Source: Nelumbo lutea (Eukaryota; Streptophyta; Magnoliopsida; Proteales; Nelumbonaceae). From it: a stretch of 64,000 nucleotides of DNA. Every line of letters starts with the position of its first letter. The stretch's first letter is position 1. The translations under genes were made by a program, and so were the position numbers. The notes below the pieces were generated by a model. That model was not told the DNA's origin, searched no databases, and saw only the letters and a program-made list of their open reading frames with translations. The stretch lies in NCBI GenBank assembly GCA_022828595.1, contig JAKGHH010000005.1, forward strand, positions 58,833,655 through 58,897,654, written 5' to 3'. Shown here in pieces: positions 1 to 64,000 of the stretch.

Positions 1-542
1 CCTTATATTGATCTCTCATCCAATGGTCAATTTTTAAAATAATGTTTTATAATGATTTCATGGCCCATTTTACACATAAATTAACATCTGGATGCAAATA
101 TTATGGAACCAAACATCATCACCATTGTCCATTGGATGGTATATTTGAATATTTACTAGAATGGCACACTTGGATGATAGAAAGTATTTTTCTATAAATG
201 TTAATGTAAAAATTGATTAAATGAAATTAACTAAACAAAGTATGGTGATTAGGGCAAGATTTTTGTATTACCAAATTAGAAAAGCGAACTAAGATTTTCC
301 TTAACTACCATCATTATAGTCTTACAGCTGAAAATGAGTGAATGAACAAAATATAAAAAAGAAAAATTTTGACGGTGGTAGCAAAATCTGTTGATCACAA
401 TACATTGTTAGACAAGCTTATCCAGCTACACATTTGAAATATTAATGATGTAAAGTAGAAGGATGCTCTACATGTGCGGTTAGGTGAACATGTCCAGCAA
501 TGTATTGTGGTCAGTAGACTCAAATTCCTTTCACTAAGGTTA
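1..542. other. AT-rich intergenic stretch
   Basis: No coding frame, RNA gene or clear repeat boundary is visible. The sequence is AT-rich and looks like ordinary plant intergenic DNA. Confidence 0.6.
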
Positions 543-656
543 TGTTTGGTTTGAAGGAAAAGATAAGGAAAGGAAGGGAAATGTAGGAAAACTTTTACAT
601 AAAGGTTTCTCTACATTTCCCTTCCTTTCCCTACTTTTTCCTTTAAACCAAGCACA
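543..656. repeat. Short foldback (MITE-like)
   Basis: A purine-rich arm (GGAAAGGAAGGGAAATGTAG) is answered about 15 bases later by its pyrimidine complement. The outer ends TGTTTGGTTTGAAGGAAAA and TTTTTCCTTTAAACCAAGCA are also inverted. The whole forms a hairpin of roughly 110 bp. TTTGGTTT-type termini are common in plant non-autonomous DNA transposons. No convincing target duplication was found. Confidence 0.6.
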
Positions 657-980
657 GTATAATGGATATTATTGGATAATGGTAGCATGGTGAAGAAGGA
701 ATAATACATTTTTTTTATAAACAAAAGCTCTATGCTCATATGTTGAGAACATCTACCAATGAATTTAAACAAAAAGCCCCCTGTTAATGAATTTTATATC
801 CCAAGCTCACTGATGAAGGAAGATTTGGCCCGACCTCACTGTTACGCGACACGTGGCAGAAACAACAGCTCGGCAAAAGGGCCAAGCCTAAGGCATGAAC
901 AAGGGGACACCAGCGGACCGAACTCCCTACGGGGGGCCGAACTCACCCTTGGCCCAAAACCAGAGTAATCCGAACTAGCC

Positions 981-1220
981 AACTTTGTAACAGCTCGGGA
1001 TATACCTCGCCGAACTGACCAACCTTGTAACAGCTCGGGATATACCTCGCTGAACTGGCCAACCTTGTAACAGCTCGGGATACACCTCGTCGAACTGACC
1101 CACCTTGTAACAGCTCGGGATACACCTCGCCGAACTGACCCACCTTGTAACAGCTCGGGATATACCTCGTCGAACTGACCAACCTTGTAACAGCTCGGGA
1201 TACACCTTGCCGAACTGACC
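981..1220. repeat. Six tandem copies of a 40-bp unit inside the solo LTR
   Basis: Units start exactly every 40 bases at 981, 1021, 1061, 1101, 1141 and 1181. Each contains CTTGTAACAGCTCGGGATA and differs from the others at only a few positions. Partial units flank the array. It lies upstream of the TATA-like motif at 1552, the U3 position where enhancer repeats occur in LTRs. Open frames across the array arise from the periodicity and are not genes. Confidence 0.95.
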
Positions 1221-1551
1221 CACCCTATAGATACCTCCAAACTCAAGACTTCGCCTCACTCACCACTCCGCATCACCTTCTGAGCACCAAAACCAAACAA
1301 GTTGTACCATGCCTGACACTGAGGAAGTCCGTGCCCGAGGGTGCCGCACCTGACTGACTTGGGATCTGACGCTTGGTGGCCGCACTCTAAATGGCCACCT
1401 GCCACCGCCACTGACACCGCCATCTCCAGTTAGAGAGATGGTTAGGCAGTGACGGTTCTATCCCAACAGAAAGGATGACAGCCGAATTGACAAGCGCAAG
1501 GGTAATCATACCCGACCTGACAAGGGCCTCGGAGCGAGTGCGTGAAGTGAT

Positions 1552-1559
1552 TATAAGAG
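1552..1559 (+). promoter_or_regulatory. LTR TATA-like box
   Basis: TATAAGAG lies about 110 bp before the LTR end, followed by a C-rich leader. The same octamer occurs on the coding strand of the Tat LTRs at 24410-24417 and 34079-34086. Confidence 0.5.
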
Positions 1560-1670
1560 CCCCTGCCCCCCGGAGCTTCCTCATCTCCTCCATTTCAGGT
1601 TCCCTGCTACCCCGTTCAGAAGCAAGGTCGTTGACAGCTAAGACAGGCCGGATTGTGCTTCATCACTCAC

Positions 1671-2560
1671 CATTCGTTAGGTTTTCGTTAGGCGACAATT
1701 AGTGAGCATTAAAACAAGTTGTATATAAGCATTTAAACATTTTATATGACCAAACTGCCTCTAAAACCCCTATTGTTTATATATAACAAATATGCATATA
1801 TATATTTTAAATATGTGTGGGTTGGGTTAGGCTTAGGCTAGCTTGAAATATTAGGCCCTCATCCGACTCTAAAATTTGCAGGAGTGTGGATCCGAGCCTA
1901 GGTCAGGGGTAGTTTTGTCATAAAAAATAACAAGCTTGACAACCATTCAGGGGTAGTTTGGTCATGCAAAATACTTAATTCTTATGTGGTCAATTTTTAT
2001 TAATGGTTGCTACAATGATCTAATGGAAATTTTAATGGAATGTGAGTTTTTGACAATAAAACTCACTGACATGTGACTCTCTAGAGGTTTTGAAAAGTCA
2101 TGGCGAGTTTAAGAGAAATGTGAAAAGTCATGGTGTGTTTTGGATAATATCCCTTTTTTATTAAACTATTAAATAAAATAATTAAAATGTGATAATGTAT
2201 CATATACAGATGAACCTTCAAGAATCAAAACAATCCAGAGTCCAAACTGTTTTTCCCGAACAACCAAACATTTCTTTGATGGAGTAGTGAGAGACATTGC
2301 ACTAGACATCATTCGTCATATGGTGGACGTAGATGGTTTCATGCAAGGGCCAAACTCCTCCCATCTCGTGGTCCTTACAATCTCAATTTCAATAAGCTAT
2401 ATAGAAATTGCATGGCTTTGATAAATAAATACACTAGGGAGCGCAAGTACCTAATATGTTGCTCTAATGATTCAATGGATCTCCTTAAATGACTAAGGAA
2501 GTAGTTTGAAGGGCCAATCAATCAATCAATCAATCAATCAATCTATATCACTCAGACCAT
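1671..2560. other. Intergenic stretch with a diverged MITE-like fragment
   Basis: No gene is seen. Around 1815-1925 a GTGGGTTGGGTTAGG segment resembles dispersed GTTGGGTTAGG-type repeats elsewhere in the window (43230-43340, 45660-45740, 56280-56460). A short AATC microsatellite lies near 2515-2545. Confidence 0.4.
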
Positions 2561-2601
2561 CAGAATACAGAGCATACCGAATTGGTACCCCATAGACTCT
2601 T

Positions 2602-2622
2602 TGATGAGTTCACAACTCATCA
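2602..2622. repeat. Perfect 9-bp inverted repeat
   Basis: TGATGAGTT and AACTCATCA are separated by CAC. It sits at the left edge of the LTR-like block that follows. Confidence 0.6.
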
Positions 2623-3276
2623 ACTGCCTGCGATGATCTTATAATCCATCAAACGACTACGATGAATATATAATCCATCGCATGATTAAGACAAACGCAT
2701 ACTTAAGACAAGTCACGATGAACCTTGGCTAATATAAACCCGCAATGAATTCTAGGTGCACGGTTCTACGATGAACTTCAGATGCATGTGGAATCATGAT
2801 GAATTAGAGATCATTACATAACGACAAGATCACTGTAAAATCGAGAACAAATATCAGTTACACGTACATTTTTAATTACGCGCGTAATAAGGAACCATGT
2901 GGGTCTAATAAAAGTGCACCCGCTAAATGATGATGCCACTAGTGCTATGTTGGTTAAATGGCTCACGAATGGAAGTAACACACGTGGATTATGAGAATCC
3001 TTGGATGAAAAGGAAATTTAGTCCTTGAGAGATCTCATAAGACATGTGGCGAAACCTTAACAGTGCCCCTTAATAATTGACGATGAATCTAATATTTCCT
3101 TTCCTAGTGAAAATCAAACACTTCTAACTCCTTCCTTTCGTGACCTCAGGATATCTCCCTATAAATAAGAGCCCATCTCATGATGACAAGATTCATTCGA
3201 TCATCTTCAACCCTACTTCCTGCCTCGGGTCTTCCTTCGTCTTTCAAGAAGACCACTTTCACGTAGCCTAACCACA

Positions 3277-3312
<36 letters not shown>
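3277..3312. repeat. (TA)n microsatellite
   Basis: Uninterrupted TA dinucleotides separate the two copies of the duplicated leader segment. Confidence 0.9.
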
Positions 3313-3313
<1 letters not shown>

Positions 3314-3479
3314 AGCCCATCTCATGACGACAGGATTATTTCGATCATCCCATTACTCACTCAACCTCATCACCTTACCATTTACCCTAACCTTCAACCC
3401 TACTTCCTGCCTCGGGTCTTCCTTAGTCTTTCAAGGAGACCACTCTCACGTAACCTAACCACAGTACTTATATATACTA

Positions 3480-6002
3480 AAGTAAGGCAAGCCATGTCAA
3501 GTGGCCTCTCCTTGCTCCATTACCCTAATCCTACAACTCTATAGGGGGTGCATTATTCCCTTATGAAGTAAGTGGAGTTGCCACCTCATCGTGCCTTATC
3601 TTTTTTTTTTTTTTCCTTTCCTCTTTATTAAGAAACTAATAAAATACATATAGGAATGCAAATCTTTGAGGAATGATATAAGGTTCTTTGTAAAGCAATT
3701 CTCACTCCAATTTGATTTGATCTCCCACCAGCCATGTGGCACCACTACCCCTAATTTCACCTAAATTATATCTAATTCTTATTTATCTAATAGGTTATCG
3801 TTAATTTAGGCAAGAGTTTCTCTCCTAAATTATCTACAATTCCTAATTATCCTCTCCCCCACTTTTCATCTATATCTATATAAAAAAGTTCGAATTAAAA
3901 ATTTTTACATATTATTTAAATACTTAAATTAAAAAAACAAAACTATTTAAATATTACAAAAATAATAAAAAAATTAAAATAAAAAATAAATATTATTTAA
4001 ATATATCAATAACTAAATGTTTTAAATAACAAAATACTAAAAATAGATAAATAATTATATAAAAATATTTAATATTACACAGTAACATTAAAATAAATAC
4101 AACTTAAATAAAAATTTCAACTATTTTATATATTATTTAAATATTTAAATAAATAAATATTCTAAATAATGAAATATTTAACACAGCTAAAATTTAAATA
4201 TTTAAAATCAAGAAATTATGTAATAAATTTTAAAATTTTCTTAAAAGTAGAAAATAGTTATAGTAGATTTCATAATACTCAAAAAATAATAATTTTATAT
4301 TTTACAAAATTAATAACAAAATTATGCAATAATGGTATAAATTATAATTTTATGTATTATTAAATTTAATAAGTAATTAATATTTTAAAATATAAACAAT
4401 GATATTATTTAAATAAATAATCATATTGTAAACAAATAGTTTTTAAATAATTTTAATATCAAAGAAATTAAAAACTATATCATATTTTAAATATTATTTC
4501 AAAAACAAAAAATAGGTTAAATAATGAAAGTATGTAATAACTTTAAAAAAAGTATCAAAAACACAAAAATAATGACAATATATTAGATTTAATAAGATTT
4601 GATAATAAGAAAATAAAATATAAATAATTAAGAAATAACTAATAATATTGTTATAAACTAATTTTTCTGTATTTTAAATATCAAAAATTTTAATAACTAA
4701 ATCACATTTTCAACATTATTTAAAAACATAAAATATATTAAATAATGGAATTATGCAATAACTTTAAAAAACTTATCAAAAACACAAAATTAATTATAAA
4801 GTATATATAATAATATTCGACAATAAGAATATAAAATATAAATAATTTAAAAAATTCTAAAGATAACAGAAATAGTGAAAAATATATTAAATAACTTAGT
4901 GGTATTAAAACTTTTTATTAGTTATTTATTGTATTTCCGTTATAAATTTACTTTTAGTAATTGCATTGTTTTGTTATTAATTTTCAATAATTATTGGATA
5001 TTAAACTATTGCTATTTGTTAGAGATTACACTATTAATTTAGCTAAAATTAGGAATATTCATTAGGTAATTAGATTGCTGATTATTTGGCCAACGAAACT
5101 GATTTGATCGGGGTTGCGGAGTTGTCGAGTTTGTGACTTGAAACTAACCAACCATTAGTGAACACCAGCCAACTCGAGTTATATAGGTCAACGTTTTAAA
5201 AATTGATCTAGAGACCACCCCACTTTTGCATTCGGGTCACAATCATTGGTTCAACTGTCTGAGTCGAACGGATCAAACCATTCCATGTTAGCACTCTATA
5301 TATTAAATAAATATATATTTAAATAAATAAACATATATATATATATGTATATGTGTGTACAAATACATATTTTATCAATAAATAGTGTATAATTATGCTT
5401 TACATATAATAAATGCATTATTTTATATTTTATTTATGCTTTTAATTTTGTATTTATAAAAATATTAAAAAGTGATTTGAGGCCAAAAATGGTTTTTTGC
5501 AAAAATAGTAGGGCAAGGCACCTACAACACCTTGGGACGCATAGATCTCGAAAAATTACCCAAAATCAAAAGAAAACATCACCTTAATTAAACATCGAAG
5601 TTCAAAGTAATGGCCTTCAAAAGTTTACACATACATTAAGTGTGTAATTTGTAACCCAGTGACCAGGTCGAATGGGTCAACGGTTGAACCATCTTGGCCA
5701 TACGTATTTTAACCATGTCAACAACTTTTGACTGAAGGGCACATTTCAATAGAATCGAACATAGAACCAAGGCCGATTAATGGTTCGAGCAGTTCAACTA
5801 GCTAGGCCAACGATGGGTTGGAAACATTGGTATCAGTTTGGGTCAATTTTCGAATTGGCTGGTTGGTTCAAAAGATGTAAACATAAAAATTATAATTAAA
5901 AATTATAATGATATTATTAAAAAATAAATTGAAAATTTAAATTTGTAATATAAAATATTTTAGACTAAGAAATTTGGGAATTTTCCCATTTTCTTGTTTT
6001 AA

Positions 6003-6050
<48 letters not shown>

Positions 6051-6128
6051 CAATTATATAATCTTATATATTTATATCATTTATCTTTCACTTAACAAAG
6101 TCAGTGCATTGCATGGGTCCCCTCTAGT
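3480..6128 (+). mobile_element. AT-rich Helitron-like element, family D, degenerate
   Basis: The internal module at about 3850-3900 (CTTTTCATCTATATCTATAT, then GTTCGAATTAAAAATTTT) matches the D-family copies at 8725 and 18806. The right end CATGGGTCCCCTCTAG followed by T resembles the end at 20165 (CATGGGTCTCTGCTAG followed by T), which fits a Helitron CTRR terminus. The left end is uncertain. There is no protein-coding content. The (TA)n run at 6008-6049 lies inside. Confidence 0.45.
6008..6049. repeat. (TA)n microsatellite
   Basis: About 20 uninterrupted TA units. The nearby open frame rich in Tyr-Ile is an artefact of this run. Confidence 0.95.
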
Positions 6129-6504
6129 ATCCCCTAAATTTGCAAATACGATCACTTGCTTCCTGCTTCGACCTACTTTCTAAGCCTAAACCAAAAATTG
6201 AAAACCCTTAAATCTAAACCACTTGCCCATCAAACACCACAAACCACCCCCTCAACCAATACCAAGACAACCTAAAGACCCTCCCCCAAAAACACACCAG
6301 CCACCTCTCACTCGAACCAGACCCATGATCCAATACAGCCTCCCTAAAAAACACACCAACCATGTGGCTGCTACTAAATTGCCAATCAATGTTGTATAAA
6401 TAGGTGGAATTGGTATGACTAATTAAACTAGGCTACATTGTCTTTCAATATTAACCCAATAATGTATAGGGCCTCATAATCTTTTATTGTTTTCTGGGAA
6501 CTTA

Positions 6505-6665
6505 GATTCACACACTCGTGTTTATATCATCCTCGTAGCCACTTGAAGTTGTGCATTGGGAATATTTATCCATGAATAGAAACATACAAGTATAGAGATA
6601 TTTCAAATACACAGATGCAAGTGGCTATGGAAACATTATAAACATGGTTGTGTGAGGATTGAATC
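6505..6665. repeat. Long foldback carrying the GTGCATTGGGAATATT core
   Basis: The left arm GATTCACACACTCG...TAGCCACTTG pairs imperfectly with the right arm CAAGTGGCTA...GTGAGGATTGAATC, giving a hairpin of about 160 nt. The left arm carries TTGTGCATTGGGAATATTT. An inverted copy of the inner part lies at 41574-41631. It may be a MITE or a precursor of small RNAs. No family is recognised. Confidence 0.65.
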
Positions 6666-6884
6666 CAATATTGTTTTTCAGAAGTATATAATGACTATCT
6701 ATATCTATATATTAAATGTGAGGATTGAATCACCAATATTGATCATTTCTTTTAAAAGGCACTTGTCTTTTTTTCTAGTTTTTGAATTTCTAATTTTAAA
6801 ATTGAACAAATTAACTCAAGTGACCAATCACCTTTAAGAGTTCGGCTTCATTCAGGGCAAAGCCCATTCGATCAACCTTTACTG

Positions 6885-6950
6885 CCTTGCATTGAGAATA
6901 TCTTCGTACTGATGTGCTTTATTTTATGGGGAGATATCCCCAATGCAAGG
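6885..6950. repeat. Compact near-perfect hairpin
   Basis: CCTTGCATTGAGAATATC (6885-6902) is answered by GATATCCCCAATGCAAGG (6933-6950). Sixteen of 18 positions pair across a 30-base loop. The arm resembles the core of the foldback at 6505. Confidence 0.7.
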
Positions 6951-7691
6951 TTGGGAAAGGCTGTTAGATCGGTGTAAGCACAAGTTAGCCCTAATGGAAG
7001 CCGATCTCCACCTTTTAGACTTTTAACACTCATTAGAACACCATAAACTTTCTCTCCTTCAATAACTCAAGCCACTAATTCTCTCTCATCCCCATCTCCA
7101 TTACTCCACTAAATTGCATAAAATTCATTAACACACACACACACATATTAGCATTCAACTGTAATTATCAGTAAAGTTTAATTATATTAAAATTGAGATA
7201 TTCAATGATATATTGTCATGCTAAATAATCAATTTCCATTAAAACTTATAATCTATTTATATTCCATTTGAAAATAATGAAAATTAATTGATCATAATAA
7301 AAATAATTTATTAAGCTACTTAGATTAAATAAAAATAACTATTAATTATTGCTATTGACAAAAATATTTTTATTAATATTATAAAAATAATTTAATTAAT
7401 AAAAGGAATAAGATAATTAAAAAATGAATATTAATTTAAAATTAATATTAAACTAATGCAAAATTATCTAACAATTATTAGTTTATAATTAAATTTTATT
7501 AATTTAAAACCAACTTAAGTTCCACTAAAAAATAAATTTTATTTAGTTAATTAAATTTCATAATGAATTTGAATATAATAAAACTTATTATACTTAAATA
7601 AATACAGTTTCTACTAATTTCAAAATTAATAAAAAAATATTAGGTTTAAAAATGGTTTAATTATTTTAAATTAATTTAAGTTCCATTATAA

Positions 7692-8078
7692 AATAAAGAA
7701 AATTATAAAAACCTCCTTAGGTTTTCTAACAATCCTATGGAACTCTCCAATGTTTTGACCCTAACAAAAACCTCACCTATTGTATTGAAAAAAGGTGCAA
7801 ATACCTTCCTTTAGTCAGCATTCCAAATAAAAATGTTGATGTAATGCATTAATTTTACTTCACTTTTGTCTTTTTTACATTTGTCCAAGAAGAGTAAGGA
7901 AAATTATTCTTTGAAAGTTATCTAGCAAAATAAATTAGTTGAGGGTAAAGTTTAAACTTCAAATTAATGCAGGTATTTGCACTTTTTTCTCCAAACTATA
8001 TGGGGGGAGCTTTGTTATTGTCAAAACACATAGGTGGTTTACATAACTTTTATAAGTGGGTTTTCATAATTTTACCTA
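7692..8078. repeat. Foldback nested in family B
   Basis: Left arm AAATTATAAAAACCTCC...CAATGTTTTGACC is inverted as GGTCAAAACA-type sequence...AATTTTACC on the right. Equivalent foldbacks occupy the same place in the other two B copies (about 43785-44335 and 48872-49522), so the insertion predates their spread. Confidence 0.6.
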
Positions 8079-8364
8079 GAAACAATACAAAAATAAGAAT
8101 AAACCAATAAAAATTAAAAAAATAATAATAAGAATTAACTTTCAGATACAAAAAATACAAATTTATCTAGAGAATAAGAAATTGGCCACTCTCACTAAAG
8201 CATAACTTAAATTGTGATGGGATAAACTGGACATAACCCCTCAAAATAATATTTGAATTGAACTTAGATGAACACCATTTAGTTGATAATGTCATAAAAC
8301 TCCATTTCAATATTGTTGATAAATAATACAAAGCTCATACATTGATACATCAGTCAGGTCCTAA

Positions 8365-8367
<3 letters not shown>

Positions 8368-8423
<56 letters not shown>

Positions 8424-8442
8424 ATATATATATATATATATA
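8368..8442. repeat. Compound (TC)n(TATC)n(TA)n microsatellite
   Basis: An uninterrupted TC run passes into TATC and then TA, ending at the ATTAAAACAAG start of a family D element. Confidence 0.95.
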
Positions 8443-10860
8443 TTAAAACAAGATAGTGAATTTTTTTCCTTTTTTTGCATTTTTTATTTTTTTTATTCCA
8501 TGTCATTTTTTAAACAACTAATGAGAGGTACTTTCCCAATAACCTAAATAATCTTTTTTCCTAAATTTTCTCCTAAACTACCTCCCCCACTTTCTCCAAA
8601 ATTAGCTCTAATTCCTATTTTATCTTCTAAATTATCTCTGATTCCTATTTATCTCCAACATGATCTCTAATTTTGTAGAGAATTATTCTCCTAAATTATC
8701 TCTAATTCCTATTTATTCATTCCCCTACTTTTTATCTAAATCTATCTAAAGAAAGTTTGGATTAAAAATTTTAAGAAATATTTAAATATTCTAAAAAATT
8801 GTATAATAACTTTAAAATATTGAATAAAAACACAAAAAATGATTTTATATTTTTACAAAATATATCAAGAAATTATGTACTAACAATTTAAATTATATTT
8901 TTATGGATTATCAATTTAAATGTTTTTCAAATATTTAATAATATGTAATAGATTTAAATAAATAAAATTAAAATAACTAAAAATTTTAAATATTTTATAG
9001 ACTAATTAAATATTTACATAACTAAATATTTATCATACCTAGATTTTAAATAGTTAAAATAATAAAATCATGTAATAAATTTAAAAAATTTCTTCAAAGT
9101 AGAAAAATAATTATAACGTAATATTGAAATTAATAATAATTTAATATATTATAAAATTAATAATGAAATTATATAATAATAGTATAAATTCTGATTTTAT
9201 GGATAATTAAATTTAATAAATAATTAATATTTTAAAATTTAAATATTTTACATATTATTTCAGTATTTTAAATAACAAAATATTTAACATAACTAGATTT
9301 TAAATAGTTAAAATAAAGAAATTAGGTAATAATTTAAAATTTCTGAAAAGTAGAAAAATAATAATAACAATATATTGAAATTAATAATAATTTAATATTT
9401 TTCCATAATACTGTAAATAACTAATTTCACTTATATCAAGTAATAATTCGAGAAAAGGTTTATTATTACTTGATATAAGTATGAATTATTACTTGATATC
9501 CCCTTAACTAATTTCACTTAATAATAATTTTAAACTCTTAGTCTGTATTTATTATATAATTATGTGTATTGAAATTAATATTTATTATATTTTAGTAATT
9601 ATTTATTGTTTTTTGTGATAAATGTATTTTCAATGATTACGTATAAATTTATTTTGTTTTGTTATTTAACAGAAAACTTTCAATAATTATTGGAGATTGA
9701 AGTACTATTATTGAAATTTTTAAATTTAATTTATTGTATTTTTGTTATATCTTATTAATTAATATTTATTAGAGATTATAATATTTATTGACTATGTTAA
9801 TATATTTTTAGTACTTATTGTATTTTTGTAATTGTCATATTTTTCATTATCAATATATTTTTAATAATTGTGTATTTTCACTATAAATTTTCAATAATTA
9901 TTGGAGATTCAACTATTGTTATTTATCAAAGATGAGACTATTAATTTAGCTAAAATGATGAGTTTTCATTAGTTGGTTTAGTTTGGTCGTAGGCTATTTG
10001 GCCAACCAAATTGACCTAGTCAGATTGGGGAGTTGGTTTGTTGAAATCGACTAACCTTTTTTGAAACCGACCCACTCAAGTTGTATCGGTTTGGGTCGAT
10101 TTTTTTGTTTTGTCAATCGGTTCAAAAGATTTAAACTTAAAAATTAAATTAAATTTTAAATTTAAAGTGTAATTAATTAAATTAAAAAAATAAATTTATG
10201 ATATAAAACCTTTTAGACTAAGAAATATGGAAATTTTCTCACTTTTTCATATTAAAATATAAAGTATTAATATATATCTATAGTTAGCGTTCGATTTTGG
10301 TTGGTTTACAAATGGCCAAAGTGAAACTGATCCAATTTGGTCGAATTGGGAAATTTTTTAACCAAAGCAGACCTCAAATACTAGAAAATCGACCAATAGT
10401 CAAGTTTATCGGGTTGGTCGGTTTCATCAGTTTGATGAATAAACCAACTGAATTTAATTATTGCTATTTTTGTATTATGAAAATTTTATTAAAAGTAGTA
10501 TATAAAAATATGAATAATTATTGATAATTTAAAAAGTTGAAAATATAAAACAATTTTATACTCTTATGTGTTTCTATTAGGGTCATTACTATAACACACC
10601 TTATAGTTTTACATATTTACTTAAACCTCATTATAGTTTTCATTTTACTAAAACATCCCATATATTTTACAACATATTTACTTAATCAATCTTTCATTAA
10701 GGAGTATTTGTTTTGTCATTAGGCTCATGATTTTGTATTCCAAAAATATCCTTAACACTTTTTTTTTGTACAAAAAACAAAATTGACCAAATATAGCCAA
10801 TAAAGTGGTTGCCCGTGTCTTATTAAGGGCAAAAATTGTATTTTTATTTTTATTTTCTTT
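8425..10860 (+). mobile_element. AT-rich Helitron-like element, family D, copy 2
   Basis: The opening TATATTAAAACAAGATAGTG, then TTTTTATTCCATGTCATTTT and CCCAATAACCTAAATAATC, matches the starts at about 18555 and 20169. The 3' module with inverted ACACCTTATAGTTTTACATA arms (from about 10590) matches 35755 onward. The right end is interrupted where the tetraspanin-bearing Helitron begins at 10873. No coding capacity is visible. Confidence 0.55.
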
Positions 10861-10872
10861 TGATTAAACCTA

Positions 10873-12820
10873 TCTATACTACTAATAAAAGCACAAATCC
10901 ATCTTTTTCTGGACTTTTCATTAGACTAATTCTACCGCCATTTGTCTAGCATTCGATGAACAATATCGAGGGTATATTTGTCATTCCAGTCAAACACATG
11001 GCATTCTAATCTTGTAGGAAGAAGAATTTGAATTGCATGTAAAGTTTAAATTTAGTTATGTCCAGTTTGTTATACATGGGTTAGCCAGGTTCCTTAATTT
11101 TAGGAAAGAAAAAGTTCAATAGTATTTATCATTCCACTTACAAAACATTTCTTCCAACCATTTGGACACTTGTCAACCTAGTTTCAAGAACATGATAGTG
11201 GGTATGCATGTTATAAATAAGTGACCCACTTTAATCAGAAGTTGTGTTAACCACTCTAATTAACTGAAGTGGTTTATCGACATACTCTCTACATATAAGG
11301 TTCAAATCACCTGTCTGCAATTGCGCACTTATAACCGTCCATAAATTAGATACAACTCAAAACCAAAATCTCTCCCCATTCCCGCTACTCTCCATCTGAG
11401 CTTAGAGTTGGAGAGAAGTCTGACGCCAACGATCGTTGTAGCAAACACACCGAAGGTATTCCATATCCTTTAATGAAATCACTGTATCAATAAGCGTTCA
11501 ATCGACGAAAGTCCTGAGTCCTAAACAGTAACTATATGTATTCCTTTCAATCCGTCTCTCTCTCTCGTTCCTATTTTGTTTTTCTTAATCTTAGTTGTTT
11601 TTGTAGTAGATTGATTGATATTTCGAGAACGAGGGAAGTTCTGAGTAAGTAATAACTTAATCGGAATTATGAAGTTCGTAGTCTTTTCGTTCTCGATTCT
11701 GATCTTGGCCAAACTCATAGGTGCATGATACAGATCTCATGGCTTCTCTAGATTTACCTCTACGTGTTGTTCCTCCTCATTGTTCTTCTTTTCTGCTTCA
11801 TGATCCTCGTTTTCGTGGTGACTAACAAGAGTCCAGGAGAGGTTCTGTCTTATAAAGGGTATAAGGAGTATAAATTATGGGACTATTCAAATTGGTTGCA
11901 GAAGAGGGTTAACAACAACAAAAACTGGAACAAGATCAAGAGTTGCTTGATGAATAGTTATGTTTACAATAGCCTTAGTAATGCCACCAACACAGTTGAA
12001 CAGTTTTATGCTCGGCACTTGTCATAAATTCAGGTGTGTAACATCATTCCCTTGTTCATATTGTTTTATTTATTTTGTGTGTACAAATCTAAATGTGGGT
12101 ACTTTTATTTTTTTTTCAGAATTCGTTTCATCTATATCAGTGTTTTTTTTCTTCCTTTTTCTTTATCCACTTTAGGGATTTTGACCTTGAAACTTTTTGG
12201 TAGATCCCCTCCCATTTTTGGATTTCCTACCTTTATCTTCCCGTTTGACTGCATTATTTCTTGAAACAAACGTTTGAGAAAATTCCCTTCATTCCTTGGT
12301 ACAAATTATAGTTGGTTTGGGTATCTACCATCTATCACCATGACACTATGATTGGACTTTCACTACATTTTTGTAATTGGGTTTATTAGAAAACAACTAA
12401 TTGAAACATGAATTTTCTTTTTGACCAATTGCTCAACATTGGGTTTGTAAAGTATTGGTTTTTGTTATTTTTCTTGCTATTTCAATTTTGATATCTCAAT
12501 CTTTCTTGAGATCCCATTTAGATTATAAGTTCAGTTTTCTACAATTCACTTTGCCTGAATGTTGTCCTCTGCTTTCAAGTGTTGAGCCATGAAAATGGCT
12601 CATGATATGAGCCATCAGTTTTCTATCTCTCTTGCCTAAACACACAATGGGCATAAAAAGGGCATATGTGTCCTTTACTCTCACTTCAGAAACTGTCCAC
12701 TCATAACTGTTCAGAAATTACCCACTTATAAGTTATAACCGTTTAGAAACTACTCGTGAATTATAAATAATTTTGTCTTAGAGATACTGCCACGTGCAAA
12801 TGCACGCAAGCATTTACTAG
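10873..12820 (+). mobile_element. Non-autonomous Helitron carrying a tetraspanin exon, copy 1
   Basis: The 5' end TCTATACTACTAATAAAAGC follows an A. The 3' end has the hairpin GTGCAAATGCAC (12794-12805), eleven further bases, then CTAG followed by T. TC start, short hairpin, CTRR end and A/T insertion are the defining Helitron marks. The 1948-bp element has no helicase or Rep protein. It contains a tetraspanin first exon at 11639-12033 and the start of its intron. A second copy of the same unit follows directly at 12821. Confidence 0.8.
11639..12033 (+). pseudogene. Tetraspanin-8-like first exon, captured copy 1, broken
   Basis: The frame encodes tetraspanin-type residues, including VTNKSPGEVLSYKGYKEYK and DYSNWLQK (the start of the large extracellular loop), and ends at a CAG/GTGTGT donor. 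Compared with the sister copy at 13313, about 100 bp are missing after the first membrane segment. They removed the end of that segment, the small loop and most of the second segment. The start region is frame-shifted and a TAA lies just before the donor. Tetraspanins are four-pass membrane proteins that organise membrane microdomains. The second exon, with the plant cysteine motif and last membrane segment, is absent, so no functional protein is expected. Confidence 0.8.
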
Positions 12821-14640
12821 TATTAATAATCAAAGAGTGAATAGCCCCATTTTCTAAACTTTTCATTAAACCTATACTACCCTTATTTGTCTAACTGCTT
12901 AGTTAGCAAGTAAAGTGCAATTTTGTAATTTCTAATTATCAACGTAGTTGTTTCTCCCTAAGACCCTCACTCAATAGGTTTCTCTCTCATAACCAAGAAA
13001 TAAGAGTCTCATGTCTTCCACTACCTCGGAATATTAGTGTATGTCTTTCTCCCTCACACCCTCACTCAATCGATTTCTCTCTTAATTACAAAGGTATTTC
13101 ACATCCTTTTATGAAATCATTGTATGAACAAAAATTGAATCAATGAAAGTATCGAATCTTGAATAGTAACTATATATATATATATATATATATATAGATA
13201 TATTCCTTTCAACCCGTTGTTGATCTCTCTCTCTCTCTCTGTTCGTATTATGTTTTTCTTAATCTCATATGCTTTTGTAGTAGATTGATTGATATTTCGA
13301 GAACGAGGGAAGTTGTTTCGAGTGAGTAACAACTTAATCGAAATTATGAAGTTTGTGGTCCTTTTGTTCTCGATTTCGATCTTAGGAGGTGGAATATGGC
13401 TAGCAAATAGAGCGAGCACTAACAGTGAGAAGTTCCTCGAGAAATCCATTATTGCTCTAGGGGTGTTTCTCATGTTTGTGTCTCTCGCCGGACTCATAGG
13501 TGCGTGCTACAGCGTATCATGGCTTCTCTGTATTTACCTCTGGGTGATGTTCCTCCTCCTTGTTCTTCTTTTCTGCTTCACAATCTTCACTTTCATGGTG
13601 ACTAACAAGGGTGCAGGAGAGGTTCTGTCAGATAAAGGGTATAAGGAGTATAAGCTGGGGGACTATTCAAATTGGTTGCAGAAGAATGTTAACAACAACA
13701 ACAACAACAAAAACCGGAACAAGATCAAGTGTTTCTAGATGAATAGTTATGTCTGCAATAGCCTTAGCGATGCAACCAACACAGTTGAACAATTTTATGC
13801 TCGGCACTTGTCATTGATTCAGGTGTGTAACATCATTTCCTTGTTCATATCGTTTTATATATTCTTTGTGTATAAATTTGAATGTGGGTACTTTTATTTT
13901 TTTCAGATTTTGGTTTTGATTTTTTGTTTTCTGAGCATTTGCCATAATTTCTCAAAGAAACAGAATCTGTTTCATCTATATCTGTTTTTTTTTTTCTTCC
14001 TTTCTCTTTATCAACTTTAGGGATTTTGATCTTGAAACTTTTTGGTAGATCCCTTCCCATTTTTGGATTTCCTACATTTTTCTTCCTGTTTGATAGCATT
14101 ATTCCTTAAAACAGACATTTGAGAAATTTTCCTTCACTTCTTGGTAGAAATCACAGTTGGTTTGGGTATCTCCCATCTATCACCATGACAGTATGACTGA
14201 ATTTTCACTACATTTTTGTAACTGGGTTTATTAGAAAACTATTGATTGAAATATGAATTTTCTTTTTGATTGATTGCTCAACATTGGGTTTGTAAAATAT
14301 TGGTTTGTATCATTTTTCTTGCCATTTCAATTTTGATATCTCAATCTTTCTTGTGATCCCATATAGATTATAAGTTCAGTTTTCTACAATGCACTTTGCC
14401 AGAATGTTGTCCTCTGTTTTCAAGTGTTGAGCCATGAAAATGTCTCATGATATGAGCCATCAGTTTTCTATCCCTCTTGTCTAAGCACACAACGGGCATA
14501 AAGAGGGCATATATGTCATTTACTCTCGTTTCAGAAACTACCCACTTATAAGTTTTAACTGTTCAAAAACTACCCATGAATTATAAATAGTTTTATCTCA
14601 GAGATATTACCACGTGCAAATGCACTTACACGTTTACTGC
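12821..14640 (+). mobile_element. Tandem second Helitron copy carrying a tetraspanin exon
   Basis: The sequence is collinear with copy 1 from its first bases (GAATAGCCCCATTTTCTAAA, then CTTTTCATTAAACC) through the terminal hairpin GTGCAAATGCAC (14614-14625). Where copy 1 ends CTAG, this copy has CTGC (14637-14640), so the terminator is damaged. It abuts copy 1 head to tail with no host spacer. It lacks the 100-bp deletion of copy 1 and has an extra (TA)n near 13170. Each copy is about 1.8-1.9 kb. Confidence 0.7.
13313..13822 (+). pseudogene. Tetraspanin-8-like first exon, captured copy 2, broken
   Basis: The reading frame runs from RVSNNL through a first hydrophobic segment (FVVLLFSISILGGGIWLANR), a second one around ALGVFLMFVSLAGLIGACYS and a third around LWVMFLLLVLLFCF. 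It then enters the large extracellular loop (GAGEVLSDKGYKEYKLGDYS). This is the exon 1 layout of plant tetraspanin 8-like proteins and ends at a CAG/GTGTGT donor. Two lesions are clear. The codon at 13313-13315, where the family starts with ATG, is TTG. A TAG at 13736-13738 replaces the TTG leucine seen in copy 1. No second exon follows, so it is a captured fragment. Confidence 0.85.
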
Positions 14641-15000
14641 CCCTACTTGGTCTCTCACTTTCAGGAATTTTCACCGGACACATTCTACCCACACCTGTTT
14701 ATGTATACAGAGGGCATATATGTCCTTTACTCTTGCTGTAATAGAAACCAAAAAAATGGTTGTATCTCCCACAACCTCTTCCCTGTCTCCCTCCACAAAC
14801 TCTTCCCACCAACCGCCCCTCTTACTGTAAAACCAGCAGTTTTATCTCCCATAAAATCTTTCCTGCAAACTGTTTTATCTCCAACAAACTATTTCCTGCA
14901 ATTAAATTCCCACCATAATCGAAACCCGAACATAACAAAATTTACAACTTTATACTGTCTAGGAGGGTGGAACTATAGCGGAACTATAGCGAATTTTGGA
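14641..15000. other. Stretch after the Helitron pair, partly Helitron-derived
   Basis: The motif AGAGGGCATATATGTCCTTT at about 14709 repeats a motif found shortly before the hairpin of both Helitron copies (about 12657 and 14498). Another piece of the Helitron tail may therefore be present. The open frame across 14614-15174 has no recognisable domain. Confidence 0.35.
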
Positions 15001-16440
15001 TATATGAGAGATGACTCGGGAGGGGGTGTGACTCTGCTGATGAACCCTCTATCGTTAGCTTTGAATTTTGTGACTCTACTGAAGAACAATATGTTCCTGA
15101 TTCATTCACGGATTTGGAGTCTAATCAGACAGTTCCATGTGATTTACCCTCATCATCACAGGGCCACCATGTAAGAAAAAGCGAGAGTTAAAGTGGTAGA
15201 TATGATAAGAAGGTTAGCTTCTGGGATTTGGACCCAGAGTTCAACCACATATTGGAGTGGTGAAAATGATGGGGAGCATTCATGAACACTCTGTTGCGTT
15301 GCATCTGAAGGAAGAGAACAATTGAGATTTCCATGTGCCAGGAATCGTCCTCAAGTGAGAGAGTGCAAAACAATTATAGATATGCTCATGCAAATGGAGC
15401 ACAAGAGGCAAAGGGAGCTTACCGAGTTACCATGCTGGTTGAGCACCACGCAGTATCAAGGTTCCCTCAACAAGGTCGCATTCCGGTGAACATAGAACAA
15501 ATTAGGGTCCGTTTGGTTCTTGGAATCAGATGAAATGGCATTTCCTTCGAAGGGAGGGAGAGGGAGTGGCCATTCCCTGAAATGGGGGAATGGGAATGGA
15601 ATTCTAATTCCATCCAACCAAACAGTTGGAATTCCGCCGTTCCAATTTTGATTCCATACCCCTATTCCTATGAATCAAATGGGCCCTCACTTCTCTTTTT
15701 GACAATTGTTCTTCTTCCATTTGTACACTATATTGACTTCTTGTATGTCAATACATGTTTAGTCATTGCTCTCAGACTTAGATTCTGAACAGAATCAAAT
15801 TCAACCAGTTTGATTCTTCTGATGATGAAGCTGAGTCAAGTTCTACTGATGATGAACCAGTTTTCAATAAGCATAGATTGATTTCTGATTGGATTTTGCC
15901 CAAATCCAATGAATTAGGTGAAATCACCGGATGCCAACTGAAGGGAAGACATGCTTCTGGTACAGGGGTTGATTTTAAAGCTAAGATAGCTAATGAAATG
16001 CATACAAGATTCAGTATACAGGGAGATGAGGGGGAAATTTTGTGAGGAAGACCATAGAAAGAAGAACAACAACATTGAGCAAGAGACAACCACACTCAGT
16101 GATACTCATGCTTTAATGAATTCCATAATAGAAGAGTTGAAAGTTGCGAGAGAGAATGCTTTAATGGATGATAGAGGAGATAAGAAAGGTCATGGCTGAT
16201 GATGATGCTCTAGAGCGAAATGCCATAACAGGCAATCATCAACAGGATATGATCGAAGTACAGTCTCAGAACAGCCCTGAGTCAGGATCAGAGGCCCAAG
16301 CTTGCAAATGGGAAACCTTGGTGAGGCCAACCAAAAATGGATCTTGCGGATCAAGATCAAAGGCATCCAGATGCTGAACAGAACCAAATTCAGCAAAGAA
16401 CTTCCATCAGGTTTCTAAGGTACAATTAATGTTATTTTAA
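15000..16440 (+). pseudogene. Unrecognised broken gene or exon fragments
   Basis: Several plus-strand frames look coding but are interrupted. They include DSADEPSIVSFEFCDSTEEQ (near 15023), KVSFWDLDPEFNHILEW (near 15213), a charged segment with IIDMLMQMEHKRQRELTELP (near 15378), and FDSSDDEAESSSTDDEPVF (near 15810) ending in a TGA after GDEGEIL. Further charged frames follow to a possible GGTTTCTAAG/GTACAA donor near 16420. The Ser/Asp/Glu-rich composition is protein-like, but no family is recognised. Repeated stops and frame changes indicate decay. A Tourist-like MITE (15505-15686) interrupts it. It could be a host gene relic or material captured beyond the damaged Helitron end. Confidence 0.4.
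15505..15686. mobile_element. Tourist-like MITE (PIF/Harbinger type), copy 1
   Basis: Ends GGGTCCGTTTGGTTC and TGAATCAAATGGGCCC form inverted termini. Flanks TTA (15502-15504) and TCA (15687-15689) fit a decayed 3-bp TTA/TAA duplication. The interior shares GGCCATTCCCT and AAATGGGGGAATG with the copy at 56990-57244. Confidence 0.75.
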
Positions 16441-17000
16441 CTTTTGTTTCAACAGGATGTTCATGTAATGTTGGAAGATCACTCAATTTACATTTGTTTA
16501 AGTTTACATTTGTTTAAGTTCTTTTTTGTGTCTGTCATATATCTACCCAAAGCTTTCCAAGGCTAAAAATAAGATAAATCAGATAAAGAAGCCATCTAAC
16601 TTGTATATTCCTCTTGATAATTAAGAAAGATCAGCTACCAATCATGGAAAACAACTCCAACTATGGAAAGGTCCCAATTAGGGTGTCTTATTGTTAGGCC
16701 AAATCCTAAGCTCAAAGATTAGTGGGAACATGAGCAAGGTTTATTTAGAAAAAATAGACAGGTTTAATGGAGTCCAGGGTGGCTCATCATGTGTGGTGCA
16801 TGAAGTCTTCCATCCTTGAACTCTAAACAACAGAAATTTACGGTTCAATAGATGGTTTATCCTACTCTAAAATTGTGGGAGTCCCTTTAAATGGATCTTC
16901 ATGTTCTTCTTGCTATTGAGCTTAGTGTTATTATTTTACTGGGCCAAACATTTTCACTCACTGGATTATCTCTACTGATAACTAAAAAGTAGTAAAGGAA
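16441..17000. other. Intergenic stretch
   Basis: No coding frame, repeat boundary or RNA gene stands out. Confidence 0.5.
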
Positions 17001-17386
17001 TGTAGAAATCCACCCGTTAGATTGAATATCAGTGGAATAGATTTTGCTGATAACAGTTTCAAATGAATGCCTTGTGTAGAAAAGTAGAAGAAGCTGAAAG
17101 GTTTCAGCATTAAGGAAAAAGAAGAGAGGAGAAGAAAAGAGAGTGGAATGTTGTCAGAATTGAATGAGTCTGGCCGCCATCCCCTCTTGATTTATATACT
17201 TGAAATAAAAGAATGGAAGATTACATGAATATCCTTAGTAGGATGACTACTTTAAGTAAGTGAACAGTCCCAACTTAAAATAACATAAACTAATGGGCTT
17301 AAGGCCCAATTACTTCTTAGCTTAATAACTTAAAAATAAAAAATAAAAGGCTGGGCCCAATAACTTAAAATAGGCCCAACTCAACA
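17001..17386 (-). mobile_element. Candidate short LTR (Copia-like)
   Basis: On the minus strand the block starts TGTTGAGTTGGGCC and ends TTTCTACA. It holds a TATATAAATC motif (about 17190-17203 in plus coordinates) and a pyrimidine-rich leader. These are LTR-like properties, and TGTTGAGTTGGGCC starts are common in plant Copia LTRs. The flanks AGGAA and AGTGG do not match as a target duplication, so it could be truncated or simply unrelated. Confidence 0.35.
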
Positions 17387-18190
17387 AGTGGATAAATATA
17401 AGTATTTTATTGGAAACTATAGTAACAACTCATATTATTGAATTAGTCTGCACAAGTACTAAAAAGAGGGATATCGGAAATTGCCATCAAGTAATTACCT
17501 ATATTTATAATATTTGTTATATTTCTCATGTGTCGTATTGGGATTTGAGGTGAAGCAAGGAAATTTTAAAAGAAAAAAAAATAATCAGTTCCATTTCCCT
17601 GAAGGCTAAACCAATTGTACATTCTACCTAAAGCAAGCAATGGGGATAACAGGTTACCAAATTCTGAAAACTATCCAAGGATTAATATCAACCATTTAAT
17701 TTGTTTATTTATTTATAAATAAACTTAATTTTGTTGGAGTTGAGGTAGGCGAGTAGTAAATAATGTTCTAGTAATGAGTTGGATGAACTATATTGGATTT
17801 AACAACTTGCGACTACAAGATGTTAGAGGCCCCAAGCTGATTTTTCAATATGTACTGAGTAGGGGAGATCGAAAGGCAAGTGAACTAAGATAGCAAGAGA
17901 GCTAGAATGTTAGAGTAGGAGCTTTACCTTAGATGGTATGCCTTTAGATACCTACTAGGGAGTGTTGTTGTGCTCTTTGCATGAGGTTGTGTCCCAAGGT
18001 CATCCTCAACAAACCTTCCAGAAGTGTGTGTTCGTTATCTTTGCCCAATGAACCATCCAAATCGATTAGTGATGTAAAAGATGAAGTTCAAGGTAGAGGT
18101 ACGATGCTTTATTTTTATAATTTTTTTAAACTTTTCATTTCATACTTCAATCATTATGATGGCAACCTCCCACGTGCCCACTTACTAGTT
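17387..18190. other. Intergenic stretch
   Basis: AT-rich, with no supported gene. The small open frame near 17981 has no recognisable features. Confidence 0.5.
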
Positions 18191-18345
18191 TATTTAAATG
18201 AGCATTAGGGTCAATACTGTCATTTTCGATTATCATCAATTAAATTGATGAAACTATAAGGGGTATTTTAGTAAATGATATTTTCTATTATTTAGCCTTC
18301 ACTTAATAAATCATGTGCATCACGAATCCCCACTAATATTAATTA
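18190..18345 (+). repeat. Isolated 3' module of family D
   Basis: ATGAGCATTAGGGTCAATAC, AAACTATAAGGGGTATTTTA and CACTTAATAAATCATGTGCA match, in the same order, the 3' part of the family D copy ending at 20168. Confidence 0.6.
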
Positions 18346-18544
18346 AACGATGTATAAAAAATTGGAATGTACATTACTTCAGGAGGACACTAATAAGTTA
18401 CACTATTATGCACATTAATTTGTGGGTTCACATATAATCATCTCATGTGACAATAAGAAATAACCAATTATAATTTACTTCTGTATATTCAATGTTTCGA
18501 TAATTTATATATGATGTAACTATATAAATATAAATTTTATATAT

Positions 18545-20168
18545 ATATATATATATATAATTTATATAGAGAGAGAGATTAAGACAAAGCGGTAAAGAAT
18601 TTTTCTCCTTTTTTTGAATTTTTTGTTTTTTATTCCATGTTATTTTTGAAACAAGCAATGAGATGCACTTTACCAATCACCTAAATAGTCTCTTCTCTTA
18701 AAATTTATCCTAAACTACCTCCCCCACTTTCTCCAGAATTATCTCTAATTCCTAATTATATAATTCCTAATCTCCACAATTATCTCTAATTCCTATTTAT
18801 CCTCTCCCCTCCTTTTTATCTATATCTATCTAAAGAAAGTTTGGATTAAAAATTTTAAGAATTATTTAAATATTCTAACAAAATTATATAATAACTTCAA
18901 AATATTAAAAAAACACAAAAAAATAATTTTATATTTTTACAAAATATATCATGAAATTATGTACTAACAATTTAAATTATGTTTTTTTGGATTATCAATT
19001 TAAATGCTTTTCAAATATTTAATAATATATAATATATTTAAATAAATAAAATTCAAATAAAAAATTTAAATATTTAATAGATTATTTAAATATTTAAATA
19101 ACTAAATATTTATCATAACTATATTTTAAATAGTTAAAATAAAGAAGTTATCTAATAAATAATTTTATATTTTTACAAAATATATCACGAAATTATGTAC
19201 TAACAATTTAAATTATGTTTTTTTAGATCAACAATTTAAATATTTTTCAAACATTTAATAATATGTAATAGCTTTAAATAAATAAAATTAAAATAACAAA
19301 AAAATCAATATTTCATAGATTTTTTAAATATTTAAATAATTAGATATTCATCATAACTAGATTTTAAATCGTTAAAATAATGAAATTATGTAATAAATTA
19401 AAAAAAAATTCTAGAGCAGAAAAAATAATTATAACATAATATTAAAATTAATAATAATTTAATATATTACAAAATTAATAATGAAATTATGTAATAATAG
19501 TATAAATTATGATTTATGGATAATTAAATTCCATAAATAACTAATATTTTAAAATTTAAATATTTTACATATTATTTAAGTATTTACATAACTAGGTATT
19601 TTAAATAACAAAATATTTAACATAACTAGATTTTAAAAAGAAATTATGCAATAAATTTCAAAATTTTCTGAAAAAGTAGAAAAATAACTATAATATAATA
19701 TTGAAATTAATAATAATTTAATATTTTTAAATAATATTGTAAATAACTAATTTCACTTATATCAAGTAATAATTTGAGAAAATAAATTTCAAAAAATTAA
19801 TTTTTATTAATAATAATTTTAAACTCTTAATTTGTATTTATTATATAATTATACATAGTAAAATTAATATTTATTGCATTTCAGTAATTATTTATTTTAT
19901 AAAGGGAAAAATGGTATTTTTATTTTTATTTTCTTTTGATTAAATTTATTTAAATGAACATTAGGGTCAACATTGTTATTTTCCACTGTCATCAAATGGA
20001 AGATTGATTAAATCCATCACAAATTATAAGTGGTGTTTTAGTAAAATTTTAACTATAGAGTAGATTTTAGTAAATCTATGAAATTATAAGGGGTATTTTA
20101 GTAAATGACCATTTTTATTTTTTAGCTTCCGCTTAATAAATCTCATCCACTACATGGGTCTCTGCTAG
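18545..20168 (+). mobile_element. AT-rich Helitron-like element, family D, copy 3
   Basis: It starts after a (TA)n run with GATTAAGACAAAGCGG, shares TTTATTCCATGTTATTTT and CCCACTTTCTCC blocks with the other copies, and ends CATGGGTCTCTGCTAG followed by T. The CTAG end fits a Helitron. A clear hairpin before it is not obvious. The next copy starts immediately. No coding region. Confidence 0.6.
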
Positions 20169-20648
20169 TATATATTAAAACAAAGCGGTCAAGAATTTTT
20201 TTACTTTTTTTGAATTTTTTATTTTTTTATTCCATGTCATTTTTTAAATAACCAATGAGATGCACTTTCCCAATAACCTAAATAATCTCTTATCCTAAAA
20301 TTTCTCCTAAAATACTTCCCCCACTATCTCCAAAATTATCTCTAATTCCTATTTATTTTCTAAATTATCTCTAATTCTTTTTTATCTCCAAAAATATCTC
20401 TAATTTAAATAACTAAATATTTATCATACCTAGGTTTTAAATAATTAAAATAATGAAATCATGTAATAAATTAAAAAAAATTCTTCAAAGTAGAAAAATA
20501 ATTATAATATAATATTGAAATTAATGATAATTTAATATATTATAAAATTAATAATGAAATTATATAATAATAGTATAAATTATGATTTTATAGATAATTA
20601 AATTCAATAAATATTTAATATTTAAATATTTAAATATTTTACATATTA
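20169..20648 (+). mobile_element. Family D copy 4, left part, head to tail with copy 3
   Basis: TATATATTAAAACAAAGCGG begins directly after the CTAG of copy 3. Similarity continues through ATTCCATGTCATTTTTTAAA and stops abruptly at ACATATTAT, where the other copies read on with TTAAGTATTTACA. A matching 3' part reappears at 35530-36233, so the middle may have been split by later insertions. Confidence 0.6.
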
Positions 20649-21315
20649 TGAAGCCTTAAGAGTTTTATAGAAAGAAATCCTCCTAGACTTGAACCATTCA
20701 TAAGCCAAGATTAAAATTTAAACAATAAAGGCAAACCAAGTTTGCCTGTCCACTTCTCTTTATTGTCACTACAAGTTCCGATGATAGAAGACAACAGGAA
20801 AAAGGAAAAACAAAAGAGAAGTAGTGCTGACCAACAGTATCGGAGGATGGTACAGGTCGAAGGTGAACCAACAACGTCAACGGTCGGTGTACTGGGCTTG
20901 ATACTAGGCCATTGACAGCAAAAATAGTGCTAACCATCCTAGATCTGTTTGTAGACGGAGGCGACGTGCCTTCCGCAACCAGCCCAACTACTCTTCCCGC
21001 AGGACGAACACCTCACGACGTAACACATATTCTATCCTTGTCCGCTACACTTGTATGCCTAGTGTTTGTTACTTTGTTTCAAAGATTTCTTTATGAAATT
21101 TTGGATTTCTGATTTGGGGGATGGCTTTGCTTCAGCTGGTAAACGCATTCATACTTCATACCGTTGAACGACTTGGCTGCAAATGGCGACAAAGGCTGCA
21201 AACGCGTTCATACTTCTACGAGGTTTGGTAATTTATGGCTGTCGATCAGGGCGACGCCACACACACATATAGAGAGGAAGTAATAGTAGTTCTTCGATTT
21301 TTGGTCTGATAAATC

Positions 21316-21357
<42 letters not shown>

Positions 21358-21659
21358 TAGAGCATGAAGTGGGGTTCAAGTGGATTCTTAATTGTGCATG
21401 TGTGAATCTAAGTGGACTTTTAGTTAAATTGTTTAGCATAACATGTGGAAAGCATTATATATATGTATGAGTGAAGTGAGGGCTAAAATTGTCATTTGCA
21501 TTAATATAAGCCTTTCTGTGAAAAGTAGCTTACCAAACATCACCACCCCAATAAATATTTAAAAACATAATAAGTGAATTCAAAAATGGGTTACCAAACA
21601 GCCTTAAGTGGTTGTTAAAATAAGTAATTTCTTTAACAAGTACTTAATCATCATACAGG
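20649..21659. other. Less AT-rich insert of unknown nature
   Basis: This block breaks family D copy 4. It has no recognisable protein or tRNA. An (AAT)n run lies at 21317-21356, and a CACCCCAATAAATATTTAAAA-like MITE remnant (ends TTACCAAACA) lies near 21530-21600. Confidence 0.4.
21317..21356. repeat. (AAT)n microsatellite
   Basis: About 13 uninterrupted AAT units. Confidence 0.95.
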
Positions 21660-24195
21660 GCCTAAATAACACTATTTAAAAGTAATTAAATATAATATTT
21701 TTTTAATCCACATAACTAATGGTATTTATTTAGTTTTTCTAACAATATACATTAACATTATTTCAAATATGTTATTTAATTTAATTATGGTATTAAATTA
21801 CTGTTATTTAATCATGCTATATTTTTATTAATTGTAAAATTTATTTAATTTTGATATTTTGTAATTAAATATATAGCAGTATTTTTAATTAAGGTATTTA
21901 TTATTAATTCCAGTATCTTTTATTTATTGAATTATTGTTATTTAATTGTGGTATTTTTTATTAGATACAATATTTATTATTAATTCTGGTATTTAATTAG
22001 TTTTTTAATCAATATTTATTAAAATAAAGTATTTCTTTCATGGAATTTATTTTTAGTATTAAAATACTATTATATATAAATATCAATATTTTTTAATTAA
22101 GGTATTTATTATTAATTCCAGTATCTTTTATTTATTGAATTATTGTTATTTAATTGCGGTATTTTTTTATTAGATACAATATTTATATTTAATTCTGGTA
22201 TTTAATTAGTTTTTATTAGATACAGTATTTATTTAATTACAGTATTTTTAATTATATAAATAGCAGTATTTTTTAACACTATTTAACAGTAACTAAGGTA
22301 CTTATTATTAGTTACGGTATTTAGTTAATTTTATATTATTAAATAATTAAAATATATGGTATTAAATTTCAGAAATTTGTTTAATCGTGATATTTTATTG
22401 CAACACTTAAGTTTCATATATTTCTTACTTATTTAAATATTTTCAGAAAATAATTTAAATGTGATGTTTTATTGCAATACTTAAACAAATATTTTCTTCG
22501 CAGGGGTCCTGAATATTTAATTAAATATAATAATTAACTTCCTAGAAATTAAATATTTATTTAAAATTTTTGTTGTTTGAAATTTTGTTAAAAAAACGTA
22601 ACTAAATATCCAAAAATTATTTATTTTTTCAAATACTATTACATTAATACTATAATTTTTTCATTTTTTGTAATAATTTTTAATCCACGTTACTAACAGT
22701 ATTTAGTTAGTTTTTTAACAATACACATTAACATTATTTAAATTTAAGTATTTTTTATTAATTAAAGTATTTATTTATTTATGATATTTTTTAGTTAACT
22801 AAATAGCAGTATTTTTTAACATTATTTATTTAATTGTGGTATTTATTAATTACAATATTTATTTAATTATGGTATCTTTTTAATTAAATAAATAGCAGTA
22901 TTTATTAAGTTTTTTAATTAATTAAATTATTTTCTAATAATTGTATTTATCAAAATAGTATTTCTTTTAGCTAACAGTATTTATTTAACTATAGTATTAA
23001 ATTACTGTTATTTAAATTCTGTATTTTTCAATAATTACAGTTTTTATTTCAATAATTATAGTATTTATTTAATTGCAATATTTCAATAAATACCAGAATT
23101 GATAATAAATTACTGTTAATTAATTAAATAATTTAAAGCGTATTCAATGCAATTAAATAACAGTAATTTCGGTATTTATTTAAATAGTAGTAAAATTTAG
23201 CAGTAATACTATTATTTAAATTTAGTGCTTTTTATTAATTAAAAATAGTTCTTATTAATTCCGGTATTTAATTAATTATTTTAACTAATACTATTTATTT
23301 AATTTTTTAACAGTACTCATTAACATCATTTTAAATTATGTTATTTTTTTATTAAATTACTATTAATTGCGGTATAGTTTTATTTATTTATGGTGTATTA
23401 AATTGCGGTATTAAAATACTATTCATTAACACTATTATTTAATTTTATTAAATTACGATTAATTAAAATATATCGCGTTAAGTTTCAGAAAATTGATTAA
23501 TTGTAAACAACTAATAGTGCGGTATAGTTTTATTTAACATACTATTCACTAACACTATTTATCCTCAGTTATTTTTTTATTAAATTACAATTAATTGAGG
23601 TATAGTTTTATTTATTTATTGTGTATTAAATTGCGGTATTAAAATACTATTCATTAACACTATTTATTTAATTTAATTTAATTACTATTAATTAAATTAT
23701 ACGGTATTAAATGTCAGAAAATTGTTTAATTGTGATATTTTATTGTAATACTTAATTTTCATATATCTCTTATTTATTTAAATATTTTCAGAAAATAGTT
23801 TAATTGTGTTGTTTTATTGAAATGCTTAAATAAATATTTTCTTCGCAAGGGTCCTGAATATTTAATTAATTGTAATAATTAAATTCCTGAAAATTAAATA
23901 TTTATTTAAATTTTTTATTTGGAATTTTGTTAAAAAACATAACTAAATATCCAAAAATTATTTAGTTTTTGAATTACTATTACATTAATACACTAATTTT
24001 TTTCATTTTTTGTAATAATTTTGTAATCCACATAACTAATGGTATTTAGTTAGCTTTTTAACAGTATACATTAACATTATCGTAATTCTAGTATATTTTT
24101 ATTAAGTACAGTATTTTTTAATTAACAGTATTAAATTACTGTTATTTAATTACATTATTTTTCAATAATTATAGTATTTATTTAAATAATTACAG
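21660..24195. repeat. Degenerate AT-rich tandem array, left part
   Basis: Long blocks recur in the same order. The block with TTTTCTTCGCAGGGGTCCTG near 22490 returns near 23835. Its start at 22379 aligns with 23724, an offset of 1345 bp. The TAATCCAC...ACTAA...GTATTTAGTTAG block appears near 21713, 22680 and 24027. GTATTTATTTAATT motifs fill the rest. The array resumes at 34679 after the retrotransposon. Confidence 0.75.
24191..24195. repeat. Left target duplication of the Tat element
   Basis: TACAG here and TACAA at 34679-34683 flank the element, a 5-bp duplication with one mismatch. The array reads on across the element, which supports a clean insertion. Confidence 0.75.
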
Positions 24196-25042
24196 TGATG
24201 CAGCACGATCTGGGCACTCCTAGCTAGCTGAAACTTGGCTCCTAGCTATGATAGACGACACCTGAGATGGAGAGGAACGTGAAGGAATCCTGGGGAGCTC
24301 TCCCGGCGGGAACACTTCGATGGCTAAGTTTGAACTTTGAGGAAAACACAAAGAGTTAAGAGTGTTGAAAGTGCTAGCTTCAATACCTTTGCTTCATGAG
24401 GGTCGGGGTCTCTTATACCAAAGCTCAGTCACGTCAGGCGTAACTGCCACTGCCCTAGCTGTTACTGTCAGGGCTGAGGTGGCAAGTGCAGGGTATGGAC
24501 TCGTTAGATGTGCCATGCTTTTTAGAGACGGCAGGCACAACGCCGCCTGGCAAGGGATGCGAGAACTGCCACCGGATCCGGCATGTACGGATGTCAGGCG
24601 GATCTCCCCTGCAGCTTGCTGAGCTACTTTGCACCGAACCGCCTGGGACAGGTTTGCCTTGCACCGAGGTGCCAAGATACGCCGAGGTGCTCGCATTGGA
24701 GGTGAGCCTTAAGCAAGTGTGAACAGGAGTCTCGACGGTGTTGTCCCGAGGTGTTTCTCCCTCGAGATGCTTAGCCAAAAGCCGAGGTGCTCCCTTCTTA
24801 GGAAGGGAGAGCTCGGAGTCCCTTAGGAGGAGCTCGGGTCCCTTTGCACGGGGGGAGCTCGGGGCGCTCCACCCTCAGGCTTGAGGCGAGCTGGGCCTTG
24901 CTTCTCGGCGAGTCGTTTGGTCGGGCCTGGGCGAGCTTGTTTTGTCAAGCTGTGGCCAGGCTGTCGCACTGAGTTGTCACTTATGCCAGGTCATGTCCAC
25001 GTGTCCCCGTGCTACGAGGTCGGACCAAATCACCCTACATCA
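24196..25042 (-). repeat. 3' LTR of the Tat element
   Basis: 847 bp with TGATG...CATCA ends. It is downstream of integrase in the sense of transcription. It carries a minus-strand TATAAGAG at 24410-24417. Open frames inside it are not genes. Confidence 0.92.
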
Positions 25043-25045
25043 ATT

Positions 25046-25059
25046 GCCCCCCACTCCCC
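25046..25059 (-). other. Polypurine tract
   Basis: On the minus strand GGGGAGTGGGGGGC lies a few bases before the 3' LTR, where plus-strand DNA synthesis is primed. Confidence 0.7.
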
Positions 25060-25350
25060 GTGCTAGGGGTCTTGACCCAGCGAGGGGAGTCCGCGGTCTG
25101 TCGGTTAGATTTGGCTCGGGGCCTAAGCTTTCTTGCCCGCCAGCTCATCGGTTGGACCGATTCATTATTTGGCTCTACCAAGCGTAGCCCGAGTCGCGTA
25201 CGGTCTACGTGCGGACGTCACGCGACTTATGGACTTTGCGGACGTCAAAAAATATGCTAAACTGATTTCACCTCGAAGGTCGCACAACCAGTTTTCATGA
25301 GGACTGTCAGATTGTTTTGATCTCAACCGTTGATGCCCGCGTATAGTGGC

Positions 25351-25359
25351 AATAAATAG
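25351..25359 (+). promoter_or_regulatory. Candidate TATA box for the antisense gene
   Basis: AATAAATAG lies on the plus strand about 110-120 bp before the first open frame of the antisense gene and outside the LTR. It could be a promoter independent of the LTR. Only the motif and its position support this. Confidence 0.35.
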
Positions 25360-26275
25360 TGGGGGTCCTAGCCATTTTCCTTCGCCACAAATCCTCAGTC
25401 GTAATCTTGAAATCGCGTCCAAAGCCTCCAGCTCAAGTCAGTTCTTTCCAGTTCAGTCCATCTCTCTTTGGTGAGTCACCCTATCTCTTCTACAGTTCTG
25501 TTAGTTAAGTCTTCCTTTGATAGCCAGCTAGATGAGCCCGAGGTAGGTACCTCGGCTCAGGGTGACCCTACTGGAGTCCAGTTCCCCGAGGCGCAGGAGG
25601 CCTCGGGTAACTTGGCATCCACCTCTCACCGAGGTCGGATGTCGAACAGGTTCGGACCCTCCACCATGACCCTGGAGAGGCTCCGCTACCTTATTCGCCA
25701 GTACAACCTGGCCAGGGAGTACACTTACAGTTTACCTGTGGGTAACTTCCCGTGGGAGAACGGTCTTGATGAGGTCGTAATCTTTCAGGAGCAGCTCATA
25801 GTCGGGCTCCGCCTTCCCTTCCACCAACTCATAGTGGAGATCCTGAACCACTTCAACGTTATGATAGACCAACTTCACCCAAACTCGGTTCATAACGTGG
25901 TCGGGACCATCTCCCTCTGTTACGAGTATGTCTTCCCCCTTGACTTGGACACATTCTATTCCATTCTCACAATCAAGAAGAGTTCTTCATGCATTCTCCC
26001 CAAGCACGGGAGGGCCTATTACTTGTCCCCTTGCCCAGGCTTCAAATTAATGCATAAGCTTCCGAACAAGATTTTGGCTTGGAAGCATGACTACTTCGTA
26101 GTCCGGAACCCTGCGGGGTGGCCCTTCCCTACTCACTAGAGGGCGGCTACCCAAGACCCCGACATTACCCTTGACAAGAAGACAAGGGAGACATTCCAGT
26201 CATGGGCTGAGGTTGGGTGTAGTTACAAGGATTACATCACCGAGAGCATGCTCATTCAGGCCGGCTTGAACCTAG

Positions 26276-26354
26276 GTAGGTAGTTAGTACCTTAGTTGTT
26301 TGGCCTGCTCTTTTTTTTTTTATACTCGAGTACTAATGCCAAGCTATGTTGCAG
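26276..26354 (+). other. Intron 1 of the antisense gene
   Basis: AG/GTAGGT donor, TACTAAT branch-like site near 26331, pyrimidine run and GCAG acceptor. Removal joins the flanking frames without a shift. Confidence 0.75.
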
Positions 26355-26838
26355 GTTCCATGGAGGTGGATAAGCTTAAGGGAGACAGGCTCTTCAAGCA
26401 CATGAAGGGGAGGAAGAAGCAGGCTGCTAAGAGAGCTCGAGTCAAGTCGCCGCCAGCCCCCACTTCCGAGCCCAAGCTTCAACCAGCACGATCTTTCGAG
26501 ACCGAGCTTCCTGGAACTCTTCCGATCATTGACTGGAGGAGTCCATACCACCTCGGGAGCCTGAAACCTCGGCCGAGCCCACTACGAGGGCAATAGTTGA
26601 GCCCGAGGTTGCAACCGGAGCTACTGACGTAGTAGCTAAGGTCTCCGTCGAGCCCATTCGTACAGCCGAGACGACGGTCTCCAGCTCGGGGGGCCCGGAT
26701 GGGGGCCGAAGTATCTTGGTCCCCCAATGCAGCCTTCGAAAAAGCAAAGTGGACGTTTACTCCAATAAAATCTCGGTCTGGGCCGATATGCTCAACCCTG
26801 CTCAGCTCGGAGCCCGAGCTGCTACTCACACTATGGTG

Positions 26839-26909
26839 GTAAGTTCTCCTTTTATTTCTCATGGCTCTCTTATATATACGTTTCTTCAATACTAACCAAC
26901 TTTCTTCAG
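26839..26909 (+). other. Intron 2 of the antisense gene
   Basis: GTG/GTAAGT donor, TACTAAC at about 26890, TTTCTTCAG acceptor. Both flanks are in phase 0. Confidence 0.8.
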
Positions 26910-27562
26910 TTCGAGAGGAACTTGAAGATGGCTCTGACCACCGAGGAGTCGTCCCACGCTGCCCATACCGATCTGAGGGCTGCTTGCAAGCAGATCCACC
27001 GGATGGAGAGCGGCACCATGGCCTAGAGGGGCGTTATTACCGTGCTGACAGCTGAGATGGATGAGCTAGAACGTGAGAAGGACGTGCTGAGGGGCAAGGT
27101 GGAGGCCCTCAAAGTAGAGCTGGAACGTGAGAAGGGTGCATTGGGGGGCGAGCTAGACGCCCTCAGGGTAGAGGCGAAAGGCCTTAAGGATAACAAGGAG
27201 GCCCTCCTGCACGAGGTGGAGTTCCTCAAGGCTGACATCGAGGAAAAGACTGAGATTTTTACTCAGGCCGTAGAAGAGACGAAGATCAAGGCTATCGCGG
27301 AGTACATCCAGTCTGAAAAATTCGATGCTATTCTAGGGGAGGCCTACCTTAAGGGGTTCAAGCTCAGTAGGTGGCTGATAAAGCACACGTACCCCGAGCT
27401 TGAATGAGCGCCATCACCACCTTGCGAATCACGGATGAGATAGCTCATTAAGCCACAAAGGACCCAAATTCAGAGGAGGATGGTGACAAAGAAGCAGACA
27501 CCCCTGATCCGCCTGAAGCTCCCAAGGAGGTCTCGCGCGGAGATGAAGAGCCCCCGAAGTGA

Positions 27563-28194
27563 TTGTCTTTGTATTCTGAGCCTGCGAGCTCAGTCTGTAT
27601 TGTTTTTTTTGTTGAGCACTTTGTACAAAACTTACTTGTTTATGAAATTGACTTTTCTTTTCCAAGTGTTGTTTCATCTGAGTTATCATAGTTGAGTGTG
27701 CGAAGTGATTGACAAAGTAAGGCATAGTGATGCATATGCCCGAACTGTCTTGTGGAGTACACCGAGGTGACTGACATAGTGAGGTGTAGTAATGCATACG
27801 TCCAGACTATCTTGTGGCGTACACCGAAGTGATCGACATAGTAAGGCATAGTAAGGCATATGCCTGAATTGTCTTTTGGTTGTTAGCCGTGGTGAGCTAA
27901 GCATCGCAGAATCTACGGGTCTGCTTGCACCCTCGATACACTATGTATTGTGATGCCGAGCTCCTTGGTCAGCTCGGTGTTTTAGCCCCTTGGCCGGGAG
28001 GGGAGTGGTTTCAACCACCCTTAGAATTTGTTCGTGTCATAGAGGCAGCTAGGTAGCCTTGAGAGTGACTCGTGGTCTGGTCTTGGAGTTCGTCCATGTC
28101 ATAAAAGCGACTGGGTTTTATTGCGTCGAGGTCTCTATTAGCTCAAAATTTTGGCCCTTAGGCTCTAAGAGTGATACGTGGTCCACCCAGTGAT
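27563..28194. other. Spacer between the antisense gene and the end of pol
   Basis: No coding frame survives on either strand. The only structure seen is the 62-bp tandem array at 27698-27885. Confidence 0.5.
27698..27885. repeat. Three tandem copies of a 62-bp unit
   Basis: Units with CATAGTAAGGCATAGT, TGCATATGCC and TGTCTTGTGG recur at an exact 62-base offset, the third diverging. They lie between the converging ends of pol and the antisense gene. Confidence 0.85.
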
Positions 28195-29317
28195 TTATAG
28201 GTAATATTGCCTTAGGTTGACAATATTCCATGCCCGATGTACTTGTTTCCCTTCCAGGGTTTTGAACTCATATGTTCCTTCCCCGAGTACTCACTTTACT
28301 CGGTAGGGTCCTTCCCAGTTCAGACCGAGCTTACCAACACCGAGCTCAGGCACTATAACCTTACGGAGAACCAGGTCGCCAATGCAGAGAGTCCACTTTT
28401 TGACCCTGGTGTTATAGTACCGAGCTACCCTCTGCTGGTAGGCCACAGTCCTGATGTATGCGAGGTCCCGTACTTCATCAAGTAAGTCGAGGTTGGTACG
28501 TAGCTCGTCTTCATTTGCCTTGTCATCGTACACTTCTAATCTCAGCGGGGGGAACTTCGATCTCGGATGGAATGACTGCTTCGGTGTTGTAGGTGAGGTT
28601 AAAGGGGGTTTCTTCTGTGCTGGTCTTTTCCGTGGTACGATAGGCCCATAATACACTAGGCAACTCGTCTGCCCATAGTCCCTTAGCTCGGTCCAGGCGC
28701 GCCTTTAGTCCACAGAGAATAGCTCGGTTCGTGACTTCCGTCTAACCGTTTTGTAATTTGATGTTTTCGAACTTCTTACCATTGTTAGAGATCAGTACCC
28801 GAGGTAATCCGAAATGACACACTATGTTCTTCCAAAAAAAAGTTATGCACATTCTGGGTTGTGATTGTTGTGAGGGGTTCAGCCTCAACCCACTTCGTGA
28901 AATAGTCAACTGCCACCACTAGGAACCTCATTTGCCCTGTCGCTAGTGGGAATGACTCGAGTAAGTCAATCCTCCATTGTGCAAATGGCCACGGGCTAGT
29001 GAGGTATTTTAGGTCGGCGGCAGGACGGTGGTGGATGTTGGTGTGCTTCTAACACTTGTCGCATTTTTTGACGAGCTTGGTCGCATCTGCCTTCATTGTT
29101 GGCCAATAATACCTCTATCGTAGCGCTTTCTGAGTGAGGGCTCTGCCCCCCAAGTGTCCACTGCACAGGCCCTCATGAGTATCAAGGAGGACGAGCTCGG
29201 CTTCAAAGGGTCGCAAGCAGCACAGGTAGGGGAGCGTGTAGCATCTTTGGTATAACCGTCCGTCTATTCTGACGTATTTGGATGCCTGACACTCTACCCT
29301 CCTAGCGGCATTACGAT
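28195..29317 (-). pseudogene. Integrase of the Tat element, broken
   Basis: Minus-strand reading shows a zinc-binding HHCC part (THEGLCSGHLGG, later KKCDKC), the core from QWRIDLLESF through VVAVDYFTKWVEAEP, and a C-terminal GDLVLRK...NWEGPYRV. The enzyme joins element cDNA to host DNA using a D-D-E triad. The second acidic position reads SNNG where the family has an aspartate, so catalysis would be lost. Other breaks: TAG at 29049-29051 (after CDKC), an eight-T run at 28834-28841 that shifts the frame by one, TAG at 28742-28744, and another shift near 28590. Pol appears to end with a TAA at 28195-28197. Confidence 0.85.
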
Positions 29318-30180
29318 CTATGAGGAGGGTCCCATGTAGCAGGAAACTCGTGAGTAGATCAATCCAGCTTGGCTTTGCTTGAACGACGGGAGAGACCTCC
29401 TCTGCCCCCTGAGAATGCTAAGCCGAGGCAAGTTCTCTATATACACAGTCCTCATGGTGTTATCACCAGTGCTGGCTAACCGGGATAGGGCATCGGCCTC
29501 AGCGTTTTCTGACCTCGGGATTTGCTGGATCAAGTGTGACCGAAAGTTAAGTAGAGCTCCTCTTACTTTGGCTAAGTATGCTACCATGGTTGGCTCGCGA
29601 GCTTCATACTCACCCATAACCTAATTGACCACAAGCTAGGAATCGCTGCAGACAACAATGTGTTTGGATTTCACTTCCTTTGCCAGATCCAGCCCTGATA
29701 GTAGCGTCTCGTACTCTGCTTCGTTGTTGGATGCCGCAAACTCAAAGCGTAGTGCGTACTCCAGTTTCACTCTTGGCCTAACTAGGAGAGATGCCGCGTT
29801 GGTTTCTATTTCACGGCGCTCGAGCTCAACCAACCCAAAAACCCCGGGCTCACCCGCATTGGGGGCCTCGTGTTCCACCAGCATGGGGACTTCGAAGCTA
29901 AAGGTGCATTCTACGATGAAATCCGCTAAGGCTTGGACCTTAATAGCAGTTCACGGCTTGTACTGGAGCCCTTACTCACGGAGCTCGATGGCCCACTTTG
30001 TCAACCTTCCCGAGACCTCGGGCTTGAGAAAGACTCGCCTCAGAGCTTTATTGGTAAGCACAACGATGGTGTGCGCTTGGAAGTACGGGCAGAGCTTCCG
30101 GGCTACTATGACTTGTGCATAGGCTAACTTTTCTATCTCTGGGTACCTTGTCTCTGCTCCCTGCAACACTTTACTAACAT
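29318..30180 (-). pseudogene. RNase H region of the Tat element, broken
   Basis: Two parts are visible on the minus strand. The first is an RT-linked segment (SKVLQGAETRYPEIEKLAYA, CPYFQAHTIVVLTNKALR). The second, after a spacer, is a plant-type RNase H (FAASNNEAEYETLLSGLDLA, IVVCSDS, NAEADALSRLAS). RNase H removes the RNA template during reverse transcription. A second RNase H after the RT-linked one is typical of the Tat lineage. In-frame stops: TAA at 29972, TGA at 29951, TAG at 29636 and TAG at 29621. The frame otherwise stays the same from 30460 to 29318, so decay here is by point changes. Confidence 0.85.
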
Positions 30181-31260
30181 AATAAACGGGTCATTGGACA
30201 CGATCTACTTCTCTTATTAGTACCGAGCCGACCACCTCGTCACTTGTCGAGAGGTATAGCTCTAAAACATCACCCTCTTCGGGTCGGGTTAACATCGGGA
30301 TGCTAGCGAAATGCTTTTTGAGCTCATCGAACGCGAGTTGGCACTCTTCAGTACATTCAAAGCCTTTGCTTTTTATGGACTTAAAGAAGGGCAGACAATG
30401 ATCTACCAACTTGGACATGAAGCGGATTAGGGCGGCTAACCGGCCGTTCAACTTCTGAACCTCCTTTAATTTCTGGGTGGCCTCATCTCTAGGATGGCCT
30501 TGATTTTGTCCGGGTTGGATTCAATGTCTCGCCAATTAACGATGTACCCTAGGAATTTACCGGAGGTGACACCGAAGACACACTTGTTCGGATTTAGTTT
30601 CATATTAAATCTATGCAAAATTTCAAAAACTGAATGTAAATCTTGTATTAAAGCATGTGAAAATTGGGTTTGGACAACCATGTCGTCTACATAACATTCT
30701 ACTTTTTTTCCAATTAGTGGCTCAAACAGTTTATTTACAAGTCTTTGAAAAGTTGCCCCAGCGTTTTTCAACCCGAAGGGCATGACCTTGTAACAGTTCA
30801 GGCCAAACTCAATTATGAAGGCAGTCTTCTCTTCATCAGTTGGGTTCATCCTGATCTGATTGTAGCCCGAATAAGCGTCCAGGAAGCTCAGCAACTTGTG
30901 CCTCGAGGTCGTGCCCACTAGACGGTCGATCCTGGGAAGTGGGAAGCAATCCTTTGGGCAAGCTCGGTTCAGGTCGGTGTAGTCAACGCACTTGCGCCAC
31001 TTACCATTAGCCTTTTTCACCAGAACAGGGTTGGCCACCCAGCTCGACTAATGAACTTCCTTGATAAAAACGGCTGCAAGGAGCTTCCTGACCTCCTCGT
31101 CGACTGCCCTCTATCGCTCTGGGGCTAGGTTGCGTTTCTTTTGTCTAACGGGCCTAACTACAGGATCTGTGTTGAGCCTATGAGTTATAATGATGGGGTC
31201 TATGCCGGGCATTTCTGCCGCTGATCATGCAAAAACATCTAATTTTTTGAGTAAGAAACT
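30181..31260 (-). pseudogene. Reverse transcriptase of the Tat element, broken
   Basis: The longest surviving pol frame (31038-30466) has the RT palm: VLVKKANGKWRKCVDYTDLN, FLDAYSGYNQI, FGLKNAGATFQRLVNKLF and the catalytic YVDDM. The connection domain continues after 30460 (KSKGFECTEECQLAFDELKK). RT copies element RNA into DNA in the particle. The catalytic motif is intact. The gene is broken by TGA at 31225, TAG at 31111, TAG at 31048, a one-base loss near 30470 that puts TAA at 30466, and TGA at 30191. Frames on the opposite strand here are shadows. Confidence 0.9.
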
Positions 31261-31391
31261 TACCAGTTGGACTGCAGGGGTTCCTCGATAGAAGCGCCGA
31301 TCTGAAGTACCCGAGTTGGATCCTCTGTCGAAGCCGGAATGGGGATGGTCTCTTTGGTAGGTGCGGCTTGCTCCGCGAACTGCTCCGTAGG

Positions 31392-32810
31392 TCACTCTAG
31401 CTTGAGGTCGTCTACTACCTTGGCCTTTCCGTTGAGGGTGGCTAAGTAGAACTTGCGAGACTCGAGCTGATCGCCTCGTAACACTCCGACTCCAAAGTCT
31501 ATAGGGAACTTCATCGCCATGTCGTAGGTGGAGACTACTACTTGTAAGGTGTGGGTGATGGGACGACCTACCATTGCGTTGTAGGGGGAGGGGGTTGCAA
31601 CCACTAGGAACTCATGATTGAGCCTTACCACACTAGGCCAGGTGCTGATCTCCACCGGTATAGTGACTCTCCCAAAAGGCCTGACCTCCTCACAGCTGAA
31701 TCCCACAAGCAAAGTGTTTGCGGGCTTCAAGTCACTTTCCTGGAGCTTGAGTTGATCGAAGGCCGCCTTGAAGAGAATGTATGTCGAGCTGCCCGAGTCG
31801 ACTGGAACGTGCCTGACCTCAAAGTCATTGATTTTTATCTTTATGACCAGCACGTCATCATGGGGATAATGGACCCCTCGTGCATCATCTTCTGTGAAGA
31901 AGATTGGTTCTTCCACCCTTGGCCTGTTCGGGGGGTTAAGCTCTTCCCTGGTGGCCTCGCGGGCTGATGACCAAGCTGCAGCCGAAGTGCAGCCTGCGAC
32001 TATTGATCCTCCAACAATTACGTGGATGGTCGCCCGGACTGGTCTCTCATGGGGAGGATGCCTCTGCAGCTGTTCTGCTTGTCTGCTGGACTCGGGAGCC
32101 TCTTTATTCTGCTCCCCCTGCCGGCCTGCTTTATTATTATTAATGTTCTGTACAAAATTTCTCAGATATCCACAATGGATGAGTTCTTCTATCTCGTCGC
32201 GGAGGTTTTTACAATTTTCGATACTATGACTGTGATCTCTATGGAAACTACAATACAAATTTTTATTCCTAATAGTGGGATTGGCCTTTATCCGATGTGG
32301 CCACTTCACATATAGGGCGTCCTTGATCACCATGAGTATCTCGACCCACTTTGCATTGAGGGGCGTATAATCCCTTTCTGCTGCCGGAGCTCGGAAAGAC
32401 TGAATTGGCTTTGCCCCCCAAGCTTGGTCCTTCTTCTTCTTGCTGTCACTTGGAACTGGGGGCTCCGATTCCCATTTTCCTTTTTCAAGGGCCAGCTCGC
32501 CCTTTTGGTTGATCTCCTCCTCTGTCCCTATGAATCGATCTGCGAGTTCAAGGAACTCGGTCACGGTCTTGGGTTGGTTGACAACCACGTGCCACTTGAA
32601 CTGCTTGTGGGTGATGCCCCGCTTGACCACAGTGAGCCGAACTACAAGGTCTAGGTCGGGTATCTGCAAGCAAGTGTCATTAAACCGCTTAATGCAGTTC
32701 CGGATGGACTCTCCTTCCCTTTGGACTATGCTAAGTAGGCTCTCTTGGGTCCTCGGGCCGAAGTGTGGGCTACTCCTTTGAAAGTGGTGGAGAAGGCCAC
32801 GCACATGCAA
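31392..32810 (-). pseudogene. Gag C-terminal part and aspartic protease of the Tat element
   Basis: A 472-codon minus-strand frame. It begins in the gag core (ESLLSIVQREGESIRNCIKR, FLELADRFIGTEEE) and passes a zinc-knuckle-like CSFHRDHSHSIENC. It then enters a pepsin-like retroviral protease with VDSGSSTYILF around its active aspartate and MVGRPITHTLQ further on. Gag forms the particle and the protease cuts the polyprotein. This part is nearly clean, but it is cut from the gag start by a frame change or deletion near 32775 and ends in a TGA at 31392, before RT. Confidence 0.88.
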
Positions 32811-33772
32811 GACTCGTTCGCTTTGGCCAGATGCATCTGGGACTGAAAGGCGTCCACGTGGTCATTGGGATCGAAGGACCCATTGTACTTGTCCAGCGGG
32901 GGGAGCTTGAAGTCCCTTGGCAAGGGGACAACAAGGAGCTCTGGTGTCAAGGGGGAGGGAACTGAAAGAAGTGGTGTAACTTTTACCTTGCCCAAACTTA
33001 CATCTACCTTACCTCTGAGCTTGGGCAGGTCGCGAGTGGTAGTTCGGCGAGCTTGACGACACCTTCACAGCTTCTTAATGGGCTCAGCGTTGGTGCTGCT
33101 AGCCTCGGTATTACAGATCTCGATGGGCCCAAGGAAAGGCTCAAACGAATGTAGGTAGCTGCGAACAGAGGGACCTTGTCCCAGGTCGTCGGCCAGCACT
33201 TCGAACTGGTTTTCGGCAAGCGGAGGTTCGAACTGCGAATGCTAAGGTGATATGGGCCTAACCGGCTGGGAAGCCCCCGACCTAACTGCAAGCCGTGAGG
33301 CGGGGGTAGGGGGTCTTTCCTTCCTTCCATGAGATGATATCGAGCTCTCTCCTCGGCGGGAAGGAAGTTCGCTTCGGCGGTGAGGCTTGGTTGGCTGCAC
33401 AGCTGGATGCCGAGGAGGGTGTGAAGGAAACTGTTGCTAATACTGGTATTGGGAAACTTGGTGCAACACTTGCTGTTGGTGGAACTGGAGTTGCTGGAAC
33501 TATTGCATTTGAGCCTGCGTGACTCACATGCACTGCATCAGATCCTCAAGCTGACCTTGACTGGCCACCGGAGGGAGGATGGTGGGTTCAATGAAGGTTG
33601 TTCCAACTACAGAAGGCAGTGGAATAGTCATGGGTGCCACCGTCTAAGGCACATTCAGACTTGGAATCCCGTCCACAAAGAGGGGGACGGTGATCTGCCT
33701 GATGCAGACAGTGGGTAAATGGGGTTGTTCCTTAGGGGTGTTCCGGCGTCCGGTGTTGCTAGAGGAAGCCAT
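32726..33772 (-). pseudogene. Gag N-terminal part of the Tat element, broken
   Basis: One minus-strand frame runs from an ATG at 33772 (MASSSNTGRRN) through a Gln-rich segment to PRDFKLPPLDKYNGSFDPND, the conserved start of the gag core. In-frame stops are TAG 33644, TGA 33524, TAG 33500, TAG 33242 and TGA 33065. Near 32775 the frame changes into that of 31392-32810, and part of the core between them appears deleted. The start follows the primer site by about 70 bp. Confidence 0.8.
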
Positions 33773-33843
33773 AGGTGTCGGTAATGCTGATGAGTTCTTT
33801 GAAGAGAGTTGCACAGAAGTTAGAGGAAGGCCTTTCAAAGCGC

Positions 33844-33861
33844 TTCCCACAGATGACGCCA
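33844..33861 (-). other. Primer-binding site
   Basis: On the minus strand TGGCGTCATCTGTGGGAA starts two bases after the 5' LTR. The TGG opening matches the CCA end of a tRNA. Which tRNA is used was not decided. Confidence 0.7.
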
Positions 33862-33863
33862 AA

Positions 33864-34678
33864 TGATGCAACACGATCTGGGCACTCCTAGATGGCTGAA
33901 ACTTGGCTCCTAACTATGACAGGCGACACCTGAGATGAAGAGGAACGTGAAGGATTCCCGGGGAGCTCTCCCAGCGGGAACACTCCAATGGCTAAGTTAG
34001 AACTCTAAGGAAAACACAGAGAGTTAAGAGTGTTGGAAATGCTAGCTTCAATACCTTTGCTTCATGAGGGTCAGGGTCCTCTTATACCGGAGCTCAATCA
34101 CATCAGGCATAACCGCCACTGCCCTAGCCGTTACTGTCAAAGCTGAGGTGGCAGGTGTGGGCTGCCGCTGCAGGCTACTGCTGTAGGGTACGGACTCGTC
34201 AGGCGTGCCAGGCACAACGCTGCATGGCAAGGAATGCGGACACTGCCACCGGATCCGGCAGGTACGGATGTCAGGCGGATCTCCCCTGCAGGCTACCGAG
34301 CTACTTTGCCTTGCACCGAGGTGCCAAGATACGCCGAGGTGCTCGCACTGGAGGCAAGCCTTAAGCAAGTGCAAACGGGAGTCTCGACGGTGTTGTCCCT
34401 AGGTGTTTCTCCCTCGGGACACTTAGCCAAAAGCCAGGGTGCTCCCTTCTTAGGAAGGGAGAGCGCGGAGTCCCTTTGGAGGAGCTCAGGTCCCTTTGCT
34501 TGGGGCGAGCTGGGCCTTGCTTCTCGGCGAGTTGTCACACCCGCCGAGTCATTTGGTTGGGCCTCGGCGAGCTTGTTACGTCGAGCTATGGCCAGGCTGT
34601 CACGTTGAATTGTCACTTATGCCAGGTCATGTCCACGTGTCCCCGTGCTACAAGGTTGGGCCAAATCACCCTACATCA
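33864..34678 (-). repeat. 5' LTR of the Tat element
   Basis: 815 bp with TGATG...CATCA ends, collinear with 24196-25042 apart from several indels. It is upstream of gag in the sense of transcription. A minus-strand TATAAGAG lies at 34079-34086. Confidence 0.92.
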
Positions 34679-35500
34679 TACAATATTTATTTAATTGTGA
34701 TATTTCAATAAAAACCAAAATTGATAATAAATTACTGTAAATTAGTTAAATAATTTAAAGCACATTTAACACAATTAAATAACAGTAACTTTGGTATTTA
34801 TTTAAATAGTAGTAAAATTTAGCAGTAATTCTATTTTATTATTTTAGTACTTTTTATTAATTAACAATATTTATTATTAATTTTGGTTTTTAATTAATTA
34901 TTTTAACTAACGCTATTTATTTAAATTTCTAGTAGTATTCATTAACATTATTTTAAATATGGTATTTATTTAATTTAATTGTGGTATTAAATTACTATAT
35001 TCAATTGTGGTATAGTTGTATTAATTATAGTATTTATTTAATTATTTTATTTTTTAATTAAATTACTGTTTTTTAATTATGTTATTAAATTACTATGAAT
35101 TACGGTATGTTTTTATTAATTTATTATATTATTTTTTATTAAATTACTAATGATATTGATTTAATGTCAATATTAATTACAATGTTTATTATGTAATTTT
35201 TTATAATTTAATTATGTAAATTTTCATTAGTTATATTATTTATTTCAACTAATACTATTAATTATAGTATTTAATTAATTTTTTAGTTATAGTGTTTATT
35301 AAAACAAATTATTTCTTTAGCTAACAGTATTTATTTAACTAGAGTATTAAGTTATTGTTATTTAATTACAGTATTTTTCAATAATTATAGTATTTATTTC
35401 AACTAATGGTGCTTATTTAATTCATTAACAGTATTGGTTAAGATTCGTTTAAATAAAGTATTTATTTAATTTAATTATCGTATTTTTATTAATTATTTGT
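34679..35500. repeat. Degenerate AT-rich tandem array, right part
   Basis: The segment beginning ATATTTATTTAATTGTGATA and containing GATAATAAATTACTG and AATAGTAGTAAAATTTAGCA matches 23062-23210 in order. It is therefore the continuation of the array cut by the retrotransposon. Confidence 0.75.
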
Positions 35501-35529
35501 ATTTATTATTAATTAATATTTGATTATTT

Positions 35530-36233
35530 ATTACTAAATATTTTAAAAACATAATCTTTATTTATTATATATTTATCTATACTAAAATTAATATTTATTG
35601 TATTTCAGTAATTATTTATTGTTTTTTGTTATAAGCATATTTTTAATAATTATGTATTTAAAATATGAATAATTATTAAAAATAGTATATAAAATATGAA
35701 TAATTATTAATTATTTAAAAAGTTGAAATTATAAAACAATTGTATACTCTTAATATAGCACACCTTATAGTTTTATATATTTACTTAAACCTACCTTAGT
35801 TTTTATTTTACTAAAGCATCTCATATATTTTACAACTTATTTACTTAATGAACCCTTCATTAAGGAGTGTTTGTTTCGCCATTGGGTCCATGATTTTTTA
35901 TTCTAAAAATACCTGTAACACTTTTTTGTATAGAAAACAAACTTGACCAAATATAGCCAATAGAGTGGTTGTTCGTGTTTAAGGGAAAAATAGTATTTTA
36001 CTTTTATTTTCTTTTGATTAAATTTATTTAAATGAATATTAGTATCAACATTTTTATTTTCTACTGTCATCTAATAAAAGATTAATTAAATTCTATTGCA
36101 AATTATAAGTGGTGCTTTAATAAAATGCTAATTATATGATAGATTTTATTAAATTCATTAAACTATAAATGGTATTTTAGTAAATCACTCTTTCTATTCT
36201 TTAACTTTCGCTTAATAAATCTAATGCATACAA
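35530..36233 (+). repeat. Family D 3' part with foldback arms
   Basis: GTATTTCAGTAATTATTTATTG, ACACCTTATAGTTTTATATA, GACCAAATATAGCCAATAGA and a TTCGCTTAATAAATCTAATG end match the 3' parts of family D near 9580-10860 and 19810-20150. It could be the right half of copy 4, which breaks off at 20648. Confidence 0.55.
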
Positions 36234-36560
36234 GTTACAACTGATTCATGAATATGTTAAATACAGAAGCAAACTAAATTTGGCTATTTCCTATTGCAAT
36301 GTATTATTTCTCACGAATTATGTAAAATTAACTGATCAATTAAGCTAGTTGATCTGTAGAGATTATGTGGGGACTTCCCTACCATATTCATGAATATTAG
36401 GGGCTGTTCGACAATATGATTGGAAATTATATAGTTTTTGTCGATTTGACTTTTGTTTTCAAAAAATAAAAAACAATCATCTTGTCAAAATTTCTTAAAA
36501 TATTATTATTAAAATAATAAATAATTATTAATTATTTAAAAAAGTTAAAATATAAAATAA
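36234..36560. other. Intergenic stretch with a MITE fragment
   Basis: The piece near 36405-36500 (GATTTGACTTTTGTTTTCAA) is repeated in inverse orientation near 41408-41490. No gene is seen. Confidence 0.5.
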
Positions 36561-36600
36561 TTGTGTAGTTTTATTGTGATGCACAGGTCCCTGCTAGCAT

Positions 36601-37018
36601 ATTACAAAGTCAATATCTTTCCACGTGGCAAGAATAAGATATTTGTGTAGGAAGCTGTTTGTTCCACCCGTGAAAAAATATTCAATACTTATTATTTGGA
36701 GCTGTTTTAATTAATATCAAATTAATTATTATTAATTTAAATGATTTCACCTTAAAAACCCAAGAATAAAAATAAGTATAAATTGAAAAGTACCTAAGCA
36801 AAATTAACAAAAATTAAAACTAACTTCAATTGAGAATTAGCATATCCCCGTGCACCACACGGGTCCGAATTAGAAGTTTTTTTACAAGAACCAGTACATC
36901 GTACGGGTCCGAATTAGAAGTTTTTTGACAAGAACCCGTCCATCGTACGGGTCCCCGCTAATATATCACAAAGTCAATATTTTTCCACGTAGCAAGAATA
37001 AGATATTCGTGTAGGAAG
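36601..37018 (+). repeat. Direct repeats and 44-bp tandem units
   Basis: A 56-bp block (CACAAAGTCAATAT...GTGTAGGAAGCT) occurs at 36601-36656 and 36963-37018. It is preceded both times by a GGTCCC(T/C)GCTA end like those of family D. Between them, GGGTCCGAATTAGAAG recurs with a 44-base offset (36861, 36905, with a partial at 36949). Adjacent element termini are the likely source. Confidence 0.7.
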
Positions 37019-37323
37019 CTCTCTGCTCCACTCTTGTATCATCAAAGTACCAAACTGCCCTTAAACTTTAAACCACGTTGTTTACCAAGAAAGCTTTGAA
37101 CGACGTGCATTTAACTTAATCCAACCCATTCCCGGGAAGTTCGCCTATGAGAAGGATTTGATTGGGGATTTGCTTCTATCTTAACAAAATAAAATTGCAA
37201 AGAAAGAGGAAAGAACAGAAAAAACATGCGGATTTCCTTGAAACGAAAGAGAAGAGGAGAGAGAGAGTGGACGAATTTATCTTGATTCTTGTATCTTGAT
37301 CTTGGAAGAATGGAAAATCACAT

Positions 37324-37331
37324 TATAAATA
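37324..37331 (+). promoter_or_regulatory. Candidate TATA box
   Basis: TATAAATA followed by a pyrimidine-rich leader, about 75 bp upstream of the short spliced frame described at 37401. It may drive that transcript or belong to an LTR-like leader. Confidence 0.35.
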
Positions 37332-37400
37332 TAGCCTCCCTTTGTCTTGCTTCCAAGTTCTTCTGCACTCTTAAGTTGGGCTGTCTTGGCTGAGACGTGG

Positions 37401-37933
37401 ATGGATAAGTGGAAATGGCTGATCCTTCGCTGCCTAGGGTAAGATCTTTTTAGCTTTTCTTCTTTCAGTGAAGATCTTTGTTTTCTCTGGTTCCTTTTCG
37501 TTTCAAGGTTCGTTCTTTTTATAGCTATTCGCTATCTTTGGATAAGTGCATTCTGCCAAGATTTGATCGTTGCTTCTGATGCTTTAGTTCTTTGATCATG
37601 GCTTCTATTTCTTGTCTTGCTAAAACAAGTGAAAAGAGACGATCGCTTTCTTTAAATTTTGTTTTTGGTCTTCGACTCCGAACTCGCATTTGGTTTTGAC
37701 ACAAACGAATCGAAACCCTAGACTCGGGTTTATCATCTGTTCTGTTTTCTTATTTCAATTTTTCTTTTATCTTTCTGTTTGTTTAGATATGCAAGTATTC
37801 CGATCAGAACATTCGATCACATTTTTTGTTCTTTTTTTTATTAACATTATAAACTGTTTTCAGGTCGCCGGTGCACCCGCCGGGAACTGATAACTCTAAC
37901 GAAATTCTGTCCATATACATTAATCGCCATTAA
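37401..37933 (+). CDS. Possible short spliced ORF, unrecognised
   Basis: ATG at 37401 starts a 38-base exon ending at an AGG/GTAAGA donor (37438). A TTTTCAG acceptor precedes 37864, and joining gives a 35-residue frame (MDKWKWLILRCLG then SPVHPPG...) ending with TAA at 37931. The splice signals are good, but the peptide resembles nothing known to me. An overlapping ATG at 37415 gives a 16-residue frame instead. It may only be the spliced leader of a longer or non-coding transcript. The downstream FAF gene is 1.7 kb away on the same strand. Confidence 0.25.
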
Positions 37934-39396
37934 AATAAAAGAAAATAATGCAGATCTGTTCCTGGGCTTTAAATGCGTTGAATAAATGGCTGGTTTCTAT
38001 TATTAGGTTTTAGTTTTACGTGTTTAGGGTTTCATTCATGCAAGTATAGAGGCGAACAGAGACCGGATTTGGTACTCACACCGTTCTCACAGCCTTTTGC
38101 AGCCGTGCATTGGGAACATCTTGGGAAGAGCAAATCCAAATTCAGTCCGACTCCAATCTTTTCTGGTTTGCTTGTTTTCTTGTTTTGATAATAATATTTT
38201 CTTATCGAAAACACATATAAAAATATCGGAAAAAAATAGAACAAATAGTGACACCAAAAAGGTCTGTTTTGGATCATAGGGTTCAGCTGAATTGACCAAA
38301 GGGTCCCTAAAGATGCGGTGCTGCCAAAATACAAATTGTGGTCGAGGTAGAAGCCCAGAAGGGCACCATGGTCATTGTAATGTCACTGTTGCTCAAAATT
38401 GTGATTGGTCTACCATGACTGGATTGTTCCAGCAATTTGTCTCTTTTCACAGCGAGCGAGAGAGAGATGGCTAGGGATGTTGATGACTGCAATTTGCATT
38501 CTCTGTTCTCTCTCTAAAAATGAAATTAGTTCTTTTTAGCTCTCTGCAAATCTGTATCTGTATGCCCCCCACTAGTCCAGTCCCAGTCTAGAGTCCAGAC
38601 TATTTGGGCTCTGCTGAGTTTGGTGGTATGGTAGTGGGTCTCTCCTAAACTCCAGCTGTAGTCCGTGTATGTATATCTTGCCATCAAGCCCCAAGGAAAC
38701 GAGAACTTTCCTTGGGGAGGCCGTCGGTCTGTTGGGCCTCTGACTACTTGTCACCACGTGTATGTGATTTTGGCACCACTTGGAGCTATAGACATAGCCA
38801 CATGTATACTGCTAGACTGTACCAGTGTACCATCTGTTCCCTTTTGTTAATGAATAAATGGCTTTTAGCATAATTTCAGAAGGGACCGGGCCAGAAGCCG
38901 AGAAGCTGTCCTCCCTAGGTTGGATTTCGACCCAACGGTGGCGAACGTTCAAAATCATAGCAATTGTTGTGAAAGTAGCGTGGGAAGATTCCAATACGGC
39001 GGCTTCTGTGCATGAACCCTAGAGTCCTAGTTCTGTGCCCTGATCATTTATTCGGCCATAGATACAGCCACACCATACAGTGAAAGGAGATGGACTTTCC
39101 TCTCTCGGATGCACAGTGACCGAGTGGTTTCTTCTGGACTTTTGCTTGCTTATTAATTATTTCCGAAAAAAATTCCTTCCACAAATTGTTCTATTTATTT
39201 ATTATGCTTTGGATACCACGTGCACAGTCTAGAGTCTAGACCATCATCATAAAAAAAAATATGGAAAAGAAAAAGAAAATTCTCGGTCCAGGATTATAAA
39301 TTATAGTCTGGTTTTCTTATTTTATATTCTGGTGTTAATTGTTGTTTATTTCTGTCTTACAGGTTAATAATTGAATGAAAGCTGGTTCATATATAC
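37934..39396. other. Upstream region of the FAF gene
   Basis: Mixed base composition with no supported gene. One copy of the GTGCATTGGGAACATC motif lies at 38105-38120. A CTGTCTTACAG acceptor-like site at about 39361 could end a leader intron, but no donor was fixed. Confidence 0.4.
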
Positions 39397-39495
39397 ATGG
39401 CGTCATCACGTCGCCTCCCCTTAGCTGGCCTTGAAGTCTCCCCTTTCGATAACTGGTGTTTTCGAAAATCCTCTCTCTTGCTCTACTTTCTCTGA
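39397..39495 (+). promoter_or_regulatory. Possible upstream ORF before the FAF gene
   Basis: ATG at 39397 opens a 32-residue frame (MASSRRLPLAGLEVSPFDNW onward) ending in TGA, 140 bp before the FAF start. If it is in the leader it could lower FAF translation. Conservation is not known. Confidence 0.3.
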
Positions 39496-39635
39496 GTCGG
39501 GAAGGAGTCCTTCATAAATAATGCCAGGGTGTCCCTCCACTCTCTCCACCATGCAGCACACTTGAGACAACTCCACTCCAATCTGTTGTACACCATCTCC
39601 CTTCACTCTGTATTGAAGGTTTTAGAGAAGAAAAC

Positions 39636-40685
39636 ATGTTCAGAGATTCATCGCCACTATTGAGTAAGGCAAAATTCATCGCTTTGGTAGTATACGGAAC
39701 TGTGGCGTGGTATTCGAGGCGTTCACAGTCGTGCGATCTTAAATCCTCGATCATGCGGCAACATTTTGAGCTCGGTCTTAAGGCCCTAACCTCCTCCTCC
39801 CAAGAGAAATCCTATCTTAAAGTCCCTTGCTGTATCATAAGTCGCAACATTTTACCCGCCTCCTCCTCTTCTTTTACGGCAAGCACTACTGGTGGTACCA
39901 CTGAAACAGACTATGCTCCCGAATGCGACGACAAGAGGGAGGAGGAAAAGCAGGAGGATGGGGAAGAGGAGGAAAAAGAGAAGGAAGAGAAAGCGGAAGC
40001 TTACTACCATCGCCATCATCAACAGCAATATGGGAGGAGGGAATTCCCCCCACCTATACCTTTGCTGGCTCGAACGGAAAACTTACAGGGTCGTATGCCC
40101 TTCGTATTCAAGAGGTACAGAACAGACGATGGCCGTTTGATCATAACAAAAGAGAAGGTGAAGCATTATGAATACTTCCGCGCACACAGGACCAATGGTC
40201 GTTTGATTTTGCAGCTTATCCCTCTCGATGATGATGGCGACTGTGGCCACGACGATGTTGTCACTGTTCCACATACTACTACGGTGAAGGATAATTGCCT
40301 CAATGATGATATCGAGCTTGATCTTGACAGCGAAACGGAGAAAACCGAAAAGGTTGCAGCCCAAGTTGCGGAGGCAGATGAGGAGGAGAATGAAGATGTA
40401 GTAGATGTACATGACAACGGTGGTGAAGAGGAGAAGCCCCAGCAGCAGCAGCAGCAGCAGCTACATGACGAAGGTGCCGGCATTACAGAATATCTACAGA
40501 AGGCAGTGCTGAAAGAGTCGAGAATGATGATATTAGCATCGTCGATGCCTGAGGTGACAACATCCGTCGAGATTGGTTCTGGAGCTTGTCGCGAGTTTTT
40601 TGCGTATTGCAACAGCTGGAGGAGAGTATCTAATTCGGACACATTCCGGATGCCCATACCTACAATCAGGGCTGTACACACATAG
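39636..40685 (+). CDS. FANTASTIC FOUR (FAF) domain protein
   Basis: A single intact 349-codon exon. Residues 135-197 form the FAF domain: REFPPPIPLLART, then FKRYRTDDGRLIITKEKVKH, then EYFRAHRTNGRLILQLIPLD. It is flanked by an acidic Glu/Lys tract (98-120) and a second acidic segment (223-268) with a short Gln run (about 269-275). The C-terminus holds ACREFFAYCNSWRR. In Arabidopsis FAF proteins limit shoot meristem size through the WUSCHEL/CLAVATA pathway. This copy's role is inferred from the domain only. The first 39 residues look unlike the family, so the ATG at 39753 (MRQHFELGLK) may be the true start. FAF genes are usually intronless, as here. The strong composition bias creates long antisense frames, which are shadows. 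Confidence 0.9.
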   Translation: MFRDSSPLLSKAKFIALVVYGTVAWYSRRSQSCDLKSSIMRQHFELGLKALTSSSQEKSYLKVPCCIISRNILPASSSSFTASTTGGTTETDYAPECDDKREEEKQEDGEEEEKEKEEKAEAYYHRHHQQQYGRREFPPPIPLLARTENLQGRMPFVFKRYRTDDGRLIITKEKVKHYEYFRAHRTNGRLILQLIPLDDDGDCGHDDVVTVPHTTTVKDNCLNDDIELDLDSETEKTEKVAAQVAEADEEENEDVVDVHDNGGEEEKPQQQQQQQLHDEGAGITEYLQKAVLKESRMMILASSMPEVTTSVEIGSGACREFFAYCNSWRRVSNSDTFRMPIPTIRAVHT

Positions 40686-41573
40686 TTTTGGGTTCGAGTG
40701 TTCCATCCTTTGATCTGTTGTTTACAGTTTTGTTTTGGTTTTTCTCCTTTTTTTTTTGGTCCCAGCCATGTCGGAGAGTTCTCATACAGCTACAGGCAAA
40801 CACACACATATAGTCAACTTATAGATGCTAGTCAACGGAAATCCAAAACACTTTGGATGCTAGTCAGTCTCAAGCGACTTCTTTTGTTACTTCCTTTGCA
40901 TCATTGATTATTCTTTCCAAAATGACTCATAAGGGACAAAATTAATAAAATATTCTTTCTCTTCTTATTCTTGTTGAGAAGTTATATTTTCTTGTGTTAC
41001 AGCTTTTATATTATGGTTTATGAAGCTACGAGCATTCGAGAACATGATTTTGAACCTCCCTTTGAATTGAATTCCTGATGTTTTGTTTGAGAACAATTGT
41101 TCGGCACAGACCCTCAGAAAGGGGACGAGGAAGATGGAGGGAGAGTCTGCATTCGATGTACTTGTCAAGGGTGCAAAGTGTTGACGAAATTAACCGTGAT
41201 TGGCAAATGGCGAAATTACAGACACTCGTGCAATGTATTCTCCTCCTAAGCTAATTCCCTATTACTGATGAATTCAAGTTTTCGCCTCTATAGTTGATAT
41301 AGGAGGTATTGAGTCTTTAAGATAAGTCGATAAACAAGGTTCGAATTATCGTTATTGTATTGCAAAGAGGTTTAGAAAAGGCAATAATAGGCGTGAGCTT
41401 GGACATATTGTGATAATTAAGGGGTTTTCAACAAGATGGTTGGTTTTGTTTTTGAAAACAAAAGTCAAATCAATTAAAAGCTATATAATGTTGCTTTGCA
41501 TCAGATGTGGGAGTTGTTTTTTTTTTTTTTTTTACAAAAAAGCAAAACAAATCTAACAGCATTAATCCGTTAC
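40686..41573. other. FAF 3' flank and intergenic DNA
   Basis: AATAAA-like sequence at about 40944 could be the polyadenylation signal. No other gene is supported. A T/A homopolymer pair lies near 41518-41541. Confidence 0.4.
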
Positions 41574-41631
41574 GAATATCTCCATACTTATGTTTTTATT
41601 CATGGAAATATTCCCAATACTGCAAGTGGCT
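41574..41631 (-). repeat. Inverse copy of the 6505 foldback core
   Basis: On the minus strand AGCCACTTGCAGTATTGGGA, then ATATTTCCATGAATAAAAAC, matches the left arm at 6537-6600. Confidence 0.75.
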
Positions 41632-42253
41632 GACACAGCACGGCCCTCTACATTCTTGAGTTAAAAATGGGAAGGCAATGTAGCCTAATTTAGGCATACC
41701 GATCTCACCTGTTTCTACAACATTGATTGACAATTGACAATTTAGTAGCCAGTCAAATCATTGAACGAATAGGAAACCCTCTAGTAGTAGAAATAATGGT
41801 TGTTTACTTGGCTCGTGCCTGCTTCATATTAGATACTAGCTACCATGCTTACATTCAAGTAAAGAATTGAAGTAGATCCTTGTTTCTTTTTTCTGGTTAA
41901 ACATTCAGAACAAAGTTTGAATGATTGGGAGGTAGAACAGTGGTTGAAACTGAATCTTCACAGCTGAGAGGTCAAGGAGGGATAGAAGAATTTGGGTATG
42001 GGATAAACCGGGCAGATTAACGGTTAAGTCCGTATACACTACAACTTTGGGGAAGTGCCTAACAGAGAATGCATTGGCTAAGAGAGGGACGACTTGGAAC
42101 ATGGCAGGCTTGTAAGGAGTATATGGGTTTTTTGATACACATAACCCACTTGCAGCTATACATTGGAAACATCTCCCATGAGTATGCAGGTGTTTTCAAT
42201 AAATTCCAATTTACTCTTCACAGAAGGCACCAAACACCAAACTCACAAGCATG

Positions 42254-42347
42254 TTGCAGCCGTGCATTGGGAACATCACAGGTTTCTTCACTTCTTTTTG
42301 TTGCAGCCGTGCATTGGGAACATCACAGGTTTCTTCACTTCTTTTTG
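42254..42347 (+). repeat. Perfect 47-bp tandem duplication with the GTGCATTGGG core
   Basis: Two identical 47-bp units (42254-42300, 42301-42347) each contain GCAGCCGTGCATTGGGAACA. A diverged version (GCAGCTATACATTGGAAACA) lies about 100 bp upstream. Confidence 0.95.
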
Positions 42348-43370
42348 TTTTTAAGGATATTTTTAACTTTCATATAAAATATAAGAGAAACAGAAAGCTG
42401 AGGAAACCTACTTATTTTAATTCAGGTAAAAACCTATAATGCAAGAAAGACATGATTCTGAAAAGTCTTTGACCAATCAAAACCCATTTATTCAGCTAAA
42501 GTTGTCAGCATTAAGACAAATCTCAATGCCTTTCTTTCTGGCTAAAGCGTGGATCTAATGCATTGGTTGTAGAGGAAATAAACTTGTTAAAGCAAAAAAC
42601 ATTTTACAGAAGTATTTATTAGAATGAAAAATTGGTTGTAGAGGAAATGAACTTTTTATTATTACTTTAAAATTTCTATTAATATCAGTTATTTGTAAAC
42701 GGAATTTATATGTATTTTAGTTTTTAATTTATGAGCTATTATTTTTATTAGTTTCTTAATTTTTAATAATTGATAAATAAAAACTTGTTAAAGTTTATTG
42801 TTTTATTAACTCTAATATTTTTATTAATTTTAATTACTAGATTTTAAATTATAATTTTATGACAATTAACCAATTAAATGGAATTCAAGTATGAAACAAA
42901 ATAATGGAATTTGAATATTTGAATGAGAGAAAATTTCAACTCTTTCTCTCTCTCTCTAACAAATGTTTGGGAGGATGAGGATGACCTTGGCATTAAAACT
43001 ATTGGAATGCCAACAATTGGTAAGACTCACGATTGTTTATTCCTGAAATATGATATGACGTGGAATAAAAAATCAAAAGAAAAGAGAAAAAGCACACCCT
43101 ACCTTGTTTGTGTGTTGTGTATGGTCTTTGTTAAGTGAAATTGAAGCAAATAGAACCCTCTATGTCCAACCCAAGCATTATTTTTGGGTGATTTAACTAT
43201 TTATGATATTTTTGTTAATTATTTTTATTTTTTATTTTTTGTGGGTTGGGCTTGAAGTATTAGGCCTACGCCCAACCCTAAAATTTGTGGGTCAAATGCA
43301 AGTCCTAGCTCGGGCTTGGTCGAAATGATCACCCCTAAGAAAAGTGCATTTGTTGTATTATTAGTCTGAC
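42348..43370. other. AT-rich intergenic stretch
   Basis: No supported gene. A GTTGGGCTTGAAGTATTAGG fragment near 43240-43340 belongs to the dispersed GTTGGGTTAGG-type repeats. Confidence 0.5.
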
Positions 43371-43564
43371 AGTGTGAAAGAGAAGATAGAGAATGGTGAG
43401 TTAATGAGGATAGATGAAAGTGTCAAAGGTGATTAAGTACTTGAGTTATTCTACTCAATTTTAAAACTAAAAAATACAAAAAAAAAAAAACACAAAATAG
43501 AGAAGAGGTCGGGGAGAAGGTAGGAGGATGTCGAGTGCTCTATTTTGTTTTAATAGATTTATTA

Positions 43565-45625
43565 GTCTGACAGTATGACATTTCCAATTAAGCGGTGCCC
43601 ATCTAAGTCCAATTCAAGTCTTAGATTTTGGGTTATGTCTAGTTTATCCAGTTACAATCTAAGTTGTGCTTTATTTGGGATATCCAATTTCCAATGCTTT
43701 AGATAAATTTGTATTATTTTTGGTATCTTAATGTTAATTCTTTATTACTTTTATTGATTAGTTATTATTTTTGTATGATTTTTAGGTAAAATTATAAAAA
43801 AAAATCTCCTCTTATAACAATTTTATAAACCACCTTTGTGTTTAGATCCTAATAATGGCCTCCCCTATAGTTATGAAAAAAAAAAAAGTGCTAATACCTC
43901 CTTTCCATTGGTTTTTCAGTAGCAAATACATTAAAGTTACCAAAATACTCTTATTGTTATTAAGGCATTATTATATACAATTTAAAGTTTCAACTTACCC
44001 TCCACTAATTTATTTTGCTAGACAACTTTCAAAAAGTAATTCCCCCTACCCTTCTTGGACGAAGTAAGATAGAAAGCTTGAAGTGAAGTAAGAGGAAGCA
44101 AATATTGTTTTCAAGGTATTTTAGTAAATTTACATGTGAATGAAGTTGTTTAAGGGTAAATTTGATATTTAAAAAAATAATGCATTACATCAGCATTTTT
44201 TAATTGGAATGCTAACCAAATGAAGGTATTTGCACCTTCTTCCAAAACAATAAGGGAGGTTTTTGTTATGGTCAAAACATAAGGGAGTTTCATAGGATTG
44301 TTAGAAAACCCAAGGATATTTTTATAAATTTTATATTTTTAAATGGAATTTAATTTGATATTAATTTAATTACACCATATTTAAATTTAATATTTTTATT
44401 AATTTTTTGTTTTTATCAATACTTATAAATTTAATTAGCTATATTGAGTTTTTTATTTTTTTAGTGGATCTTAAGTTGGTTTTAGATTAATAAAAATTAA
44501 TTACAAATAACTTTAAACTGATATTAGTTTTTACTTATCTTATTCCTTTTTATTAATTAAATTATTTTATTATATTAATAAAAGTATTTTGATCAATAAT
44601 AATAAGTAATAACTATTTTTTATTTTATTTAAGTAAATTATAAATTATTTTTACTATAGTTAATTAATTTTAATATTTTCAAATAAAATAAAAATGGATT
44701 ATAATTTTTTAATGCTTTATTCAATGTTTTTAACTTGTCATTGACTCGAACAATTTAGCCATTCAAACCATCACTCGACCCTATTTCTAATTTTGGGTTT
44801 CCTAAAACCTGTCATGTTTGACCTGGGTGGTTGAACCATTAACTCTTTTGACCCAATCATTGGATCATAGGTTATAATTATTATACAATGTATTGAAAAC
44901 CTCTTGAAATTTTAACTTTGTGCTTGGTTGTCTAATTGGAAATGATCTTTTTTTTTTTTTTGATAACTTTTCCCGATCTTCGTAGCCCCACTATACCAAA
45001 AAAAATCAATTGTTGGCCTAAAATTTTAATTATTTTGGTTCTTATATTTATAAAAAATAAAAAACAAATAGACCTTATATTCTACATATATAGATTGATG
45101 ACAAGTCACAGTTTTACTCGTCCAACCTGTATAATTGAACTATTGGCTTGTGACCCCTAAATGCAAAAATTATTGGGCTACCAAGTGAGCTTTTAAAACA
45201 CTGATTTTATTTGTTGGGGTAAAATAATAATATTTATTATGAAATGTAGATTTTTTTTATTAATTAACCATCTTTTAAATGAAAACCAATTATTTATCCT
45301 AATAATATATCATTGAGTATTACAATTTAATGTAATTAATCGAGAGGAGAGAGAATTAGTCTCATGTGTTACTAAAAGGAGTGAGTTAATTGTATAATTA
45401 ATGAGAAGAGATAATTAAAAGACTTAATAGGAAAGAGGAGAGAGAGTGACAAAGAGTTAATGGTGACTTGGTGAGTTAATGAGGAGAGTTAAAAGTCTTG
45501 AAAGTGATTGGACACTTATGTTATTTTGTTCAATTTTGAAATTAGAAAATTAAAAAAAAAAAAGATAAATGCCTTTGAGAAGCTCCAGCTTGACACATTT
45601 CATTATAATACATAGATATAGATCG
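43565..45625 (-). mobile_element. AT-rich interspersed element, family B, copy 2 (inverse)
   Basis: Read on the minus strand it has the same module order as 6700-8345: ATCTATATCTATGTATTATA start, CAAAATTGAACAAAATAAC, the AAGTTCCACTAAAAAA-type block, a foldback (about 43785-44335 plus coordinates) and the GAATTGGACTTAGATGGG tail. An extra 5' module lies just left, at about 43375-43500. Confidence 0.6.
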
Positions 45626-45661
45626 GTTCCATGGGATTATATAATAAGCATATCACATTCC

Positions 45662-46270
45662 CCAAACCAAAGGTGCAAGTCAGGTTAGGTTGGGTCAGGC
45701 TAAGGTCAATCATAGGCCAACCCAAGTTTTGAACCCCCAACTATGTGTGAGTAAGAAAAACCAAAAAACTGAACTAAATTGAAAATTCTGGTTAACCAAA
45801 CTTGTCAGTTTGGTATTTTAAAAAAATCGAAGGTATTATTTCGGTTTAAGTTAACCAATATATAAAAAATCGGTGGTTAACCGAACCAACTGATATACAT
45901 ATATTTCTATATATTTTATTTATATTGTATATTTTCTATATATTATAAATTAATAATCATACATTATATAAATAATATATAATATATTATTTATTATTTC
46001 AAATATAATATTATATATATTTCTAGCTTTTTTATTACATACTTATATATTTTTTATAATATATATTATAAATATAAAAAACTGAAAAAGCAACGGTTAA
46101 CTGAACTAGTTAACCGATTAACCAATTGGCATCGGTTTAAAAAATAAACCCACCGTGAGCACCCCTACCCCCAACCCTTATCCAGCCTATCTTTCAATCC
46201 GACCTAATCAACCTTAATCCTAACTCAACCCTAACCTAACCTAACTCCAAAGTTGACTTCGAGTTGGGCC
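45662..46270. repeat. Nested MITE-like repeats (GTTGGGTTAGG type and TTAACCGAACC type)
   Basis: The outer ends CAGGTTAGGTTGGGTCAGG and CCTAACCTAACTCC are inverse to each other. Between them, from about 45740 to 46170, is a second unit rich in GGTTAACC sequences. Its ends are not sharp enough to assign a class. Confidence 0.45.
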
Positions 46271-46883
46271 CAATCTAACTTTTCTATCATCTTATGTCTC
46301 AAAGATTAAGAGATTCATACTTTTTATGACCATACATATAGATTGACTTTTTTTATTGTTCTTGCTTGTTTGATATTTTTAATGGCTTTTTAATAAGAAA
46401 GCGAAAAAAGAATGTGTCAAATGATTGAACACTATTATGAATGTACAACAGTAATGGGACTATTATACATATGTACAACAGTAATAATAGAATTATATAT
46501 ATTTGAGTTGGATCGGGTTGGTAAAGGGGCCGATCCTAACACAATCGGGTTGGCAAACTTCGACCATAACCCAGACCTTATTGTCAACTATCGAGCTGAT
46601 ACTTTCTTTCTTTTGGTTTCTTTTCAAAGCTATTTGTATATTTTTTTTATTAATATAATATTAAAATTGAACAAAATAATTCAAGTGATCATTCAGCTTT
46701 ATAAATTTTAACTTTCTTCATTAACTCTTTTTATTATCTCTTCTCAATAACTATGCCACTAATTCTCTCTCTCCTTTGATAATTCATGCTTCATGCCACT
46801 AATTTTCTCTCCTTTCAATTACTCCGTTAAATTGTCTAAAATTCATTAATTTTATCTATATCTATATCCATTTCAACATAACT

Positions 46884-47593
46884 ACAATTTTATATACATT
46901 AGATATATTTACATTAACATATAATTATTAATAAAGATTAATTATATTGAAATGGAGAGATTCAATGATATATTATTACACTAATTAATCTACTTCCATT
47001 TAAAAATAACTATTTTTTAAGTTAACTAATCAAGTAATTTGCATTTAAAAATAAATATTATTTACTTCACCTAACAAATAAGATTGGTGTTTTAAAAATT
47101 GACTTGGAGGCTGAATAGTTTTTGCCTCCAGGTCATAGGTCAACTGTTCAACTGTTTGGGTTGGATAAGTCAATCCATGGCATATCATCCATCCATATAT
47201 GTAGAATATAAGGTGTATTTGTTTTTAATTTTTTTATACAATTTTATATACATTAGATATATTTACATTAACGTGTAATTATTAATAAAGATTAGTTATA
47301 TTGAAATAGAGATATTCAATGATATATAATTACACTAATTAATCTACTTCCATTTAAAAATAACTAATTTTTAAGTTAACTAATCAAGTAATTTGCATTT
47401 AAAAATAAATATTATTTACTTCACCTAGCAAATAAGATTGGTGTTTTAAAAATTGACTTGGAGGCTGAATAGTTTTTGCCTCTAGGTCATAGGTCAACTA
47501 TTCAACTGTTTGGGTTGGATAAGTCAAACCATGACATATCATCCATCCATATATGTAGAATATAAGGTGTATTTGTTTTTAATTTTTTTATAA
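46884..47593. repeat. Recent 355-bp tandem duplication
   Basis: Two copies start at 46884 and 47239 with CAATTTTATATACATTAGAT and differ at only a handful of positions. The high identity compared with surrounding decay marks it as young. Confidence 0.92.
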
Positions 47594-47909
47594 ATATATA
47601 AGCCAAAAATTGAAATGCAAGGCCAACAATTGAGGTTTTCTTTTATCTTTTGTATAATGGGATTGCAAAGTTATCTAAAATAAAAAAAAAAAAAAAAAAA
47701 AAACATCATCCCCAATCAGACAACCAAGCACAAAGTTAAATCCTCTAGGAATTTTTGCTACATTGCATATTGTAACTTGTAACCCAATGAATGGGTCAAA
47801 AGGGTCAATGGTTAAACCACACAACTCAAGCATGATGGGTTTTAGGAAATTCATAATTAGAAATAGGGTTGAGTGATCGTTTAAATGGTTAAATAGTCTA
47901 AGTAATGAC

Positions 47910-48451
47910 TAGACCTGTTCATGGGTCGGGCCGGGCCGGGCTTTCACTTGTCACTAATGAAAATATGTTAGGCCCGAGCCTGAGCCCGGCCCGACCAACA
48001 GGCCTATAACTTGGGCCCGAGCCCGGCCCTGGTAAAAAGCCCGAAACCCGAGCCCGAGCTCGAAGCCCGACCTAACTAAAAAAAAAATTTCCCTATTCAA
48101 ATTAGAATTAAAAATTCATATAGTATTTTTTTCTATTTAAATGAACAATGGGCCTACAATATGGCATTTTCCCCTTTCTTTTATATTTTAAAACACAATT
48201 TTACATTCTTAAATCAAAAAAATTATTCAAATGGACATAATCACATAACTAATTTTAAGTTTAATATTAGGTCGGGTCAGCCGGGCTCAGGCTGGGCTAT
48301 TTTGACAAAACCGAGCCCGGCTTGAATTTATTGCGGGCTGGGCTTTTTGGCCCAAATTTAATCCTGCGGGCCTATAAGCATGTTCAAGCCGTCCGGGGGT
48401 TGGGCCGGGTCGGGCTGGCCCGTCGGGCCACCCGGCCCATGAACAGGTCTA
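47910..48451. mobile_element. hAT-type MITE
   Basis: Inverted termini TAGACCTGTTCATGGG and CCCATGAACAGGTCTA are perfect over 16 bp. They are followed inwards by GGGCCGGGC-rich arms. The flanks GTAATGAC (47902-47909) and GTAACGAC (48452-48459) are an 8-bp duplication with one mismatch, as in hAT elements. The 542-bp element has no transposase. Confidence 0.9.
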
Positions 48452-49830
48452 GTAACGACATTAAAAACATTGAATAGAAGCATCATGAAAATTATAATCC
48501 ATTTAAAAATAATAAAAATTAATTAACCATAGTAAAAGTAATTTAGTAGGTTACCTAAATAAAATCAAAACAAGCATTGTTATTGATAAAAACATTTTTA
48601 TTAATAAAATATAAATTAATTAATTAATAAAACGAAATAAGATAAATTAAAAACTAATATCAATTTAAAATTAATGCAGAACTAATACAAAACTATCTAA
48701 CTATTATTAGTTTCATAATTATTTTTTACTAATTTAAAACCAACTTAAGTTCCACTAAAAAACTCAATATAGTTAATTAAATTTAATAAGGATTGATAAA
48801 AAATTAATAAAAATTGTTAATTTTAAATATAGTTTAATTAATTTGTATTCAATTTAACTTCTATTTAAAAATAAGGAAAATTATAATGATTTCATTGGGT
48901 TTTCTAACGATCCTATGAAATTCCCCTATGTTTTGACCTTAACAAAAACTTCCTCTATTGTTTGAAGAAAGGTGCAAATACCTTCATTTCATTAGCACTT
49001 CGAATAAAAAATGTTGATGTAATGCATTATTTTTTTTAAATATCAAATTTCCCCTTAGCCAACTTCATTCGCATGTAAATTTATTAAAATGTCTTTAAAA
49101 AAATATTTTCTTCCTTTTACTTCACTTTGGCCTTTTTACCTGAGGCTCGATTTGGAAGGAGTACAGACACAAATACATAGAGCACAAAACTTTGTATTTT
49201 TTTTTATGTATTTGTATTGTACATCTTTATATTTGTACTTTTTCCAAACTAAGCATTACTTCCAAGAAGAGTAGGGAGAATCACCCTTTGAAATTTGTCT
49301 AGCAAAATAAATTAATTGAGGGTAAAGTTGAAACTTTAAATTGTGTACAATGATGCCTTAACAATGATAAGGGTATTTTGACAGCCCAAATGTCTTTACT
49401 ACTAAAAAGCAAAGGGAAAGAAGGTATTTGCACTTATTTTCCAAAATTATAACTAAGGCCTTTGTTATGGTCAAAACACAAATGTTGTTTATAGATATAA
49501 GAGGTTTTTTTTTTTATAATTTGACTTAAAAATAATATGAAAATGATAACAAACCAATAAAAGTTACTAAAAAAAAACAATAAAAGTTATTAAAAAATCA
49601 ATAGTAAATTACAAAAAAATAATACAAATGTATCTAAAGCATAGGAAATTGGCTGCTCTCAATAAAGCACAACTTAGATTGTGATCTGCTAAACTAGACA
49701 TAACTAAAAAAATAATACTTGAATTGAACTTAGATGGAAACCCTTAATTGGGAATATCATAGAGCTTCATCCTCAATTTTACTTATAAATAAAGCTTGTG
49801 TATCGCATGGTCTTTGCAATTATCTCTACC

Positions 49831-50045
49831 TTAAAATATAGGGTAATTCTCCATATTTTACCATAATTGAAGCAATGTGCATGCATATATGACATTTGTG
49901 ATGAAAACATCTATTTTCAACATGTTTGACCATTAAAGAAACTCTATTTCACACTTAACAACAACGTTGCAAATTTTTACTGGGGAATGGGAGAAAGCCA
50001 ATGGAATGTCATTACAAGAAAAATAATCTAAGGTCGTGGTTTATA
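49831..50045. other. Intergenic stretch
   Basis: Nothing recognisable. Confidence 0.4.
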
Positions 50046-50054
50046 GCTGGTAGC

Positions 50055-50286
50055 AAGGTTTTTAAAATCGAATTGGACAATAAACCGTTTAGGGGTCTGG
50101 TTTTCGGGTCAAATGGCCCAACCATTCGAACCAAATAGATAGCCCGTTCTAACAAAAAAATAGCTAAAAACCATTGGACGATTCAAATAGTTTGACCGCC
50201 AAAATCAACAGTTTTTGTCCAAAAGACGATTCTAGGATAAAAAGATAATCGGTTCCTGATTTTTCCGGTCCAGTTTTGAAAACCAT
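50055..50286. mobile_element. MULE-like MITE, family M, copy 1
   Basis: Inverted ends AAGGTTTTTAAAATCGAA...GTTTTGAAAACCAT. Flanks GCTGGTAGC and GACTGTAGC are a possible decayed 9-bp duplication. The interior shares CGTTTAGGGGTC and GGTCCAGTTTTG with copies 2 and 3. Confidence 0.7.
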
Positions 50287-51429
50287 GACTGTAGCCTTTA
50301 AGACCGCCCTATAGTGACAGTTAAGGTGGCGTTCTTGCAAAGACCACCGCCTACAAAACTAAAACATGAAAAATAGCAATTAAGCAGTAGTCTTTGGAAC
50401 TTTGCACAAGGGTTTTTAATATTAAACTGGACTTGAACCAGCCTAAAACCAAATAATTGGTCTTATCATGAAAGAGAGAGAGAGGTTTAAGCATAAAAAA
50501 AAAAAACTCTCAAAAACTCTCGTGCTCTGCTACGCCCTACGCCCCACGTTTGATAGCATGACACTTTTGTGGACAACTCCAGAGATTGATTGAGACCAGG
50601 GGAAGCTAACTCCATACAAGTGTTGTTCCACTTATACAATCTTATTGATCGACTAAGAACACAAGAAGGGATCAATTGACCAAGAAATCGATGGCATACC
50701 AATGTTGTACGACTTATAAAAGCTTCATTCTGTCATTATTCACTTGAATAGATTCCATGGAGGCATGAATCGATTGATTAAGAGAGATGAAGATTTGTTT
50801 CGATTGGAAAAGTTCCCATACCAATATCAATCAAGAGATTTATTCAACCAAAGAGAAGGCAATGTTTTAACCATCTTAATGGTTATCATTGTCAAACACT
50901 TGTATTTTGGGGATAGTGGGTAATAGTTTTCTCCCAATCTAACAAGAGAATGATGAAATCGGGTTTTGGATATGACATCAAAGGGTGAAAGGGGTTTTGG
51001 ATAGGAGGCCGAAGGCAGTCTTGATTAGTGGGGGGCACACCTCTAACCTCAGTTTTTATTTGACCCCCTACTGTTTTATTTTCAAATCCTAGCAGAAGAC
51101 TGAATTGGCAGCATTATGATGCTTGCTTGATACCATGAAGGTAGACCCTTGTTGGTGAAGTACGTGCATTGTAGACCCGATTTGGCTCAACCTTGTAAAA
51201 ATTATTGCTGGACCAGCATAGAGCTTGCGATAGAGAGTCCAAGCAGCCTTGCCCCTTACTATGCATTGCTTATAAAATATAAAACCCCTAAGGTTTAAGA
51301 TAAATACTTATTTCACCTTATGGTTTTTAATTGGACTTAAACCTCCCTTGTCCACAAGACATGCCGTCATATTTAACAAATTCAATGAAATGACATGGTT
51401 GCCCTTCTTTGAGAGATTAGAATCAAATA
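50287..51429. other. Intergenic stretch
   Basis: No supported gene on either strand. The minus-strand frame near 50487-50702 has no domain. Confidence 0.5.
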
Positions 51430-51715
51430 GAAGTTTTTTTTTTTAAATCGAACCGGACAACAAATTGTTTAGGGGTCCCGTTCTCGGGTGGTCGAACTGA
51501 ACAGATATCCCGTTTTGACAAAAAATATAAATAAATAAATAAACAGCCAAAACTATTGGACGGTTCGAACGATTCGACTGCCCAGGTCAGTGGTTTGTTG
51601 ACCAAATCAATGATTTTTGGCCAAAAAATGATTCTGGGGTAAAACAAAACCGGTCAAGTGACCGATTCCCATTTTTCGGTCCAACTGTCTGGTCCAATCT
51701 GATTTTGAAAACCAT
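51430..51715. mobile_element. MULE-like MITE, family M, copy 2
   Basis: Same family as the copies at 50055 and 52652. Flanks AATCAAATA (51421-51429) and GATCAAATA (51716-51724) form a 9-bp duplication with one mismatch. Confidence 0.8.
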
Positions 51716-52223
51716 GATCAAATAAACGTTTTTTAATTATAAACTTTGCTATGGTCTCTATCGCTTCAAAACCAAGCCTGTTAGTCCAGTTTTCAGAAAT
51801 CAGAACCTTCTGATTTAATCATGATTTATTTCATGAAATAATATGTTATTTTCTTTTATTATTTTTACATCCTTGCTACTATTATATCATCCAACTGTAA
51901 TTCTAATTCATGTATTTATTTATTATTTTTTAGTTTTTTTTTTATGAAAATTTTAAGTTTATAGACCTCTGACCCTTCCTTGCCCCATGTTCCACTAATC
52001 AGTCCATTTCATGAGAAATAAACAAAATAATTAATGTAGATTGATATCAGGTGGCCAATGTTATTATCCAAATCTTCTAGTTCCACCACTATCAATCTTA
52101 GGTCTAGGTTCAATGACGGGCCTTAGATTTAAGATTTTTTCAATTAGTATAGCTAGATTGTGATGTAGTCCAACTTGCTGGGTCCTCCACAAAAGTTTGG
52201 ATTGATTGCAAAAAGATCACATT

Positions 52224-52315
52224 TGCACCCACAAATGCCCCACATGCACATCTTAGTGTTTATTGGGAACATCTCTCAAAGTTGTCAGTGGGAGCCGTCT
52301 ATGGGGCACATATGT
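52224..52315. repeat. Short foldback with GTTTATTGGGAACATC
   Basis: Left CACAAATGCCCCACATG is inverse to right TATGGGGCACATATGTG. The core TTATTGGGAACATC sits in the left half, as in the 6505 foldback. Confidence 0.55.
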
Positions 52316-52449
52316 GAATTCGATTGAACACCTTTTGAGTGTGAATATGGTTTGATTGATGTGACAAATGAATCTACCATTATCTCTTTTTCAAATAACA
52401 GTTTTGGATCCATGTCAAAGTTGAGATGGGCTTAAGTGCTCATAGGACT

Positions 52450-52545
52450 GTGCTCATATCATTCATACAGCCTTTTACATTGTGTATTGGGAATATTTGC
52501 AAACGTGTGAGCACTGTCTTGTGAGCATTGAAGTGAAATTCGCCT
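52450..52545. repeat. GTGTATTGGGAATATT foldback-like copy
   Basis: GTGCTCA (52450) and TGAGCAC (52508) are inverse, with CAGCCTTTTACATTGTGTAT then TGGGAATATT between them. The segment aligns with 38069-38120. Confidence 0.5.
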
Positions 52546-52651
52546 AATCAATTTTATTTTTATAAAATCAATGCATTCAAGCCGCTAACTCTTCGGATCT
52601 AGACATTAGAATTTGAAATTGAATTATTGAAGGATTTATTTTGTTTAGGAC

Positions 52652-52926
52652 CAATGTTTTTAAAACCGAACCAGGTAACAAACATTTTAAGGGTCCGGTT
52701 CCTGAGTTCAACAATCTGACCATTCGAACCAAGCGGGCGGCCATTCTGACAAAAAAATAAAAAATGGACAAAAACCGTTGGATGGCTCGAACGGTTTGAT
52801 TGCCTAGGTCAGCAATTTGCTGACCAAATCAACGATTTTTGGCCAAAAGTCAGTTCTCAGGTAAAATAGAACCAGTCAAGTGAATGGTTCCCGGTTTTTT
52901 CGGTTTGGTCTGGTTTTGAAAACCAT
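52652..52926. mobile_element. MULE-like MITE, family M, copy 3
   Basis: Ends CAATGTTTTTAAAACCGAACC-like and GGTTTTGAAAACCAT. Perfect 9-bp duplication GTTTAGGAC at 52643-52651 and 52927-52935, the length typical of Mutator-like elements. No transposase in the 275 bp. Confidence 0.9.
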
Positions 52927-53620
52927 GTTTAGGACATAGGAGCACTAGCATCCTAGGCTTGGAAAAAAGTTGACCCAACCCATGAACCCGACCCAACCCA
53001 AGTAAAAAAAAAAAAGACAAAAAAACAAGGTTAAGGTCTCATATTTAGCTACCTTAATTTGAGAATGACCCGACCCAACCCAATCAAGGAAAAACTGGGT
53101 TGGGTCATGGGTCAACCTGTTGACCTGATTGTCAAGTATAATTAGGACTATTTATGCATTGTTAGAAGTTTTTACTCTTTAGTTTTTACTATTTAGTCTT
53201 TATTCTTTTTTGTTTACTCTTTGATTTTGGCATTTTCATATATTTAAGGTTAATTCATTTAATTTTGGCATTTTTGTGCATTTTTTCTTTATTTTTTAAT
53301 CTCAGCTTTTTTTTTGGATGACTCGAATTGACCCATGGGTCAATCCTAACTCAAATATTTAGGGTTAGGACCTAGCATTTGACAACCCAACTCGAAATTC
53401 AACACGGCCATAAATCAACCCGAAGTGTCTTCCACCCAACCTGAACCCGACCCACCCAACCCAATTGCCAAGTCTCCATCCACGCATATGCAGTCATGAA
53501 ATATGCAAGAGGAACTCATGGATATATTACTCATGACATATGCTCTAGGGGAATGAAGAGAGAATATAGATATGGGCAAAATTAGGTTTTGAAAAAAAAA
53601 AAAACCAGCACATAATGTGA
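52927..53620. other. Intergenic stretch with GGGTTGGGTC repeats
   Basis: CCCAACCCAA and GGGTTGGGTCATGGGTCAAC segments near 52975-53120 and 53320-53460 are inverse to each other and may be MITE arms. No gene. Confidence 0.45.
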
Positions 53621-53859
53621 CTAGTAAAAGTGCATGCACATTGCACGTGGAAATTTTAACAATTGTTGTTGTTGTTAAATTTTTATCCCATTTTTTGTCA
53701 TAAATAAAAAATAATTTAATAATTTTTTTTGTTTAATATGATGTATATATAACATTTGAAATGTTTCCTTTTTGACAATTTTATGTATTTTTTCATTTTT
53801 TGTGTTATATATTTTTTAAATATTTATTAATCAATTATGATATCATGAGTTTCTTTGAA

Positions 53860-55010
53860 CATTTGAATCATAGTCCCCCCATCTAGATAGAAAAATAGCT
53901 TTGCTTTCAAATCAGTTTTAAATTATTTATTTCATCTACATTGTAAATAATTTTTATTTATCACACTTAATTTTTGCTTAATACAATTAATATATAATTT
54001 GTATATATTCTTTTGATTACTTGTACTTTTTCTTATTTTTTATTTAATTATAACATCATCAATCCATTTGACCCAAACCACTAACCCACCACCCAAAAAA
54101 TAAAATAGTTTTATTTATAGGCTGGCTTTAAATGTTCTATTACATTTCTATCATTGATAAACTTATTTCTTATGTATAATACTTATTTGTGTTAAATATA
54201 ATGAATGTATAGAGATGTACACAGTCTTTTATTTTTTTCTAAATATATAACATTAGATATATGCCCAATTTCTTCTCTTTTTTTTTTAATTTTTGTGATT
54301 CTTTATATTTTTTATTTTTAAAAAACTTACTATTTGACTACAACATCATTTAATTTTTCTAGGTTGATTTTAAATTTGGCATTCCATTTTCATCATTATT
54401 AAAATGCTTCTTACATTTAATAGTTATTTTTGTTTAGTATAATGAATATACGATATCAGAGATATGCCCAATTATTTTTATTCTTTGTATTTTATATTTT
54501 ATTATTTAATTATAACACTATTAATTAACCAATTTGACCCCAAGTGGTTGAATTGCTTACCCACCATTGGGAGGTAAGAAATGGTTTTATTTTCAAAATA
54601 TTTATTTTTATACTATTAAATTAATGCTATGGATTTAATTAGTATAATTTAATTATGACACAAATATATCTTAAATATGAGATTTAATGAGAGAAAATAC
54701 CTTAATGAGATTTAATGAGAGAGAATAGGGAAATAATTTTATTTTCAATTGGCTTTAAATTTTATATTCCATTTCCATCATTAATAAAAATATTCCTTAT
54801 TGGCATATTATTGTTTAATATGTCGAATATATTATTTTAAAAATGTTCCTAAATTTTTCTAATTTCTGCATTTTTTCATTTTTATTTATTTTTTCAATTT
54901 TGTTATTTAATTGTGGCAATATGGGTTGGCCCATTTTACCTAAAATGGTTTAATTTCTTACCACCACCTGGTGAAAACATTATTTTTTCTAGTAGATTTT
55001 AACAATATAT
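53860..55010. repeat. Degenerate tandem array inside the minus-strand Helitron
   Basis: Blocks like TTTTCAATTGGCTTTAAATT then TTCCATTTCCATCATTAATA recur near 53910, 54108, 54355 and 54738 with different spacing. Each is followed by a T-rich part, and three of them by a CCATTTGACCCAA- or CCATTTTACC-type block. Confidence 0.6.
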
Positions 55011-55022
55011 GTTTTTATGTCA

Positions 55023-55547
55023 GGGTAAATTGCTAAAACCTCCCCTAAAGTTTGGTAATTGCAATAACCTCCCTTAAACTTCCAAACATAGTTGCAAGTA
55101 GACCCCTTTGTTAGAATGCTCTAACAATATGCATAAAATGTCCAAAATACCCTTGTAGTTACAATTGAAATTGGTTTAGAAAACAATACAAACTTTATGA
55201 ACATTAATGAAAAAAAAAAGAGTTTAGAGTTGTAGCCTTACCTTTGAACAATTGATATGAAGGGAAAATTTGGAAAAATAAATCAATTTTAGAAAAAAAA
55301 AAAAAAGATAGGAAGGGTTTAGGGTAGTGATTGATATGAAGTGAAAATTTGGAAAATAAACACTTTGGTCAAAAGTAACTACATGGGTCTTTTGGACATT
55401 TTTTATGGCTCATGTTAGAGGGTTCTATTAGAGGGGGTTTACTTGCAAATGAATTATAAAGATTAGGGGAGGTGATTAAAGTTACCAAACTTCAATGGAA
55501 GTTTCATGAATGGTCAGAAACTTCAAGGGAGATTTTTAGCTATTTAC

Positions 55548-55548
<1 letters not shown>
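55023..55548. repeat. Long foldback element
   Basis: Left arm GGGTAAATTGCTAAAACCTC...AATGTCCAAAATACCC is inverse to right arm GGGTCTTTTGGACATTTT...TTTTTAGCTATTTACC, each over 120 bp. It is inserted in, or carried by, the Helitron. No clean target duplication was found. Confidence 0.75.

Positions 55549-55551
<3 letters not shown>

Positions 55552-55608
<57 letters not shown>
55552..55608. repeat. (TA)n microsatellite
   Basis: About 28 uninterrupted TA units directly after the foldback. Confidence 0.95.
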
Positions 55609-55611
<3 letters not shown>

Positions 55612-55890
55612 ATTGGAATTATTAATTTATCATGTATGGATTTAATTAGTGGAATTTAATGATGATAAGAAACAAAAAATGACTTAAATATATGATTCAA
55701 TGAGGGTGAATGGGAGTTAACACAAATGTTGGGTTTGATGGGAAGGAACTGAATGCATTGATTAATAGTATTCAAATTATATTTTCTACCCTCACAATAA
55801 AGAGGGATCATATATCATAAAAAAGGGTATTTTAGTCAAGAAAAATCCAAAAATTTTAGAGGCTATTCATACATTTCATAGTAGTATAGA

Positions 55891-56720
55891 TGGAGTGTTA
55901 ACTGGTGGAAGGTATTTGTCCCGTGTCACACAATGAAGGAGGTCTTAGTCCAATTAAAAAAGGAGATGTTTTAGTTAGGAGAAGTCTCAAGGGTCTCAAG
56001 GGAGGTTTAAGTCTTTTAGCCCCCCCAAGCAATCTGAGGCTACAAATGAGAGCTCTACCTCCTGGGTTTAGGGCACCCAATTTGGGTAGAGTTAGCTTGA
56101 ACCCACCCGGAAAAAGGTCAAGTTGGGTTGAAGTTTGAGTTAGGGTTAGGGTTCAAAAGTACAACTTAATTTGGCCAATTTGAACCAGCACAAAGACAAT
56201 GATAATTATATCCTTTTACATAGACCTTAGCTCCACTTAACTTGGTCCAACTTACACCCCCTTTCGAGCCGATTAGGAGTGCAAGTCAAGTCAGGTCAGG
56301 TTATGTTGAAGTCAATCCTAACCCAACCTGAATTGTTGAACCCCACAATCCCAACCATAAATGTTTAGTTGGGTTAGGATTTGGTAGGGCTTAGGTCAGA
56401 CTCAGGGTGGGCTTGGTTTAGTCTTAGGTTGCCCCAATAATTCATGCCTATTCAATATTAGAATTGTTTTGTGCAAAAAAAAAAAAAAAAAGTTATGAAT
56501 GCATAGTTGCATAACCAAACATAAACTTATGAATGCATAGGTGGATATACATACATGCATAAATACTAAATATACCTATATACAAGTATTTGCTATTTAT
56601 ATGCATAAATATACTGACTTAATAAAAGCATAAATATATATTTATATAGTATCTATAAATGTAAATTTTAAGTTAATTGGGTTCGGGTTGGTCAAGGCTT
56701 CCCTTAACCCAACCCAATGT
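55891..56720. other. Intergenic stretch with GTTGGGTTAGG-type repeat
   Basis: AGTGCAAGTCAAGTCAGGTC near 56278 and CCCAACCTGAATTGTTGAAC resemble 45668-45735. The inverse GTTGGTCAAGGCTTCCCTTA...CCCAACCCAATG lies near 56690. No gene. Confidence 0.45.
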
Positions 56721-56723
56721 TAA

Positions 56724-56986
56724 GGGTCCGTTTGGCTTGCAGGAATAGGAGTTCAGAATTTGAATCAAAATGGTCCATTATAATTCCAACTGTTTTATTT
56801 GATGGAATTGGAATCCCATTCCCATTACTGTGGAATGACATTCCCCAACATGAGGGAATGGGCATTCCCTCCCCCTCTTTAAGAAATGAGAATTCATTCT
56901 AGTCAACTTTGATTCTGGTTTTTTACTGAATCATACAGGTGAAGGGAATATACTATTCCAATTCCGGTTGAAAACCAAATTGACCC
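56724..56986. mobile_element. Tourist-like MITE, copy 2
   Basis: GGGTCCGTTTGGCTTG and AAAACCAAATTGACCC are inverted ends. TAA flanks both sides (56721-56723, 56987-56989). 263 bp without coding capacity. Confidence 0.85.
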
Positions 56987-56989
56987 TAA

Positions 56990-57244
56990 GGATCCATTTG
57001 GTTTGTAGTCGGAGTCGGAATTGAAATGGTCTATTCCCATAGTTTGTTTGGTTCAGACATGAATGAGAATGAAATTGGAATCAACGAGAATGTGATTTCA
57101 TTCCCAAGGGAGGGGTATGGAATGGCCATTCCCTCAAATGGGGGAATGTCATTCTAGCAGGGATGGGAATGAGATTCTAATTCGGCCCAACCAAGTAGTT
57201 GGATTCTAATTCTATACCCCTATTCCCGCGAAACAAACAAGGCC
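56990..57244. mobile_element. Tourist-like MITE, copy 3, sharing a TAA with copy 2
   Basis: Ends GGATCCATTTGGTTTG and GAAACAAACAAGGCC. TAA at 56987-56989 and 57245-57247. The interior GGCCATTCCCTCAAATGGGG matches the copy at 15505. Confidence 0.8.
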
Positions 57245-57356
57245 TAAGTTTTTAATTTTGATAGATCTATATAAATATATTAAGCTGAAATGTGTAGGCA
57301 TGAAGGCCTAAGGATGAGGTAATTAGAATCTAACAATATTTTTTGCTTTTTTTCAT

Positions 57357-57730
57357 ATAAATTACAAGAATGCCACTCTCTACCAATTATCTCTCTTTCT
57401 TTGGTTTTTTTTTCCTTTCAAATTAAAAGAACGCTATTATCTCCTACCAACTCTCTCTCTCTCTCTCTCTCTCTCTTGCCTTTTTTTTTCAAATTACAAC
57501 AAATACCACTCTCTCCTAATGACTATTTTTCATACATATTTTGTTTTTTTCCTTTTAAATTACAAGAATGCCATTCTCTCCTACCAACTCTCTCTCTCTC
57601 TTGCATTTTTTTTCCTTTCAAATTACAAGAATGCCACACTCTCTCTTTTTCTTACAATTTACAAGAATGTCATATCTCTCTCTCTCTCTCTCTTCTTATA
57701 AATTACAAGAATGCCACTCTATCTCTAATT
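57357..57730 (+). repeat. CT-rich minisatellite
   Basis: About six irregular units of 50-75 bp, each with AAATTACAAGAATGCCA and a CTCTCT run. Confidence 0.8.
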
Positions 57731-57829
57731 GATGGAGACCTCAGCTCAGCATCTCGGCTGCTAAGGGACCTAAAATTAAAGGTAGTCGAGCTCGTACTTC
57801 TAAGTTCAAGCTCAAGTCTCTAATTCGAG

Positions 57830-58085
57830 TCGAGCTCTAGCTAGACGACACCTCGACAACTAAAGAAGACCTCGACCACTAAGGGAGATCTTGGCTTAGC
57901 ACCTTGACAATTAAGGGAGACCTTGGCCCGACACCTTGTCAACTAAGGGAGACCTTAGCTCAACACCTCGCTTGTTAGGAAAACCTCAGCTCGACACTTC
58001 AACAACTGAGGAAGACCTCGATTTGGCACATCAACAATTGAGGGAGACCTCGGCTTGGAACCTCGGTTACTTGAGAGACCTGCAA
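57830..58085 (+). repeat. 31-32 bp minisatellite
   Basis: GGGAGACCTTGGCCCGACAC-like units start every 31-32 bases (for example 57921, 57953, 57984, 58016, 58048), about seven copies. Confidence 0.85.
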
Positions 58086-58420
58086 TCAAATGTAGTCAAG
58101 CTCAAACTCGAGCTCAACTCTCTAATTTGAATCAAGCTCGAGCCTGATAGTTTATGAACGAGCCCCTGCAACGCAGGGCCCCTCCGCTAGTACCCAATGT
58201 TAAGTCGGATTCACACTTTTCAACCTTTAACCATAATCTAAACCCAACCCTAGTTGTTCGGGCTTGGTTCGGATTAATCCGGCCCAAGTTGTTGCCCTAA
58301 AAACTAGAGCCGATGGTTAACATTACATTCTTGGCGCACGTTAGAGAAATCCTTGAGCTAAGGTATTTAACGCTCCGTTCAACGATTTCGGTATTACTAT
58401 TTTCCCTCCGATTCTCTTCA

Positions 58421-61400
58421 ATGGGGCATAACAAGTGCAGGCGATTCAGAAGCAGCTCTTCCCACCGAGGTCAGTCCAGTAGTAACAAGGGACACCCTCG
58501 GTAATTTCGAGCATCAACTATTTCCAATCTTTCTCTGTTTTATTTCCGCTAACTTCTTGGTTTCGGCTTAGCCTTTTGGTTCACTGCTGTTATATTTCTC
58601 TGCATAAAATGCCTCAATTGTTTTTTCAAAAGCAAAAGAAAAAATTTTTGGCTTGCAAAATTGAGGTTCATCGCTCATTTTCCTCGTTATTTTGATTGTT
58701 GTCATCTTACCTGGAAGCTCGGACTCGGAGATATCTTCTAGTTGGGCAATACTAACTTGGGGTTTGTTTGAATATTGTGCTATGCCTCTTATACAGGGAT
58801 TATGATCACGACGAGTCTCTCCCAACTGATCTAGGTATTGCCATACTTTATATACCAACTAGAAAGCGTGAGTTGGCATCGGTTTTCTTTAGTTGTGGTT
58901 TTTACTGGAAAATTTAATTTGATACTGCATTTATTGCGGTTGATTCTACCGTTTTTATGCACTTTAGAGATTAACACAGGAGAATACTTCATTCCTATAG
59001 AATTTATTGATTTATAGGAAGTAATCTTCATTCAAATCAAATGGTTTGGCATTGCCAAGCACCAATTCCAAAACATTAAAATCAGCTAGTTCTTCATAAA
59101 CCAAATTACCAAACCCAAATCACAAATGTAGGAAGTGGAAACAAAATTTCGGTTGCCGTACAATTTTATAGTTCTGTGTTTAGTAGATTCGAACACTTAA
59201 ATACCGTTATCAGTTTGGTAGAAATCATTAATCAACTACATTATCACAAGAACATGAGAGGCAGTTAGCTGAACGGTAAGGTTCTTACATGGGATTTCTA
59301 AATTCTTCTTGCATTGTGCTCAATATTGCCACCGAACAGGCAAATTCATTGGTAAAGAAAGTACTCATATGTTGTCATATTCATGTTAATGCACTAATAA
59401 ACCTGAATCCACTTCTCCAAGCAAGATCCCTTTACCTGTCAATTGCACATAAACGAGATTGTCAAAAGCATCTATATATTTATGTTCAACAACTAATCAT
59501 GGACCATCCGAAGACTGAGCAAGTTTGTTTACAGAGCACCCTTATCCCTCTAATACTTGCCATGTCAAATGCTGGATGAATGAACATGTTATAACCTCAC
59601 AGGTTGTTCCTGTCTCGGGTTTTGTCGATCTAGGTACTGTTCATTTGATATATTTTCTATTCTATCAATGTACAAAGATCATGTTAAAATCTTCAAGTTA
59701 TTCCTGTTTTGACTTTGCGGATTTAGTCACATTAATGTATTCTGGATATATTTGTTTATTATTATTCTCTTAACCAAAGCTTTTAATCCAACAACAGGTT
59801 TCAATAATCAATATAACTTGGACTTGAATGGGAAGGTAGTTGGTTGTATCAACTATCAATAATAGGAATTTGGATGTTATCCTGATAAACAATGATTTAC
59901 GTGTTTACCTCTATGTAAGTTGAATTCCTAATTGGTCCAGATTTATTATAAAAGGTTAAATTCCTAAAGGGGAGATACTTAATTGTATCAACAATAGGCT
60001 TTTGGATGCTATCCTGCTAAACAATGGTTTATTTGTTTATTTGTTAGACTTGAACTGGATTGAACAGTTGAACCAATGACACAGTGAACTTTTTGGGTCC
60101 TGGTTATTTGATGATTCTTACAGGCTGAATGATCTAAATGATGGTTAAACCATTGAGATTTCCTGTGGTGGTTTAACCGGTAAAACTTTTATCCAGTGAG
60201 CTTTCCTTTTTTTTTTTTTGTCTCCGAGTCTGACAACATTGCATTTGACAACTAAGCTACAGTCTGCTTATCAATTGTATCTGTGATGCATCACAGTTGC
60301 ATTAGCTACTTTCTTGATCTATGTATTTATGTTTTGCTGTACAACTCTCCCCAGAAAAAGAAAATTAACCAAGGAGATGAAATATATCAATCATTTGTTC
60401 AGTCCTTTATTGTGTTGCCTGGATGAGATTGTAAGAAGACTGCAACTGAAGCTGGGTAAGACTTTTTTGGGTCAAGTATAGCCAAACTTATATGCTCTCT
60501 ACTCTAAAAAGTTATTTGTATATGGAATACCCTTTAGGTAGTCATTCTTCTTCTATAATTAGCTGCACAAAGTTATGATTAAGAATGCAAGCTGGGGTTA
60601 TCGTGATCAATCCTAACCCTAACCCAACCTTCCCCAATCATAACCCAGCTTGAGTCTCAACCTCAACACAACCCAATCAACCTGTTCTCTAGTCATGTTT
60701 CAACCTAAAAGAAACATGGAGAAATAACAGAGTGCAGAAAACAATTGAACAAAGAGAAGGATATCATGATTTCATTTAACCTAAAGCCGTGAAAGTGTAA
60801 AAAAAATTTATGAAGTCATCCAATATTCGCAAAATAAGAAATAAAGAAATTATAACAATGACTGAAGATGCATTTTTTTAATGGTTCCATGGGGCTACAC
60901 ATTGGGGGTTCCCATCCCCAAAACCCATAACCCCCCAACCCTGGTGAGGGCCGGATTTGGTCCCAAGTCTCCATTACAACCAGCTAGAGACTTTACCAAC
61001 CGAGCTAGTTGACACCTTCGGCTCAAGATGCAAATCTAGAGAGTGTTTTACTGTTGTCAGATGATATCCAGTTATACTTAATGTTGATCTGCATTTCCCC
61101 TAGTAATCATTCTATTAAGTTCAAATTCTGATTGGTGCTTCTTAGGAACCATGGGCCAGTAAGTTTAGGAGATTCAGGGATAGTAATGATGGTGCAGTAG
61201 TGCCATTCTTCCTGAGACTTATTGGGATAGATGATTTGGTCAGAGTATGGTTCTTATCCTTTCTGTTGCCCAGAATTTCCCAGATGCCTTGGCAACCATG
61301 TTATGCCCAGAATACAATTTTCTTTCCTTGAAAAAAAAGAGAAACCACTCAAAATCCTTACAAAATGAGGTGTTAATGAGAAAAGTTGAAATTTTAAGCA

Positions 61401-62751
61401 TGAGAGGTTCTTTTCTGGTCTTCTTTTCCCTCACTTTACTTGTTTGCTTCCCTATCCCTAATGTGCCATTTCTTGTCTTCCCCCATTTTATATCTTTCTA
61501 ATGAATTTTTGTTATCATCAAAGAAAGGGAGATGACTGATCCAACAAATATCTCGCAGATGCAGCAAACGAAGAGGAGTTTCTGGTTCCAAAAATCCAGC
61601 TTGCAATGTGGGTATGTTCTGGACATTTAATTCTCTAAGTTAACCATAAATCAGGTGGGAAATATGTTGTAATCTTGGTGCCATTTTCTTGTTGAACAAT
61701 TTGATGTTCCTACAAGGCCATGTTTGGATATAGTTGAATAATTTTTAAGAGTCAAATATTTTTAGTGATTCAACCAACAAAACTTTTTATGGGTTGGTTT
61801 CACAAATATTGGTAAGGAATTGGCATTTCATTTGAAGATTATCTGATGTCCAAACAATTTGATTTTTGCTTATTTACAACTCAGAAAGAGGGTAATTAGT
61901 TGGGTAGTTCTTCTAACATGTGGGAATGTATACTATGTTTCTTCAGTATTTTTGTTCTCTTTTGGTAACTATGTTCACCTTATAATTTTTCTATTTTTTC
62001 TCCATTTCTTAGTTGAGTAATATAAATTAATGTTTATAATACATTATTATTATATCCTTTCACATTTATGGTTTTGAACTTGTATATGATAAATTTAGTA
62101 GGTATCCTTTCCTGTCTATAGTTTCTAACTTTATTCATTTGTTGTATATGGTACAATTCAGTAGATAAGTTATTGTGTTTATTATTGTATGAAAATGCAC
62201 ATTTCTTCTATCTTCTGTAAATACATAGTGTTTTGATCAATAATAATTGTGACTTTATTAATCAATAAAAGAATGGTGTACAATGTATTTGCAAAGAGAT
62301 GTGCCAGGCATCCCATACAATCAAGCCTGTGCAACCTACCCTTACATGTTGAACTTCAAAATTCAAGTTACATCCCATTCCCTTTGTAAAGTTGCCCCTC
62401 AGAATAGTTGGGTCCTTTTCACTCATTGCCTAACCAGGGTAGCAGCCATACTATTGGCTGATCTGAACCTTCTGTAAATACATTGTTGAGCTCACAAATC
62501 CATTCTCACAAGCATTTTTTATTATTTTTTATTTTTATAAGAACAGACTTAGCATACATGCCAGGTTCTGACTTGTTAGACATATTGATACAACATGATT
62601 CTTGAGCTTATCACATCTTTCCATGTAATTTGGTGGAATATGAAAATCATTGATCTAAACTATAATATGGTGTTAATTCAGGATTTTGGACAATGTGATG
62701 TGAAAAGGTGCACAGGGCGTAAGCTTGCAAGATTTGGTCTGTTGAAAGAAA
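58421..62751 (+). CDS. TSR3: TSR3-like 18S rRNA aminocarboxypropyltransferase, 5' part
   Basis: Exons 58421-58500, 58797-58834, 61559-61611 and 62682-62751 join in frame at GT-AG sites. The product starts MGHNKCRRFRSSSSHRG (basic, low-complexity), continues DYDHDESLPTDL, then EEEFLVPKIQLAMW and DFGQCDVKRCTGRKLARFGL. The last two blocks are the signature start of the conserved TSR3 core. The enzyme moves the aminocarboxypropyl group of S-adenosylmethionine onto a pseudouridine of 18S rRNA, late in small-subunit maturation. The remaining core should follow beyond a donor at 62752, but no further exon appears before 64000, and a LINE lies in that interval. Intron 2 is 2.7 kb. The lack of stops in all four exons argues for a live gene. 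The core is sure; the first two exons rest on in-frame joins. Confidence 0.85.
58835..61558 (+). other. Intron 2 of the TSR3-like gene
   Basis: 2.7 kb, GTATTG donor and CGCAG acceptor. It contains a SINE-like repeat (60872-61024) and a GGGTTGGGTT-type fragment near 60590-60690. Several GT-AG mini-exons can be imagined, but they break the frame. Confidence 0.7.
60872..61024 (-). repeat. tRNA-derived SINE-like repeat
   Basis: On the minus strand TAGCTCGGTTGGTAAAG resembles a tRNA A box, and GGGACCAAATCC, about 27 bases on, resembles a B box. A-rich sequence follows at the other end. The layout is that of plant tRNA-derived SINEs. No target duplication was fixed. Confidence 0.6.
61612..62681 (+). 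other. Intron 3 of the TSR3-like gene
   Basis: GTATGT donor and TTCAG acceptor. T-rich, no gene inside. Confidence 0.75.
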
Positions 62752-63320
62752 GTATCTGACTTGATATTGATGTTTAATGTTCAGTTTTTAGTCGGTGCAT
62801 ATGCTTTCTTGACTTAGATTAGTCTCAATTGTTCTTCTTACTTATGTTCTATCAGTTTCTGTTCACGAATTTATTTTAACAAATTAAGAAAGAGCAATCT
62901 AACGTGGTTTTATGGGGTGTCAAGTTTACCTGCATCTAACAATTGAATTCAAGAAACAGAACAAAGTGGCTATCAAAATGTTTCTGAGAGGAAACTACTT
63001 GTACATGAAATGAGTGATTTTTTAGTCAGCATATAAGGTTAGAGCAGAGAATAGAAGAAGAGAGCCAACACAAAATTCTTTTCCAAAGATATGTGTTTTC
63101 TTTCCATCCAATATTCTCCTATGTATTTTTCTGTTTTCTTCTTCCTTAAAGTCTTTTTACATTTTTCTCCTGTATTTGTTCAACCAGTGAACCAGTAACT
63201 TGGGGTTAGAGACACGTCATTGTTGATCAGAGGCTGCATTTTGATGTCACCGCACCCTAATTGACATTTATAGGTCATCACCATACCACTCTTTAGTGGG
63301 TCCAGAAGTAATAATTGTGT
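62752..63320 (+). other. Probable start of TSR3 intron 4
   Basis: Starts GTATCT after phase-1 exon 4. No TSR3-like exon found to the LINE. Confidence 0.5.
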
Positions 63321-64000
63321 TTTTTGATAAATGATGAATATTTTATTAACATCAAGAGATTAAATCAGTACAAGCATCCCTTTTAGAGGCACAAGAGCAA
63401 ACACCCCTAAATCAAAAACAAAAAAGCAGATTAAAGGAAAATTACAGCTGAGCCCAGAGTAAAGTATCCCTGTTTGTCCTTTGTTTAGCAAGACAATCAG
63501 TTGTGATGATTTCCTAACCCAGTGTGCTCTTACATTCATTCTCCCCGTAAACCATTTAAATTTCTTAATTTCTCTCTATGATACGATGGAATAGAACCCG
63601 GATTTTGCACCCCATCCCATCACCACCACCTCAGAATCTCCTTCTATTATAAAATTTACCAAACTAAGCTGGTGAGATATCTGAATTCCTTGTGTTGCAA
63701 CAAGCAGTTCAGCCCTAATAGACTCTTCTTCCCCCACTGGCCCCAAGAATACTGCCAGGATGTTCCCATCCTTGCCTCTCACCACCCCACCTACACCAGA
63801 CCGGCCCAGATTTCCTTAACTGCTTCCATCAAGATTCAGTTTTAAGTACTCTTCCGGAGGTGGTGTGCAATCTGAATGTGTTCTAACCTTCTGAGAACTG
63901 CTATTTGCCACCACCCTCCAGTTTCCCCAAAAATTGTCAAAGGGAAACTGGTGAAAACAGTCCACAGTCTTTAACCAATGTATCACCCCAGTCATTACAC
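63320..64000 (-). mobile_element. LINE 3' end with RNase H domain, broken
   Basis: Minus-strand frames give LKLNLDGSS, a stop, then GGVVRGKDGNILAVFLG, EEESIRAELLVATQGI and NFIIEGDSEVVV. These are the first three acidic motifs of the plant RNase H-like domain found at the end of LINE-type reverse transcriptases. A further segment (WFTGRMNVRAHWVRKSSQ) follows out of frame. The element continues past the right edge. Stops and frame changes show it is dead. It lies in the presumed intron 4 of the TSR3-like gene, in inverse orientation. Confidence 0.75.

What the first reader, a model, noticed from the sequence alone, without database searches (positions are those of the whole stretch)
25411..27562. 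Intron-bearing gene running antisense inside a retrotransposon
The plus-strand gene between pol and the 3' LTR has two introns with canonical donors, TACTAA-like branch sites and CAG/GCAG acceptors. Both joins keep the reading frame. Introns facing against the genomic RNA cannot be removed from that RNA, so they survive each cycle. Antisense extra ORFs with a gypsy-type transposon domain are known in Tat elements. The intron layout and a separate TATA-like motif at 25351 suggest an independent host-style transcription unit of unknown role.
Basis: partly seen in the sequence, partly recalled or inferred. Interest (0 to 1): 0.75.

Follow-up and report, generated by a model that had tools for sequence, protein, structure and literature searches.

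The report
Spliced antisense gene in plant retrotransposon
A plant jumping element carries, on the strand opposite to its own genes, a second gene whose two introns have kept their place across quite different element families; this copy is dead, but the pattern suggests that the host's splicing machinery is used to make an accessory protein of unknown job.

Summary
The window holds an old, broken Tat/Retand-type LTR retrotransposon on the minus strand (LTRs 24196-25042 and 33864-34679). Between pol and the 3' LTR lies a plus-strand gene with a Transposase_28 (PF04195, "TRP28") domain. Antisense TRP28 ORFs are already known in Retand elements; the introns are what may be new. In 39 sibling copies intron 1 keeps its donor GT in 37, branch TACTAAT in 39 and acceptor AG in 35. 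Intron 2 keeps its donor in 36 of 36 copies with sequence, while its interior is the most divergent stretch measured. Codon periodicity continues through all three exons. Intron 1 recurs at the same place in TRP28 genes only about 30-40% identical (23 of 26 loci tested), and intron 2 in 8 of 30. So the introns look old and selected. This copy is dead: start codon lost, stops, frame changes. Splicing is inferred; no RNA was available. The gene most likely makes one TRP28-basic-coiled-coil protein, pieces so far counted as separate ORFs.

The parts
24196..25042 (-). 3' LTR of the minus-strand retrotransposon (TG...CA ends)
   Evidence: match to 33864-34679; 85.2% identity over 806 aligned sites, K2P 0.167
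25043..25059 (-). purine-rich tract next to the 3' LTR (GGGGAGTGGGGGGCAAT on the minus strand)
   Evidence: sequence; aligned in siblings; role inferred
25350..25359 (+). degraded TATA box of the antisense gene (CAATAAATAG here; TATAAATA in siblings)
   Evidence: TATAAATA in 35 of 38 siblings with sequence there; 8-nt window at 25351 ranks 29 of 2629 for low divergence
25373..25383 (+). conserved block 20-30 nt after the TATA box, likely transcription start
   Evidence: windows starting 25373-25375 are among the least divergent of the alignment; start site itself inferred
25507..25509 (+). position of the start codon, lost here (AAG)
   Evidence: ATG in 33 of 37 siblings with sequence there
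25507..26275 (+). exon 1, TRP28 domain; in-frame TAG at 26137-26139
   Evidence: PF04195 E 1.5e-9, 38.4 bits against cut-off 26.2; codon-position divergence .123/.088/.226
25777..25956 (+). PF04195 (Transposase_28) match
26276..26354 (+). intron 1, 79 nt, phase 1; branch TACTAAT 26331-26337
   Evidence: 39 siblings: donor GT 37, TACTAAT 39, acceptor AG 35; same site in distant families
26355..26838 (+). exon 2; frame change between about 26530 and 26600 in this copy
   Evidence: codon periodicity on both sides of the frame change
26405..26446 (+). basic stretch KGRKKQAAKRARVK, nuclear-localisation-like
   Evidence: translation; basic runs after intron 1 in several other families; role inferred
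26839..26909 (+). intron 2 as left in this copy: real donor 26839, branch TACTAAC 26890-26896; true acceptor deleted (36 nt missing at about 26902/26903); decoy acceptor CAG 26907-26909
   Evidence: sibling alignment; donor GT 36 of 36, true acceptor AG 32 of 37 siblings with sequence
26910..27562 (+). exon 3; 26 of its first nt are deleted, and 11 codons would be lost if the decoy acceptor were used; TAG 27024-27026, TGA 27405-27407; coiled-coil-like 27027-27404
   Evidence: the coiled coil rests on Pfam matches all below their cut-offs
27701..27864 (+). tandem repeat, 62-nt unit, 2.6 copies, between the antisense gene and pol
28294..33537 (-). broken gag-pol: RVT_1 in 30466-31038, RT_RNaseH_2 in 30194-30520, RVT_3-like (below cut-off) in 29639-29950, weak rve (below cut-off) in 28788-29048; no Pfam match in the gag-side pieces
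33864..34679 (-). 5' LTR of the element

Best explanation
A degenerate copy of a Retand-type LTR retrotransposon whose pol-3'LTR region holds a host-style three-exon gene on the opposite strand. In working elements, host RNA polymerase II starts at a TATA promoter in the internal region about 300 bp from the 3' LTR, the pre-mRNA is spliced at two introns, and one protein is made: TRP28 domain (exon 1), basic nuclear-localisation-like stretch (exon 2), coiled coil (exon 3). Because the genomic RNA is the complement of this transcript, the introns are invisible to the spliceosome there and pass through every round of reverse transcription. Unspliced RNA stops at the third codon over the first donor (G|GT AGG TAG), giving a TRP28-only protein without the basic stretch, so splicing may also choose between two products. 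Shown: element, conserved exons, introns, promoter and start codon. Inferred: transcription, splicing, nuclear entry and a regulatory job.
For: 39 siblings aligned: splice sites and branch of intron 1, donor and true acceptor of intron 2 kept, while the interior of intron 2 diverges at 0.294 against 0.0098 for its donor (34 siblings). Third codon positions diverge most in every exon piece read in the predicted frames.226.235.257.240 against .123/.088.127/.088.173/.155.153/.124. 23 of 26 distant TRP28 loci have a donor motif at the same place against 122 of 3380 control windows in exon 1; intron 2 with like flanking residues in 8 of 30 by a strict signature. Three NCBI Nelumbo nucifera predicted proteins (P0001, P0002, P0004) by my reading join exon 1 to exon 2 at this site, P0001 in a shifted frame. 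In another family the gene lies antisense to gag-pro-RT-RH-aRH-INT.
Against: No RNA data. 0 of 39 siblings has all three exons open, so no working copy was seen. 3 of the 26 distant loci (L045, L066, L068) lack the donor motif, and only 17 of the 23 are in phase 1 as scored. The second branch block is not unusually conserved (rank 597 of 2631 windows). P0004 keeps 18 extra residues at the intron 2 place, so its annotators did not splice intron 2 as I do. TRP28-like proteins of unknown plants (P0007, P0012) read on past the intron 1 place, so the intron may not be general. Function rests on domain make-up and analogy; the TRP28 model matched no known fold.
Confidence: 0.77

Rival explanations
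1. Two or three separate antisense ORFs: a TRP28 ORF ending at the TAG just past the donor, and a downstream ORF starting at an ATG near the start of exon 2. No splicing is needed; the intron-like stretches are spacers.
For: An in-frame stop follows the donor in the window and in most siblings. An ATG lies within about 10 nt of the start of exon 2 here and in several families. A published survey counts TRP28 and Smc-like ORFs separately (PMC11963269, section 11 part 1).
Against: Donor, branch and acceptor are kept while the interior of intron 2 drifts. Phases match at both joins here and in most distant loci that could be scored. Exon 3 has no conserved ATG at its start.
Confidence: 0.12
2. 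The antisense transcript acts as RNA (pairing with genomic RNA, feeding small RNAs); the protein is secondary.
For: Proposed for such genes in a review (PMC7264820, passages). None of the 39 siblings has all exons open, yet the promoter region is kept in most.
Against: Codon periodicity shows protein-level selection in the lineage's history. Kept splice sites and reading phases are not needed for an RNA-only role.
Confidence: 0.08
3. A captured host gene whose introns came along and have no role; they stay only because the element's own replication cannot remove them.
For: A host-like promoter and introns are what a captured gene would bring. Introns on this strand cannot be lost by splicing of the genomic RNA (established knowledge).
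Against: Passive carriage does not explain splice sites and branch far less divergent than the intron interior. Three protein searches gave 14 proteins in all, none shown to be a host gene outside elements. It may still be true of the origin.
Confidence: 0.15

Closest known systems
Retand-lineage elements with antisense TRP28 ORFs (Vicient 2025, PMC11963269; abstract, section 11 part 1 and passages seen)
   Same: Antisense TRP28 (PF04195) between pol and 3' LTR; LTR, internal and pol-3'LTR lengths within the published ranges
   Different: Described there as separate ORFs; a word search found no 'intron' in the main text. Here the ORFs look like exons of one gene
Grande gene23 of maize (Gomez-Orte 2013; paper not held, known only as cited in PMC7264820 and PMC11963269)
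   [quoted passage not shown] nuclear protein
   Different: Whether gene23 has introns or a TRP28 domain could not be checked here
Ogre gag-pol intron and EVADE intron (PMC6317226 and PMC12786077, passages seen)
   Same: Introns in plant LTR retrotransposons
   Different: Those introns lie in the sense transcript and control gag-pol products; these lie in the antisense gene
HBZ of HTLV-1 and APH-2 of HTLV-2 (PMC10186651, passages seen)
   Same: Antisense genes with spliced transcripts and nuclear products; HBZ has spliced and unspliced forms
   Different: Animal retroviruses; their antisense transcripts start in the 3' LTR; HBZ has a bZIP; no sequence relation was sought. Works-like comparison only
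Antisense-intron retrotransposition reporters (PMC12786077, passage seen)
   Same: Rest on the same rule that an intron is removed only from the strand it faces
   Different: Artificial and reversed: there the intron faces with the element RNA and is lost; here it faces against it and stays

Membership tests
Retand lineage (Tat, Ty3/gypsy) | Antisense TRP28 ORF between pol and 3' LTR (97% of clusters, PMC11963269) | tested here: met
   PF04195 above its cut-off on the strand opposite to RT
Retand lineage (Tat, Ty3/gypsy) | Extra RNase H (aRH) between RH and INT (PMC6317226; shared with Ogre) | tested here: inconclusive
   RVT_3 match 20.1 bits against cut-off 21.6, lying between RH and INT; like order in L071 by comparison with the window's pieces
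Retand lineage (Tat, Ty3/gypsy) | LTR 315-1,194 bp, internal region 7,380-12,869 bp, pol-3'LTR 2,933-6,566 bp (PMC11963269) | tested here: met
   LTRs 847 and 816 bp; internal about 8.8 kb and pol-3'LTR about 3.25 kb from coordinates
Retand lineage (Tat, Ty3/gypsy) | Reverse transcriptase groups with Retand in a tree | not tested
   No reference set of named RT sequences was at hand
Retand lineage (Tat, Ty3/gypsy) | Primer binding site type | not tested
   Sequence next to the 5' LTR seen, tRNA not assigned
Spliceosomal introns | GT...AG with a branch site, conserved across copies while the interior is free to change | tested here: met
   exception: branch block 2 not unusually conserved
Spliceosomal introns | Removal from RNA | not testable with these tools
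   No reads; some protein models join at the site but they are predictions
HBZ-like antisense retroviral genes | Sequence homology to HBZ or APH proteins | not tested
   Considered as a working analogy only

The most novel reading that the evidence does not exclude
Retand elements across flowering plants carry one ancient, spliced antisense accessory gene. TRP28, basic and coiled-coil (Smc-like) ORFs now annotated apart are its exons. Its introns are kept by selection because splicing switches between a TRP28-only protein and a full nuclear form, a plant retrotransposon counterpart, reached independently, of HTLV's spliced antisense regulator.
Probability: 0.3. Interest if true: 0.82.

Novelty: new variant of a known kind. 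Interest (0 to 1): 0.62.

Why it matters
Antisense genes of Retand elements have been described as ORFs of unknown role. If they are one spliced gene, ORF surveys cut it into pieces and misname its coiled-coil exon; the protein can be studied whole; and the elements become a natural case of introns that ride safely through reverse transcription. It also makes the role of these genes testable: the junctions give unambiguous RNA markers that separate real antisense mRNA from genomic RNA or DNA contamination.

Tried and rejected
A working gene in this copy: rejected.

Precise intron loss as proof of splicing: pursued and weakened. A search for the exon 2-exon 3 junction gave 1 place, with 2 mismatches (control 0): L073, of a related subfamily, lacks intron 2 exactly, with an open frame over the join. 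With L073 as query 40 places were scored of 741 candidates. 32 split at the junction with 59-100 extra nt; 4 of these 32 were read and carry the intron. The other 8 are L073 itself, L084, and six that were read: four carry the whole intron (one with a mutated acceptor) and two only its 3' part after deletions. L084 lacks the intron but is 3 nt short of the spliced join. Both losses can be explained by deletion between short GGTG(A) repeats at the two splice sites, so they do not show that spliced RNA was copied back. A small tree put L073 with the window family, but weakly (74/89; 1 of 14 inner branches well supported).

The exon 1-exon 2 joined junction gave 10 places, all with 2 mismatches (control 1); their context was not examined. 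The matching count of intron-1-bearing sites did not complete, nor that for the intron 2 donor.

Relatives in viral contigs: none. The donor test was written after seeing the sequences, so it is post hoc; 4 of the 30 loci were dropped (L043, L054, L061 no anchor; L070 spurious). The window and L036-L040 were left out of the divergence counts. The table was one base out of frame and was discarded; one search replaces it.

Full report
What is there. The window lies in an 844 Mb genome of 63 contigs. The nearest named proteins are Nelumbo nucifera predictions, so the host is probably a lotus; this is inference. A minus-strand LTR retrotransposon spans 24196-34679. Its LTRs are 847 and 816 bp, 85.2% identical over 806 sites, K2P 0.167. 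With substitution rates recalled from the literature (7e-9 and 1.3e-8) that is about 6-12 million years. RT scores 112.6 bits for RVT_1. RH just passes its cut-off; the RVT_3 match and the integrase core are below theirs. A plus-strand gene, whose TATA box lies about 310 bp from the inner edge of the 3' LTR, holds PF04195 at 38.4 bits against a cut-off of 26.2.

Donor, branch and acceptor of intron 1 (26276-26354) are as stated and the join keeps the frame in phase 1. The donor of intron 2 (26839) is real. The copy itself is broken in several places, and its start codon reads AAG where 33 of 37 siblings with sequence have ATG.

Siblings. A genome search (40 candidates scored of 3846) returned 45 matches at 40 places, one of them the window; the 39 siblings were fetched and aligned. 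Intron 1: donor GT 37 of 39, TACTAAT 39 of 39, acceptor AG 35 of 39. Intron 2: donor GT 36 of 36 with sequence, true acceptor AG 32 of 37 with sequence. The true acceptor TTTGTCAG|GCGAACTCC is missing from the window through a 36-nt deletion, by my reading between two TCTT repeats; the window's CTTCAG corresponds to codons 10-11 (Leu-Gln) of exon 3. CTTCAG itself is kept in 25 of 37 siblings with sequence.

Rates. On 34 siblings (the window and the five fragmentary loci L036-L040 left out) pairwise divergence by codon position was .123/.088/.226 in exon 1.127/.088/.235 and .173/.155/.257 in the two parts of exon 2, and .153/.124/.240 in exon 3. Intron 2 interior.294; its donor.0098. Intron 1 interior.156; its donor.025; its branch block.0074. 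Among 2629 windows of 8 nt the branch block of intron 1 ranks 5th, the TATA box 29th and donor 1 33rd for low divergence; among 2633 windows of 6 nt donor 2 ranks 18th and donor 1 69th. Against the reading, the second branch block is not unusual (rank 597 of 2631 windows of 7 nt). The copies themselves have decayed: with the frames as aligned, 1 of 39 has exon 1 open with ATG and the right phase, 13 have exon 2 open, and 0 have all three open. The constraint therefore reflects the elements that spawned them.

Distant families. PF04195 gave 150 scored places of 7025 candidates, with a match in 0 of 14 control genomes; the best 30 were held as loci. Their exon 1 pieces are about 27-66% identical to the window. 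Exon 1 could be anchored in 26 of 30. A donor motif lies within 26 nt of the anchor in 23 of 26 (not in L045, L066, L068), against 122 of 3380 control windows in exon 1 (motif chosen after inspection). As scored, 17 of the 23 are in phase 1; of the other six, L044, L048, L049 and L069 have a second GT four bases on that would be in phase 1, L055 was anchored out of register and L060 is frameshifted. Joined at these sites, several give an M and a basic stretch soon after the join. Intron 2, by a strict signature, appears in 8 of 30; the other 22 gave nothing by it. One distant locus, L049 (34% identity in exon 1), lies antisense to gag-pro-RT-RH-aRH-INT (L071); a second stretch tested, L072 next to L064, showed no pol.

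Protein models. P0004 reads across intron 1 in frame, P0002 also joins there, and P0001 joins there in a shifted frame, all by my reading. P0013 and P0014 run across the exon 2-exon 3 join, but such models could come from intron-less copies. P0004 keeps 18 extra residues at intron 2. P0007 and P0012, from unnamed sources, read on past the intron 1 place; P0003 ends about 20 residues after it and cannot be judged. I cannot say that the intron is general in plants.

Intron losses. Two copies of the L073 subfamily lack intron 2, one exactly and one 3 nt short. The short direct repeats at the two splice sites explain both without splicing.

Known and new. Antisense TRP28 ORFs in Retand elements are known (PMC11963269: abstract, section 11 part 1, passages), as is an antisense gene with its own promoter and a nuclear product in maize Grande (PMC7264820: abstract, passages). 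Introns are named for Ogre and EVADE (PMC12786077, PMC6317226, passages). I found no report of introns in the antisense gene in the search listings, nor the word intron in the main texts of PMC11963269 and PMC7264820. The primary papers on Grande gene23, on extra ORFs (Steinbauerova 2011) and on Retand (Kejnovsky 2006) are not held, so they may already describe it.

Mechanism. Shown: conserved promoter, start, exons and introns on the strand opposite to the element. Inferred: transcription by host polymerase, splicing by the host, a protein of TRP28, basic stretch and coiled coil, and a regulatory role. The coiled coil rests on weak Pfam matches, none above its cut-off. The TRP28 model (pLDDT 80.3) has no match among known folds. 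The comparison with HBZ of HTLV-1 (PMC10186651, passages) is one of working, not of descent.

Mended against the calls: the identity range of loci that show the donor (about 30-40% for the distant ones, since the 27% locus L068 missed the motif), the phase count, the count of places around L073, the reading of P0003, and the position of the promoter.

Noticed in passing
L073:2020-2574 (G000:C2:112754000-112758500) and L084 (G000:C1:156634800-156635120): Two antisense-gene copies lack intron 2, one exactly at the splice junction and one 3 nt short; the other 38 scored relatives carry the intron or part of it (32 judged from alignment gaps, 4 of these also read; 6 more read). GGTG(A) repeats at both splice sites make deletion the simpler cause.
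   Followed up: partly
25472-25479: A TGAGTCAC motif in the 5' leader of the antisense gene looks kept in most siblings by eye; it resembles a bZIP/AP-1 site (recalled), not tested.
   Followed up: no
11737-14638 and 18180-20667: Further pairs of direct repeats spaced about 1.3-1.9 kb (and shorter), probably other repeats or LTRs.
   Followed up: no
23057-23356 and 34679-34978: The flanks of the element share an 86% identical 300-nt stretch, as if it had inserted into or near another repeat.
   Followed up: no
TRP28 domain, window:25654-26136: A fairly confident predicted fold (pLDDT 80.3, pTM 0.75) with no match among solved structures or predicted viral proteins.
   Followed up: partly
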